NCBI GenBank assembly: GCA_963691705.1
Contig: OY829541.1
Coordinates: 15,308,564-15,372,563, forward strand
Source: Viola odorata
Taxonomy: Eukaryota; Streptophyta; Magnoliopsida; Malpighiales; Violaceae
Length of the DNA: 64,000 bases
Direction of reading: 5' to 3'
The translations under genes were made by a program, and so were the position numbers. The first letter of the stretch is position 1; every line of letters starts with the position of its first letter. This document shows positions 1 through 64,000 of the stretch, piece by piece. The notes under the pieces are model-generated. The model was not told the DNA's origin and searched no databases. It was given only the letters and a program-made list of their open reading frames with translations.

Positions 1-293
1 GCATATCGTCGTATGACCAAGCAAATACATCCGCGTATTCCTTGAGGGAGATTATTCTCTCTCTTTGACTAGAGTTTAGGGTAGTTCCGATCTTAACAAT
101 TTTCCAATTTTCTTCGCTTGCCCCCAAGTTTATCTCTTCCAACTCCTCCTGATGAGGGATTATCTCTTTCTCTGAACTCTCGACTAAACGGGCCAATTCG
201 TGTGGGGCCTCACCTTCATTTTCAATTAGGGCGATAATTTCTTCACCGGTAAAGACATAGGGTATATCAAGACCAACCGAATTAACATATATC
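1..293 (-). pseudogene. Pol fragment just upstream of RT (exon 2)
   Basis: Reading from 293 down to 1 gives an uninterrupted frame that ends in KEYADVFAWSYDDM, the well-known linker directly before reverse transcriptase in plant Tat-type gypsy elements. About 25 codons earlier the KIVKIGTTL segment, also typical of this linker, is visible. The frame continues in phase from the protease exon only if bases 436-294 are removed. The RT domain itself is outside the window. This exon shows no stop, but the upstream gag-pro is disrupted, so the element as a whole is a relic. Confidence 0.8.
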
Positions 294-436
294 CTGAAAG
301 TAAAAATACGAACAGTAAGAGACGTTTGGAAAAAAGGCTTGCGTATATTTATTATCATAAAAAGGAACGTGAGTTCCTACAAAAGAGTTTGTCAAACTTG
401 AGAAAGTAAAAAACAAAGCATGCACAAAGAAATTAC
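294..436 (-). other. Candidate intron between protease and RT
   Basis: On the minus strand the protease frame ends at a TAA that forms part of a splice donor, TCTTC|GTAATTTC (donor G at 436). A pyrimidine-rich stretch ends in TTACTTTCAG (AG at 295-294). Removing these 143 bases joins two phase-2 halves of a serine codon and restores one open frame from protease to the RT linker. Ogre elements are known to carry a spliced intron at this place. Splicing itself is inferred. Confidence 0.72.
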
Positions 437-3161
437 GAAGAGACATCAGGAAGCATGGTGGCGGTCCAATTGTGCAAGGCCCGCCCAGACTTCTTTACGA
501 AAATGGCCAAGCCTTGAGATGATTCTTCTTCCCCGAGAGTGCAAATATAGGAATCCCGAGCTAAACCAACCATGGTCGAATTTGAGTTGACGATTTTGGC
601 CGCGAAGGGAAAAGTGGTTCTGATGGGAGGGATGCTCAAACTATAATAAGGTGCTGGACATCCAAATAACTTGGCTAATTGCCGCTCTTTCTTTTCTTTG
701 GAGACCGTAACGAAGTCGGCTTTGTTTGGTTGATACCCCAACCCAAAACGGTCTACGAAACTCTTAGGAGATGCTAGGCTTTTTACTCCCTGTAGCATTG
801 CTCCTAGCCTTTTCCCTAGCTGAGAATCATTCTTTGACATTACATTGGTGGCTAGCACAGTCTCCTCGGGAATCTTTGCTTTAGGGATGGCCGATCCTTC
901 TTCTATCCATTCTGCGTTCACAATTTCAAAAGCTTGGAATGAGCTCTCTAAGGTTTCGGTAGCTTCAATGAAAGGAACAAATGAGTGCTTTGCTAAAATC
1001 AATGCTTCCTCCGCTCTTATCATGATGAGGATGCCGTCCTTTACATACTTGATGCATTGATGTAAGGAAGAAGGCACGACCACTGCTGCATGGATCCAAG
1101 GTTGCCCCAAAAGTATGTTGTAGGCGGGTTGAATTTCCATGATTTGGAAGGTCAAGGTGAATGTGTGGGGTCCGATTACCATGTCCAAATCAAAAATCCT
1201 AATGATCTCTCGAACAGTTCGGTCGAAGGCTCGGGTCATCATCCCACTTGGCTTCAAAAGAGCCATGTCAATCGGTAATTACTCAAGGACGTGCTTGGGC
1301 ATGACATTCAACGTGGACCCATTATCGATCAAGGCCTTCGCTATGACGTGCCCCTTGCATTCTATAGTTATGTAGAAGGCCTTGTTATGACTTACCCCCG
1401 CGGGGTCTATTTCTCCTTCGGAGAAGGTGATGGTGCTCAAGGCTTGGATCCTCCCAATGAGGTTTTCCACCCCTTCAATGGTGATGTCCTTAGTTACGAA
1501 AGCCTCATTCAAGACTTTCAAAAGGGATTGATGATGAGGTTCTGATGTGAGGATTAATTCCATGATGGAGATGCGAGTCGGGGTCTTCTTCAATTGTTCG
1601 ATGACATTGAACTCGCTTCTCTTCATGATTTTCAGAAATTCAGCCGCCTGACCTTCGGTCACGGATTCATTCACCCCTTGCGTTTTCTCCACTACCTCTT
1701 CAGGAATCAATGGGCCCTTCCCCTTGGCTAGCCTTTGTTTCTCAACTTCCTCCAAAATGTAACACCGCCCGCTGCTAGTCATGCCTCCAACATTAAAGGT
1801 CTCGGCTGTTGGTGCAGCGAAGGGAGGAGTCGTGATGACCGTGTACCCGTAGTCGAATGGGACGGCGTGCAAGTCTTGGCTGGGAGTGTTCTGAGCGAAC
1901 TTGAAGACTAGCTTGAGTGGTGTTGTGACGGGAGTCTCGGTTTGGGCTACACATTTGAACGTGTATAGGGCAGGAGGCCCATCTCCAATAGCGCCTATTT
2001 CCTCTACTCTGCGGGTTTTCTTTTCAACTTGAATCACCCCGAAATCCACAAGTTGTTTCACTTTTTCCACACAAAATCCACATTTTTTAATCCCATGATC
2101 GCTTGCCCGTTGGCAAAATAAGCAAGTGATCAATCCCATTCCCGAGTGAGGTAGGTAGCCACTTCTAACTAATGCGGCAAAAAGTCTTTCTCTTGGCAAT
2201 CCTAATACGAGAGGGAATAGATCTTTGATTTCTTCTACCGAGATGGCGTTTGCCCCTCCGCTTCTGTGAGTGTGATTTGGGAGAGGGTTGGTGGTGGTGT
2301 TGGGTCCCTTGGTCATTCCCTCAAAGGAGACCCATCCGCTCTTGACCAATTGTTGTACCTTCATTTTGAAGGCGAAGCAATTCTCCATTGTGTGACCTGG
2401 AGTCCCCGTATGATATTCGCATTTCGCGTTGGGGTCGTACCATTTCGGGTAAGGAGGTAGCATAGGTTGGGGAGGAATCGGTACAATTTGGGCACTCGAC
2501 CCCAGTGTACTTCTCGAAATCCGAAACTTTGTACTTAGGAGGCAATACGATCCCTGGGACCATGCACATGTCAGCTGGGCCCATAGGGTCAAAGGGATCC
2601 ATTCCTTCAATGGCTCTGAGCCTTTCTTCTAGTAGGCTTAATCTGTCAATATTCAGCCTCTCTATGACGACTGCATTAGGACCAAAGGGTAGTAGTGGTT
2701 TTGACGTGAATGGTGGTTACGTCGGATTGACGAAAGGAGGACGAATTCCCGTAGGATCAGGGATCACGACTTGAGTAGAGTTGGCCTTGAGGAGGGCGAA
2801 GGCCTTGGGATTCGTGATGACTCAGACTTTGACCTTGGTCCAAAGTAAGGTTAACTAAAGAATGCTACAGAGTTGCAGCAGTTTCTCCACTTGTGTTAGC
2901 TACAGGGTTCGTGGTGAAAGGATCAATCCATTTCCATTGACCCCCAGGAACAGAAAATGATTGGGGTCCCGAGGATCCAGCGATGACGGATTGGGAGGGT
3001 CCTATCATTTGACTAGGATCAAAACTGGGTGGGAACTCACTAGTTGCTTCAACTCGCTCTTTTTCGGCCTGAGTGGCCCTCTCTGTAGTAACCCTGACTT
3101 GCTCTTCCAACTCTGCTATTCTAGCAGCCAACATATCTTATGTCTTGGCTTGTTCGGCCAT
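437..3161 (-). pseudogene. Ogre-like gag-protease, degenerate
   Basis: Gag starts at an ATG at 3161 and reads MAEQAKT, then a TAA, then a coiled-coil stretch (ARIAELEEQVRVTTERA). Further on, MDPFDPMGPADMCMVPG and KVSDFEKYTG (2602-2500) are the classical start of the gag core, but the core is deleted and the frame changes near 2490. The sequence resumes with the nucleocapsid-like CEYHTGTPGHTMENC (about 2415-2370) and a second Cys/His cluster near 2130. Protease follows: LIDNGSTLNVMPKHVL holds the active-site D-N-G-S (family usual D-S/T-G). A TAA at 1281-1279 cuts the protease, after which the same frame continues with AYNILLGQPWIHAA and ends at the splice donor at 436. Polyprotein processing is family knowledge; this copy is dead. 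Confidence 0.85.
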
Positions 3162-3724
3162 TTTTCGCGTTTGAAGTCTAGTCACAGAGAGCCTTGGTAG
3201 AGTAGTTTTTCTTCAAGGAGCTATCGTTAACTTTAAAAAAATGGAAAAAAGGAATAAAAAGGTTAGTACAGGTGATGCAATCCCGAGGCATCCACGCTGC
3301 TTATTCACCCTTCCGGCCACACTTTCACTTAATACTTTTAGGACGAATGAGAAGCTGATACTTTGGTGAAGATATGAAGGAAACTCTTATTCATTCCAAC
3401 GATGTAATGCGATCTTGGATGCTATATTCGAAACCCTTGAGAGAAAAACCCGTGTGAGTGGCTAGTGTTTAACATGCTTGGAACTCTTCCTTCGTGATGT
3501 GTTTTATGAGTATATTCTTGACTTGAAGAATGAGGCCATCGTGCCAAGAGGTGTTGATAATCATTTGAGCAACGAGAGTTACATTTCTGATGAGCGAAGA
3601 CGATAAAACCCGGCTTGGAAGTACTTCGAGCAACATTCATAGTAGCTCTTTCTCACATACCGACATTCAATCTTAGAGGATGAATTTTAATTGATCTTAT
3701 GGCACTCTTTTAGCCATTTACACA

Positions 3725-5100
3725 TCTAAACCGGCCAAAACAAAAGAGTGTGCGATTGCAACCGAAAAGGCACAGTTATCCTTGTGTTTCTGATTTTTTT
3801 TTGTAAGAGATGCACCACCCAGAAAAATGTGAAATTTGGTATGGATAGACTTCAACCCATCATAAACATCTTTCATTTTTTAGCGGAGTGGAAACTCTGA
3901 GTCAATCGTATCGATATTGGCCAAAATAAAAGAGCGTGCAGCTGAAACCGAGGAGGAACAACTATCCTTGCATTATGAATTTTTTCGTGAGGAACGTGCC
4001 ACCCTGAAAATTCTGAAATTTAGTGTGGACATACCTCAGCCTGTTATCGACGTCTTTCATGTTTTGGCCGAGTGGAAAGTCTGAGTAAATCGCTTTGATA
4101 TTGGCCAAAATAAAAGAGTGCGCGGTTGGAACCGAAAAGATATAGCTATCCTCGCGTCTTCTAAATTTTTTGTTTATAAGAGATTCGCTCCCCAGAAAAA
4201 TCTGAAATTTGGTGTGGACAGACTTCAACCTGTTATCTACGTCTTTTATGTTTTAGCTGGGGGGAAACTCAGAGTAAATATCTTTGATATTGGCCAAAAC
4301 AAAATAACATGCGGCTAAAACCGAGAAGAAACATCTATCCTTGTCTTCTGAATTTTTTTTATGAGAGATGTACTGCCCATAAAAATCTAAAATTTAGTGT
4401 GGACAGACTTCAACCTTTTATCTACGTCTTTCGTGTTTTAACCGAGTGCAAAATCCGAATCAATTGCATTGATATTGGCCAAAATAAAAAAAAAGTGTGC
4501 GGCTGAAACCGAGAAGAAACAACTATCCTTGCATTCTGAATATTTTTGTAAGAGATACACTGTCCAGAAAATTCTGAAATTTGGTGTGGGCATACCTTGA
4601 CCTGTCATCAACGTCTTTCATGTTTTAGCCGAATGGAAACTCCGAGTTAATCGCATCAATATTGGCCAAAACAAAAGAATTCGCAACCGAAACCGAAAAG
4701 ACACAGCTCTCCTCGCGTCTTCTGAATTTTTTCATGAGAGATGTGCTCCCCAGAAAAATCTGAAATCTGGTGTGGGCATACTTTGACCTGTCATCAATGT
4801 CTTTCATGTTTTAGCCGGGTGTAAAATCTGAGAAAATGGCATTGATATTGGCAAAAACAAAAGAGAGTGCGGCTGAAACTGAGACGAAACAACTATCATT
4901 TCACTCTGAATTTTTTGTGAGAGATGCGCTGCCTAGAAAAATCTAAAATTTCGTGTGGACAGACTTTGACCTATCATCAACGTCTATCATGTTTTAGCCG
5001 AGTGGAAACTCAGAGTCTATAGCATCGATATTGTCTAAAACAAAACAACGTGCGGCTGAAACTGAGAAGAAACAACTATCCTTGTCTTCTGAATTTTGGT
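3725..5100 (-). repeat. Tandem array, ~185-bp units, spacer of element A
   Basis: Eight diverged units, recognisable by TTGGCCAAAAYAAAAGAG near 3733, 3918, 4102, 4291, 4477, 4663, 4850 and 5034, each followed by an ACCGAGAAGAAACA-like block and a CTGAAATTTGGTGTGGACA-like block. The spacing is 184-189 bases. The array lies between ORF1 and gag. Element B carries the same family in inverted orientation. Short ORFs here are produced by the repeats and are not genes. Confidence 0.9.
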
Positions 5101-5427
5101 ATATATATTTTTCGTGTTTTCATTTCAAGGGTTAACTCTTTTTTTTGGGCTCTATAGGCGATTTATTTTTGGGGAGGGTTGTTTCGACCGTAGGCGATAT
5201 TCGTTTGATATCTTTTGGATGTGTGGAAGAAAGGACACGTTTCAGAATTATCCGAATAATTATGAACTTTGTCATTGATTTTTTTCGTCCAAAGGGTTAC
5301 AACCATTATAAGTCGGATTACCTATCTAGATCCACCCAAAAAGGCTAGTAGACCGAAGTCTAGGAACATTGTTACATGGGGTGAAAAGGAAAATCTAAGT
5401 AGCCGATGCACAATTGTTTTGAAGATG

Positions 5428-7155
5428 TCAACCTCGGAAGTCGGGATCCGCTTGCTCATTACAAAAAAAATTCCACGATGCAAGCTCTCCTTTTTGCATC
5501 ATTACTTCGGCTTCCAAAGCCGCCACTCGCACTCGTAATGCTCGATTTTCCTGGTCTTTCTTGTTGGCATGAGTGGTCAAAATCTTCATCACCGAATCCT
5601 TTTCTTTGATTATGGCGCTTGATGCTTCTTTCTTGTGGATTTCATTACCCAAACGCTCTTTGAAGTGATCGAAAGCCAACTTATGATTTGGCATGTGTAT
5701 GCGGATGTTATCTCTGTTGCGCCTCTCTAGCCCGTGCACCTTGAGCTCTAGGTTCATCTGTTTGGCTGCCAAATTCTCCCTTTCTTGCACCACTTGATTC
5801 CGTTCTTCCCCTACTGTCCGCAATTGTTCCAACAATTGTGCATGTGCTATATAACTGACCTATCCCCCGATGTGAGATTCGCCTCCTTCCTCCATGGGTC
5901 TTCTATTCACGGGATGAGGCAGAACCATGCTATTTACTCGGTTGCTCCTCCACTGTAGATATTCCTGGGTTGGTTGAGTGGGGATAACATATCTTTCGAG
6001 GCAAAAGGGCTTCTCCCATTCGAGTGCCACTCGACTAGAATTCTGAGATTTCGGCGTGTGTGGTAGCTCGGATTCCATCATGCCGAAGGTGGCGGGAATT
6101 ATTTGCATTATGCAAAATTGGCCTAAAACAAGAGCTGGACAATAAGGCACGCACTCTCGTGCCCCGATCAAAGGGAACCACATCGAGCCTTCGCAACTTA
6201 TTATAGGGTTGGCAGCGCGCAACCACTTAGCATGCCGGTTGAAGTCTTCTTCAGAAAGGTTCAAAAACCTATCAACCAAAATGTCCTTATTTTCCATCTT
6301 CCATCTGTTCTCGGCCATTGTTCTAATGATTTTGACCAAAGGGTTCGACCCTAGGTATTTTGAGGAGAACAGGGATTGATCTGGTGTCTGCTTAAAGTGA
6401 CTCATCAACTAAACTGTCAGCAATTGAGCGCAGCAGGTAAGCTTTCCTTTTCCCTTCCTTCTGCAAGTATCTAAGGCACAGAAGGTCTCTGCGGGGATGG
6501 CCGTAGTGGGATTGATGACATTTATGTCCATCTCGTAAAAGACGTTGGCTGCTTCGAATTCTATGTAGTCTTTCGCTTTAGGGAACAAGATGAACCTTGT
6601 TACGATGAAAGCCAAAATTCTCAAACGTTTGTCCCCTTGAGATGAGCGGAATTTTTTTACGATGTCCGACCAGCACCAAATGTGCTCCTTGTCTTTTAAG
6701 TGGTTCGTGATTCCTAGCCATTTATCGAGTCTTAGCTTGACACTAGGAGGCTCACAACGGGCATTCCGGTATACGACCGATATTCGAGGAGTGAAGCACA
6801 TTAATGCGGAGTATTCTTCCAACGCGGGAGTCATATCCAAACCTTCGCTGAAAGAGAAACATCGGTAGTAGGGGTCCCAGAATTTTAGGGTTTCCTGGAT
6901 GCAACCCCAATCAATCTTTATATCCATTAGTGTCAGAATTCTCCCATCAATACACCCAAATTGTGATTCTTCTTCTGTAGTAAACTCATTCCTTAGTTCC
7001 CTAATCCTAGCCATATCAAGCTCCACTACCTCCAGCCTGATCCTAGTTGTGATATCAGGAATGAAATCGGTTTTTAGCATGTCACCCTGTTCTAACTGAT
7101 CGTTGTAGCTTGAAATCCCGAAAGTACTAAGCGAAAGCATCGTAGGTGTTGCCAT
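5428..7155 (-). pseudogene. Ogre-type ORF1 (DUF7745-like), two nonsense codons
   Basis: A roughly 575-codon frame upstream of gag, starting at ATG 7155 (MATPTMLSLSTFGISSY). Conserved-looking blocks include LKFWDPYYRCFSF, PALEEYSALMCF, PAETFCALDTCRRKGKG and, after the first stop, VPYCPALVLGQF and QEYLQWRSNRVN. These resemble the plant protein family annotated as DUF7745, which I associate with Ogre ORF1. The C-terminal 130 residues are heptad-like and rich in E, K and Q (coiled coil). Two in-frame TAG codons (6411-6409 and 5862-5860) interrupt an otherwise continuous frame, so the copy is recently inactivated. The function of ORF1 is unknown; an accessory role in the element's life cycle is only a guess. 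Confidence 0.8.
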
Positions 7156-7455
7156 TTGAGTGAATAAACAGTGCGCGACCCTTTTCGGGAAATAAAATTC
7201 TTGTATTTGAAAAGATGAATGTGAGGACAATAAAAAATCGTAACATATAGATACATGGTATAAAAAAAAAATGCACGAACATGATGCATATGCTGGGGTG
7301 ACTCCAACTATTTCTAACTGGCTGAAAAAGTTCCTGAATGTTACCCTAAAAGGGGTCCCCTATAAATGGATACGAGAGCATTGACCTAATCATGACAAGG
7401 ATTCTGTGCGCTCAATCCATTTAAGGGTTCAACATCCGAGTTTGGGTGCACGACG

Positions 7456-8328
7456 GGTTTTTTTTTTTATGGGTTATAATGATGTGTCATCTGACATATC
7501 TCATGCCACATCGTCTAAAATCTGATGTGGCATACTAACCTGGCAAAACAAGTAGTTTAGTTCCCGATCGAAGTCTATATTGACATGATTTCGCAAATAT
7601 AAAGTTCCAAATAAGAAAAAAATAAGTATATGGTCCAAATTTTTGTGATGTCCGCAAATTTTTGTGCGGTGTTTAGCCAAAATTAGGAGATGATGGGATA
7701 ACCATGAGACTATTACATTTTGTATGTTGTTGGTGGAAAACCTATGTGGAACAGTAGCAAGAGTTCCGAAGACCTTAGTTGCTAAGGTTGGGATAATGAA
7801 GTTGGCATGTCAAAAGTGATCGACAATATCCTTCTTCCTCATGTATTTCTTGAGCAAGTTTGGATATGTGATTCATGTGACTAGGTTCCTCATTTTCTTT
7901 TATTGGCCAATTACTAGGTTCCTAAGTTTAGGTTATGTTTTGGATATTTTGTTATACTAAAGTTGGATGTGTATTTCTACCTGTGCAGCTCCACTTTGTT
8001 GAAATTGCTGTCTTTTTGTTGTTGCAGTACCGAGTTTTGCGATGGCACGCTATGATTCTCTAAACAATGTTCTTTATTCTAATCAACATGGTACCTATAC
8101 ACATGCGTCTCTTGGCAGAATTGTCATATAATACTTTGTGCTAAATATCTTCATTCTTGCAAACCTTTGTATAGATCTATTACATAGTTATAAACACGAA
8201 CTTGAAAGTGAAACATTACAATATAACAAATCACAAGTATGATTAGTTTGAGGGTAGAATATCACTTATCAACCTACAGATGCAATCAAACTAATTGATT
8301 CATTAGAATCATTCGACACGTCAGAAGA
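7456..8328. other. Intergenic, no gene seen
   Basis: AT-rich sequence between the truncated 5' end of element A and the 3' end of kinase pseudogene 1. A T-run at 7460-7470 marks the break from element A, followed by short inverted segments around GATGTGGCAT (7500-7535). I see no coding frame, RNA gene or transposon termini. Confidence 0.6.
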
Positions 8329-9409
8329 TTAATTTGTCTCTACTACATTTGGAATTTTGTCGGGATACAAGGTAGGTTTAGGAGGAATTTGTAGGTTTCT
8401 AGAATCTCCTTCAAGCATCTCCACTACTTTGTTCATCGAAGGTCAATTGTTGGGTTTCATTTGAATACACCATAGTCCCACGATAACCATCTTCTTCACA
8501 ATTATAGTTTCCTCCTCTGTGGTATTATCTCCAATTTCCATATCATTTCTGTTTGAGACCTGGTCATAGACCCAAGATGGGAAGTAAATTTGGCTGGAAT
8601 TTTCTATCAATGCATTCAAATTCCTCATTTTCCCTGCAATTTCCAGTAGCAACATCCCAAAGCTATAAACATCTGCTTTGTAGGACACGCGTCCAATGTT
8701 CTTGTAAAATAATTCTAGAGCCATGTATCCTATTGTCCCTCTCGCTGCGGTAAGAGACACAATGGTGTCTATCGTCGTTAGATACAGTTTCGCAAGCCCA
8801 AAGTCTGAAACTTTTGGGATGAAGCTCTCATCGAGAAGAATGTTGTGAGGTTTTATATCAAAGTGTAGTATTTGCATATCACAACCTTGATGCAAGTATT
8901 CAATCCCACGAGCCACTCCAAGAGAGATGTCGAAATTTTTTTCCCAACTTAAAGACACAAACCCTTACTTAGGAAAAATGTACTTATCAAGAGACCCATT
9001 AGGCATGAAATCGTAGACAAGAGCACGATTTGATCGCTCGACGCAATACCCAACTAGCTGAACCACATTAACATGGTGAATCCTCCCGATTGTGGCAACT
9101 TCATTCATAAAATCTTGCCCGTTTCTCACTTTGGATGACTTGCCCAAAATCTTGATTGCTGCAAGATTACCACTTCGGAGCTTCCCTTTATACACACAAC
9201 CAAAACCTCCTCCCCTAACTTGTCCTTAAAGCATTTTGTAATCTTCTTGATGTCCTTATAGGAATACCTTATCGGCATAAGATCGGCGTGATTTTGCAAG
9301 AATTCTTCAATTGAGTCATACGACGACAAATGCCTCCTTCGCCATTTATAGATCAAAAATGCAAAAATGCATGCACCACATAATATAAATTTTGCCCCAT
9401 GATACGTTA
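8329..9409 (-). pseudogene. LRK10L-type kinase pseudogene 1: TM + kinase exon
   Basis: Last exon of a receptor-like kinase. It opens after a 3' splice site (TGTATGTAG, AG at 9411-9410) with a hydrophobic segment ILCGACIFAFLIYKW followed by RRRH (membrane anchor). The kinase core follows: a frameshift in the glycine loop near 9210, then AAIKIL (Lys), [14 protein letters not shown] (catalytic loop; F before D makes it non-RD), SDFGLAKL (DFG) and [11 protein letters not shown], where the usual A-P-E is A-L-E. Nonsense codons occur at 8967-8965 (TAA) and in MKPNN* near 8444 (R to TGA). The same frame then continues through VVEMLEGD to a natural stop at 8331-8329. Known relatives are membrane kinases of the LRK10L/PR5K-like type. 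This copy cannot make a complete kinase. Confidence 0.9.
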
Positions 9410-9431
9410 CTACATACAAATTTAAACACTA

Positions 9432-9436
9432 GTAAG
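9432..9436. repeat. Target site duplication GTAAG (left)
   Basis: GTAAG directly before the TGTTGATACCCG LTR start. The same five bases follow the 3' LTR end at 17510-17514, which fixes the borders of element B. Confidence 0.88.
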
Positions 9437-9968
9437 TGTTGATACCCGAATTTTGACGCTAGCACATTCAATCACCTGCAAAATAGTCCCGGACGAGCTT
9501 TTTCGACACTTTGTCAAAATAAATGCGTTTAGAGAGTTGAACTCAAAATTTGGGTCGCATCATTTCGATCGTCATATTTTTCTCTACAACGCAGTTACCT
9601 TCGTTTGAATTTTTCACCAGTTTCATCGCAACAGTTAGATCGAGCCCATATTAATTATTAAATAGTTTTTCTTCCTTCCCTTTTGATCAACCATTGGATT
9701 GATTGACTATCGTCAGTTAACCATCCAACGGTCACCTAATTAAACGACATAGCCATTCCTTTTTTTCTTTTCACGCAAGTTTTCTCTTCTCCCAAATCCA
9801 AAGCCCCGTCACTGCTTCTAGAAGCTAGCCGCGTCACTACTTCCAGAAGCTGGCCTTGTCATCACGCCCAAGCCGCTCCCATGTGCAGCCTTCGTTCTCC
9901 ACCGTACAAAGCCGAAACAGCCTCGTCATCAAACTTGTTCACCACACAAAATCACCCAAGACCTAGCC

Positions 9969-9976
9969 TATAAATA
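9969..9976 (+). promoter_or_regulatory. LTR TATA box
   Basis: TATAAATA in the 5' LTR of element B, about 530 bp from the LTR start. Transcription would begin roughly 30 bp downstream and read through the element. Confidence 0.55.
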
Positions 9977-10679
9977 CGTTGCTATCACCACTCTAAACCC
10001 TACGGGTTGACACACCCTCTCATCACCAACAGAAGCCAAGCAAAAGGAAAGCAAACACTGTAATTTTTGAGCTTTCTCTCTCTAGCTTCTCTCTTTTAAT
10101 TTTCATTTCTTAACTTTAATCACATTATCAATTGCTCAAATCTATTTTAAATGCTTTATTTTCAAGTTATAATCACTCATCTTGCTTCAATTTAAATACC
10201 TACTGCTTGGTTTAATTAATTGCCAATTTTTGGTGTTAATGCGTATATATATTCAAGTGTTAAATTACTCCTCGTTTGTGGTTGAAATTGCTTGATTTCT
10301 GTTGGGTTGAACTCGCCTCTAGAGCTTGTTGCGTTTCTGTATGTTTTTTTCGTACATTCATGGTGACCGGCTGCCTTCCTTGTCGCCGGCGCAAGGAAGA
10401 AGAAGAACAGTAGCAGCTATGCTGCTTTGTTCTTGAAGAGAAGGTGACGGGGTCCCTTCTTTCTTTTTCTTTTTAACCCTGATGGGCTTTGGCTTAAGCC
10501 AAGCCCATCTGTCCCTTTCTGTTCCCTTTTTCTTTCATTTTATTTATGGGCCTAGGAATTATTCCTGGCCCATTTTAATTAAAAATCAGCATGTGGGTCT
10601 AACCCAAATAATTCTTCGTCAACTATTCGAGTCACTTTTTGATGTTATTTTATTTCTTGCTCGTATGCAATATTTAATT

Positions 10680-11100
10680 TAATTCATATGCCATGTTTAA
10701 TTAATTGTTTATTTACTTGTTTAAATTTAAAAGCATGTTTATTGTTTTGCTTTGTTTAATTTTCATATGCCATGATTTAAATGTTTATGCTTCCTTTAAA
10801 TGTTCGTATGCCATCTTTAATTAAATGCTCATATGCCGTATTTAAATTAATTATTCGTATGTTCCTATTTCGTAATTATGCCATGTTTAAATTATATTAA
10901 TATTCGTATGCTTATTTTATTATTATGCCATGTTCAAATTATGTTAATGATCCGTATGCTTTTTTTATTATTATTATCATGCCATGTTAAAATCATATTA
11001 ATATTTCGTATGCCTTTTTTATGCCACATTTTAAATCATATGAAATGTCCGTATTTCTTTTTTTCGTAATTTTTGCCATGTTAATTATTTACCAATGCTC
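10680..11100 (+). repeat. Degenerate AT-rich tandem repeat inside the LTR
   Basis: Some eight to ten loosely repeated blocks built from TATGCCATGTTTAAATTA and TTCGTATG separated by variable AT-rich DNA, roughly 30-60 bp each. Probably replication-slippage products within the transcribed part of the LTR. Confidence 0.7.
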
Positions 11101-12162
11101 GTAGGCTCACTTGCAATAAATAACGATTTGTTTAAATTATTTCGTCATGATTGATTAATTACTTGCTTGTTTAAAGTTAATTAAATGTTCATTTTACTTG
11201 TTCATTATTTATTTTTAATCGAACTATCGCTAATACTTTCATTTTATAAGGTAGATCAAGATCACGCAACGCAAGTACGCCCTTCTAAGCCTCTTTTATT
11301 TATTCAAAGTTTTCCAAAAATATTATTCGTATGCACGTTATATAAAAATGTTAAAAAACTCGTATCATAATTGTCCGCTTGATATTTAAAACTGTTAGAA
11401 AATAAAATCAACACACATGTTTATGTGTTTACATCACTTGCTTTTATCCCATGAAATTAATTGTTTTGCATTGATATATGAGCATGGTGGCTTCGATCCC
11501 ACACGGTTATTTGCAATCATTAAAATGGTACGATGTTTAGTTTTATCCATGATAGGATCACGTAGTAATTAAATTAATCATGCATGGCCCGATGATGATA
11601 AAGAGGGCTCTCGCTTTAGTAAAAAATACCAACGATTAATCAGTCCCGACCAGAAATGATTAATCAGTCCCTACAGTCCCGATCAGAAATAACAAAACAC
11701 TAAAGTAGTGAATACCTCTGAGGGCCCATGGACAACTGGAAGGTGGCCCAATCTTCGTAACAGGATTTCGGTTGACACTTTGCGATCATTTACTCCGTAA
11801 ATGATTGAAAAGTGGCGTGTTTCCGTACGCGGGATCAGACGACACTTTCCGGTTACTTACTCATTTTCATGTGAAAAATGTTTTCCAAACACTCTTTATA
11901 AACCGGTAACCTCTTCAAGGATGTGACTCGGGTGCCTAACACCTTCCCGAGTCCATAATACGACCTCGAACCTTCGTTCTTTATTTTAGACCAATTGTGC
12001 CTTAGTTTTTATTTTTTTATGCCATGAGATATAGGTTCCCTAAACCTTAGAAAATAGGGTGGCGACTTCATTGCATGTTGCGAGCCGTCCTTTTACGCCG
12101 AGCATCGTAAGGTCTCAAATTCATCGTATACTCGCTAATTTTTTTATTTTTCGAGTGCGACA

Positions 12163-12184
12163 GTTTGGCGACTTCACTGGGGAC
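12163..12184 (+). promoter_or_regulatory. Primer binding site of element B
   Basis: GTTTGGCGACTTCACTGGGG immediately after the LTR-terminal CA. The TGGCGACT...CTGGGG pattern is that of the tRNA-primed PBS reported for Ogre-type elements (I recall tRNA-Arg; not checked). Confidence 0.65.
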
Positions 12185-12703
12185 TTTTAGGGTCAAAGCC
12201 GATTTTATGGTGTTTGCTTTTTATTTATTTATTATTTACTTTCTTTAAATAAATTATTTTCGTGATTGTTATTTTGTTATTCGCTTTAATAAATTGTTCA
12301 TACGCATCTCATGCATAAAATGCCTATCGCCGGCCATGTTACCAAATAAGAATAGGAAGGTATTAGTGAAGCGTTGTGGGCCCAGGTCCCAATGTGCTTT
12401 CATGAACCCTAACTCGGATGTTGAACCCCTAAATGGATTGAGCACCCAGAATCGTTGTTATGATTCGGTCAACGCTCTCATATCCATTTATGGGGCACCC
12501 CTTTTAGGGTAACATCCGGGAACGTTTTAGCCAGCTAGTTTTAGTCGACGTCAAAAGCCCAACATATGCATCATGTTCGTGCATTTATCACATGTTTACA
12601 TGTTCGTTGTGTGTTTATATCGTCCTCATGATTTATTGTGTTTACCACTAACACAAGAATTTTTACTTCTCATAAACAGCCCCGCCTTACTTGTTCACTC
12701 AAA

Positions 12704-12930
12704 ATGGCAACACCTACGACGCTTTCACTTAATACTTTCGGGATTTCAAGCTACAACGATCAGTTGGAATAGGGTGACATGTTGAAATCCAGTTTTGTTC
12801 CCGATATTTACGACCAAGATTGGGATGGAAGAAGCGGAGAGTCAGAAAGGGTAGATTGTGTCGTTGGAATATTTTGGTATAAGCAAACGGATCTCGACTT
12901 TCAAGGGTTGCCACTTTAAAAGAAGAATCG
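12704..12930 (+). pseudogene. ORF1 remnant of element B
   Basis: ATG at 12704 begins MATPTTLSLNTFGISSY, matching ORF1 of element A. A TAG follows after 22 codons. Similarity to the start holds to about 12815, then jumps to the last ~20 codons of ORF1 (WYKQTDLDFQG compared with the C-terminus of the A copy). Some 500 codons are therefore deleted. It encodes nothing functional. Confidence 0.8.
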
Positions 12931-13289
12931 CGCATCGGCTACTTAGATTTTCATCTTTTCGCCCCATGTAACCATGTTCCTAGACTTCTGTCTACTAGCC
13001 TTTTTGGGTAGATCTAGATAGGTAATCCAACTTATAATGGTTGTAACCCTTTTTTAACAAAAAAAATCAATGACAATGTTCGTAATTATTCGGATAATTA
13101 TGAAATGTGTCCATTCTTTCACACATCCAAGGGATATCAAACGGCTATCGCCTACGGTCGAAACAAAATTCCCCAAATTAAGCCTCACATAGAACTCAAA
13201 AAAAAAAAAAAAAAGTTGACCCTTGAAATGAAAAACACCAAATAAAAAAAAATACCAAATGATGATAAACGCGGAGATAATCATTTCTT

Positions 13290-14450
13290 CTCGGTTTCAG
13301 CCGCACACTCTTTTGTTTTAGCCAATATCAAAGCGATTTACTCAGAATTCCCACTCAGACAAAACGTGAAATACGTTGATAACAGGCTAAGGATTGTCCA
13401 TACCAAAAGATGGGATTTTTCTGGGTGGCACATCTCTCGCAAACAATTTAGACGTAAGGATAACGGTGCTTCTCGGTTTCAGCTGCGCGCTCTTTTTCCT
13501 TGGCCAATATGAATACGATTGACTCCAGCCTTTCACTCGACTAAAGCACAAAAGACATTCATAACACATGGAAGTTCTCCCTTACCAAATTTCATAATTG
13601 TCTGAGCAGCGCATCTCTCAAAATAAATTTCAGAACGCAAGAACAGCTGCTCCTTCTCGATCTCAGCTACGTGATCTTTTGTCTTGGCCAAAATGGATAT
13701 GATTTTCTCGGATTTTTCACTCGGACAAAACATGGAAGATGTTGATGACAAGTTGAAGTCTTCCCACACCAAATTTCAGAATTTTCTAGGCAGTACATCT
13801 CTCGCAAACAAATCAGAACGCAAGAATAGTTGCTTCTTCTCAGCTTCAGCGACACACTCTTTTGTTTTGGCCAATATGGATACAATTTGCTCAGATTTTC
13901 CACTCAGACAAAACATAAAAGACGTTGATAACGGGGTGAAGATTTCCCATACCAAATTTTAGATTTTTCTGGGCAGCGCATATCTCACAAAAAAATCAGA
14001 ATGCAGGGATCGCTGATTCTTCTCGGTCTCAGCTGCGCACTCTTTTGTTTTGGGCCAAATGGATATGGTTTGCTCAGAATTTCCACTCGGACAAAACATG
14101 AAAGATGTGAATAACAGGCTGAAGTCTGCCCACGACAATTTTAGATTTTTCTGGGTAGCGCATCACCCACAAAAAAATAAAAATAAAAAAAATCATAATG
14201 CAGGGATTGCTGGTTCTTCTCGGTCTCAGCTGCACACTCTTTTGTTTTGGGCCAAATGGATATGGTGCTCAGAATTTCCGCTTGGCCAAAAACATGAAAG
14301 ATATGGATAACAGGCTGAAGTCTGCCCACGCCAAATTTCAGAATTTTCTGGGCGGAGCATCTCTCACAAAGAATTCAGAACGCGAGGGTTGTTACGTCTT
14401 CTCGATTTCAGGTGCGCGCTCTTTTGTTATGGCCAATGTCTCCTCGTAGT
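13290..14450 (+). repeat. Tandem array, ~183-bp units, element B
   Basis: Seven units of the same family as in element A, here in plus orientation, anchored by CTCTTTTGTTTTGGCCAA near 13310, 13490, 13672, 13856, 14040, 14235 and 14417. The array follows the ORF1 remnant, the same relative place as in element A. Confidence 0.9.
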
Positions 14451-14718
14451 GCCGATCCGTGGGTTTCCTTGATAGCATCCAAGATCATATCTCGTCGAGT
14501 GGAATGAATAAAAGCTTCCTTCGTATCTTCACCGAAGTGTCATGTTCTTATTCGTCCTAAAAGTATTAAGTGGAAGTGTGGCCAAAAGAGTGAATAAGCA
14601 GCGTGGAGGCCTCGGGATTGCATGTCATGCATGTTATCACTTATACTCACTATTATTTTCTTTTTTCAGAATAAACAATGGCTCCTGAAAAGCGAGCTAT
14701 CCCCACGCTTTCGTCAAA
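14451..14718 (+). other. Spacer preceding gag position in element B
   Basis: Matches the spacer between repeats and gag of element A (about 3240-3440, inverted), including AAGTATTAAGTGGAAGTGTGG. It ends at ATGGCTCC near 14680, where gag would begin, then breaks into the minisatellite. Confidence 0.6.
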
Positions 14719-15360
14719 AATCGTGTGGCGGTTCGAAATCACCTTTCAAAAAAAAAAAAAAACCTGTGGCGGTTTAAACCCCACCTTTTAAAAAAATCGT
14801 GTGGCGGTTCACACCCCACATTTCAAAAAATCATGTGGCGGTTTAAACCCCACCTTTCAAAAAATCGTGTGGCGGTTTAAATCCCACATTTCAAAAATCA
14901 TGTGGCGGTTTAAACCCCACCTTTCAAAAAAAATCGTGCGGCGGTTCACACCCCACATTTCAAAAAATCGTGTGGCGGTTTAAACCCCACCATTCAAAAA
15001 AATCGTGTGGCTGTTTAAACCCCACCCTTTCAAAATTCATGTGGCGGTTTAAACCCCACCTTTCCAAAAACATCAGGTGGCGGTTCATACCCCACATTTC
15101 AAAAAATCGCGTGGTAGTTCACACCCCACATTTTAAAATCATGTGGCGGTTTAAACCCCACCCTTCAAAAAATCGTGTGGCGGTTCATACCCCATCTTTC
15201 AAAAACATTGCGTGGCGGTTCGCACCCCACATTTCAAAAATATGTGGCGATTTAAACCCCACCCTTTAAAAAAATCGTGTGGCGGTTCATACCCCACCTT
15301 TCAAAAAATCGTGTGGCGGTTCACACCCCACATTTCAAAAAATTGTGTGGCGGTTTAAAC
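14719..15360 (+). repeat. ~35-bp minisatellite
   Basis: About 19 units of roughly 33-37 bp built on ATCGTGTGGCGGTT, then TAAACCCCAC or CACACCCCAC, then CTTTCAAAAA. Unit length is not a fixed multiple of three, so the small ORFs that cross it change frame and are not genes. The last unit is split by the hAT-like element; its end continues at 16568-16590. Variable tandem repeats are known in the 3' untranslated part of Ogre elements. Confidence 0.93.
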
Positions 15361-16567
15361 CCTGGTTATCAGAACCGGACCGGCCGGTTGAACCGGCCAT
15401 TTTTACCTTTCCGGTCCGATCCAGCTTTCAGAGCGGACTTGCCTCTGACCCGGGTCGGACCGGCCGGTTCGTCCGATTTTTTGTGAACCGGCGAACCGAT
15501 CGGTTTTTTGCCAAACTGTCCGGTTTGAAGTCTTGCCAAAAACGACGCTGTTTTGACACCTGCCAAAACGGCGTCATTTTGTTTCTTCACTTCATTTCTT
15601 CCGTTCTTCCTTAGTTCCTCTTCGCAATTCGCATACCAAGTTCCAAGAACAAGAACAAAAATAGGAGAAGGGGCAAAATCAAAATCAAAACCATTTCCGA
15701 TCTTCTTCGGAGTGAACCTTGGAGGAGGATGATGGAGGAAAGAAATGAAATTGAATATTAATCAAAGAATAAAACAAGAAAATAAAGATGGGTTGTGTGT
15801 TGTTTTTGTATCAAAGTGCGAAATGAGTGCTAAATTAATGATGGTTCATGGCAAATTCAAAGAAGCAGAGAGAAAAAGAGGAAGAAGAAAAAGGCAAGTT
15901 GAGAGAGAGAGACATGGAGGCGTTGACTTTTGGTGGAGGGCTTGAAACGAAGAATGGTTTAGTTGTTTATGTCTGCCTTTTTCTTTCTTTTTGGTCCTTT
16001 CTTCTCTTTTCCCATTTTTGGTTTTTTGTGATTTCAATTTTCAACCATTTTTAATGAATTTGAGTACTCTAAACTAGTAATAGTCATTTTTATAACCATT
16101 CCGCATTCGATCAACCATTAAGCAAAAGATAAAAATTCCCAAAAAAAAATTTAGGCTATGTATACGTAAAATGTTAATCTGAAATTAACCTGTTACTAAT
16201 CCATGAAATTAATAATGTTGTAATTTGAATATTTAGGTGTTTGAACTTTGAGAATGATTTCATTTAAATATTAGATTGTTTCTTTATTTTGTAATTTGAA
16301 TATTTAAGTGTCATTTGAATGTTAGATAGTTTCTTTATTTTCAACTTTTGATATACTTGATATACTTTATTTTGATTTATTATAACTTTATTTTGATATA
16401 TTATAAAATGCTACAGTAAAAAAACCAGCCGGTTCAATCCGGTTTAATTGTCTAAGATTAACCGGTTTAATGTGTGAGCGGTTCCGGACGGACCAGCATC
16501 TACAATCCGGTCGAACCACCAAATTTTTGAAAACGGTTCGCTGTCCGGTCCGGTTCTGATAACACTA
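15361..16567. mobile_element. Non-autonomous hAT-like transposon (1.2 kb)
   Basis: Terminal inverted repeats share GTTATCAGAACCGGACCGG (left from 15364, right ending near 16564 in inverse). The insertion is flanked by an 8-bp duplication GTTTAAAC (15353-15360 and 16568-16575). Removing the element restores a normal minisatellite unit. The 8-bp duplication fits hAT elements; the inner ends are rich in CCGGTT. No transposase frame is present; the ORFs inside are spurious. Confidence 0.85.
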
Positions 16568-16589
16568 GTTTAAACCCCTAAAAATGTTA

Positions 16590-17401
16590 AAAGCTTTTCA
16601 AATTTCATAGTTATAAATTTATTTCTACTTTGATTAAAAAAGAAGAAAATCCACACTACCCTCAAATTTTCAAAACCTCCGTAAATTGAGCATGTTTATC
16701 ATTTTATCACGTCACAGATGACTTGTGCGTTCATTAGAAATTATATAAACATACATGATCTTGTCTGTTAGCTCTTATATCCATGGCATGGTTTAGGCAT
16801 ATGCAGTTACAAACATATCCCTGTCAATATTTTGGGCCTTCACGCCTCGTTTTGTTCATGAGTGTAAATACTAAGCTAAGCGCTAGTTAGATTTGCATAA
16901 TATCCAGGGTACATGAACCATCAGACATGGGATAACAGTAAGATGACATTGGACTTTGCTTTGCTCTTCTTCCACATTTTTCACTTTTAACTTTTTTCCC
17001 CTCAAAACACATACCTTGTACAGCATGTACAACTCTATCAAACACTTCAAAACCTTCTTCTAAACTCCTCACAAATGGGTAAGTGCTCGACGGAATTGGC
17101 CGACTAAGCGCCAGAAGCATGTTAAGATTCATTTCAACGAATCACCATGACGAAGAGGAAACCCTCAAAGGTTGACAGTCCGCATTAACACACGGAGAAG
17201 TGGCGAAGAAAATCGAAGGCCGCTACCCAAAAGCCCTATATCTTCACCCAACCAAGTAAGTAGTGCTCGACTGGGACCATTAAACTAGGAGCTGAAAATA
17301 TACATCTAACAAAGGAATGACAAGAAAGCCCTTAGGGGATCGCTGACAAATCAACGTCAGAAGAAGACCGAAATAAATCAAGATTTGGAGTCTTCTGCCC
17401 T
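16590..17401. other. Unassigned interior of element B
   Basis: DNA between the minisatellite and the 3' LTR remnant. It shows no similarity that I can see to other parts of the window. An 81-codon minus-strand ORF (17132-16887) has no recognisable domain. It may be filler captured when gag-pol was lost. Confidence 0.4.
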
Positions 17402-17509
17402 TAGGGTGGCGACTTCATTGCATGTTGCGAGGCGTCCTTTTACGCCGAGCATCGTAAGGTCTCAGATTCGTCGTATACTCGAAAATTTTTTTATTTTTCG
17501 GGTGCGACA
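17402..17509 (+). repeat. 3' LTR remnant of element B
   Basis: 108 bp nearly identical to 12055-12162, ending GGGTGCGACA and followed by the GTAAG duplication (17510-17514). The remaining 2.6 kb of the LTR is missing. Confidence 0.9.
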
Positions 17510-17514
17510 GTAAG

Positions 17515-18075
17515 TTATTAAGAGACGCGGGTAGGGTTGGGTGGGATGGGGTGGGGTTTAAGGGACTTTCTTACGTGGGTAAATATGATCTAATATATAT
17601 AACGTTTGAGCCAAAAAAAGAAAGAAGAAGAAGAAGATGTGAGATTTACTAAAATGAAACAACAAATATATGTTGGGTGTGTTTTTCCATTTCGATGTAT
17701 ATATAAATTTATATGGACATTGCTCTTGTGTTGTCAAAATCAAATAAATAAAGGCTAAAAGACCTCTAAGGTATTTACATTTGCGTTATTGTCCTAAATA
17801 GGTTTTTTCATTCACATGCGTTTGATATTGGTCCTTCTGTTTATCCAAGAGTCTCAAATAGGTCCAATTAATTTAATTTATTATTTTTATAATTTCCCAA
17901 AATTCTTACAAGTAATTTACAATAATAATAAATGATGTGGCTTCAGAAATAATAAAAGACTCCGGTGATGTTTTAGCCATAAATAAATTCCAAATTTCCA
18001 AGAGTAGTATTCTAACTGTTTAAAAAAAGGGAGTAGTAATAAAGGAAGTAAATTGAGAATGTATAATTTTCTTAC
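17515..18075 (-). other. Rest of the kinase pseudogene 1 intron
   Basis: AT-rich sequence between exon 3 (18108-18076) and the Ogre B insertion. No gene is seen; the GTAAG donor at 18075 opens the intron. Confidence 0.7.
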
Positions 18076-18108
18076 CTAAGGCAATGAGTATCACTTGGAT
18101 CAGCATGC
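18076..18108 (-). pseudogene. Kinase pseudogene 1, exon 3 (33 nt)
   Basis: Between TTCTTGCAG and GTAAGAAA on the minus strand. In phase with exon 2 and exon 4 it reads GMLIQVILIAL, the start of the membrane segment. A micro-exon at this place also exists in kinase pseudogene 2. Confidence 0.7.
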
Positions 18109-18202
18109 CTGCAAGAATAAATATTGTAAACATTAGATGTTAAATAAGAGAAGCAAAATAACGAATAAATAAATAAAATTGACATAATGGAGAATAACTC
18201 AC

Positions 18203-18232
18203 GTGTGAGTAGTGTCAGATTAGTCAACCCTC
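18203..18232 (-). pseudogene. Kinase pseudogene 1, exon 2 (30 nt)
   Basis: Between TTTCTACAG and GTGAGTTA on the minus strand. Spliced from exon 1 (phase 1) it reads GGLTNLTLLT. The consistent phase through all four exons supports the model. Confidence 0.65.
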
Positions 18233-18408
18233 CTGTAGAAAAAAAAATAGTAAATGAACATGACAAAAGCATGAGAGGATCAGAGAAGGGAGAAGATGCA
18301 CATAAAGCTTTAATTTTTATAGAGAGAAGAGAAGGGAGAGAATAGATTAGTGTATGTTCAGGTAAATTTCAAATGAATTTTGGTTGAAATGAAAACACAG
18401 AATGTTAC

Positions 18409-19157
18409 CGTATTTGTAGCAGGTAGGACGGTTTGCTTCGCCAAGGTAGCACTTCCAGCAATTTGGAAGACAGTAGACGCGGAACCAAGAAAGATGAAAG
18501 CCATTAGAAAGTTGCTTGTGAATTTCCAGGTAGGACAACGTCATCGTATTCTTGGTATCTTCTGGCAAAGAGGCCAACGTTATCATATCTACGATGCACG
18601 ATTTCTCCAGATCAGATACTGACACCCCCCATGAGTTGCGTCCAACGATCACATAAGAGTACTTTTTGGAATGAATTAGGCAAGAAGCAGTAGTAGTGTC
18701 CACATAAACTGATGAGGAGGAACTAGTCACTTGCTTCTCACAGCGAACGAAGACTATAGGCTTAGACAAGGCGAGATTTGGCCGCTTGTCTATGTAGGCG
18801 GTGAACAGCGCGTACCCATTTTCACTGTAAGATATAGGAGAGATCGGAAGAGAAGAGCAGTTGTGTTCCTGAAGGCCTGGATCGACAAGATGGATGGTGA
18901 AGTTGTCGTAATCGATACCCTTAACCAAGAATCTTCCTAAATCATCATTTAGGTACAAAGAGAGACTAGAATTGTTGTGACAGGAGGGTAAAGTTTCCTT
19001 CCCTGGAACCGCAATCTGGTGGATCGGTATCTAGACGGAAACGGTAACTAATGTTTCGGATTGAGCCGCATGATGAAGAGGGGCAATATCCATTCTTGTC
19101 TGGAAGACTACTACCACAGTTGCAAGAGGCACTGATAGCCACAGATTTAGAGACAAG
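18409..19157 (-). pseudogene. Kinase pseudogene 1: GUB_WAK ectodomain exon
   Basis: Extracellular exon of the same gene. Conserved cysteine motifs are visible: NGYCPSSSCGSIRNISY then FRLDTDPPDCG (GUB_WAK_bind-like). After a frame change near 18985, SCHNNSSLSLYLNDD, GIDYDNFTIHLVDPG and the C-terminal CLPNCWKCYLGEANRPTCY follow. A 2-nt deletion near 18982-18988 explains the shift. The exon ends TACG|GTAACA at 18409. No start codon or signal peptide is in frame: a TAA precedes the readable part at 19160, so the 5' end is lost or altered. Such ectodomains bind cell-wall or other apoplastic ligands in related proteins (family knowledge). Confidence 0.85.
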
Positions 19158-19435
19158 TTAATTCTGCTTCTAACTCTACCGGCTGCAGTAGTAGACGTGG
19201 AACGCCGATCGGAGAATTGAAGCGATTGAGAGATATTTTGCATCAACCGTCCTCTCTATTTGGCTTAAAGTTCAGTTCAAATGTCAAATCTCTACTGTTT
19301 GTGTTTAGTATTTTATTTTGAGAGCTGGCTGAATCTCCGAGTTGAAAAGAAACTAGAATAAATAAAACATTAAAAAATATTGATTACCTCAATTAGTAGA
19401 TAAACATTGACTAGTCTTGTAGGGAATGATGTATA

Positions 19436-20025
19436 TTTCCCTCTGTTCATAAATAATGGATGTTTTAGTCCAAAAATACTGTCCTTTTTTAATTGACGTC
19501 ATTCGTATTTGTGTCCACTTTATTTGTGTTTTATCAAAATTACCCTTAAACGATCCGTCGTTTTTTAGTTGAACAACATGTCACACCGGGCAAAAAAGGA
19601 AATGAAAAATAGAGTTGGGTGAGATTTTAAATTTTGGGGAACATTATAAACAGAGTGTCACCTTCTCCATCTTCTCCTTCTCTCTTCCTTAGCTTTCCTC
19701 CTTCTTTCTCAATCATCTGCCGGCACCAATCCGATCATCAAACCAAAAAGCAGCAGCACAATTATGCAACAATTAAGCCCCGTAATTAAATGGAACAACA
19801 GTTCAACCAAATAAAAATTAAAATCCAACAACAATTATGCAGTGGAGGATTGGAAGAGAAATGGAGGTGAGAGAGGAGGCAGAGAGGAAAGGAAGAAGAA
19901 GGTAATAAAGGACCCTTGCGCGGTGGAGTCCACAGATAGGGCCGGTCCAGCAACTGACAACAATCATAGGTTTTTTAAAATCTGTGATTCACTCCCTCGC
20001 ATCCATTATTTATGGACAGAGGGAG
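19436..20025. mobile_element. Stowaway-like MITE
   Basis: Inverted termini sharing CCATAAATAATGGATG-type sequence next to CCCTCTG (left 19436-19462, right 20000-20025), 25 of about 26 positions alike, with TA at both borders. The CTCCCTC start is typical of plant Stowaway (Tc1/mariner) MITEs with TA target duplication. It occupies most of the spacer between the two divergent kinase pseudogenes. The ORF at 19842-20045 inside is spurious. Confidence 0.75.
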
Positions 20026-20181
20026 TATATAAAAGTGAAAAATAAACTTGACATGATTGCCTATATTTTTGTTTTCTCGGAGTTGATGCAAATTATTTAT
20101 CTTTGATCTAATTTACAGAAATATTATCTATATCGTTAAATATAGCATATAGGTAAATTAGGATCATATTCAACAAGAATA

Positions 20182-22074
20182 ATGCACAAATGCTTCATGT
20201 TCTTGGTCTTGTTGATCACGAACCTATTCGTTGCAGTTGCAGTTGCAGATCAAGAATTAGGCCTTCTGCAATGCTCAGAATCAATAAGATGTCCAGCTCA
20301 CGGTCCAGATGTCCGGTTCCCGTTTCGAATCAAAGGGAAGCAAGCCGAGGATTGTGGGTTTCCATTTCCTGGGTTTCAACTTTCCTGTACAGATGAGACA
20401 AACCAGACGCTGCTTGAGCTACCTAACTCAGTGAAACTGTCTGTGGAAAGTATTGATTATGCATCCCAAGTAGTTTATGTAATTGATCCTGATCCTAATC
20501 AATCCTACCTCCCTAAACTTCTCCTCCACCTCAATCTATCCGCTTCTCCTTTCCAAATTGCTGACGATTACCCCATGAACTTTGCGGTACTGAATTGTAG
20601 CTCGAGCAACCTGAAAAGAAATATGCGATGGCCCAACACTTGCCTCAGGGCTCTTGACTATGAAATTCGGTCAATGTCTACTGAAATTGACACTACTCTC
20701 CTATCTTGTACCATGATGTACAACTTCTCTGTTCCAAATGAAATGTTTTACTTCCAATATTATAGGCTTGGTTTGAGGTGGACAGATCCAAACTGCAGAT
20801 TTTGTGAGGCAAAAGGAAAACGTTGCCGATTCAGGAACCACCACAGCTTTCATATTGATGAAACTGAATGCTATAGATACCAAACTAATGGTATTTATCT
20901 TCTTAACGTTTATATTCCTCAGATTAGGTCAATTATGCTTCATGTTTTTTTTTTCTTCAATTAAGAGATAATTAAATAGTGTATATGTATGATTGTTCTT
21001 TACAGGTATGCCAAGGAAGCCACTGATTATAGGTCAGTTGGTTCTTTTTTATGTATCCAATTGGACATAATATTACTAACTACATATTAACGTGCTCTAT
21101 CTATATGTATATGTGCAGCAGCTTCGGTCTTCGGTTTCTTGCTATTTGTACCGGTTGTCCGCGCATTCTATCGCTTTTACATCTCTCATAAACTTGAAAA
21201 AGAATTTCAGGCCAAAATTGAGAGATTTTTGGATGACTACAGAGCTATGAAACCCGCTAGGTACTCGTATGCGGACCTCAAGAGGATCACAAATCAATTC
21301 AAGAATGAATTGGGACAAGGAACTTATGGGAATGTGTACAAAGGGAAGTTAACCAATGAAATTGAGGTAGCGGTTAAGGTTCTGAATAATACCAAAGGAA
21401 ATGGTGAGGAGTTCGTCAATGAAGCGGGAACAATTGGCAAGATCCATCATATCAATGTGGTTCGCTTAATTGGTTACTATGCTGATGGATTCCACCGAGC
21501 TCTTGTGTATGAGTATTTATCCAATGATTCGCTGCAAAAGTTCATATCGTCTCCTGAATCGAGGGATCATTTTCTTCGTTGGAATAGGCTCCAGGATATT
21601 GCCCTTGGCACTGCCAAGGGAATTGAGTATCTTCACCAAGGGTGTGATCAGAGAATTCTCCATTTCGACATCAAGCCTCAAAATATTTTGCTCGACAACA
21701 ACTTCAATCCTAAAATAGCAGATTTTGGCCTAGCAAAACTGTGTTCCAAGGACAATAGTGCGGTCTCGATGACAACAGATAGGGGAACCATTGGCTATAT
21801 TGCCCCAAAGGTATTCTCTAGAAACTTCAGTAGTGTGTCCTATAAGTCTGATGTTTATAGTTTCGGGATGCTGGTGTTAGAAATGGTAGGAGGAAGAAAA
21901 AATGTTGATGAAGCAATAGAGAATGCAGACCAAATATATTTCCCAGAATAGATTTATAATCTTTTGGAAGTGGGAGAGGAGCTAAGGTTCGACGTTGAGG
22001 AAGAAGGGGATGCGATAATCGCCAAGAAGCTAGCAATTGTTGGGCTGTGGTGCATTCAATGGAACCCAATGGGG
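20182..22074 (+). pseudogene. LRK10L-type kinase pseudogene 2, main part
   Basis: Exons 20182-20890, 21006-21032 (27 nt) and 21119 onward join in phase. Signal peptide MHKCFMFLVLLITNLFVAVAVA; GUB_WAK-like ectodomain with CPAHGPDVRFPFRIKG and CGFP; WAK-associated cysteines (CRFCEAKGKRC). The spliced GMPRKPLIIAASVFGF leads into a membrane helix. The kinase shows GQGTYGNVY, VAVKVL, HFDIKPQNILLD (non-RD), ADFGLAKL and GTIGYIAPKVF, where APE has become APK. A TAG at 21949-21951 replaces the expected Trp in YFPE-W-I; the frame then continues to 22074, where an LTR element is inserted. The C-terminus resumes at 28180. Relatives are plasma-membrane receptor kinases, some linked to defence. It is divergent from pseudogene 1. 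Confidence 0.92.
22070..22074. repeat. Target site duplication TGGGG (left)
   Basis: TGGGG before the LTR start TGATATG; the same bases follow the 3' LTR end at 28180-28184, inside the kinase codons around CCAATGGGG. Confidence 0.8.
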
Positions 22075-23755
22075 TGATATGATGTATTTTGTCCATATTT
22101 TCTCTTCCTTTCCTAACCCTTTTCGGATCCTGATGCTACTGATTAGCCTCTATTTCTTTACTTATTGCAGATTCAGGCTTTAGGAGAGGAAATTCCAGAA
22201 AGATGCATTATTCACTAGATTTTGGAGTGTTTCGAGCGTCTAGGCCTAGCAGCTCATCGCTCGTAGGCCAGCTACAGAAAATGAAAAGTACGAAAAAGGA
22301 AATTTAATAAATCCGACTGATTCTCCGACTTTCCCTTCGTGTTCCCAGCTCAGCAAAGGCATAATTAAGGAAAACCTAGTTCTATTAGACTTAGGACTTC
22401 TATTTTATTTAATATATATATATTAGAATAATTAGGGTTTTAGGAGGGGGTCTCTCTCTTCCGCCTCTTCTCTTCTCTCCCCCCTCTCTTCTTCTTCTTC
22501 ATCTTCTGTTATTTTTATATTTACTATTTTATTTATGCTTTCTTTGTGGAACTAATTTCGATTTCCTAGTAAAGACAAGTGAAGGTTTTTGATTCATTCG
22601 ACTGTGAGATCTGATTGTGCTTAATATATTTCTGTTCTTGTATTTATTTATTTATTATTTAAACGTCAATATTGCTTGTGCTTGATTTATGATCTGATCA
22701 GTCTGCATCTCGCCCTTGCTGTTTATCGTCATCTCTATAGTTATAACTAACCCGAAGTTGTAGGGTAAAGTAAACAACTAGTCCATTCAGCTGGAATAAA
22801 TAAGTAATTAGGGTAGTGCCTCGAGCGTACTGAGTATCTCGCCCTAGACGTGTCTTACCTCCTCTTCATGGGCATATGAGTATTGTCTCCATAAGCGTAC
22901 CTTGGAGGACGACAGATTGTCAAGGTTACCCTATAAGCGTACCTTGGTGTAGCTTCTCTTACGAAGGTAAGCAGGGGACCTAAGCCTACCTGGTCCCCAT
23001 AGCATGTCTACAAGTCAGGAATTGAATATTGTCGAATCTATGATCTGTTGAATTGAAATCATAACTGGATATTTGTCATTGCTAGGAAAGCTTTCTCTCT
23101 ATTGATTTCTTACTTACTTTATTACTATTTGTTATTACTTTCTTAGTTTATATTAGATTAATCAACACTCTCAAAACCCCCATATTTGTTACTGTTTCGG
23201 TTTGTTTACCCTAGTCACACACGAAAGTCAGCGTCTACCCTTAGTCCCTGTGTTCGACCCTGCTGCCGCTATATACAATTTATTGTGCATTTGATAGCAA
23301 GTTTTTATTATTGTATTTGAATGTGCCTCGACAACCCAATCAAAATGGCGTCGTTTATGGGGTAGCTTCTCTTACGAAGGTAAGCAGGGGACCTAAGCGT
23401 ACCTGGTCCCCATAGCACGTCTACAATTTAGGAATTGAATATTGCCGAATCTATGATCTGTCGAATTCAAATCATAACTGGATATTTTTCTTTGCTAGGA
23501 AAGCTTTCTCTCTATTGATTTCTTACTTACTTTATTACTATTTGTTATTACTTTCTTAGTTTATATTAGATTAATCAACACTCTCAAAACCCCCATATTT
23601 GTTACTGTTTCGGTTTCTTTGCCCTAGTCACACACGAAAGTCAGCGTCTACCCTTAGTCCCTGTGTTCGACCCTGCTGCCGCTATATACAATTTATTGTG
23701 CATTTGATAGCAGGTTTTTATTATTATATTTGAATGTGCCTCGACAACCCAATCA
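22075..23755 (+). repeat. 5' LTR with partial internal duplication
   Basis: The LTR sequence reaches a first terminus at 23342 (CAATCA), followed by AAATGGCGTCGTT, i.e. the beginning of the PBS. Then about 400 bp of LTR 3' sequence (from TAGCTTCTCTTACGAAGG, as at 22950) is repeated up to a second terminus at 23755. Compared with the 3' LTR, the region after the first three bases seems to lack roughly 700 bp. Confidence 0.8.
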
Positions 23756-23758
23756 AAA

Positions 23759-23778
23759 TGGCGTCGTTGCCGGGGACT
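23759..23778 (+). promoter_or_regulatory. Primer binding site
   Basis: TGGCGTCGTTGCCGGGGACT three bases after the LTR end; close to the tRNA-Asp-type PBS of Athila-like elements (recalled, not checked). Confidence 0.75.
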
Positions 23779-23807
23779 AACGGTACTGATTTCTTTCTTT
23801 TGTTTAT

Positions 23808-25264
23808 GTGAATAGGACATGTAGACCACTTGAGCTCGAGATCACCAGAATAGAGAGCAGACTTAGAAGACAGGCCAAGAAACCACCCACTAACACCGGA
23901 GAAGTTTCTGCCCCAGTCCTTGAAAGAACCCTCTCTGCCTTGGACAATCTTGACATTCTTTCTTCATCAAGACCTAGACGCTGGATGCATCATTTCTTTC
24001 TTTAATGTCTTATTTTAATTATTTTTCTCACTCATCCTCTTTTCCTCAGTATTTTGATGCAGGCAGGAATGTGACTGCCAATGGAGGATTCTATGGCTCG
24101 CCACAGGGGAGTTTTGATTCGTATTATGATTCATATACATCTCACGGTCCGCCGCAGGAATGTTATGACCCATACTACAATCCCTATGCATCTACTCCTA
24201 ACCCCCCGTGGTGGAAGCAAGGAAATTTCAACTATGGAGTGCAGCCCGAACCTAGTTATCAATATTTTCTGCCTCCACAACCTCCACAACCTCCACAAGA
24301 TGCAGGGCTGACCCAAGAAGATTTGGTGATACTAGCTGACATAGCTAGTCAACTTAAAGAGCTAACCACAACCATGCAGGAGATTAGGGAGCAAGATCGC
24401 CAAGAGGCCATTGAAGCAAACTTTGCGTGCCTACCTGAGCAGCTTGCCCCTGACGCTGAACCACATGAACCTACCCAGCTTGCCCTAGATGTTGTCCCAA
24501 CGCTTGAACCAAAACTTTTAGCTCCAACACTTCTGCCCAATCAGACCATGAATCACCCTATCACTCCTATAGAACAATATTTGCAACACTTAGATGGTGA
24601 CGACCATTTAAGTGAAGAGGAGAATTTGTCCACCGCCATTCTATTGGAGTCATTCCATGCGCATCATGACCAAGATGATGAGTCTTATGGGATAGAGGAC
24701 CTTTTCATGTCAACAGATGAGCTAAAATTGGAGGATCCAGGATGCTTTCCTTTCGAGCCAGAAGCCAACATGGAGTTCAAGGCCAGTGCAGACACAATAT
24801 TGAGCAACACAAATCTGCCAGATTTTTGCGATGATCGTCTTGCCCTAGAAGCAGAATTAGAGGCAGAAGTCGTTGTTCAGCCAAATCCGCCAAATGAACT
24901 CCAGAACTATTCTAACACTTTAGTGAGCCAAGGGATTATGGTTTTGGAGGCTTTTCACCGCATCAAGCCGAGGGAAATTAAGGATGATGATTTAAAAGAG
25001 ATTGAAGAAGAAATAATTGAGGACATGAGCTCCAAAGCCGTTATGTGTGACAAGGGGATTCTTAAACTTTTTGATTATATTGATCCTTTCCTTGAATCAC
25101 CTTTCACTCATAAAATTTTTTTCCTCTTTGTTTTGCAGGAACCCAAATTAAGATTTGAATCATATCATGGTTGCCTGCAAGATGCTCTGCTAGAAGACCA
25201 TCCACTTTACGCTATAATTCATATCAAACTAAAGGGATGGAAAGCATTTAGTAGAATTGGTTGA
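23808..25264 (+). CDS. Gag-like protein of the non-autonomous element
   Basis: Two overlapping frames. The first (23808-24005) reads TRIESRLRRQAKKPPTNTG-like basic sequence; its TAA overlaps the ATG of the second in TAATG (24003-24007). The second, 419 codons, begins MSYFNYFSHSSSFPQYF and is rich in Tyr, Pro and Gln (YDSYTSHGPPQECYDPYY; PPQPPQPPQ), with a helical segment LVILADIASQLKELTTTMQE and an acidic middle. It ends with SYHGCLQDALLEDHPLYA. Position after the PBS and composition suggest a structural, gag-like protein, but no zinc knuckle or retrotransposon gag core is evident, so function is inferred. The frame change could be a mutation. Confidence 0.6.
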
Positions 25265-26180
25265 CAGAAGCCTGAACAGCTAGCGTCTTGCCCTAGACGT
25301 TAACTGAGGTGCTCTGTGGGAGGCAACCCACATTTCTTCCCTCCTTTCTCTTTATTTTACCTTGATTATTATTTTATCTTTATTATTATTTTATTTTCGT
25401 ATGCCCTTGTTCGAGTTCCCTCTTCGGATTGAGGACAATGCGTTGCTTAAGTGTGGGGAGGGACACTTATGTGTTTGTTTTATTTTGGGCAATTTTTTTG
25501 ATTTTTTAGGATTTTGTGAACTTTGGTTTTCTGGAAATTACCTTTTGCTAAGCTTGCACTACCCCTGTTTTGAAAATCACCTTAGATGGAATGTACAGAA
25601 TATGCCCACTATACACAGACACTTCACCTACTGCACCAGAATGACTTGCACACCATACTGCCTGTTAGCTCTTATGACTATGTCTTGCCCTAGTTGCTTG
25701 CAATCAATGTTTCTTACCCTGTGAGTGTTTGAGCTTCCATGCTGAATTTTATTTCTGAGTGGATGCATGATTGTGTGCTGGCTGAATTTGCATGAGACCC
25801 CTAGGTATAGGCACCATTAGACGTGAGAAAGTGATGATGTGATTGGAAACTTTACACCTTTCTTTCTTATCTTTTTTCTTGCCTTTTATCTTCCCGCCCT
25901 TACTGCTCACCTCTTTTTCTCCACCTTTCTAACTACTTGAGCCTTTCCTTTCATTTCTTAGCATGTGAGAGATGTCCTCTGGCAGTGAGCAAAGCGAGAT
26001 AAAGAGAAACAACATCACTTCTGTGGGGGTATTGAGCTGCAGGATACAGAAGCTGAAAACAGAAACACATGCTGAGAACAAAATACAACATCCACCCGCT
26101 AGACCAAGATGCTGAAAGTAGTAGTATGGCAAGCAATTGTAGAATGCAAAAGAGAAATAACAAAGGGTCTAGTGTGGGGA
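25265..26180 (+). other. 3' internal region of the LTR element
   Basis: Non-coding. It contains the conserved purine-rich motif at 25428-25463 and ends with AGTGTGGGGA (26171-26180), a polypurine-tract-like sequence directly before TGACAG. ORFs at 25362-25724 and 25929-26163 are not credible genes. Confidence 0.6.
26171..26180 (+). promoter_or_regulatory. Polypurine-tract candidate
   Basis: AGTGTGGGGA followed at once by TGACAG. The element at 43116-48690 has the same core (AGTGTGGGGATGTT) directly before its LTR, which supports an LTR start at 26181. Confidence 0.55.
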
Positions 26181-28179
26181 TGACAGACGGCCTGATCTAG
26201 GAGATCAAATCAAACCATTCAACGAACAATATGGAAATCAAGAGCTCGGGCGAGACATTGACAGTAATTATTCATTAAAGTTCAGACGCCCGAAGAAAAT
26301 TTTGCTACTCCAGTTCAACAGACCAAAACAATTGTATATCCTCCCTTTTGCTCAAAGTCTTTCATAAAAAAAACATAATAAAAAAAAAAAAAAATTTAAA
26401 ATTTTAAAAATTCGAATAAAACATTTGAGCAAAAGAGGAGTACAGATCCGAAGTGGAGCAAAGCATGAAGAAGATCAAAGGACCAACGACAATTTCAGAA
26501 GAAGATAATACCCCCACTCTCCACCAGCGCTCTTTGTCTTGTCCTTGCTGCTACCACCAGGAGGCCCTCTCACCACTTTGCCTTCTTCCATCTAAGAAAA
26601 CCTCTATCCTTCATTCTCTCTCTTTCGAACCCTCTTCTTCAACATATTCTCTTGCTTTACCCTTGCAAAGTTTCTATGATTGTATGATTTCCCACACATG
26701 TGTACTACGTACCCGGGTCGCTATTGCAAATCTGATTGTGTGCATTGTCATTCACATCATTGAGCGTAAACACCTAACTCTATTTCTGAGCGTGAGTGAC
26801 AAATACATTATCCGGTAAGGATTGCTTGCAGCAGGCTGATGTAGGAAAGCTTCTCTTCTAGTTTCGTTATTCCTTAAGAGTAGTGCAGAGTTCATGTATT
26901 TTGTCCACATTTTCTCTTCCTTTCCTAGCCCTTTACGGATCTTGATGCTACTGATTAGCCTCTATTTCTTTACTTATTGCAGATTCAGGCTTTAGGAGAG
27001 GAAATTCCAGAAAGATGCATTATTCACTGGATTTTGGAGTGTTTCGAGCGTCTAGGCCTAGCTGCTCATCGCTCGCAGGCCAGCTGCAGAAAATGGAAAG
27101 TACGGAAAATGAAATTTAATAAATCCGACTGATTCTCCGACTTTCCCTCCGTGTTCCCAGCTCAGCAAAGGCATAATTAAGGAAAACCTAGTTCTATTAG
27201 ACTTAGGACTTCTATTTTATTTAATATATATATTAGAATAATTAGGGTTTTAGGAGGGGGGCTCTCTCTTCCGCCTCTTCTCTTCTCTCCCCCCTCTCTT
27301 CTTCTTCTTCTTCATCTTCTGTTATTTTTATATTTACTATTTTATTTATGCTTTCTTTGTGGAACTAATTTCGATTTCCTAGTAAAGACAAGTGAAGGTT
27401 TTTGATTCATTCGACTGTGAGATCTGATTGTGCTTAATATATTTATGTGCTTGTATTTATTTATTTATTATTTAAACGTCAATATTGCTTGTGCTTGATT
27501 TATGATCTGATCAGTCTGCATGTCGCCCTTGCTGTTTACCGTCATCTCTATGGTTATAACTAACGCGAAGCTGTAGGGTAAAGTAGACAACCAGTCTGGA
27601 AGTAATCGGGTTCCTGGTCTCATTCAGCTGGAATAAATAAGTAATTAGGGTAGTGCCTCGAGCGTACTGAGTGTCTCGCCCTAGACGTGTCTTACCTCCT
27701 CTTCATGGGCATCTGAGTATTGTCTCCATAATCGTACCTTGGAGGACGGCAGATTGTCAAGGTTACCCCATAAGCGTACCTTGGGGCAGCTTCTCTTACG
27801 AAGGTAAGCAGGGGACCTATGCGTACCTGGTCCCCATAGCACGTCTACAAGTCAGGAATTGAATATTGTCGAATCTATGATCTGTCGAATTGAAATCATA
27901 ACTGGATATTTGTCTTTGCTAGGAAAGCTTTCGCTCTATTGATTTCTTACTTGCTTTATTACTATTTGTTATTACTTTCTTAGTTTATATTAGATTAATC
28001 AACACTTTCAAAACCCCCATATTTGTTACTGTTTCGGTTTGTTTGCCCTAATGACACATGAAAGTCAGCATCTACCATTAGTCCCTGTGTTCGACCCTAC
28101 TGCCGCTATATACAATTTATTGTGCATTTGATAGCAGGTTTTTATTATTATATTTGAATGTGCTTCGACAACACAATCA
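26181..28179 (+). repeat. 3' LTR of the Athila-like element
   Basis: From about 26894 the sequence is nearly identical to 22083 onward; the end CAATCA is shared. The upstream ~700 bp have no counterpart in the 5' LTR. If the LTR starts at 26181 the 5' LTR carries a deletion; alternatively the LTR starts at 26884. A 29-bp segment near 27592 is absent from the 5' LTR. Confidence 0.7.
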
Positions 28180-28345
28180 TGGGGCGACCATCATGAAATT
28201 TGTTGTACAAATGTTGGAAGGAGATGGGGAAGATTTGACAACACCTCCAAATCCTTTTAGCTCCACCATCACCAAGAGAACAACTGCAACTATACGAGGA
28301 AGACCCTTGCGTGGTGGGATGGAAGCCATAGAAGAGACAGAGTAG
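28180..28345 (+). pseudogene. Kinase pseudogene 2: C-terminal fragment
   Basis: Sequence after the LTR insertion continues the kinase: MKFVVQMLEGDGEDL and PPNPFSS are the usual C-terminal motifs of LRK10L kinases, followed by a basic and Thr-rich tail ending at TAG 28343-28345. Immediately after the TGGGG duplication, CGACCATC-ATG lacks one base compared with the expected R-P-S-M, which puts this piece out of frame with the part before 22074. Confidence 0.85.
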
Positions 28346-30077
28346 TGTTAGTAGACGAGGAAGAAATTTTGCATGAATGAATTTGTTTCCTGGTTTTAAA
28401 GAACTGATGTGGTGTTTATTACTGGATAAATGTTGTTAATGTTAGAGTTACATGTGTGTTTTTATTACTTCTTTTTTTCCTGAAGGAGTCTCCAAATGTT
28501 TTGATGTTGTGCTTTTTATCTAATCGATTTATGTGTGAATTGCGGTGGATTGAGTTGAGTGTTCCGGTCAGATGTAAACATGGCACCTCTATTTTTTTTC
28601 CTATACACAATCCATCATTTTTTTATACTTTTGGGGAAAAAAATTATTACTCACCCCTCGACGTTTCTTAATTGGTTTTGGACAGGCTTTTACCAGTCAC
28701 AACCACCGTACAATTGCCACTTTCATCTCTCAAGGTATTTTTTTATATCAAAAGAAAAAGGTTAAATTTAGAACATCAATGACAGGCTCGTCTAAAAAAT
28801 GAAGCGTCCGTTTTATCTCAAAAAAGAATAAAAAATATCAATGAAGGGGGAGATAATGTCCACACATAATGAGACTCCATATTTAAGATTAAATTCACCA
28901 TACTATCTATAATCTTATTAACCTCTCTATAGATATGAACAATTTTCACATCCCTTTCATCAACAAGCGAATAGTCAATGAGAGTTTTGTATGCCGAAGC
29001 GGCAACCTTTCGGAAAGAACCTGAACAACACTAAAATTATCAATTGCACAACCCAACCTTGGCCGAGTACCCACCAAGTCAGTCTCCATGGTCATTTTGA
29101 AATCCCTTAAGGTCTTTTATTCAATTTTAGTTTCATAATTTTTTATTTAAAATGATTTAAACCTCCAATATTTTTCAGTTAGAATTTCTTTTCCTAAGGT
29201 GTCTTATCAACTGAAACTAATATCGTTCTAATTATATCTATCTTCTAAAGGGTGGTCACTTCCAATATATTTTTTCTCCATTTTCAAAACTCGAACTCGA
29301 CACTTTAATTAAAAGTGGATAATTTTTTTACCACTTGACCATAATTTGTGTTAGTTAAGTGATAAATTATTAATCTTTCTATAAAAATTTAAAGTAAGAT
29401 ATGTTGATGTATTTATTTATAATATTTGTAATACCCCTAATAATGATATATATCAAAATTTTACAATAAATAACTATTTTATTATGAAATAATTTATTAT
29501 TTAATTACAAAAATATGATATCTTCTTTTATCGAACCATTTGTTTTGAAATGAATTAACTTGCAAGTGACCAATTTTGTCTTCTGATTAATGCTAGCTAG
29601 AGAGTTTAGCCTATAAATGTCAAGGATCAAAATTGAGAGTAAAAAACTTTAATGATGAAACTGTACAATTCACTAAAAATTATAGACTTAGACTATTTCC
29701 TCTTCTTACTTCACGAGTTAGTGCCTTTCTTAATGTATGGCGTACGCGTATAGATATATGGCTATCTAATCTAACATGAGAATGTGATAGATGGCCACGG
29801 TATTCTCAAGTCAGTGGTTGCATTTTTTAATTTTTTTTATAGAGTCTATAATATTCGAATTTGAGTCAGAATTTTTTATGGTATTTTACCAACAATAAAT
29901 AACTAATAAATTATGTATTAATTAACAATCGTTAACATTTAGAATTTTAAACAGGGCACATTTCTGATGCTTCCCGCAAAAATAACAAAATATATTGTCG
30001 TAAAAGAAAAAGGAGAATTGAAAGTTGGTATCTGTTGCTATCCAATTATAAGTTATTCTTATTTTTTTTAACGGGTA
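28346..30077. other. Intergenic AT-rich DNA, no gene seen
   Basis: From 28346 to about 28780 lies former 3' flank of the kinase gene; beyond it AT-rich DNA without coding frames, RNA genes or clear transposon termini. Short ORFs at 28456-28765 are random. Confidence 0.6.
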
Positions 30078-30350
30078 TCCGGTGTACCTGCAAAGCGCCG
30101 GAGGGGGGCTCCAGCATAGACACTCCGATGCTTAAGTCAGTATGGCTATTCCAAATGGCAGGGGTTCAACTAGTAATCATAGGCTTACCTCTCATCTTAA
30201 ATGGTCGGGTATTTATAAGCGCAAAGGCGAGTGTTACCTCTAGGGGGTGGGCGTTATCTAGGCAAGATAACGCCTTGGGTAACGTCATGGCTAACCTGTG
30301 ATGGGATAACGCCGTGCGCGTGGGTAGATAATGCATGAGTCCCCCCCCCC
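30078..30350 (-). repeat. Inverted LTR fragment of a Tat-like element
   Basis: Reverse complement matches the LTR at about 38160-38455, including the TATAAAT box (30217-30211), the TAACGCC blocks and the CGGCGC...TTGCAGG end, which stops at about 30078 (U5 truncated). It marks the 3' end of a minus-oriented element whose antisense genes follow to the right. An 18-C run lies at 30341-30358. Confidence 0.78.
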
Positions 30351-30646
30351 CCCCCCCCACGCTGATGTCGACCATCCTAGGGTTCCTCGTTTGGTGAAGG
30401 GTGCCATCTTCGGTGAGGCATGCCCGACTGGAGCTACAGTAATCCGGCCTTGTCGCTGAGTGTAAAGACGGCAATGCCCCTAGAATTGCCTCTATTGTTA
30501 TCACAAGCCCAACTGAAAATGAGCCCGAGTGTTTCCCAAGGGCTAATGCTTTCTCTTGTTTCTGTGTCATGCCTGACGGTCCTCAAGATAACGGGGTGGC
30601 TCGGTTTTTAAAGGGCACATCTTCTCAACCACACTTTCTTTGGGCC

Positions 30647-30653
30647 TATAAAT
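30647..30653 (+). promoter_or_regulatory. TATA box of the first antisense gene
   Basis: TATAAAT, 64 bp before the ATG at 30711. A plausible plant core promoter for the small gene that follows. Confidence 0.5.
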
Positions 30654-30710
30654 TTGAACTTTCATCGCGCAAATTTCGCATCTTTTTAGCACTTTTTCGG
30701 TATTTTCATC

Positions 30711-31094
30711 ATGGATGAGCTGACTAGAAACTTCTTGATCTCCAAGGCCCACACTCTGAAGAATCTTACTGAGGCTGACATTGGTTTCCTGGAGACCATG
30801 ATGACCAAGACCTCCGAGGACATCTTGAAGCTTCAGGGGATGATGACCTCTCTTCTGTCCAGGCAGCTTGCAACTTCCCTGGAGGACTTCAGCCCTTTGG
30901 AGAGCATGCTGAAGCTGGCCACTACCGTTTCCCACATCGAGGTGGTCACCACCATGCTGCGGTGCAAGAAGGACCTGCTGATGTGTTGCTTAAAGGGGAT
31001 GAGGGTTTGCTCCTCCGAACTGACCTCTATTGTAGATGCTCTGAGGGAGATTGCCGTGGTGCCAAGGGAGGACGACGCTGGGTCCACTGTCTAA
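30711..31094 (+). CDS. Small antisense-cassette gene, unknown function
   Basis: 127-residue frame starting MDELTRNFLISKAHTL. Composition is leucine-, methionine- and acid-rich with a repeating helical look (EDILKLQGMMTSLL; FSPLESMLKLATTV). No known domain, signal peptide or membrane segment is visible. A TATA box stands 64 bp upstream, and AATAAATAAA polyadenylation-like signals follow at about 31182. It lies in the plus orientation between an inverted LTR fragment and three further plus-strand genes, so it is antisense to the host element. The G+C-rich third positions and absence of stops suggest it was recently coding. I do not recognise it. Confidence 0.55.
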   Translation: MDELTRNFLISKAHTLKNLTEADIGFLETMMTKTSEDILKLQGMMTSLLSRQLATSLEDFSPLESMLKLATTVSHIEVVTTMLRCKKDLLMCCLKGMRVCSSELTSIVDALREIAVVPREDDAGSTV

Positions 31095-31630
31095 CTACTC
31101 GCCACTGTCATCGTGTCCCTTTGTTTTTCTTTTTGTGTTATGATGTATGCACGCGGGTGTATGTTTGGGCCGTTAGGCCATAAATAAATAAAGTGTCTTT
31201 TCACTATCTTGCTTGTGACTTCTTTTCTTTCTCGATATGCTTATTAGTGTTTTAGTTGAGTGCCACATCAGCCCAACTGAAAATGAGTCTGCCATTGGTT
31301 GGACTTCTGCTTCGCTTGTTTTTCCTCACTCACCAGGTGGCGACGATTATGCTTGTGAACCGTTCCGCATTAATTTCGCGTCGTTTCTTCAGTGTCAACT
31401 GATTGGGCGGTTTTTTGGTGTCTCTTGATTGGCGAAAAATCCTAACAGGTGTGATCATAGAATCAGATTCTGCAATTATAACCATTTTTCCTAAAGCGCA
31501 TTGATTTCTCTTAGAGGGCGTGCAAAAAGGTGGGGAGGCCTCTTCGCTTTGAGTATTTAATGGAAGTTTCTCTTCTTTTTCCTGTTCATCTTCTTCTTTG
31601 CATTTTCCTACTGAGATTGCTTACGATTTT

Positions 31631-32050
31631 ATGGTTGATTCATATTCCATGGATGTTGCTGAACGTGATTCTCTACCGACTCCTCCGACTTCACCAGACT
31701 CTGACGACCCTCCTCCTCCGTGCCTGAAAAGACGACCTTCCCGACGCAAGGGTTGTAAGAGGCCGAAGAGGAAGACCTTTGAGGCAACCAACGTGCCTTT
31801 CGACCTCCATGTCCCTACTATTCGGAAGGGCGATGAGTTGTTTCCTCACATTAGTCGTTTCATGGAAAGAGGTTCCTCTAACGATATCGGTGCTGAGATA
31901 GTGGCTTTCGCCACTAAGGGGGAGTCAAGTTCTTCAACGCCTAGTCACGAGAAAAGGGTTGACGAGCCTTTCCCTTTTACTAACGAGGAGTGGCCGTCTT
32001 CGGATGGAGATGACTTCTACTGGCCTTCCTACTGGCTTGACGAGGATTAA
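31631..32050 (+). CDS. Small antisense-cassette gene with basic stretch
   Basis: 139 residues from ATG 31631 (MVDSYSMDVAERDSLP). A proline-rich N-terminus (PPTSPDSDDPPPP) precedes a strongly basic segment RRPSRRKGCKRPKRK that looks like a nuclear localisation signal; the C-terminus is acidic and aromatic (FYWPSYWLDED). No known domain. A TATTTAAT element at 31553 and an AATAAAATAA signal at about 32097 frame it. An 18-bp sequence upstream (31270-31287) is identical to one upstream of the preceding gene. It probably encodes a nuclear or RNA/DNA-binding accessory protein of the retroelement, but this is inference only. Confidence 0.55.
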   Translation: MVDSYSMDVAERDSLPTPPTSPDSDDPPPPCLKRRPSRRKGCKRPKRKTFEATNVPFDLHVPTIRKGDELFPHISRFMERGSSNDIGAEIVAFATKGESSSSTPSHEKRVDEPFPFTNEEWPSSDGDDFYWPSYWLDED

Positions 32051-32531
32051 TCCCTATGCATCATGCATGTTGTAGATATCGTATGGCTTTTTTATGAATA
32101 AAATAATGCTCCCCGTTTTCGCTTTCTTGTCGTTACACTCTTGCGATAACTCTACAATCATTGGGCAGTTGACGCTGAGCAACTAGTTACCACTTTGATA
32201 CAACCGTTTCTTCAACTTCCAATTGTTAACCACCTTCCTCTAAGGATATAAATGCTTAGCCATAAATATTCTTCTGATGTCTTTCCATGTGTCCCTTTCT
32301 GTGTTATACGTGTCTCGTTTTCATAGGTTACTCAGTCACTGAGTTTGACCTTTAAAAGAAAATAACTCTCCTCTTCTCACACTTACTCGCGCTTCAAATT
32401 TTTCTCTGCTTCTTCTTTTGTTCGAGGAAAGCTTCTCCCACAGTTCGTCGGCACCGACGGTCTACTTATTACTTTCTTCTTCAAGGTATTTTGCTCCTCT
32501 TTCGTTTTGGTTTTTCTTTTACTGGTTCGCT

Positions 32532-34637
32532 ATGCGTAAGACTAGAGCTACCAGGGGTTTTCAGAGACCTTTAGATCCAGCGATCGAAAAAACACACAGT
32601 ATTTTTTCGTGCCCGACGGTTCTAAGGGCCGAATTAGAGGGTCATGGTATCTCTTTTCTCCATGGCTATTCCACTATCGTCCCCGATGATGGTCTACTAC
32701 TTCACGATCCACTGTGGGGAAAATATAGACTGGTTTACTTTAAAATGTTCCTTTATGGCTTTTGTTTTCCCATTCATACTTCTGTAGAAAAACTGTTGCG
32801 CTAGTATGATCTTAACCCTGCTCAAATAACTCCTTCTTCTTGGTGTGGGATTTATGCCTTTCTTTATGCTTGCGAGACGAAGGGTATCTTTACTCCGTCC
32901 GTCATTTTAATCTGCAAATTCTTCAGCCTAAATTGTCTCAACTACTTAGTCAATATCGGCCCAAGGTAGAATGACGCGTTTGTGCAGTCGTTCTGGCAGA
33001 AGTTTCAGGGCTTTGAGGAGACTGTGGCTGATTGGAATAGCAGTTTCTTTATTCTTGAACTGCCTTCCCGTTTGTGGCGCGGGGGCTTTAATCGAGAGAT
33101 CACTAGTGCTGCTTGGGTAAATCCAGTAGTGTTGTCTAGGGATGAGTTGGCTCATGCTAACACCTTGTTAGAGATAGATACGTCTTTCCGTATTCGGGAA
33201 TTCGCTTTGATTTTCTTGCTGTTCTGACATATTTCATTGGCAGAAAATGCTGAGGGTCAATCACCTGGAGGGAATGACGCTCCTTTGAATATGGCGCCAC
33301 TCCAGATGCTACCAGCTTCTCCACCACCTAGGGGTTCCAGCCATCAGAGTTCTTCGCCGAAGAGGAGGAGGACTAAAACAGTAGCAAGGAGAGGGCGCGG
33401 TATTCCTGCTCGAGCCTCTCATTTTCTTGACAATTGGTTACCGGTTTGGGGCAGAGGAGTAACTTTGGGTCGACCCGTAACTAGGATAACTGACAGCGAT
33501 AGCGAGGATATGGATACCGAGACAGAGCTTCGCCATGCTTCCGCGACTCAACGGAAGAAACTCAGAATGAAGAAGTATGGTTAGGCTACTGGGATTTTTT
33601 CAAAAAAGGTTGACGAAGTCCCTCCTATGAGGGTTGACGTTTCCACTGTGGCAAGTACTTTTCAAGTGACAAAGGTTACTGAGGCGTCAACTTTCATTCC
33701 TCTAACGGTTACTGAAGCTCCGCTGACAACGGATTCGCTTTCACCGACTAACGCCCCCGACTCTCCCATTTCCTCCTGCATACCTGACGTGGTGGTGCCA
33801 GCTCCCAGCTCAAGCGCACTTCCCGTCCCTCCGACAGGGGGTCCTCAACCGTTATTCTTTACTTCCATTTTGGGTATCGACGGTCCTATCAAGAGTTCCA
33901 CTCCCTCTATTATCGCCAACGTTTCCCCTCAGGGTCCTCAAGGGGTTCCTTCTTACCGGTTGGATTTGTCCACTTTTGGCACTAGCGGGCTTTGTGCCTT
34001 AGGGGTGTCGGACCCGTTATCACGAGATCAACCGACGACCTTCCTGGTATGTGAGATATTTAGCTCACCTGAGGTTAAAGAGTTGCTACGACTTCCTCCC
34101 GATATTCAGCACGCGCACGTTCTGAACGATGCCCTGGCCGGCTTTCGCAAAGTGCATTACTTTCTTAAGGCTCATGGTGACAAGCTTCGAGGTTCACCCG
34201 ACTCAAAAGAGCGACTGGATGTCACCTTGACTAAAGTGAAGGAGTTAACGTGACTTCAGAATCGTACCTTGGCGGAGCTGAACGATTGCCGCGCTGAACT
34301 TGCAAGGGAAAGATCTAAAGGGAAAGCCAAAGTTGAGTTTTTAGAGGCGGAGTTGGTGGCAGCTGACAAGAAAAATTCTCTTCTTTCTAAAGAGATACTG
34401 GCTTGCAATGCGGATTTAGCAAAGGTTTCGTCGAAGATACGCTGGTGGAAGAAAAAGACTATGTGGGCCTTTACTGCCGGATTCGCGGACTACTATCGCG
34501 GTAGGACTTTCGATCCTACTAAGATAGTCGATTATGCCTATGAAAAAATGAACGAGATAGACGAGAGCAAAGAAGGTTTTCTTTCTTCAGGAGAGGAAGA
34601 GGGGGGTGACGGCGGCAATACCGAGGCGCTCCCGTAA
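32532..34637 (+). pseudogene. Antisense gene A (gypsy-type transposon family), degraded
   Basis: Exon 1 starts at ATG 32532 (MRKTRATRGF); an intron ends in TTTCATTGGCAG (AG 33240-33241); exon 2 runs to TAA 34637. Exon 1 has the pattern of the plant family called 'putative gypsy type transposon' (Transposase_28/PF04195-like): FKMFLYGFCFPIH, DLNPAQITPSSWCG, ADWNSSFFILELP. Exon 2 begins with a basic stretch (PKRRRTKTVARRGRG), a low-complexity Pro/Thr/Ser region, then a coiled coil (LARERSKGKAKVEFLEAELV) and a C-terminal WWKKKTMWAFTAGFADYY. In-frame stops at 32802, 32967, 33582 and 34251 show decay. It is paralogous to gene B downstream. Function is unknown; the basic stretch suggests nuclear action. 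Confidence 0.75.
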
Positions 34638-35158
34638 TTAGATGGTGTTGATGCCGCAAGGGACGTTAAAGACTCCATTCGTCTTTGTTAATTGCTATTC
34701 TTTTTTACTTCAAACATTGATGCACTTCAGTTTGTAACAATTAATGACTTCAGTTTGTAACAATTAATGACGCCTTCCTTGTAATAACGTATAGAATTCT
34801 CCTTTAAATAACGATTGATGTTTGTCGCGTTATCCCTTTTCTTTGCATTATCTTGACAGCTACTAGTGGAGTTAACGCTGCGTCGCGTTATTGCGCCTGT
34901 CTTGGTTTGAAAATTGACTCCACTTTTCAAAGCATTTAATGCTTGAGATTTCCTTATTAATGCGAGAGGAGAGTCATGATGGCTAGAATACACGTGTTTG
35001 TTCGTGGGGGCGCTAGGGGTTGGCGTGCCCTAGGAATTGGTGAGATCGAAGCGTCTTCTCGCTTCTCGAGAATCATACTCATTGGTTGCGTCTTTTCTTT
35101 GTAACGCGTCACACACGCGACGACTGTTACAACAGTCATTTTGTCTGACTGCTAGGGT
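34638..35158 (+). other. Spacer between antisense genes A and B
   Basis: No gene. It contains a direct repeat of CTTCAGTTTGTAACAATTAA (34726 and 34750) and ends in the gene B promoter. Confidence 0.6.
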
Positions 35159-35165
35159 TATAAAA
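35159..35165 (+). promoter_or_regulatory. Gene B promoter: telo-box-like TAGGGTTATAAAA
   Basis: TATAAAA preceded by CTAGGGTT, 174 bp before the ATG. The second copy of gene B has TTTAGGGTTATATATAA at the same place (61786-61771, minus strand), so the TAGGGTTATA core is conserved between copies. Confidence 0.6.
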
Positions 35166-35332
35166 CCCAACACATGATTCATTTTTCCCTCTTTTGTCAT
35201 TCTATTTTCTCTTCACCTTCTCGAGCCGACTGGTGTTCTTCTTTCCATCATATGGGCGTTCTGAGTTTCTCTCCCAGAAAGGTATTTCTATCCTCATCTG
35301 TCATCTTCTTCATCTTTTCTTTATTTTTTGCC

Positions 35333-37520
35333 ATGGCTAGAAGTCGCCGTTCTCGACCCAAGTCTGTTGATGAGGAAAAAAATGAGAATATTGCTACCAC
35401 CATCACCTCCTTAGCCATACTTCAAGAGCATTTAACTAAACACAATGCCCATATTCCCGAGGATTTGACGGTTTTCGTTGCCTCTGATTCAATGCGTCTT
35501 AATAGTGTATTACCCGACAAGAGTAGGCTTTTGTATGCCAAGATGTTTGGCTACAGTTTTCAATTTCCTCTCAATTCTTTTATTGAAAGCTTGTTTGTTG
35601 CTCTGGATGTGAATCCTGTTCAGTTAACTCCCAACACGTACTGTTGTGTTTACGCGTTTCTAGAACTCTGTAAATTCAAAGGGATTACCTCTCCTTCCCT
35701 TTTATTACTTAAATCGCTTTTTCAATTGTATAGCCGTAGGGGTGTGATAGCGATATCGCCCCGTTATGACGATGACTCGCTTAAACCCTTCACCTGGAAG
35801 CTCCTGCACCTTAAGTCTTCCATTGAAGATTGGAAAAATGAATTTTTTGTCAATGAACTGCCTATCCCTCGGTGGCGGACCGGTTTTAATCGCAATATCC
35901 GGGATAGTGCCTGGGGTCAACGGGGGGTTCTTCCTTCACCTGAGCAAGGCTGGTTAGACAAACTGCTCGAATTGGACATCAGCGTTCACACTCGCCACCT
36001 GCCGTGCGGGACTGATATTCGAGCCTGTGTTGAAAGTGAGTGTTGTGCCATTTCCTTTGTAATTTCAGGCGATACTAACGCTGACGTTATATCGTGATTG
36101 TGCAGTTCCTGGGCCTGGTTGGAAGCCTGAAAGCGTTAGGAGATGGGAGAGAAGGGCTCTAAAAAGAAAGGAGATAGAGGAAATTGCTGCCATTGTCGCC
36201 GCGGTTGCTAATCCAGTCGTTCCACCCACTACGACTGTAAATCCTGTCCAAGCGTCTTCTTCTCCGGTCGGTGAGGGAACTAGCACTATTCCCGTTTCTA
36301 TTCCGGCTGTATCCGTTGTTGTCGCTTCTACTCAGGCGTCTTCTTCCCGGGTTCCCACAAAAAGAAAAAAGAAGAAGACAAGACGCGTTGCCGCCCTTAC
36401 CCCACCTTCGAACGCGACAGCTTCTTCGGAGGTGTCGATTAGCGATATTGCCATTGTAGACATTTCTTTTGTGATTGTGTTATCTCGACCATTGCTTCTT
36501 AACGCTCTTTAGTATTTCCTTTTGATTTCTTACCCTTTCTCAATGTTTCTTTCTGCAGAATACCACTGTTGCCTCTGCCCACTTGTTGCGAACAAACAAC
36601 ATGGACCTGACCCATGTGTTTCGACATCCTGACAAGAGACCGCGACATGACGGGGAAAACGCGAACTTATCAACGGGCCCCGTTATTAATGAAGGGGGAA
36701 ATGTTACCGTTTTTGCTTCGATGACGCCTTCCAACGGTCAATCTTCTAACCCTTTGGGAGCTGTGGGAGTTTCTGAGTCCTTTGATGCTTCACCCAATTC
36801 CTTCGGCTCATCACTTCATCCTTCCTTCTCCCACGTCATGGGCTTTAATGAGGACTTAACGGGGGCCGGTTTTCCAACCTTTCAATCTCATGGCTCCTTT
36901 GGGCTTCACGGGGGCACTTCCTCTAGTCAACCTCCATCTCCAACTACTCTGTTTTTTGTTCTCTCCAATGCCTCGATGTATAGGCCTGGTGGGGTTATTG
37001 CGCCCCATCTCATGGCTGATTTGAGTTCGATGGAGTCTGGTCCCGTTACTCATCAACTTGACTTGAGTAATCTGCGCAGATCTGGATTCGCGGCTGTTGG
37101 GGGCGACAGTTCCACCGCGGTTTCTTCTTTCCTAGCTGCTTATGAGTTATCATCCCCTGAGGAGGCATTTCTTTCTCGGCCCGCTGACGAGCAAATAGGC
37201 TCAGTGCGTGCCACCTTGTTCTCTTCTTTCTCCCAGTTCCACTACTGGGCCCAGCATATGTCACACAAGGTTGTCTCTCTTACCTCTACCTCAGACGGGC
37301 TTTATGTCGCTCATCGTCAGCTTTCCGAAGAGCTTACAAAGGAGCAAGAAGAAAGGAAGAAACTGTCAGGGGAATGTCAAAAGTTGGTACGAGCCTTAGC
37401 GATGGCCAAGAAGGACTTGAAGGATGCTAGAGAGCAGGAGGCCGTTAGGGTGTCTGATCTTGACGCTGCTCTGACAGCAGAAAAAGCTAAGAGTGTCGCC
37501 ACTGTGGTTGTCCTTTTTCA
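35333..37520 (+). pseudogene. Antisense gene B (gypsy-type transposon family), 3'-cut
   Basis: Exon 1 35333-36035: MARSRRSRPKSVDEEKN, then LTVFVASDSMRLNS, KMFGYSFQFPLNSF, DVNPVQLTPNTYC, FQLYSRRGVIAISPRYDDDS and EDWKNEFFVNELP, a good likeness to the plant 'putative gypsy type transposon' domain. Intron 36036-36105 (GTGAGT...TGTGCAG), phase 1. Exon 2 reads PGPGWKPESVRRWERRALKRK and a later KRKKKKTRR basic motif. A second intron ends in TTCTGCAG (36558), and exon 3 carries a Ser/Pro/Gly-rich region and a coiled coil (EELTKEQEERKKLSGECQKL). Similarity stops near 37520, 28 bp before an LTR, so the C-terminus is missing. Exon 1 has no internal stop. Confidence 0.78.
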
Positions 37521-37548
37521 CGCTGTCCCTCTTTTCTTCGATCTCCCA

Positions 37549-38525
37549 TGATAAGATAGTAGCATCAGTGTTACCGTGATGATGCTGATAATAAGCCTAA
37601 GTGTCGCTTGCAAGGCTGCTATCATATAGTCCATAGAATCATAGATGCTGATGACGGACATTATGCAGGACGTCGCGACATGACTTAATCACGCACATTT
37701 CATTGTCGAGGTAGAATAACGTCACTTAGCAGATAGCTCCAGAAATAGATCTCATAGGAGTAAATTATCATAGACAATATTACCCACGATGCATAGCACA
37801 TAACCTGCTGTCGCGAGAGAAGAAGATGTGGTGCTATAACCATGTATGTCTTCAAACCGGCGGTATCCTTCCAGAGGCGTTACAGCCTCGAACACTACTA
37901 TTGTCTCCGTCGAAGAGATAACTCAATCTATAAGATGTCATCCAGGATGAGTATCTTCATAATGATACCGCACTAATCGTAAATATTCTCGATCAGTGGC
38001 GAAGAATTCCATATAGATGCGGACGTATCACTTTTCCGTAGGAATAGCTGTCAATGAGATATAACACATACGTTCTCCTGATGGTATTTCTCTGATAACA
38101 ATAGAGACAATTTCAGGGTTGTTATCGTCCTTACAATCGGCGTTGAGGACGGAACCTTGTAGCCTCTAGTCTCACGCGTCATCTATCCACACGCATGGTG
38201 TTATCCCATCCCAAGTCAGCCATGACGTCACTTGAAGCTATCGTCCATGACGTCACTCGAAGCGTTATCTTCCCTAGATAACGCCTACCCTCTAGAGGTA
38301 ACGCCCTCGCTTGACCTATAAATACCCCACCATTCGAAACACAAGGTAAGCCTAAGATCACTACTGGAACCCCTACCATTTTGAACAACCACACTAACTT
38401 AAGCATCAGAGTGTCTACGCCGAAGCCCCCCCTCCGGCGCCTTGCAGGCACACTCGACGGCAACTACAGTGACTCCAAGCAGCCCTAATCCTCACCCCGA
38501 TCATCCAGAACTTCGAATCTTATCA
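37549..38525 (+). repeat. 5' LTR, copy 1
   Basis: 977 bp, beginning TGATAAGA and ending TCTTATCA, an exact 8-bp inverted terminus. TATAAATA lies at 38317-38324. The part 38160-38455 is present inverted at 30078-30350. Confidence 0.8.
38317..38324 (+). promoter_or_regulatory. LTR TATA box
   Basis: TATAAATA within the LTR; also conserved in the inverted LTR fragment (30217-30211). Confidence 0.6.
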
Positions 38526-38528
38526 AAC

Positions 38529-38548
38529 TGGTGCTTTCATTGAGAGCC
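38529..38548 (+). promoter_or_regulatory. Primer binding site
   Basis: TGGTGCTTTCATTGAGAGCC three bases after the LTR end. The tRNA it pairs with was not determined; the placement is that of a PBS. Confidence 0.6.
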
Positions 38549-38612
38549 TTAGTTTATTAAGTGAGCATCCTTAATAGCCAGGCTCCGTTTTTCCAGGAAG
38601 ATCGGAACGATC

Positions 38613-40405
38613 ATGGCTTCTGATTTGGAGTCCACGCGACCTTCATCCTCTAACATTCCTTTTGCGATCCGTAGACAACTATTTCCTTTCGCCACTACTG
38701 ACGATTCTACTACGATGCAGGAAATTACCTGGGAATCTTCAGATCTCTCCTTTATGTCAGTAGGAGGAACGCCTTCCTCCCAGATGAACATCTCTCTATC
38801 CTAGATGGCGGGATCTAGTTTTTGTACTCCACCTCCGAGGGGATTCATGCTGAACAGCGTAAGCAACCCCCTCGTGAGTGAAATATCTGCCCTTCATGCT
38901 CAGCTGGATTATTTGACCGAGCTGGCTGCAAGGATTACACCAGATGCTTCTAGGTCGAGTGTTCCTCCCCAGGTTATTTTCACATAATCTATTGTCACCA
39001 AACGACCCTTATCGCCTCTGCAACACGGAAATATTCCGTCGGCCTTGCCCGCGACAGATACACCAATTAGCCTTGTGCAACTCGCTCAGGGGCGAGTGGA
39101 GCCTTACGTGCCACAAGTGCCATAAATTCCCATCTCTCAAGGAGAAAGACGGCTTGATGAGTACATAGATCGTTGGGACGGTCGACGAGAAGAAGTGGAT
39201 AGAAATATATCCCCTAAACGCAGTGAGAGATCTAGTAGTAGAAGACACCGAACCCGCTCGCCAAGAAGCCGCAGCCAGTCTCCAAGGCGACATCACACTC
39301 TAGATCCACGAAATCGGAAGCGTCTCCCCCTCGCCATACACGTGAAATCCTTGACGACACCTCAAGTCACCCATTCAGCCATCGTATAAGGCGTCACAGG
39401 GTCAGCCAACACGTGAAACTACCCACAGAGTCCTATGATGGTACCAGAGATCCCGTTTCTCACCTTAACAAGGTGAAAGACTTTATACAATTTCAGACCC
39501 ACAACTATGTAGCTTTGTGCCAAATATTTGTCATGACATTGTCAGGAGTTGCACGCCTCTGGTTTGAAGGTCTCCCTGGCGGATCTATTGACAGTTTCTC
39601 GCAGCTGGAGTGTAAATTTCGAAGCCGATTCAGTACCGCGGTCCCCATTAGGAAATCTGCTGCAGCATTATTCGATATACACCGAAAACCTCAGGAATCT
39701 TTGAAGGATTTGCTTAGTCGCTTCGATATGGAGATGTCGTTAATGTCGGGTGTTACCATTGATTTCGCTATAGAAGCCTTGAAGCAAAACTGCCGCTATG
39801 GGAAATTGAGAGACACGTTAATGGTGGACCCCCCGGTGATTTTGGACGCATTAAGGCTGAAAGCCCATAATTATGCAAGGAGGGAAGAAGAGGAAAATAG
39901 GGACAGAACTCGAAATGTGCCACCAGATGCGTCTCAAGTCCCAAACGCTCCTACCACCACAACTTCTGAGGATCGTTTTATCGACGATTACGCTCAGCGA
40001 AAAGATCATATTCCTAAGACCTCCAATCAGCGACGAGGCAACTTTTCGAGGGGAAAGTCTGGCAACTCCCCGATGCGGCGACAGGGGGATCCTCCCAAGG
40101 GCCGGGTGTATGACCCGGACCTTCCTTCCCTCATTTTACCAAGAGCGGAAATATTAGCGATTGTGGAACAGCGGAACCTACCTATTCATTACCCAGCCCC
40201 CGTGAAGCCTGGAGTAGTCATGGGAGGAAGGGAAAATGCCTTTTGTAAGTTTCACAAAGTTAAGGGACACTCTACGGAAGTATGCAGAGAATTAAAGCTA
40301 GCGATAGAACGTCTAGTAGAGGAAGGTTATCTCGGAAAATTTGCCACTAAGACAAGAGAGGAAGCCAGGAATAACCCCACGAATAGAGCGAATGATAACA
40401 GATAA
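38613..40405 (+). pseudogene. Gag, Tat-like copy 1
   Basis: N-terminus from ATG 38613 (MASDLESTRPSSSN) continues in one frame with stops at 38802, 38986, 39123 and about 39387, then shifts to the frame of the core near 39410. The N-terminal part ends in an Arg/Ser-rich stretch (SSSRRHRTRSPRSRSQSPRR). The core is of the Retrotrans_gag type: LPTESYDGTRDPVSHLNKVK, QIFVMTLSGVARLWFEGLP, FRSRFSTAVPIRKSA, PQESLKDLLSRFDMEM. A single knuckle-like CKFHKVKGHSTEVC lies near 40236. The product would form the retroelement particle. A TAA at 40403 separates it from protease in the same frame. Confidence 0.88.
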
Positions 40406-41118
40406 GAACCTCCTTACGCTCCAGAAAATAACGCTACTTCTTCTAGGAGAGGTAGGGAAACACTCATGGTTGATGACAACGATATCCCTATCATCAACAT
40501 CATAGCCGGAGGCACGCCCTACCTAGATGAACCCGCACATTTGACGCCCGCGGCAGGAGATAAGCAGAAGGGGGAGGGCGCGGTAATAAAAAATAAAGCA
40601 ATAAGCGCCTTAGATCGAATGGTGTTATCATTTTCCGAAGAGGACGAGAAAGGTGTTATTTATCCACACAATGATGTGTTAGTGGTCACACCCGTTATCA
40701 CTAATCACGGAGCCAGAAGAACTCTCATTGACAATGGAAGTGCTATGAACTTATTTTCATTGGAAGCCTACAACCTTATGAAGCACCCCGATAACGAGTT
40801 AACGCCTTGCAAGAAGCCAATAATTGGAGTAGATGGAGTCCCAATCCCAGTGACTGGGGTAACCACCCTGCCAGTATACTTTAGAGATGATACCTCCAAG
40901 CGGTCAGAGGAGCTGCTATTCCTGGTCGTGGACCTAAATCTGCCCTATAATGCTATACTTGGACAAACTTTCCTCAACCGCTTCGGAGTAGCGATATCCC
41001 CGAAGCATTTGAGAATGAAATATCGCTCCTGGGATTGGGTGGTCTCAATCAAAGGTAATCAGAAATTGGCGGCTGAGTGTTACCTACTCATGACTCAGAA
41101 GAGTTGTGATAGGTACGT
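40406..41118 (+). pseudogene. Aspartic protease, Tat-like copy 1
   Basis: Same frame as gag after one TAA. Active-site motif RTLIDNGSAMNLFSL (D-N-G-S in place of the usual D-S/T-G), flap-like region and AILGQTFLNRFGVAISP near the end. It would cleave the polyprotein. The frame runs out in a GTGTGTGT tract at 41115-41126; slippage there accounts for the loss of phase with RT. Confidence 0.85.
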
Positions 41119-43115
41119 GTGTGTGTAACGGTAGATCCGTACGAACAGAATGATGAGAAACACACTCAGCCCGTAGACAAGATGATACCCGTGCTAGTTA
41201 ACGGGACCGGCGAAGTGAGTTTCCTGGTTAGCAAAAAACTTAGCTCAGAAGAAAACCTTCAACTAGCTCAGCTGTTGAACAAATGTAAAGGAGAATTCGC
41301 ATGGAAGCCTACGGACATGCCAGGTATCTCACGAGAGGTAGCGGAACATCGACTCAATGTTGACCCCGGCATCAAGCCAGTCCAGCAGAAACTACACGCG
41401 TTTTCTGCTGACAAAGCGTTAGCCGTTGACAAAGAAGTGGCCAAGCTTCTAGACGCAGACTTTATCCGAGAAGTTCAATATCCAACCTGGTTAGCTAACC
41501 CGGTCCTCGTTCCAAAGCCCAACGGAGATTGGTGCATGTGCATCGATTTCACCGACTTGAATGATGTCTGTCCCAAAGATTGCTACCCGCTCCCTTGAAT
41601 TGATAAGTTAGTCGATCAGACTACCGGGTATGCTTATCTAAGCTCATTAGACGCCAACTCTGGGTACCATCAATCCCCATGGCCGTCGAGGATGAAGAAA
41701 AAACTACTTTCATCACTCCAAAAGCCACTTATTGCTACACAGCGATGCCGTTTAGGCTGAAGAACGCAGGAGCAACCTTCCAACGTATGGCGAACAAAAT
41801 ATTCAAAAAGCAAATTGGAAAGAACGTAGAGGCCTACGTTGACGACATACTAGTCAAGAGCCGAATCTTCCAGGAACACTTGCTCGACCTGAAAGAAGTT
41901 TTTGATGTAATGAGAGAATACCAAACTGAACCCCCGTAAATGCATGTTTGCATTTCAAACGGGTAAATTTTTAAGCTATGTGGTCAGCCAGAAGGGTATC
42001 CAGCCCAATCTCTCGAAAGTCAAGGCTATGCAGGACATGATATCTCCTCGAACCGTCAAAGAGGTACAAAAACTAACAGGGCATGTTATCACCCTAGGAC
42101 GGTTCATCTCCAAGCAGGGTGAGAGGTGCCTCCCTTTTTTCAAGGTCATACGCAAAAAAGCTCCTTTCGGGTGGACAACGGAATGCGAAGAGGCGTTTAT
42201 GGGCCTAAAAACTTATTTATCGTCTGACTTAGTGTTAACAAGGCCTGAACTGGGAGATACCTTGTATTTATACCTTGGTGTTGCCGATGAAGTGGTTAGT
42301 GTTGTCCTTGTGCGAGACGACAACCATCTGCACTACCCGGTGTATTTCGTAAGTCATGTTTTGAAAGATGCCGAGCTGCGATATTATCGCATCGAGAAAG
42401 TAGCATTTGCACTGGTGCAAGCCACGAGGAAAATGGATAGATATTTCCAAGCTCATCCCGTCATCGTACTCATGAATCAACCTTTGAAAAGGATATTCAG
42501 GAAACCCGAATCTTCAAGGAGAATGCTGATTTGGGCTATTGAACTTGAGCAATATAGGTTGCGATATAAATCCTGACCATCTGTGAAAGCCCAAGTTTTA
42601 GCAGACTTTAGAGTTAAGTGCACCTTTACAGAAGATCCCCTGACAGATTTAGCCGAAGAGGAAAAAGATAACCTGGATCTCCCATTCCTGGAAACTTACA
42701 CTGACTTATGGGTCATCCACGTGGACGGGGCTAAGAATCAAGAATCAGCCGGAGCTGGGATCTTCATGATCGGACCGCGCGATATACATATACGATACGC
42801 CATTAGAATCCTACAGCCGTTATCTAATAATGCAGCAGAGTGTGAGGCACTATTGGCTGGACTTAGGATAGGAAGAAGCTTCTATGGTAAAGCCATACAC
42901 GATACGGGGATGATGGGAGACTTGCGACTAAAGATCTGTGGAGATTCCAAGTTGATAATAGATCAAGTCCTAGGACACTCCCAGGCCAGAGAACCCATCA
43001 TGGTGCAATACCTCGCCAAGGTAAAGCGTGAATTACTAGAAATAAAGAAAAGTGGCATGCAAGTCAGCTTTGAGCACATCCCTCGAGAGGATAACGCTGA
43101 GGCAGACAACCTTGC
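41119..43115 (+). pseudogene. Reverse transcriptase-RNase H, copy 1 (5' part)
   Basis: RT blocks in order: EHRLNVDPGIKP, ADFIREVQYPTWLANPVLVP, CIDFTDLNDVCPKD, GYAYLSSLDANSGYHQ, TPKATYCYTAMPFRLKNAG and the catalytic YVDDILVKS. Then RISKQGERCLPFF-like thumb and a first RNase H, followed by an archaeal-type RNase H with IHVDGAKNQESAGAG, NNAAECEALLAGL and GDSKLIIDQ. Disruptions: TGA at 41596, a one-base loss near 41671, TAA at 41937 with frame change, TGA at 42574. It ends within ADNLA at 43115, where an Athila-like element is inserted; the frame resumes at 48691. Confidence 0.88.
43111..43115. repeat. Target site duplication CTTGC (left)
   Basis: CTTGC before the LTR start TGATCG; repeated at 48691-48695 after the LTR end CTATCA. 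The host codons read on in phase across the duplication. Confidence 0.9.
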
Positions 43116-44744
43116 TGATCGTCAGTCAAATATACTTAAATTTATCCTGATGCCTAAATGCACAAATTAATGTGTATAGAGCAAGACAGGGTCGAACTGC
43201 AGAGATTGAAGGAATGAATTGCTAGTGAACAAGTATGACAAGGCAATATGCAACAGATCTAACCAAAGTAACAATAAAATGGGGGGTTTTATGTTGATTA
43301 ATAAATTAATCAACGCAGAGTAGGTGAGCTAACAAAACAGAATTGGAAAGTACTTATCTAGGGCACAAAAGTAAATCGTAATCCAGGGCAAGAGATGTAA
43401 ATTGTATTCCAGAGCAAGAGATGTAAACAGATCGAATGCAGGAAAAGTAATGAAAATGATATTAATCAAATAGGACGAGATCTCAGCGAAAGGTGCTCCC
43501 TTGGGTTGTTTTCTAGGCCGGCTAGTGATCGGTGCAGAGGTTTTCCAGACTCATGTGCAGATCTGCTATAGGGACCGCGTTTCCACACCGCATCCCCTGC
43601 TTACCTTCGTAGATAAAAGTCACCCCCCGTTTCCACATATGAGGTGACCTTGACGTTCAGCCATCCTCCCAGCTACCTTCCTTATCATCAAAAGGTAGCC
43701 TTGACCGTCCGGCCTGTCACGGGCTCGAAGTAGGGAGGCTAAATATAGAACGCCCATGAAGGAGAGGTAAGACAGATCTAGGGCGCGATAGCTCAGCTTG
43801 TCAGACTCGTATCGCATACCCTAGATAACTGTTTACCCCTAGGTGAGGCCTCTCGCGCTGCCTCCCCTAGGTGTCTGCTCCAACTCCAGGGCTTCGCGTC
43901 AGTTATAACCCTGGAATATGACGTTACTCATGCAGAAATACTAAAATATGATCAAGCTCTTAACATTTCTAGACAAACATGGAATTAAATCGGTAAACAG
44001 TTATGTGTCACAAGAGAATATGTTAAGCATGCATTAGACCTCTTAGCCGAACCCTACAACCCGTGGAACACCCTTCACCAAGAAAGGGGTATTTAGCTAC
44101 TCATACTATAATATAAACACTAGGTAGATATAATCATGCAATGATAAACTAAAGAAAGTAAAAAGGGAGTAGAGTAAACCGGTAGATTAATTAATAATCG
44201 AAGAGGAAAGTTGTTGACAATGACTGCTCTTGATCGAGAAGAGGAGATGATCCCCAGAAAATAAATACTGAAACTAAAGTAAGAAATTATCGTTGGAACA
44301 GCCGTCCTTACAAAAACCCTAAAACTATGCTTATATAGCCTAAACTAGCTAGGAGACAAAAACAGCTAAGGGCAATGAGGGCGTGAAAACACATGTCCTT
44401 ACAAAAGGAATATTCTGGGATCCCTGACACGCCTGATGCCTTCTGGAAACGCCTGGGATTCCGTGCGGATCCCAGAAGATGCTTTCTTTGGAAGAAGGCT
44501 CAGAACTGTCGAGGCCTTGAGACAGCGCACTGGTCTAGTTCGCGTCGAGGTCTTGACAACATTCTTTCTTCTAGGCCTGGAAAATGGAAGTCCTCAGAAA
44601 TGCTCTAAAATCGCTTCTTTTCGGCCTTTTCCCTCCTTTGATGCTAATCTGCAAATAAGAGTGAAATGAGGGTCAAATGGTGACTTCGAGCCCCCGAAAG
44701 AGCTAGAAAAGAAGGTAAAATCATGACCATGAAACGTGCTATCA
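43116..44744 (-). repeat. 3' LTR of the Athila-like element
   Basis: 1629 bp; in minus orientation starts TGATAGCACG and ends GACTGACGATCA. Its first 224 bp match the 5' LTR remnant base for base except for a few changes. ORFs at 43620-43817 and 44393-44669 are not genes. Confidence 0.85.
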
Positions 44745-44758
44745 AACATCCCCACACT
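44745..44758 (-). promoter_or_regulatory. Polypurine tract
   Basis: AGTGTGGGGATGTT immediately upstream (minus strand) of the 3' LTR start TGATAG; primes plus-strand DNA synthesis in LTR elements. Confidence 0.75.
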
Positions 44759-46495
44759 ACCCCTATGCTCGCCCTCGAGCATAAACAAAATTGGAAAAGT
44801 CACCTCATTCCTAAACATACATAATCAACTTCCAACACCTAGAATTGGCACGCCATCCTACAAGCTACACCCAACCAGAACACATCCAGACCTAGAAAAC
44901 ACCTGCATCTGGCTGATAGAATAACAACCCCATCAACTAGACTTTTCCATATCTAGCCTAGTCACCAGCAGTCCTTACAAAGATGTGTATTTGCACTCAT
45001 ACTCAGAATAAAATATGTGTTTAGGCGACCACTCATGAATGCAAATAACACAACACAGGCATGGTTTGCACGTCAATCCGAGTACTGTAGAACACATGCA
45101 TGGGCAATCAACAATCGGAAAAGCATCGCATCAGCAAGAAGAAAGAAACGGGATCGAAAGAGCTAGAAAGGTGGAAGAGAGGAGTAGGGGATGAACAGAA
45201 GAGAAATGAGGGGAGAAAAGAAGGAAAGAAAAGAAAGAACCAGGCAAAACCTGGTTGGATCCCTTGGCTGGGAAAAAGCGAAGTGGAGAAGCAGCTTTCA
45301 TCGAGGGCACGAGATGATTCTGGGGCTAGACAGAGGTCTTCTTTTGGGGGCAGGAAAGTCTTCTTATTGAGGCTTCGGATGCGGATGCTTTTACTTGGAC
45401 GTTCGGTGCCCTTCTCCTCTTATTTTTAAATTTAAATGTTTTTTTAAAATTTTTTTATATATAGTTTTTAATTTTTATTTTATTTTTAGAGAGTAAACCG
45501 GAGAGGGCACGAGATGATTCTACCAGGGCGCGAAACTTTTGATCTTCCGCTCAGCGTTCACCCTTGATCTGCTTCCAGCATCGATGGTGACTTCTTTTTC
45601 GCTTCCCCACGCTTGAATGTTTCTGGGGCTCGAATTGTATGAATGGCCTAGGGCTCGAAACTCTTTCGAGCTTTTGCTTTTCTCGCCCTAGATTCCTACT
45701 TTTTGCTCTGAAGTCTTTTGCTTTTGTCTTCCTTCCCCACACTTAAACTCGCCTGCTCACTTTAGGTGTCTAGCCCTCGACGTTACCCTCAATAATTGCT
45801 ACCTCACCTGCCAAGGAAAAAGATCAAGAAAAGGCGAATGGTTAGGAAAGAGTATGAAACGAAGGGGAATGTCGGGGGCTCGAAAAGAAAAGAGAGAGAG
45901 ATGGGAGAAAAGAAGGAAAGAGACATTGATGCGAAGTTTTCTGTCATTTCTAAGCTTTCCCATGTCCTAACAGTGACTGTACCCAGGGATATCATGCAAA
46001 CCTAGACTGTGCCTAGCTAAGCATTTTTCTCAAAAATAAAAAGGCATGAAGCTCAAATATGCTCACGGGATCAAATTATGACTACTGGTGTCGTGGCCTA
46101 GATATAGATATAACGGCTAGCAGGTCTAAACATGCATGTTCAGGCATAGGTGCTATGGATGTCATGCTTCTTTTATGCATCGAAAGTTGAAAAACGCATG
46201 CCAAAAATGAGGGTTTGAAAACTGATAGTGGGAAAATTTTCCTAGCATTCATGGCTAAAAATAATAAAATCCGAAGATTATGCAATCATGCAGCAAACAT
46301 GAAAATAAACATGCAATCACATAGGCAAAACGCATATAAATAATTCCCTCCCCACACTTAGGCAGCGCATTGTCCTCAATGCGGGGAGAGTATAAAAAGG
46401 AGTTCAAGAAATATAAGTACAGTACAAAGCAAAAATAGTAAAATTGTTTAGTGCCCCTTTTGGGGGCTGGAGAGATGAAATTGTTCGGGGGTGGG
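44759..46495 (-). other. 3' non-coding region of the Athila-like element
   Basis: Between the large ORF and the polypurine tract. It contains the conserved purine-rich motif at 46345-46380 and low-complexity purine-rich DNA around 45100-45250; the lysine-rich ORF at 45100-45429 follows from that composition and is not a gene. Confidence 0.6.
46345..46380 (-). promoter_or_regulatory. Conserved purine-rich internal motif
   Basis: On the minus strand reads ATTGAGGACAATGCG, then 6 variable bases, then AAGTGTGGGGAGGGA. It matches 25428-25463 of the other Athila-like element in 34 of 36 positions and resembles the polypurine tract core. Confidence 0.6.
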
Positions 46496-48451
46496 TTACT
46501 GGGGTGGCAAATTTCTGCGGGCAACTACAACCGTCAAAGCCTGAAGTTCCCGCAGGATAAGCTGGAGAAGTCTCGTCTGGGTCGGGTCATAGACGATGAG
46601 AGGAGTCGGGGGCTGGCTTCCTGATGCCGCTTTCTGGCCTTGCCGAGCTGCTTCCGTTTGGGGCACTTGCTTTTTGGGGGTTGGAGGGATGGCATTGGAG
46701 CGGGGGTCCGAAAGATCTGGATAGTCAAAGATACCGCCATTCTTGGTCTCGAAAACCTTCTCCGCTGCTGGGGCACAACCTGGGTAAAAACTCAACACAC
46801 CACGTGAGAGACATAAATGACCCATGACATCCAAGGTTTGGATATCCAAATCCTTGAATGCCAGGGGCTCAGAAAGGTTACTAGCAGCCAGGTCAATGTT
46901 ACGCATCTTTACAGCAAACAGGGAGATAAGGGATCCAAAAATAGGCCCACGACCACCATTTAATACATGCAAGACACCCGAAGCTACCCAAAAACCTAGA
47001 TTGACCCTACGTTTGTGTTTCAAGCACCATAAAAAGAAAATTTCCTGCACAGATATCTGTCCCGAGGAACCAAATCTTGCTGAAAAGGTGAGGGCTAGAT
47101 ACCGGTGCAGGATACGCAATGCAGGGTCAACTATTTCATGGGCTTTACTACCCTTAGGATCATACTTAACAGTAGGCTTATTGGTTAGCTCACGAAAAGC
47201 CGCAGTGGCATCAAAAACAGACGGGATAACAGTTAAGGCATTCTTATACAGAGGGGTGTTCAGTTCATCCTTAGTGATAAATCCCAACCAGCAATTAAAT
47301 TCACCCAATGTCAGATGCTCCCATTTGGTGGCTAGTCTAAAATTGATCAAACCAGGGGTAGAGTAGTTTGGACCGACCTTACCCTTGGGCCTAAAAGTGC
47401 CATCTACCCAAAACGTAGTGAAAAACTCAAGGGAAAGCTCAACAAAGGTCGGGTGCTCCAAATAGAACAGAGACTCCCAACCAATGTTGGCCACATACTC
47501 CCTGACCTTTGACTCAATGCCCATCTTAGCAAGAAAATCAAAATCCAGGCGCGCACATGAGCTAACGCCCTTGGAATTCAGCAAGGTTAACTTGTCAAGA
47601 GAAGGTTTATCATTAAAGGCAATCCATTCATGGGGTGAGGAAAGGTCAGAAGTCACCTGTTGTGAGCCGGATCTGGGGATAGATGAAGGCGCTGGGGTCT
47701 CGACCTCGACATACTCATCTATTTCGGGGGCCCGAAGCTTTTTGGAACTCGAGGGCTTGCCGGCACTGGTGGCTGAAAGTTTCCTCTTGAGACTCACTGG
47801 TGTACCGACAGCAGCTGGCTTGGCTTCAGCTTTGGACTTCCCTTTCTTAGCCGCTGATCTTGCTGCGGCTGCTTTCTGGGCCTCGAGATCTTCCACCTCT
47901 TCGCCTCCCTTAACTTCTCCACTTTCTCACGTTCCCTCCTCCATAACCTCATCCTCCTGGCCAATACCAGTCTCTGCTTGGTCCTCCATGACCTCGGCTT
48001 CTTCGTCAGAGACTAGGATATCCTAGAGGACCTCCTCTACCGTTAAGGCAGGCTGAGGAGATAGGAAACGATCGACGACAGCGTCAAGGGGGGACTGCTT
48101 GGCTGATGTAGAGAGCTTTTTGGTTTTGGACTTGGCCGTGGACGATCCAGGAGGGAGCTTCACCATACGGCCGCCTCTAGTGGTCGTCATGGTTAGAGGA
48201 ATGGAACCTGTGACTTCTATGTCATCTTCCACCGGAGTGAACTCTCTGATCTGCTCCACGGTTGTGGGTGAGACCGCCGTAGGAGAGGGAATAGGACGTG
48301 GCTTGACAGACGGCGGTGTGACTATTTTGTACGAGGTCGAGTTTGGTGTAGCTGACTGGGATCTAGATCTGGATGGAACGGGGCTCGAAGTGTCCACCGG
48401 TTTAGGTCCAACAGCGTTCTTGCGAGCTGGCTTTTTAGTCTTAGGTACCAT
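46496..48451 (-). pseudogene. Athila-type large ORF, two nonsense codons
   Basis: Starts at ATG 48451 (MVPKTKKPARKNAVGP). The N-terminus is Ser/Pro/Lys-rich with basic clusters. After TAG 48025-48023 and a TGA near 47924, the same frame continues to 46496. The middle part resembles the Athila ORF family (PF03078-like): REYVANIGWESLFYLEHPTF, LEFFTTFWVDGTF, HLTLGEFNCWLGF, ILHRYLALTFSARFG, FFLWCLKHKRRVNLGFW. The C-terminus is Pro/Gln-rich. What the Athila ORF does is not established. Length about 650 codons. Frame is otherwise open, so inactivation is recent or tolerated in trans. Confidence 0.78.
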
Positions 48452-48466
48452 TGATGGTGAGGGAAG

Positions 48467-48690
48467 GACAGCGCACTGGTCTGGTTCGCGTCAAGGTCTT
48501 GACAACATTCTTTCTTCTAGGCCTGGAAAATGGAAGTCCTCAGAAATGCTCTAAAATCGCTTCTTTTCGGCCTTTTCCCTCCTTTGATGCTAATCTACAA
48601 ATAAGAGTGAAATGAGGGTCAAATGGCGACTTCGAGCCCCCGAAAGGGCTAGAAAAGAAGGTAAAATCATGACCATGAAATGTGCTATCA
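48467..48690 (-). repeat. 5' LTR remnant of the Athila-like element
   Basis: 224 bp equal in length to and closely matching 44521-44744; the other ~1.4 kb and the PBS are deleted. Its inner end directly abuts the upstream part of the large ORF. Confidence 0.85.
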
Positions 48691-50038
48691 CTTGCTAAAC
48701 TTGCGGCAAACCCAGAAGCGTCCATACCTAAGGGTGTGTACTATCGTGAGATATTCGTGCCTTCCTTCATAGAGGAGCAAGTGTCACTTTGTGTTGAAGA
48801 AATTGAAAATGACTGGCGAGTTTCCGTCATAAAATACTTGAAATATGAAGAGTTACCCGCCGATAACGCTGAAAAGAAGAAGGTGCTGAAACAAGCGGCA
48901 AGATGTACGTATTATGATGGGGAACTGGTGCTGAGATATTTTTCCCACCCAGCCGCCAAGTGTATAACGGAACAAGAGGGTCTTCACACTTTACGAGAAA
49001 TCCACGAAGGAATATGCGGCATGCATACATTCCGCGGTACCTTAGCCACACAAGTATTTAGGTCAGGATTTTACCGGACTACTATTCGCAGAGATTGTCA
49101 TAACTACGTGCGAACTTGTCCAAAGTGTCAGGAATTCTCTAAGATCCCTCGGCAACCCGCCACGGAAATTTCTGACATTGTGGTTCCTTGTCCTTTTGCG
49201 AAATGGGGGATAAATATCCTAGGCCCGTTTCCAAAAGCAAGGTCCCAACTAAAATTTGTGGTTGTGACGGTGGATTACTTTACGAAATGGGCAGAAGCGG
49301 AAGCGGTGACCAATATCACAATGGAAAAAAATTTGGTGTTTCTTTAAACACCAAGTTATCATACGGTTCGGTGTACCCCGTATGCTTGTAAGCGATAACG
49401 GGACGTAATTCACCAGCTAGTTCTTTAGAGACCAGTGTGCGGAGTTCCAGATTGAGCAAAGATTCTCTTCCGTGGCTCACCCGCAGAACAACGGTCAAGC
49501 GGAGGTGACGAACCGAAGTATTCTTAGTGGTATCAAGAAAAACCTGGAAGGGTCCAAAAAGAAATGGGCGAAAGAGCTGCTGTATGTAATGTGTGACTGC
49601 CAAAACCAGTACTGGAGAAACACCCTTCGCATTGGCTTTCGGCACTGAGGTCGTCACGCCGGTAGAAATTGGTACCATGAGCCTGCTAGTTGCCTACTTC
49701 AGGGAAGAATTGAATAAGGAGAGGTTACGGGCTAACCTTGATGCGTTACCAGAATTGCAAGAGGAAACCCTTCTAAAAATGCTACTCTACAAATAAAAAA
49801 TGGCGCGATATCACAACAGGCGCGTCAAAGAGCGGTTGCTGAAAGCAGGTGACCTAGTACTCAGAGACAAATGAGCGGCTGGTCAACGCATGGGTAAACT
49901 TAGTCCAAACTGGGACGGGCCATACCGCGTTACCCGCGACATCAGAAAAGGGGCGTACCACCTGGAAACACTTGACGGTACTCCCTTACCTAACTCTTGG
50001 AACATAGCTCGTTTGAAATTATACCATGCTAGAATTTA
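48691..50038 (+). pseudogene. Integrase, Tat-like copy 1
   Basis: Resumes the pol frame: AKLAANPEASIPKGVYY, zinc-binding domain with HTLREIHEGICGMH and CPKCQEF, then the core CPFAKWGINILGPFPKAR. The first catalytic Asp expected in G-I-D is Asn here. After a TAA at 49345 and a frame change, VSDNGT (second Asp) is followed by stops at about 49407 and 49419; HPQNNGQAEVTNRSI carries the Glu. The C-terminus includes LSPNWDGPYRVTR and ends SWNIARLKLYHARI at about 50036. Integrates element cDNA in active relatives; dead here. Confidence 0.87.
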
Positions 50039-50139
50039 ATATATCTCTGCACATTTCGCTAACGCCAGCCGAGACTTGTGCTAACGCTCGAATAGAGAAT
50101 ATTCTTGTGTGTTTTGTGGCTGATTGTGTGCAGATAATA

Positions 50140-50790
50140 AAAGGTGCCGGGAGTGAAAAGTCATATCCTTGTGACGGTCGGTCCTGATCAGATGACTCAC
50201 TAAGACGAGGCATGCCCTGGCATACCTAAAATTTAGTGTTAGGAGTGAAAAGTCCTATCCTTATGGTAGCCACTCTAACACAGGTGGGCCATTGAGACGA
50301 GGCACGTCCCGATACCCCGGGGAGTGAAAATTCCTATCCTTGTGGTAAACCGGGCTAACATAGACGACCCACTAAGACGAGGCACATCCCGGCATCCCTG
50401 GGAGTGAAAAGTCCTATCCTTATGCCGACCATGCTCGTGGAGACGGCTCGCCAAGAGGAGGCATGCCCTAGAGAGATAGTAACTCCATCCTGGAAGTGAA
50501 AATCCTATCCTTGTGATAACCGGGCTAATACAGACGACTCACTAAGATGAGGGAACGATTTTGGGATGCGAGGTCAACGCCTGAAAGTGAAAAACCTAGC
50601 CTTGTGATGGCCGGTCCTGATCCGACGGCTCACTAAGATGAGGCACTTTCCAGGGCGATCGTGGAAATATGGAAACGCGAAGAATCGCAAAATCCCAGTG
50701 AGTAACCAGATGGGAAATCCCTGGTGAAGATAGCTGGTGGAGAAAGCGATACGAGCGACATCGGCAACAACACCCTGAGACGGAAGCGAG
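50140..50790 (+). repeat. 3' tandem repeats, ~80-90 bp, copy 1
   Basis: Six diverged units, each with GTGAAAAGTCCTATCCTTRTG and CACTAAGACGAGGCAC-like blocks (near 50152, 50245, 50324, 50404, 50497 and 50586), downstream of integrase. Copy 2 has the same array. The unit's role is unknown. Confidence 0.88.
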
Positions 50791-51155
50791 AAGGCTCATA
50801 CGGGTAACTAATGTCTATTATTGCACGTCATTTTACTAATAACCTATCATTGAGAATGTGCAGAGATATCATTTGGACGACGAAGAGATTGACGCTCGTG
50901 CAGACAACAATGTTACGAGACCCATTATTGGGATTGACGTGCTATTGATACCAACGATCTTGTTATTGTGACTCGAGAAACATGGTCTAAAGGACATATA
51001 TACTATGTCTCTCTCTGGAAACTATTCCCATAGAAAGGGATACGTTGGAATCTATCTACATGGCACCCCCAACCATAAATTGAGAATATCTACAACAGCG
51101 CGATTATACACTACGCGTCGCTGCGAATAACGATCATGGTCTCTATCTTCTATGA
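50791..51155 (+). other. 3' region of copy 1 up to the junction
   Basis: Non-coding. It resembles the region after the repeats of copy 2 in short stretches (GTTATTGTG, GAAACA, ATGTCTCT) and then joins RT of copy 2 without an LTR. Confidence 0.55.
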
Positions 51156-52787
51156 GCGAAACACCGACTAAACGTTGACCCCAACGCCAAGCTTGTTCAG
51201 CAAAAGCGGCGAAGTTTCTCTCCAGAAAAGGTAGTAGTCATCGAGAAAGAAATATCGAAACTCATGGATGCTGGTTTCATCCGAGAAGTCCAATACCCAA
51301 CGTGGTTGGCTAATCCTGTCTTAGTCCCAAAACCTAATAGAGATTGGCGTATGTGCATTGATTTTACTGATTTAAATGACGCCTGCCCCAAATATTATTA
51401 TCCCCTTCCTCGAATCGATCAGTTGGTCGACCAATATGCTGGGTACGCCTATCTAAGCTCGTTAGACGTCAATTCGGGATATCACCAAATCCCCATGGCT
51501 GTGGAAGATGAAGAAAAGACTGCCTTCATCACTCCAAAGGCCACCTATTGCTATACGGCGATGCCGTTTGGACTGAAAAACACTGAGGCAACCTTCCAGC
51601 GGATGGCAAGCAAAGTCTTTGAGAAGCAGATTGGGAAAAATGTAGAGGCTTGCGTGGATGATATATTAGTCAAAAGTCGAAGCTTCGAGAACCACTTAGC
51701 TGACTTGGAAGAAGTCTTCTGCGTAATGAGAGAATACAAGATGAAGTTGAACCCCCGCAAATGCATGTTTGCATTCCAAACGGGCAAATTCCTAGGTTAC
51801 GTGGTCAGTAGAAAAGGCATCCAGCCTAACCCTTCGAAGGTGAAGGCCATCCAGGATATGATATCTCCTCGAATTGTTAAAGAAGTACAAAAGCTCAAAG
51901 GGCGTATAATCGCGTTACAGCGGTTTATTTCTAAACAAGGTGAAAGATGCCTACCTTTCTTTAAGGTTATCCACAATAAAGCCCCTTTCGGATGGACAGA
52001 AGAATGCGAGGAAGCGTTTACTGGCATAAAGGTCTATCTTTCATCTGACCTAGTGCTAACGAGACCCAAACCGGGTGATGCTCTATACTTGTATCTAGGT
52101 GTTGCTGACGAGGTGGTCAGTACTGTCCTCGTACGAAGCGACATGCATATTCATCATCCAGTATTCTTTGTTAGCCACATACTGAAAGATGCCGAGTTAT
52201 GGTACGCTCGCATTGAGAAAGTGGCGTTTTCCCTAGTACAGGCAACGCGGAAGATGGATCGGTACTTCCAAACTCATCCTGTTGTAGTACTCACTTATCA
52301 GCCATTTACGAAAATTTTCAAGAAACCCGAGTCTTCAGGAAGAATGTTGATTTGGGCGATTGAACTCGAACAATATGGGTTGCAATACAAGGCCAGACTG
52401 TCCATTAAAGCCCAAGCGTTAGCAGACTTCATAGCAGAATGCACATTTACACAAGAAACATCGATGGACCCACCGGAAGGGGAGGTAGAAGATTCAGACC
52501 TCCCGTCCCCAAACACATACACTGACCCGTGGATCATCCACGTAGACAGAGCCAAAAACCAAGAGTTAGCTGGCGCAGGAATTTTCATGACTGGACCCAA
52601 CGACATGCAGATACGCTATGCCATCAGAATTTTGCAACCACTGTCCAACAACGCGGCTGAATACGAAGCGTTACTGGCAGGACTCAGGATAGGTAAGAGT
52701 TTCTCTGTCGAAACCACACACGACACAGGAATGGTGCGCGATCCACAAATAAAGATACGTGGAGACTCTAAACTGATAATAGATCAA
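51156..52787 (+). pseudogene. RT-RNase H, Tat-like copy 2 (5' part)
   Basis: Open from about 51156 without stop to the insertion at 52787. Motifs: KHRLNVDPNAKLV, MDAGFIREVQYPTWLANPVL, MCIDFTDLNDACPK, YLSSLDVNSGYHQIPMAVED, AMPFGLKNTEA. The catalytic box reads EACVDDILVKS, so the usual Tyr of YVDD is Cys. RNase H shows IHVDRAKNQ, NNAAEYEALLAGL and RGDSKLIIDQ. Gag and protease are absent upstream, so the copy is 5'-truncated. It ends where the Harbinger-like element is inserted after Asp-Gln; the rest of the frame starts at 56627. Confidence 0.88.
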
Positions 52788-54410
52788 GGGTCTATTTGGC
52801 GTTCTGGTTCTGGTTCGAAAAGTGCTGTGGGAAAAGCACTTTTGCACAAAGCAGTGTGCTGTTTGGTAAACATTTCTTAAAAGTGTTGTGGGAAACGAGA
52901 AGTTGTTTTTGGTGTTTGGTAAACACTGCTTTTAGAACTATGGTTTGAGTGTAAAATGACTATAAAGGGCATCAATCATTTTTAGTGTTATTTATTTACA
53001 TTATTTAATTCAATCTTTTTTTCTAAACAAATAATTTAACTATAATTTTCTAAAATCTGCAATTTTAACCTTTTAACTATAAAGGACACAATTTGTTTCA
53101 AGCATTAAAATTAATATTTTTTAGTATATATATAGATTATTTAAATCAATCTATTTCTTTAAACAAATAATTAACATTTTATTAAATAAAGTTAAATATT
53201 GAGCACTATTTAAAAAAAATTCATATATAAAATCACAATTATCTATTCATCATTAATCTATTACCTATTCAGTTACTTTTTTTATGCGAATACATCAATA
53301 ATATTTTTTAAAGGCATCAGTCATTTTTAATGTTATTTATTTACATTATTTAAATCAATCTTTTTTCTAAACAAATAATCAACATTTTATTTTTCTAAAT
53401 GAATAATCACATTTTTTTAGTGAGTTTGTTACATTTTTTGTGATAAATCGTCAACTTATAAATATTTTAATTAATAAAAAAATTAATGGTAACCTAAAGA
53501 AAATGTAAAGAATTGTTTATTAAATAATACGGGTTTAACATCTACCACATAATATTTATCTAATATCATAAATAAATTAAACTTATTAATACCATAAAAA
53601 ATTTAAGTTATTATTACCATAAATAAATATTTATCTAATATAATAAAAAAAATTAAACTATTAGCTTCGAAAATGAAATGAATTACTCTGAAATTGGAAT
53701 GAATTATTTTGAAATTGTAATAAAATTACATGAAAAAGTTTTAAACTAATTAATGCATTAAAAATTAAACCCGTCATTACATATATAAAAAGTACAATTA
53801 CATATTAAGCATTAAACTATTAGCTATTGAGTTACGAACTTCATTCATAGGCAAAATTTGATGATTAGTAGTTAGGAATAGCTAAAGTCAACCATTTTAC
53901 ACAGCTGGGGTCAAACACCATTCACCAGTAAAGACTATGGTCCTGTATAATATCTGGGCATTTCCACAAGTTGCACGTCATAAAAAATGCCCAAACAGAG
54001 ACTGGAAATATCTGAAAAGTATAGATGCAAAATATAAACCAACAACAATCTTCAAATTTACTGTTTTATTTGAAATTGAAAGTTTCAAACAGTGTAATGC
54101 CATGGAAGAACTTTACTCCAATCTAGTCCTCATCAAATCCAGAAAGTAAGAACAATCTTTATACCTAAAGTCTACTAAATTGCAACAATCTTTACTCAAG
54201 TAAATCGCTGCCCCGGTCTCTGTCCAACGCATTTACAGTATTCCTTACCACGAGGTTGTTCTGCAGTGGTACAAAAGAAAGTGTTAGCAGCAGATCGAAT
54301 TTGCAAAATGAATCATAATACCAAAAAAAACTCAAGTAAAATCATTTCTTCAGTCATGCCAAGGTTATAAGTTCATAGTGTATGAATACTTGAATTCTCA
54401 ATGTAGAAGC

Positions 54411-54696
54411 TATATGGTTTGGTGTCATCTTTCAGAGTCTACAAACACAATAGGAAAATCTGTTGGCAAAAAGATCACCCTATGATGATCATCTTAAGCC
54501 ATAAAAAAGAAGCTTGCTATACATGGTTTCACATCTTTCTTATACAAGATGTATATATGGTTTGGTGTCATCTTTCATAGTCTACAAACACAATAGGAAA
54601 ATCTGTTGACAAAAAGATCACCCTATGATGATCATCTTAAGCCATAAAAAAGAAGCTTGCTATACATGGTTTCACATCTTTCTTATACAAGATGTA
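54411..54696. repeat. 143-bp direct duplication
   Basis: Two adjacent copies (54411-54553 and 54554-54696) with about two mismatches, beginning TATATGGTTTGGTGTCATC. The near identity points to a recent event inside the Harbinger-like element. Confidence 0.92.
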
Positions 54697-55329
54697 TACC
54701 AATAGTAACATGTATACTAATCTATTTATTCACAAATTCCAAAATATTGTGTGACTTTCGATATCAATTGCTCAAACTAAATGTTGCTTAGACCCAGTAT
54801 CAAATAGTGGTATTTAAACTCACTTTATCCTAAATTTTGCTTACAATTTTCAACTACTTTGAAATACAACGTGTTATAAACATATAAATACCTAACCAAC
54901 ATGGGTTGCTTTAGCATAACGTGAAGAGTAAAATAACAGGTTTAGCTGTTAAACATGCAGCAGAGGGTGAACACTCCCCAGTAATGATTTACAAGTCAAC
55001 TTAATCCACAGTGACAATACTATCCAGATGAACCTAGGAAATGAGTGTAAGTTAGTGTAACCTAGGAACAGAGAGAAACTGGAATCTGACTATAAAACAG
55101 TTCTCAGACTCAGACATATAAAATGAAATCCCTGTTCATATGATACATATGTGGGACAGGGAATACAATGCAGATTTAACATTTCCTCTCTTGCATAACT
55201 AAAATTCCCACTTTGTGATAGTCCTCATTATAGGTTAACTCAAGAAAAAACAAACACAATGCATTCATAGCATGATTTACAATCAACAATCAAAAGCTAA
55301 ATTTGCCAATCATTCATTAATACATGAGA

Positions 55330-55393
55330 AACCAGCAATTACAGACCTCAAAACCAGCAATTACAGACCTCAAAACCAGCAATTACAGACCCA
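55330..55393. repeat. 22-bp triple repeat
   Basis: AACCAGCAATTACAGACCTC plus AA three times in a row, with weaker copies further on. Confidence 0.85.
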
Positions 55394-56626
55394 AATACCT
55401 AGCAATTTCAGCCCTAAATAACTAGCAATTCCAGCACCAACAAAATGAGCAACTAGTGTTGGGAAATTAGGCAGTAAAATGAAATTTAAAAGAGCACTTT
55501 CCTTTAGGCCATCTGGGCTCTCAAGCTTCTTTCTACACTCAGTCATTATCTTGCTTGCTAAAAATCAACGGAAATTCATCATCTTGCTCTGAGAAATCTC
55601 ATTCATTCGAAATCATCTTCAATGCTTGGTAAACTTTGTACATAGGCCATCTGTCCTTATGCCGTGCAACCACACAATTGCCAGAATGAAAAAGAAATAA
55701 TCAAATACTTCAATCCAGGATCAGTATAGCAAAAATTACTCAATCAAACAAAAGAGAAAATGAAAAACAAAATCCAGAAATGTCCACATAAACTATAGCC
55801 ATACAGGAAATCTCATAGATCTCTCAAAATCCAATCATTTCCTCCAAAGTCCACTACACGAAACCTAGAATTTATCATAACTACGAAATGATTAAACGAT
55901 TGAAAGATCAAACCTCAACCAAAACACTCAAAGAGTAGATCTAAAGAAGAAACAAATGAACCTGTGAACAAGATAAGACCGAGAAATGATGAGAGAGATG
56001 GTGATTCTTGCCTTGCCTTGCTTGGGCTGTGCTGGATTGATTCTAATGGCGTTCTCACTTGTTTCTTCAACAGAAACGACAACAAATCTAGTTAGTGGAA
56101 GCGACGAGAAGCCTGACTGACCGACCTCGCTGACCTCGGTGTATCGGAGAAGCAGCAGATCCAAAACGATGTCGGAGGATGAAATGAAGAAACAAAGAAG
56201 CAGGGGCGAGAGTGAAGAGCGATGGCGGAGGATGAGGATGAATGAAACGAACGTGTGTTAGGGCTCTTCTTTAGGGTTTGTGTTAATTTTAGAAAGAAAG
56301 AGGAAGATGAAAACAAACGAGAGAGGAGAGGAAAGAATCAACGTTCTTTTTTTTATTTATACCTGCTTTATTTGTAATTAAGAAGGAAACCAAGGGACAT
56401 TTTTGTCCAAAAATAATGAAAGCCCAGCTTCCCGTGTCCAGCGTGAACCTAACTTGTAGCCACTGCTCTATTTTTCACCAGTGAGGAATAGAGGCAAAAT
56501 GCAAAGGAAACCAATAGAGCTTTTGAAAAGCTCTATTGGGAAGGTGTTTACCAAACACCTTCTTTAGCTTTTGGGTTGGGAAAAGCTCTATTGCTAACCC
56601 AACCTTGAACCCCAAACAACCACCAA

Positions 56627-58130
56627 GTCTTGGGAAACTCCCAAGCCAGAGAACCTATCATGATCCAATATCTCACAAAAGTGAAGCGTGAGCTGACGGA
56701 AATGCAGAAAAAAGGCACTCAAGTCAGCTTTGAACATATTCCCCGAGAAGATAATGCTGAGGCCGACAATCTTGCTAAAATGGCTGCCAACCCGGAAGCC
56801 CTCATACCTAAAGATGTATACTATGGGGAGATACCTGTGCCTTCTTTCATGGAAGAACAACTATCGCTTTGCATGGAAGAAGCAGAGAATGATTGGAGAA
56901 TCCCTATTGGAAAATATTTGAAGCATGATGAGTTACCAGCAGATAGCGTCGAAAAAAGGAAAGTTTTGAAACAAGCGGCACGATGCACATACTACAATGG
57001 GGAGCTGATACGGAGATGTTTCTCCCATCCAGCCGCAAAGTGCATCACGGAGCAAGAAGGCCTCCACACCTTGCGAGAAATCCACGAAGGAATATGCGGC
57101 ATGCATGTGGCTGGTGACACCCAAGTGGCACAGGTTTTTCGGTCGGGATTCTACTGGCCCACCATTCGTAGAGATTGTCACAACTTTGTAAAAACCTGTC
57201 AGAAATGTCAGGAATTCGCTAACATTCCCCGAAAACCTTCAGTGCAAATTTCAGAGATAGTCGCTCCTTGCCCGTTTGCCAAATGGGGAATAGATATTTT
57301 GGGCCCATTTCCAAAAGCCAGGTCTCAGTTGAAATTTGTGGTCGTGGCGGTAGACTATTTCATGAAAGGAGCAGAAGCAGAAGCAGAAGCGGTAGCCAAT
57401 ATTACCACTGAAAAAATCTAGCGTTTCTTCAAATATCAAGTCATAATGCGATTCGGAATACCTCGCATATTGGTTAGCGACAATGGAACACAATTTACGA
57501 GCCAATTTTTCAGAAATCAGTGCGCAGAATTCCAGATCGAACAGAGATTTTCTTCTGTAGCGCACCCGCAAACCAATGGTCAGGCAGAAGTGACCAATCG
57601 TAGTATCCTCAGTGGCATCAAAAGGAACCTGGAAATGGGCAGACGAACTGCCATACGTGATGTGGGCCTATCGCATGACCGTCAAAACCAGCACAAGAGA
57701 AACTCCTTTCGCGTTAGCCTTCGGCACCGAAGCTGTCACGCTAGTAGAAACTGGCACTTTAAGCCTCCGAGTGGCATATTTTAAAGAAGAAATAAATAAA
57801 GAAAGGTTACGTGCTAACCTTGACGCGCTACTAGAGGTACAAGAGGTACAAGAGGGGACTCTTTTGAAAACACTGCATTACAAAAGAAAAATGGCGCAAT
57901 ATCATAGCAGACAAGTCAGAGAACGATTGCTCAAAACGGGAGATTTAGTACTCAGAGACAAGCGAGTGGCAAGGCAACGCATGGGAAAGCTCAGTCCAAA
58001 CTGGGACGGGCCATATCGTGTCACCCGCGTCGTCGGAAAGGGAGCGTATCATTTGGAAACACTTGACGGTACCCCCTTACAAAACTCTTGGAATATAGCT
58101 CGTTTGAAATTATATCATGCTAGGAACTGA
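56627..58130 (+). pseudogene. RNase H end and integrase, Tat-like copy 2
   Basis: Continues the pol frame after the insertion: GNSQAREPIMIQYL, IPREDNAEADNLAKM. Zinc domain HTLREIHEGICGMH and CQKCQEF; core with WGIDILGPFPKA (first Asp kept), then a short AEAEAEA duplication. TAG at 57419 replaces an expected Trp, after which the same frame gives VSDNGTQF and HPQTNGQAEVTNRSI. A 14-base loss near 57633 shifts the frame; the C-terminal part (57612-58130) includes ETPFALAFGTEA, KLSPNWDGPYRVTRV and the end SWNIARLKLYHARN. The catalytic D, D, E are all present; the breaks inactivate it. Confidence 0.9.
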
Positions 58131-58224
58131 TCTCTCCTGTTTGATAAATGTTAGCATTGCTTTAATAAATGAATCAAAAGCATTCCTGGTGCACGCTGTG
58201 ACTAATAACATGGAGATAACGAAG

Positions 58225-58730
58225 AATGCCAGGAGTGAAAATCCTATCCTTGTGATGGCTGGTCCTGATCAAACAGCTCACTAAGACGAGGCACGCCCTG
58301 GCATAAATGTAGCGTTGGGAGTGAAAATCCTATCCTTGTGGCAACCGTGCTAACATAGATGGCCCATTAAGACGAGGCACACCCTAACGCCCCCGGGAGT
58401 GAAAATCCTATCCTTGTGGCAACCGTGCTAACACAGACGGCCCATTTAGACGAGGCACTCCCCGGCATCCTTGGGAGTGAAAATCCTATCCTTGTGGCAA
58501 CCGTGCTACACAGACGGCCCATTAAGACAAGGCACGCCCCAAGGAGATAGTAACTCCGTCCTGGAAGTGAAAATCCTATCCTTGTGGCAACCGTGTTCAC
58601 ACAGACGGACCACTAAGACAAGGCACGCTCCAGAGACGCGAGGTTTCAACGCTTGGGAGTGAAAATCCTATCCTTGTGATGACCGGTCCTGATCAGACGA
58701 CTCACTAAGACGAGGCACGCCCCAAGCCGA
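58225..58730 (+). repeat. 3' tandem repeats, ~80-90 bp, copy 2
   Basis: Six units with GTGAAAATCCTATCCTTGTG at about 58233, 58320, 58398, 58476, 58566 and 58656, as in copy 1 and at the same distance from the integrase stop. The small ORFs here mirror the repeat. Confidence 0.92.
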
Positions 58731-59293
58731 CCGTTGGCATTTGAAATAAAGAGAGATATCCCAGCTAGTAACTGAGCGGTTGATACCCGGTGAAGTTGAG
58801 CTGGAGAGATGTCTCTATCGCAACAACAATATCATCGTAAGACCAAACTTAGCAAGGCTAAGTGACCCCCCTAACGACAAAGGGTGACATCGAGCTGTAC
58901 ATAGCATGAGTAGAGATAATATTGATTCGTCCTCTGAAATATCATCAAAGAAATAAGGATAAGGTAGTGTTATTGTGGCTACTGCAGAAACACCATGTCT
59001 CTAAAGACAGAAATATCCTGACAACTCGCAGATGACGCGTTGTGATAAAGATGCGCGCAAACGCCGCGGATGATTAACCGCATGAGGTATGATGACCACA
59101 TCACCTTGATTTTAGTAATGATGTTTACTAACTATATTGTGACAGTAATATTATAAAGCAAAATTGGCAAAGAAATTCTAGACAAAAAGGCACATAGCCT
59201 GAAGGAAAGCCGATATTGTCAATATTACAAAACATCCTCAAAGGATAGACGAAGATAGGCCAACGACAAAAATCAAAAAGTAAGGCACGAAGG
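58731..59293 (+). other. Spacer between repeats and antisense gene B
   Basis: Non-coding, partly alike to the corresponding part of copy 1. It would contain the 3' end of the antisense transcript of gene B. Confidence 0.5.
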
Positions 59294-61610
59294 CTAAGAA
59301 GCGGCTGACTTATTGTCCCCTCCTTGCCCGACGACCCTTCCGCTATAAAAGTCCTCGTCGGTCACGTGCGGGGCCTTTTCATCAAAATAGCGAGAAAGAA
59401 TGTCAACTCGAAGGGTGTCTACCCCATAATGGCGCATGAAACCATCTGACATGATCATCGCTCCCTCCTTCATATACCAACGACATTTCTTAGTAGAAAG
59501 GCTAAGCTCGGCAGACAACTCAGCGTTCCTACGCCTTTCCGACTCCAGAACGACCTCGTTCTCAGAGAAGTGTGTGCTTAGAGCAACACCCCTCTATTTT
59601 TCTTCTTCCAGGGCAAGCTTAGCGGCCTCCGCCTCTCGCTTAGCAGTTTCTGCCTCTCGCTTGGCAGTAGTTGCAGCATCTAGAAGCCCCTGACACTCAG
59701 CCGTCAGCCTATCTACCTCCCTTTGTCCGTCTACTGCCTCCTTAGCGTTATCCTTATCCAAGTAATGGAGATGGCAGAAGGAAGAGAATAGTTGAGAGCG
59801 AAGGAAATTTATACACTCCTAGTGGCCTTTAGCCAAACTGTATCCCTTTCCCCTTGATTCGATATTATTTGAACTGCCAGCAGAGACGTAGACGCAAGGA
59901 CAGCGTCATCACTATCAGTCCCCAAAACTGGGAGAGCTTTCTCCCTAAAGGCAATCAAGCTAACTTGATGAGTAGCAAGACTGAGAGGAGTATAGGAACT
60001 GACGCCAACCATCAGATCAGAAGCAGAGCTGCCCCTCGTGGCAAGGGGTGGAGATATAGGAACAAAAGACAAGGTAGGAGGAGAAGGAGGGTGGTTAGCA
60101 GAGACCCCCATATCAGAAACAAAAGACCCACCCCCGCCAAACGCCCCCAAACCTAGCATATCTGAGTTAAAACTCACAGCAGTAGAGGAAGAATGAAGTG
60201 GAGAATCAACAAAGTTGTGAAAGTCGCCACCAAGGTTAGCACCTTGAGATTGCTCGAGAAGCGCATCGCCGTCCGTGGAAATTGTCAAAGGAGGATTAAC
60301 ACCAGACGACGATGGGTTGTTCTGAAGGTTGTGACGAGCCTTCTTCTGGTGGTTCGCGAGGGAACTTGCGATTGACATATCTTCGTCAGGAAGAGAACGA
60401 GCGGAAGCAGTGCCGATTTCCTAAAAGGAACAAGACGTAGTAAGAAAACTAGGAGAGGAACAAAGAAAGCGGTAGGGGCAAGGGATAAAGTACCTGAGTA
60501 GAAGGAACAACCAAGGGAATTCCAGAAGGAATTGTATCAGTAGTCACTTCTGAAGAAGCGGTAACTTGGGAAAGAGTGGGGTGCGCAACGCTTGCTTTTT
60601 TGCCTCTCTTCCTCTTTGCGACACGTGCTCGCGAAGAGGATGCTTGAGCATGGTGACGGCAACCCCTTGAGAAGGCGGCGTGACCAAAGTACCAACGGTA
60701 GCCCCCCCTTCAGCTGTAGGCCCCTCTTCAGCAATAGCAGCAGCAGCGGCAACCTGCTCTCTTTTCTTTTGTTCTCTCCTCTTTTTCCTCCGAATATATT
60801 CAGGCTCCCAACCAGGCGGAACCACTGCGTATTTATGAAAAATGTTAGCGTTAGTACTTCCTAGCAACGCAAAGAAAAGAGGGTAAATACTCACCCATTT
60901 TAAACTCTGTAACATCCACTCCGTTAGCCACTTTAGGAGTGTCAACGTTAAAGTCCAGTTGAAGCAGCGTCTTTAACCAACCATCCTCTGAATCGGAAAG
61001 TGGTTTTCTATAACCCCAAGCCCCATCTTTAATCTCCTCATTAAAGTCGGTTCTCCATAAGGGCTCAGGCAGGTCAACAACAAAAAATCCTTCTTTCCAG
61101 CCAGAAACAGAAGACTCGATACCCATGAGTTTCTAGGTGAATGGCTTCAGTGAGTTATCGTCATAGCGGGGCGATATCGATATCACCCCTTTACGAGAAT
61201 ATAACTGGAAAATATTGTGGAGCAACGCTAGGGAAGGGGACTCAATTTCTTTGAACCGACATAGTGCCGCAAAAGCACTAACAACGCAGATTGCGTTAGG
61301 GCTCAGTTGAGCCGGATTCAAGTCAGAATCGACCAACAACAGTTTTACAAGTGGGTCGAGGGGTAGCCGAAACCCATGATCAAACAATTTGGCATACAAT
61401 ATCCTACTATTATCAGGAAATTCACTATTGAGGCGAAGCGGCTCAGAAGCAACACGGACAGAGTAACCCTCAGGAAGTTGAACATTGAACTCGGCCAATC
61501 TACAATGAACTAAGGGCAAGGTATAGAGAGAAGTAGGTGTATTGTCGATCTTTTCTTCCCCAACAGATCTTTGAGAACTTTCTTCCCCAACAGACACGAG
61601 TCTTTGCCAT
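59294..61610 (-). pseudogene. Antisense gene B, copy 2
   Basis: Runs opposite to pol. ATG at 61610 (MAKTR), one-base frame change, then SVGEEKIDNTPTS. Exon 1 (61610-60895) has VRVASEPLRLNSEF, DLNPAQLSPNAICV, LYSRKGVISISPRYDDNSLK, SGWKEGFFVVDLPEPLW; one stop near 61134. Intron 60894-60835 (GTGAGT...ACGCAG, phase 1). Exon 2: PPGWEPEYIRRKKRREQKKR; frame change near 60650; then RVAKRKRGKKASVAHP. Exon 3 from 60420 (after TCCTTTTAG) is Ser/Gly/Pro-rich. The coiled coil (AKREAETAKREAEAAKLALE) carries a TAG near 59594; the C-terminus reads KCRWYMKEGAMIMSDGFMRHYG and ends at 59294. Same layout as at 35333-37520, here with the C-terminus preserved. Confidence 0.77.
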
Positions 61611-61770
61611 AACTAATAAAAAAGAAGGAAATAAAAGAAGGAAATGATGCGTGTACCTTCGTCAAAGAAACACCAGGGATCCTAGAAGAAGGAGCGGCAC
61701 GAGTTATTTTTCAAAAAGAAGCAACGAGCGACAAAAGAGATAAAAATGAAAAGAAGAGGCGGGGAAAACA

Positions 61771-61780
61771 TTATATATAA
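61771..61780 (-). promoter_or_regulatory. Gene B (copy 2) TATA box with telo-box-like motif
   Basis: Minus strand TTTAGGGTTATATATAATG, 160 bp before the ATG; counterpart of the promoter at 35159. Confidence 0.6.
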
Positions 61781-62385
61781 CCCTAAAGGGGTCAAAAGGC
61801 GTTACCAGTCGACAACTGACACCTGGCGAGGTGGCGTGGCGGAAGAACGTGACGCGCGCAAAAGATCTAAGTTTTGAAAGCGGTGAAGACGCTTCAGTCC
61901 TCGCTACTCCCTAGAAGGCGCCTATTTCAAACGCCTCACCACAAGAAAGACACATGTCTTCCCTCATCATTACTTTTCGATCGCATTAATTAGGGGATTC
62001 GCAGCATTTAATGCTCTAAAAAGCAGCACCAGCTATGGCACGCGATCTTAAGAAATGGTGCGTTAGCAGAAAGATGCTAACAAAGCATAAGCAGCATCAA
62101 TAATACACCAAAACCCAACGCTTAAGAAAAGAAGCAGCAAAGGTCTCATGGCGTCAGCGTTATTACGAGAAGAACAAATGTCAAATGTCTCTAAGGAGAG
62201 ATTGACTAAAGAATAAGTAAATACAAATAACAATGAAATAACAATCAAGGGGGAGATCTAGGAATCTTTCGCGGCACTCGAGTCACCCAGTAGGGGAGAT
62301 CATTGCGCGCCACCACCATCATCGTCACCAATCTTCTCTCCCCCTAGGGCAAATGAGCCGTCTTTATTTCAAATAACTTTGTCCA
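61781..62385 (-). other. Spacer between antisense genes A and B, copy 2
   Basis: No coding frame; corresponds in place to 34638-35158 of the other copy. Confidence 0.6.
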
Positions 62386-62823
62386 TTATGGCAGAGGCAT
62401 AATCAATAATTTAGCCGGATCAAAGGAATCACTCTTGAAATAGGCCGCGAACCCAGAAGTGAAGGCCTCCAAGACCTTATATTTCCACCACTCCATCTTC
62501 AGCGGAATCCTGGCAAACTCCTCGTCTCGAGCCAGCATCTTTTCACGAAGGAGAAGATTCTTCTTCCTTTCCATCGCTAACTCTGCCTCTAGAGCCTCGA
62601 CCTTCACTTTCCCTTTGGATCTCTCTCTGCTTAGCTCCTTCTGTGACTCGTCTTGAAGACGCGTTAGTAACCTCATTTGGTCTAACGCTCGGTCAAGCTG
62701 CACCTTCTGAGCACACATCGCGCGAGAAGAATCCCATAGTTCGTTGTCATAAGCCTCGACTGCATAGTGGAAATAGAGAAAAGCATCTAGAGAATCATTC
62801 ACAACGTGCCTGTAATGAGCCAT
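62386..62823 (-). pseudogene. Antisense gene A, C-terminal part, copy 2
   Basis: Reads ARYRH-like AHYRHVVNDSLDAFLYFHYA, then a coiled coil SRERSKGKVKVEALEAELAM and the C-terminal EWWKYKVLEAFTSGFAAYF and FDPAKL. These match gene A at 34100-34570 (HVLNDALAGFRKVHYF; RERSKGKAKVEFLEAELV; WWKKKTMWAFTAGFADYY). A one-base change near 62400 alters the last residues. The 5' part is missing: the sequence changes near 62870 to gag of copy 3 on the other strand. The strong matching of helical blocks suggests this part of the protein was under selection. Function unknown. Confidence 0.75.
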
Positions 62824-62879
62824 TGGCGAAAGTTGTAGAAACTTCTCTTTTTCTTAAGAAGAGCCCATCATTTCCCCTA

Positions 62880-64000
62880 TCAAGGGCGCCGTGAATTCGT
62901 CTCTTGAGAAGCCGCAGCCGATCTCCCAGGCAGCATCGCGAATATGACCCTCATAACCCAAGATACAATGTCAAAAATCCCCCTCCGCATCGACCTCACG
63001 GAGTCCCTGACGGTAACATTGGTCACCCATTCAGTTACCGCGTGAGACATCACAGGGTCCATCGACATGTAAAACTCCCTACAGAATCATACGATGGCAC
63101 GAAAGACGTTATTTCTCACCTTAGTAAGGTGAAAGATTTTGTGCAGTTCCAAACCCGCAGTGATGCCGCGCTATGCCAAATTTTTGTCATGACACTGTCA
63201 GGAGTGGCACGTCTCTGGTTCGAGGGACTCCCAACCAGATCTATTGATAACTTCTCCCAGTTGGAAGATAAGTTCAGGAGTCGATTTAGCACTGCAATCC
63301 CCATCAGGAAGTCAGCGGCTGCGCTATTTGATATTCATCGAAAACCGCAGGAATCGTTGAACGAATTTTTAGGTCGATTTGATCTCGAAATGTCCTTGAC
63401 GCCAAGGGTCACTATCGATTTTGCAGTGGAAGCCCTAAAGCGTAACTGCCGTTACGGAAAATTGAGAGATACATTAATGGTGGACCCACCATTGACCCTG
63501 GATGCACTAAGAATGAAAGCGCATAATTATGTGAGGATGAAAGAAGAGGAAAATAGAGAGCGGATGCGGGACATGCCGTCAGACCCATACCCTGCCTCTA
63601 ACGCCCCACCTAGCAACGCTCCTGATACGCGACCAAGCGATGATTATGGCCAGCGGAAAGAGCACGCTACCAAGGCGTCTAATCGGCAGAGAGGTAACTT
63701 TTCAAAAGGGAGACTTGGAGGTTCCCCTACCCGAAAACAAGCAAATCCGGCAAAAGGCTGGATATACGACCCTGACCTCCCTTCCCTCATACTCCCAAGA
63801 GAAGAAATCCTAGCGATAGTCCAGCAACGAAATCTACCCATCCGTTACCCAGCTCCTGTGAAACCAGGAGTAATTATGGGGGGAAGAGAGAACGCATTCT
63901 GTAAATTCCACAAAGTCAAAGGACATTCGACGGATGTATGCAGAGAACTAAAACTAGCCATAGAACGCCTAGTTGAAGAAGGCTATCTCGGAGAGTTTGC
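62880..64000 (+). CDS. Gag, Tat-like copy 3, runs off the window
   Basis: Open from about 62898 to the window end without a stop. It begins within the Arg/Ser-rich region (RSRSRSPRQHREYDPHNP), then VKLPTESYDGTKDVISHLSK, QIFVMTLSGVARLWFEGLP, FRSRFSTAIPIRKSA, PQESLNEFLGRFDLEMSL, a linker, PSLILPREEILAIVQQRNLP and the knuckle CKFHKVKGHSTDVC. Compared with copy 1 it lacks the frameshift at the start of the core and shows no stop, so it is the best-kept gag here. The N-terminus is missing because the copy joins the antisense gene A region near 62870. Protease and RT would follow beyond 64000. Confidence 0.88.

Follow-up and report, generated by a model that had tools for sequence, protein, structure and literature searches.

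Within 64,000 nucleotides of the Viola odorata genome (contig OY829541.1, positions 15,308,564 to 15,372,563; hereafter the window, whose numbering is used throughout), four genes on the plus strand run against the gag-pol direction of the retrotransposon in which they appear to lie. This raises the question of whether these genes belong to the element, whether they are maintained as protein-coding genes, and what their products might do for it.

Organization of the antisense cassette

All four genes were recovered where the original prediction had placed them, with starts at 30711, 31631, 32532 and 35333. Read from the 3' LTR towards pol, the order is small1, small2, A and B, all directed against gag-pol and each preceded by a TATA-type sequence. 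Small1 (30711–31094) is an open reading frame for a protein of 127 aa, and small2 (31631–32050) encodes 139 aa with a basic stretch and an acidic, aromatic C-terminus; among 1000 simulated regions, an ATG-initiated ORF of at least 127 aa arose in 73, one of at least 139 aa in 43, and both in a single region. Gene A (32532–34638) is a TRP28 paralogue of B (36% over 216 aa, E 4.7e-43 in a search within a small set). In-frame stops rule out an intact A in the window, where this copy is a pseudogene. Exon 1 of B (35333–36035) carries the TRP28 domain (Transposase_28, PF04195; E 6.5e-05), with 23.5 bits, under the cut-off of 26.2, while a piece of the second copy of this gene in the window, B', scored above it (E 1.6e-07, 31.9 bits). 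Intron 1 of B (36036–36105; GTGAGT..TACTAAC..AG) is displayed in 14 copies, and a second intron ends at about 36561, its donor being uncertain. Exons 2–3 occupy 36106–37499, and a deletion of ~0.4 kb near 37500, judged against the genomic loci L009, L015, L020 and L021, has removed the C-terminal part in the window copy. A and B are two spliced paralogous genes, antisense to their own Ty3/gypsy element.

The inverted LTR fragment proposed to precede the cassette was found on the minus strand at 30078–30503. It represents the 3' LTR of the cassette's own minus-strand element, with its inner end at 30503 and its outer end missing, and matches the LTR at 38171–38453 in inverted orientation, as well as the LTR of L009. 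Directly inside it lies a 17-bp motif, GCCCAACTGAAAATGAG (30507–30523, plus strand), which recurs upstream of small2 (31271–31287, plus strand). The window holds two exact matches, compared with 0.24 expected when up to three mismatches are allowed, and 2 of 100 shuffles reached two; the motif is also present, with one mismatch, in a second subfamily of the element (L019).

The suggestion that every gene has its own TATA box held for three of the four. TATAWA occurs three times on the plus strand of 30600–37500, before small1 (30647–30652, 65 nt before the ATG), A (32247–32252, at -286) and B (35159–35164, at -175), and small2 has only TATTTA, at -78. The small1 box recurs at -68 in subfamily 2, and TATATA stands at -171/-169 of B'. 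The poly(A)-like signals expected for both small genes are present, as AATAAA 91 nt past the small1 stop and 49 nt past that of small2, although in subfamily 2 none was found in the 200 and 150 nt scanned. No AATAAA was detected in the 355 nt scanned after A; in the second copy it occurs 22 nt past A' and is absent after B'.

Basic 16-mers exceeding what composition predicts characterize small2 (0 of 1000 shuffles as high), B (2 of 1000) and, less strongly, A (29 of 1000). In small1 no basic stretch stands out, since 381 of 1000 shuffles reach the observed one. The charged tail of A and B looks coiled-coil-like by eye. A search of a protein collection, which is apparently plant-poor, returned no relative of small1 or small2 at E <= 1; this absence weighs little, because B retrieved just three relatives there. 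Viral contigs and phage records contained no relative of B. AlphaFold gave poor models for B exon 1 and small1 (mean pLDDT 43.5 and 49.5), and neither was taken to a fold search. Sequence searches gave no credible relative of known structure; PDB profile matches of small1 to designed repeat proteins (~22 residues, best E 0.0019) were judged to be due to chance. Consequently, DNA binding by TRP28 rests on published prediction.

Neighbouring elements and family assignment

Beyond the deletion in B, the cassette's element runs on to its end at 38092 (37503–38092, plus strand; 93% over 470 bp to L020), and the LTR of a plus-strand element, E2, starts at 38093. The 5' LTR of E2 (38093–38525) was recognized by its LTR ends followed by AACTGGTGCTTTCATTGAGAGC. 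Its gag-pol (39242–50045, plus strand; Pfam gag, RNase H domains and integrase zinc-binding) contains a nested element at ~43170–48690 and is followed by an array of six repeat units with the core TCCTATCCTTGTG (50147–50646, plus strand). A further element, E3, lacks its 5' side and retains pol from RT to integrase (51155–58136, plus strand; interrupted at ~52800–56600) and its own six-unit array (58229–58734, plus strand). The degenerate B' (59294–61609, minus strand, PF04195) and A' (62386–62853, minus strand) follow, A' being represented by its C-terminal part only, truncated where the gag region of a further element begins to intrude. The claim that B and A lie antisense behind pol and repeats in a second copy was correct for B' and the C-terminal part of A', but did not extend to the small genes: E3 ends before their position, and therefore the window alone could not assign them to the element.

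The ends of two matches to L009 almost touch, which prompted us to consider whether 38093–50996 might be the cassette's own element inverted in place. This was rejected, since E2 is 83% (IN), 82% (RT/RH) and 79% (gag) similar to L029, compared with 91% between L016 and L029, and since L015, L020 and L021 extend their match to 38092, where the LTR starts.

The Tat-like affiliation in the original prediction is supported by the domain order, in which RT and its RNase H are followed by RVT_3, as a second RNase H-like domain, and then by integrase; in E2 these are RT_RNaseH (41914–42573), RVT_3/RNase_H (42577–43167) and the integrase zinc-binding domain (48679), and E3 is arranged likewise. Several features agree with Retand in particular: an LTR element with a 5-bp target-site duplication (CATTA, in one element, L009/L029), the second, putatively archaeal-type RNase H between RH and integrase (in E2 and E3), and an antisense TRP28 ORF between pol and the 3' LTR. 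The pol–3' LTR region of L009/L029, ~8.6 kb, lies outside the 2.9–6.6 kb of surveyed Retand elements, a range that is descriptive and not defining. The original prediction noted that antisense ORFs are known in this lineage, and the published record is stronger than that: antisense TRP28 genes are a Retand hallmark, reported for 97% of clusters (Vicient, 2025; PMC11963269). As described in that survey, Retand elements also share with the present family a long pol–3' LTR region and tandem repeats, often by pol, whereas the antisense genes here comprise a pair of diverged TRP28 paralogues plus the two small genes. The survey took ORFs of at least 600 bp, and shorter ones only if they encoded TRP28, so genes such as small1 and small2 would have been invisible to it; surveys with such a cut-off can miss genes. 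The exact four-gene set was not found in the open-licence literature searched. What appears to be new is the combination: a pair of diverged TRP28 paralogues and the two small genes, together with ~8.6 kb between pol and the 3' LTR and a six-unit array whose spacing is conserved.

The units of this array are spaced by ~92, 79, 79, 91 and 92 in both E2 and L016, and by 86, 78, 78, 90 and 92 in E3; five units were seen in L009 and one in the neighbouring L029. Unit number is the same and spacing nearly the same across subfamilies, whereas Retand arrays are called highly variable (PMC11963269). This conservation may reflect plain descent, and the repeat core was picked after inspection.

Cassette copies in the host genome and selection

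A first look at the host genome yielded 6670 candidates for small1 and 5892 for small2, from which 150 were scored for each. Among 20 genomic copies retrieved because they match A, small1 and small2 precede A in the same order in 19, and B is kept in 15. The adjoining stretches L009 and L029 together form one complete 15.4-kb element flanked by CATTA on both sides, with LTRs of 474 and 404 bp that are 92% alike over 383 aligned sites. As expected if the genes are part of the element, it carries the cassette between integrase and the 3' LTR, with gag, RT and IN on the opposite strand. The idea that A and B are host genes beside an element was therefore rejected: the cassette sits inside a complete element and recurs in many copies. 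The order small1, small2, A is common to two subfamilies, the second of which is known here from a single locus (L019/L030), where the 7 kb of L030 yielded no B and no pol.

Many copies are decayed. With the window included, rows free of stops numbered 16 of 18 for small1, 10 of 20 for small2, 5 of 21 for the first exon of A, 2 of 18 for its C-terminal part and 6 of 16 for the first exon of B; in-frame stop counts were clearly under permuted counts for B exon 3 only. The intron of B is conserved across copies. Between subfamilies, dN/dS was 0.22 for small1, 0.25 for small2, 0.15 and 0.17 for two parts of A and 0.20 for B exon 1, with a third-position excess (p from 6e-3 to 9e-8); against E3, the C-terminal parts of A and B gave 0.21 and 0.22. 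Within the family, pN/pS fell under column-permuted values for small1, the first exon and C-terminal part of A, and exons 1 and 3 of B (no more than 2 of 300 permutations reached so low a value). The signal was weak for small2 (15 of 300), and neither of two noncoding controls reached significance (39 and 266 of 300). Judged from these substitution patterns, purifying selection acts on both small genes, on A and on B exon 1, in line with the original prediction.

Possible roles of the cassette

With a probability of roughly 0.6, we interpret the cassette as the part of a Retand-like LTR retrotransposon family (Tat clade, Ty3/gypsy) that holds its accessory genes, the products of which would form a nuclear set that tunes expression of the element. 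A nuclear, self-regulating role of these proteins is plausible. The products of the four genes would act together in the nucleus: A and B, with their TRP28 domain, basic stretch and charged tail, would bind element DNA, with the repeat array that separates pol from B as the natural candidate target; small2, combining a basic stretch with an acidic, aromatic C-terminus, could serve as a small co-activator, while small1 would be a helical partner. As a net effect, the element would stay expressed, or have its expression tuned, despite host silencing. A bolder version, which we hold only tentatively, envisages self-contained trans-acting control by four co-conserved antisense genes, in which two TRP28 DNA-binding paralogues, a mini-activator with an NLS and an acidic domain, and a helical partner operate on a fixed six-site array next to pol, as a retrotransposon counterpart of VANC anti-silencing or of retroviral trans-activators. 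If the regulatory reading is true, the element would possess a multi-protein control system and stand nearer to a complex retrovirus than to a simple gag-pol element. Four selected antisense genes and a conserved array offer concrete protein–target pairs for asking why plant Tat elements keep antisense genes.

VANDALs, which encode VANC, are DNA transposons, unlike the present LTR retrotransposon. The VANC anti-silencing proteins of Arabidopsis have targets that often form tandem repeats (PMC5735166); an element-encoded protein with repeat targets follows the same logic as that proposed here, where it is read from anatomy alone, and anti-silencing by TRP28 is by analogy a hypothesis. Maize Grande likewise carries an antisense accessory gene between pol and the 3' LTR, gene23, with its own promoter and a nuclear product; the likeness is one of description, and one gene is described there, compared with four here (PMC7264820). 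HBZ of HTLV-1 is similarly comparable by description as an antisense retroelement gene with a nuclear protein (PMC11963269; PMC7264820), but belongs to an animal retrovirus and is driven by an antisense promoter within the 3' LTR.

Alternatively, the proteins could act not in gene regulation but in the replication cycle after transcription, by bringing the pre-integration complex into the nucleus, assembling particles or choosing targets. Many other Ty3/gypsy elements manage without such genes, which counts against this explanation, as do the separate antisense promoters, which, if real, would point to expression independent of gag-pol; the basic stretches of small2, B and A would nevertheless fit nuclear import, and this role is discussed for antisense ORF proteins in a review (PMC7264820). 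We consider this possible but doubtful. Less probable still is that antisense transcription itself is the function, with cassette RNA pairing with genomic RNA so that dsRNA and siRNA limit copy number, the ORFs being incidental. Control by antisense RNA has been described in Ty1, and its occurrence in plant elements has been discussed (PMC12786077; PMC7264820); all four cassette genes are antisense. Such a role, however, needs no amino-acid selection on the small genes, A and B exon 1, and neither a conserved B intron nor separate TATA boxes. That the genes are captured, decaying host fragments hitch-hiking in one family with no function for the element would accord with the many broken copies and with the lack of small-gene relatives in the apparently plant-poor protein collection, but is highly improbable in view of the selection result (dN/dS of 0.15–0.25), the many copies, and the order of small1, small2 and A, which two subfamilies share.

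Position and strand of the cassette

The four plus-strand genes of the original prediction, starting at 30711 (small1, 127 aa), 31631 (small2, 139 aa), 32532 (gene A) and 35333 (gene B), are present in a cassette at 30711–37500, though gene A is interrupted by in-frame stops in this copy; gene B lacks about 0.4 kb near 37500 with reference to the genomic copies L009, L015, L020 and L021. The element carrying the cassette lies on the minus strand and spans 30078–38092, with a truncated LTR at its 30078 end. The LTR of a second related element, E2 (plus strand), begins directly thereafter at 38093 and is followed by gag, pol, a nested insertion and a repeat array; E2 lacks a 3′ LTR and fades near 51000. 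A third, E3 (plus strand), extends from 51155, inside RT, to near 62853, inside its counterpart of gene A (A′), where the gag of another element starts. At least four related elements are thus represented in the window, each of them only in part.

A search of the host genome with the first exon of gene A scored 40 places, and after setting aside the window itself and five single-piece, lower-identity places, the top 20 of the remaining 34 were fetched. Both small1 and small2 were found in 19/20 copies each, in unchanged order before A, and an LTR fragment of identical orientation preceded small1 in 16; B exon 1 (at least 620 nt) was present in 15 and the repeats downstream of B, or in L016 of a shortened A, in 6 (the sequences of L020, L022 and L026 end within or before the array). 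In a single stretch, L016 combines an LTR, small1, small2, a shortened A, the repeats and, on the other strand, an integrase. Together, L009 and its neighbour L029 provide an LTR, small1, small2, A, B and repeats, followed by integrase, RT and gag on the opposite strand and a second LTR, 15,398 bp in total, with about 8.6 kb from pol to the 3′ LTR. Their LTRs (474 and 404 bp) are 92% alike across 383 aligned sites, and both are bordered by CATTA. The order and strands in L016 and L009/L029 therefore place the cassette antisense to its own element, between integrase and 3′ LTR, as had been proposed. By eye, no obvious polypurine tract was seen at the expected site adjoining the 3′ LTR. In L027 (turned coordinates 6346–9187), B exons 1–2 occur twice in tandem, and thus B can be duplicated within a single insertion.

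Coding capacity and purifying selection

Gene B matched Transposase_28 (PF04195, TRP28) with 23.5 bits, slightly under the Pfam cut-off of 26.2, and its E3 counterpart B′ exceeded it with 31.9 bits. No Pfam match was obtained for the three pieces of gene A scanned. The first exons of A and B nevertheless share 36% identity across 216 aa (E 4.7e-43 in a small sequence set), and their C-terminal halves match more weakly (E about 1e-6), which identifies A as a paralogue of B. Among the copies shown, the first intron of B has GT in 14/14, GTGAGT in 13/14, AG in 13/14 and a branch-site-like TACTAA in 14/14, and the residues TNAD are preserved where P0001–P0003 read through it.

In simulated regions of matched dinucleotide make-up, an ATG-initiated ORF of at least 127 aa arose in 73/1000, one of at least 139 aa in 43/1000, and both in 1/1000. 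In codon usage, small1 and small2 resemble the other genes of the element (z 5.5 and 5.7 vs base shuffles), the third frame of small1 also being fairly high (0.16 vs 0.22). The host genome gave 6670 first-look candidates for small1 and 5892 for small2, and 150 of each were scored. By-eye counting found no internal stop in 123 of the best 150 small1 matches, which, being the best, are skewed toward intact copies. Many of the listed small2 matches contain stops; a large group at about 66–75% identity includes many with an open 141-aa frame.

Purifying selection on A, B and the small genes was borne out between subfamilies, with dN/dS of 0.15–0.25: against the diverged cassette of subfamily 2 (the locus L019/L030) it was 0.22 for small1, 0.25 for small2 and 0.15 and 0.17 for two parts of A, and against E3 it was 0.20 for B exon 1, 0.21 for the C-terminal part of A and 0.22 for that of B. 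High dS values (1.4 to 2.1, and 3.2 in B exon 3) make all these ratios approximate. Codon-position counts are unaffected by high dS, and for small1, small2, the two parts of A and B exon 1 third-position changes were in excess (p 6e-3 to 9e-8). Within the family, pN/pS was compared with 300 column-permuted alignments: it was 0.39 vs 0.56 permuted for small1 (1/300 as low), 0.53 vs 0.68 for small2 (15/300), 0.47 vs 0.63 and 0.46 vs 0.66 for the first exon and C-terminal part of A (2/300 and 0/300), and 0.54 vs 0.72 and 0.40 vs 0.70 for the first and third exons of B (0/300 each). Noncoding controls gave 0.49 vs 0.60 (39/300) and 0.88 vs 0.75 (266/300). The within-family signal is weaker than that between subfamilies, as expected after insertion. 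Stop counts were clearly under the permuted values for B exon 3 only (8/300). Among rows covering at least 85% of a piece, the window included, stop-free rows numbered 16/18 for small1, 10/20 for small2, 5/21 and 2/18 for the first exon and C-terminal part of A, and 6/16 for the first exon of B.

Relation to known elements and possible function

Antisense TRP28 genes are established: a survey of Retand elements counted 104 antisense ORFs, of which 57 carried TRP28, and saw some antisense TRP28 ORF in every cluster except two (Vicient, 2025; PMC11963269), and Transposase_28 is reported in 23% of Retand elements (Neumann, 2019; PMC6317226). That antisense ORFs are known in Tat-lineage elements had been correctly stated. 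The sections of the Retand survey text consulted describe neither two TRP28 paralogues per element nor two small genes; both occur here, and their combination in one element, originally judged unusual, appears to be new relative to that text.

Eleven K/R residues fall within one 16-mer of small2 (0/1000 shuffles), and its 26 C-terminal residues include 8 acidic and 8 aromatic ones; both features are retained in subfamily 2. A basic stretch combined with an acidic/aromatic tail resembles transcriptional activators. The densest 16-mers of B and A hold 9 (2/1000) and 8 K/R (29/1000, over a span that includes introns), and small1 has no unusual basic stretch by the same 1000-shuffle comparison. 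DNA binding of TRP28 is predicted in a section of the Retand survey (Vicient, 2025; PMC11963269). From these features, the cassette proteins may act in the nucleus. Predicted models of B exon 1 and small1 were both poor and offered no structural support.

Between pol and B lies an array of six units with the core TCCTATCCTTGTG, selected after inspection. Unit spacing is 92, 79, 80, 91, 91 in E2, 86, 78, 78, 90, 92 in E3 and 93, 79, 79, 91, 93 in L016; five units (79, 78, 91, 92) are present in L009 and a single one in the adjoining L029. Integrase similarity between E2 and E3 is just 74%, so the unit number and spacing are old. An anti-silencing protein encoded by VANDAL transposons acts on targets that often form tandem repeats (PMC5735166); here the TRP28 genes adjoin the array, and by analogy this pair and the conserved six-unit array could represent a candidate protein–target pair.

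Putative regulatory signals and neighbouring features

A TATA box had been suggested for each gene. Three TATAWA sequences are present in the 6.9-kb cassette stretch, each preceding a gene (small1, A and B), which agrees with that suggestion; small2 departs from it, with only TATTTA upstream. In subfamily 2, the small1 TATA box lies at −68 and the TATTTA of small2 is preserved. The poly(A)-like signals proposed for the small genes hold for this cassette, where AATAAA lies downstream of small1 and small2 only, but not for subfamily 2, where none follows them within the 200 and 150 nt examined, respectively. The regions upstream of B and B′ align with a score of 68 vs 27 ± 4 for shuffled sequences (highest of 200, 42). 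A 17-bp motif has two exact copies in the window, beside the LTR (30507) and upstream of small2 (31271); two copies, mismatches allowed, were attained in 2/100 shuffles. With at most two substitutions, it occupies both positions in 15/20 copies and also in subfamily 2 (L019, 6933 and 8366).

Several further features were observed in the window. The nested element in the pol of E2 (44521–48690) has 224-bp direct repeats at its ends, 97% alike, and an opposite-strand 476-aa ORF that resembles ATHILA ORF-1 below the threshold (E 0.0041). An element remnant at 433–7359 (minus strand) with a DUF7745 protein (E 1.8e-24) contains 7.4 copies of a 186-bp tandem repeat (3733–5097), and about 8 kb from these lies an inverted array of 6.2 183-bp units (13285–14437). 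The region 22082–28179, which may be a non-autonomous LTR element, has a 428-aa ORF that matches no Pfam family, enclosed by direct repeats of some 1.29 kb (94%); the first of these repeats is in part tandemly duplicated (413 bp, 96%). A receptor-kinase-like gene with GUB_WAK_bind and protein kinase domains is located at 20146–21951 (plus strand), a kinase-like ORF was noted by eye at 8443–8964 (minus strand), and at 14756–15362 a 34-bp unit that includes a GTGGCGGTTTAAACCCCACC-like sequence is repeated about 18 times.
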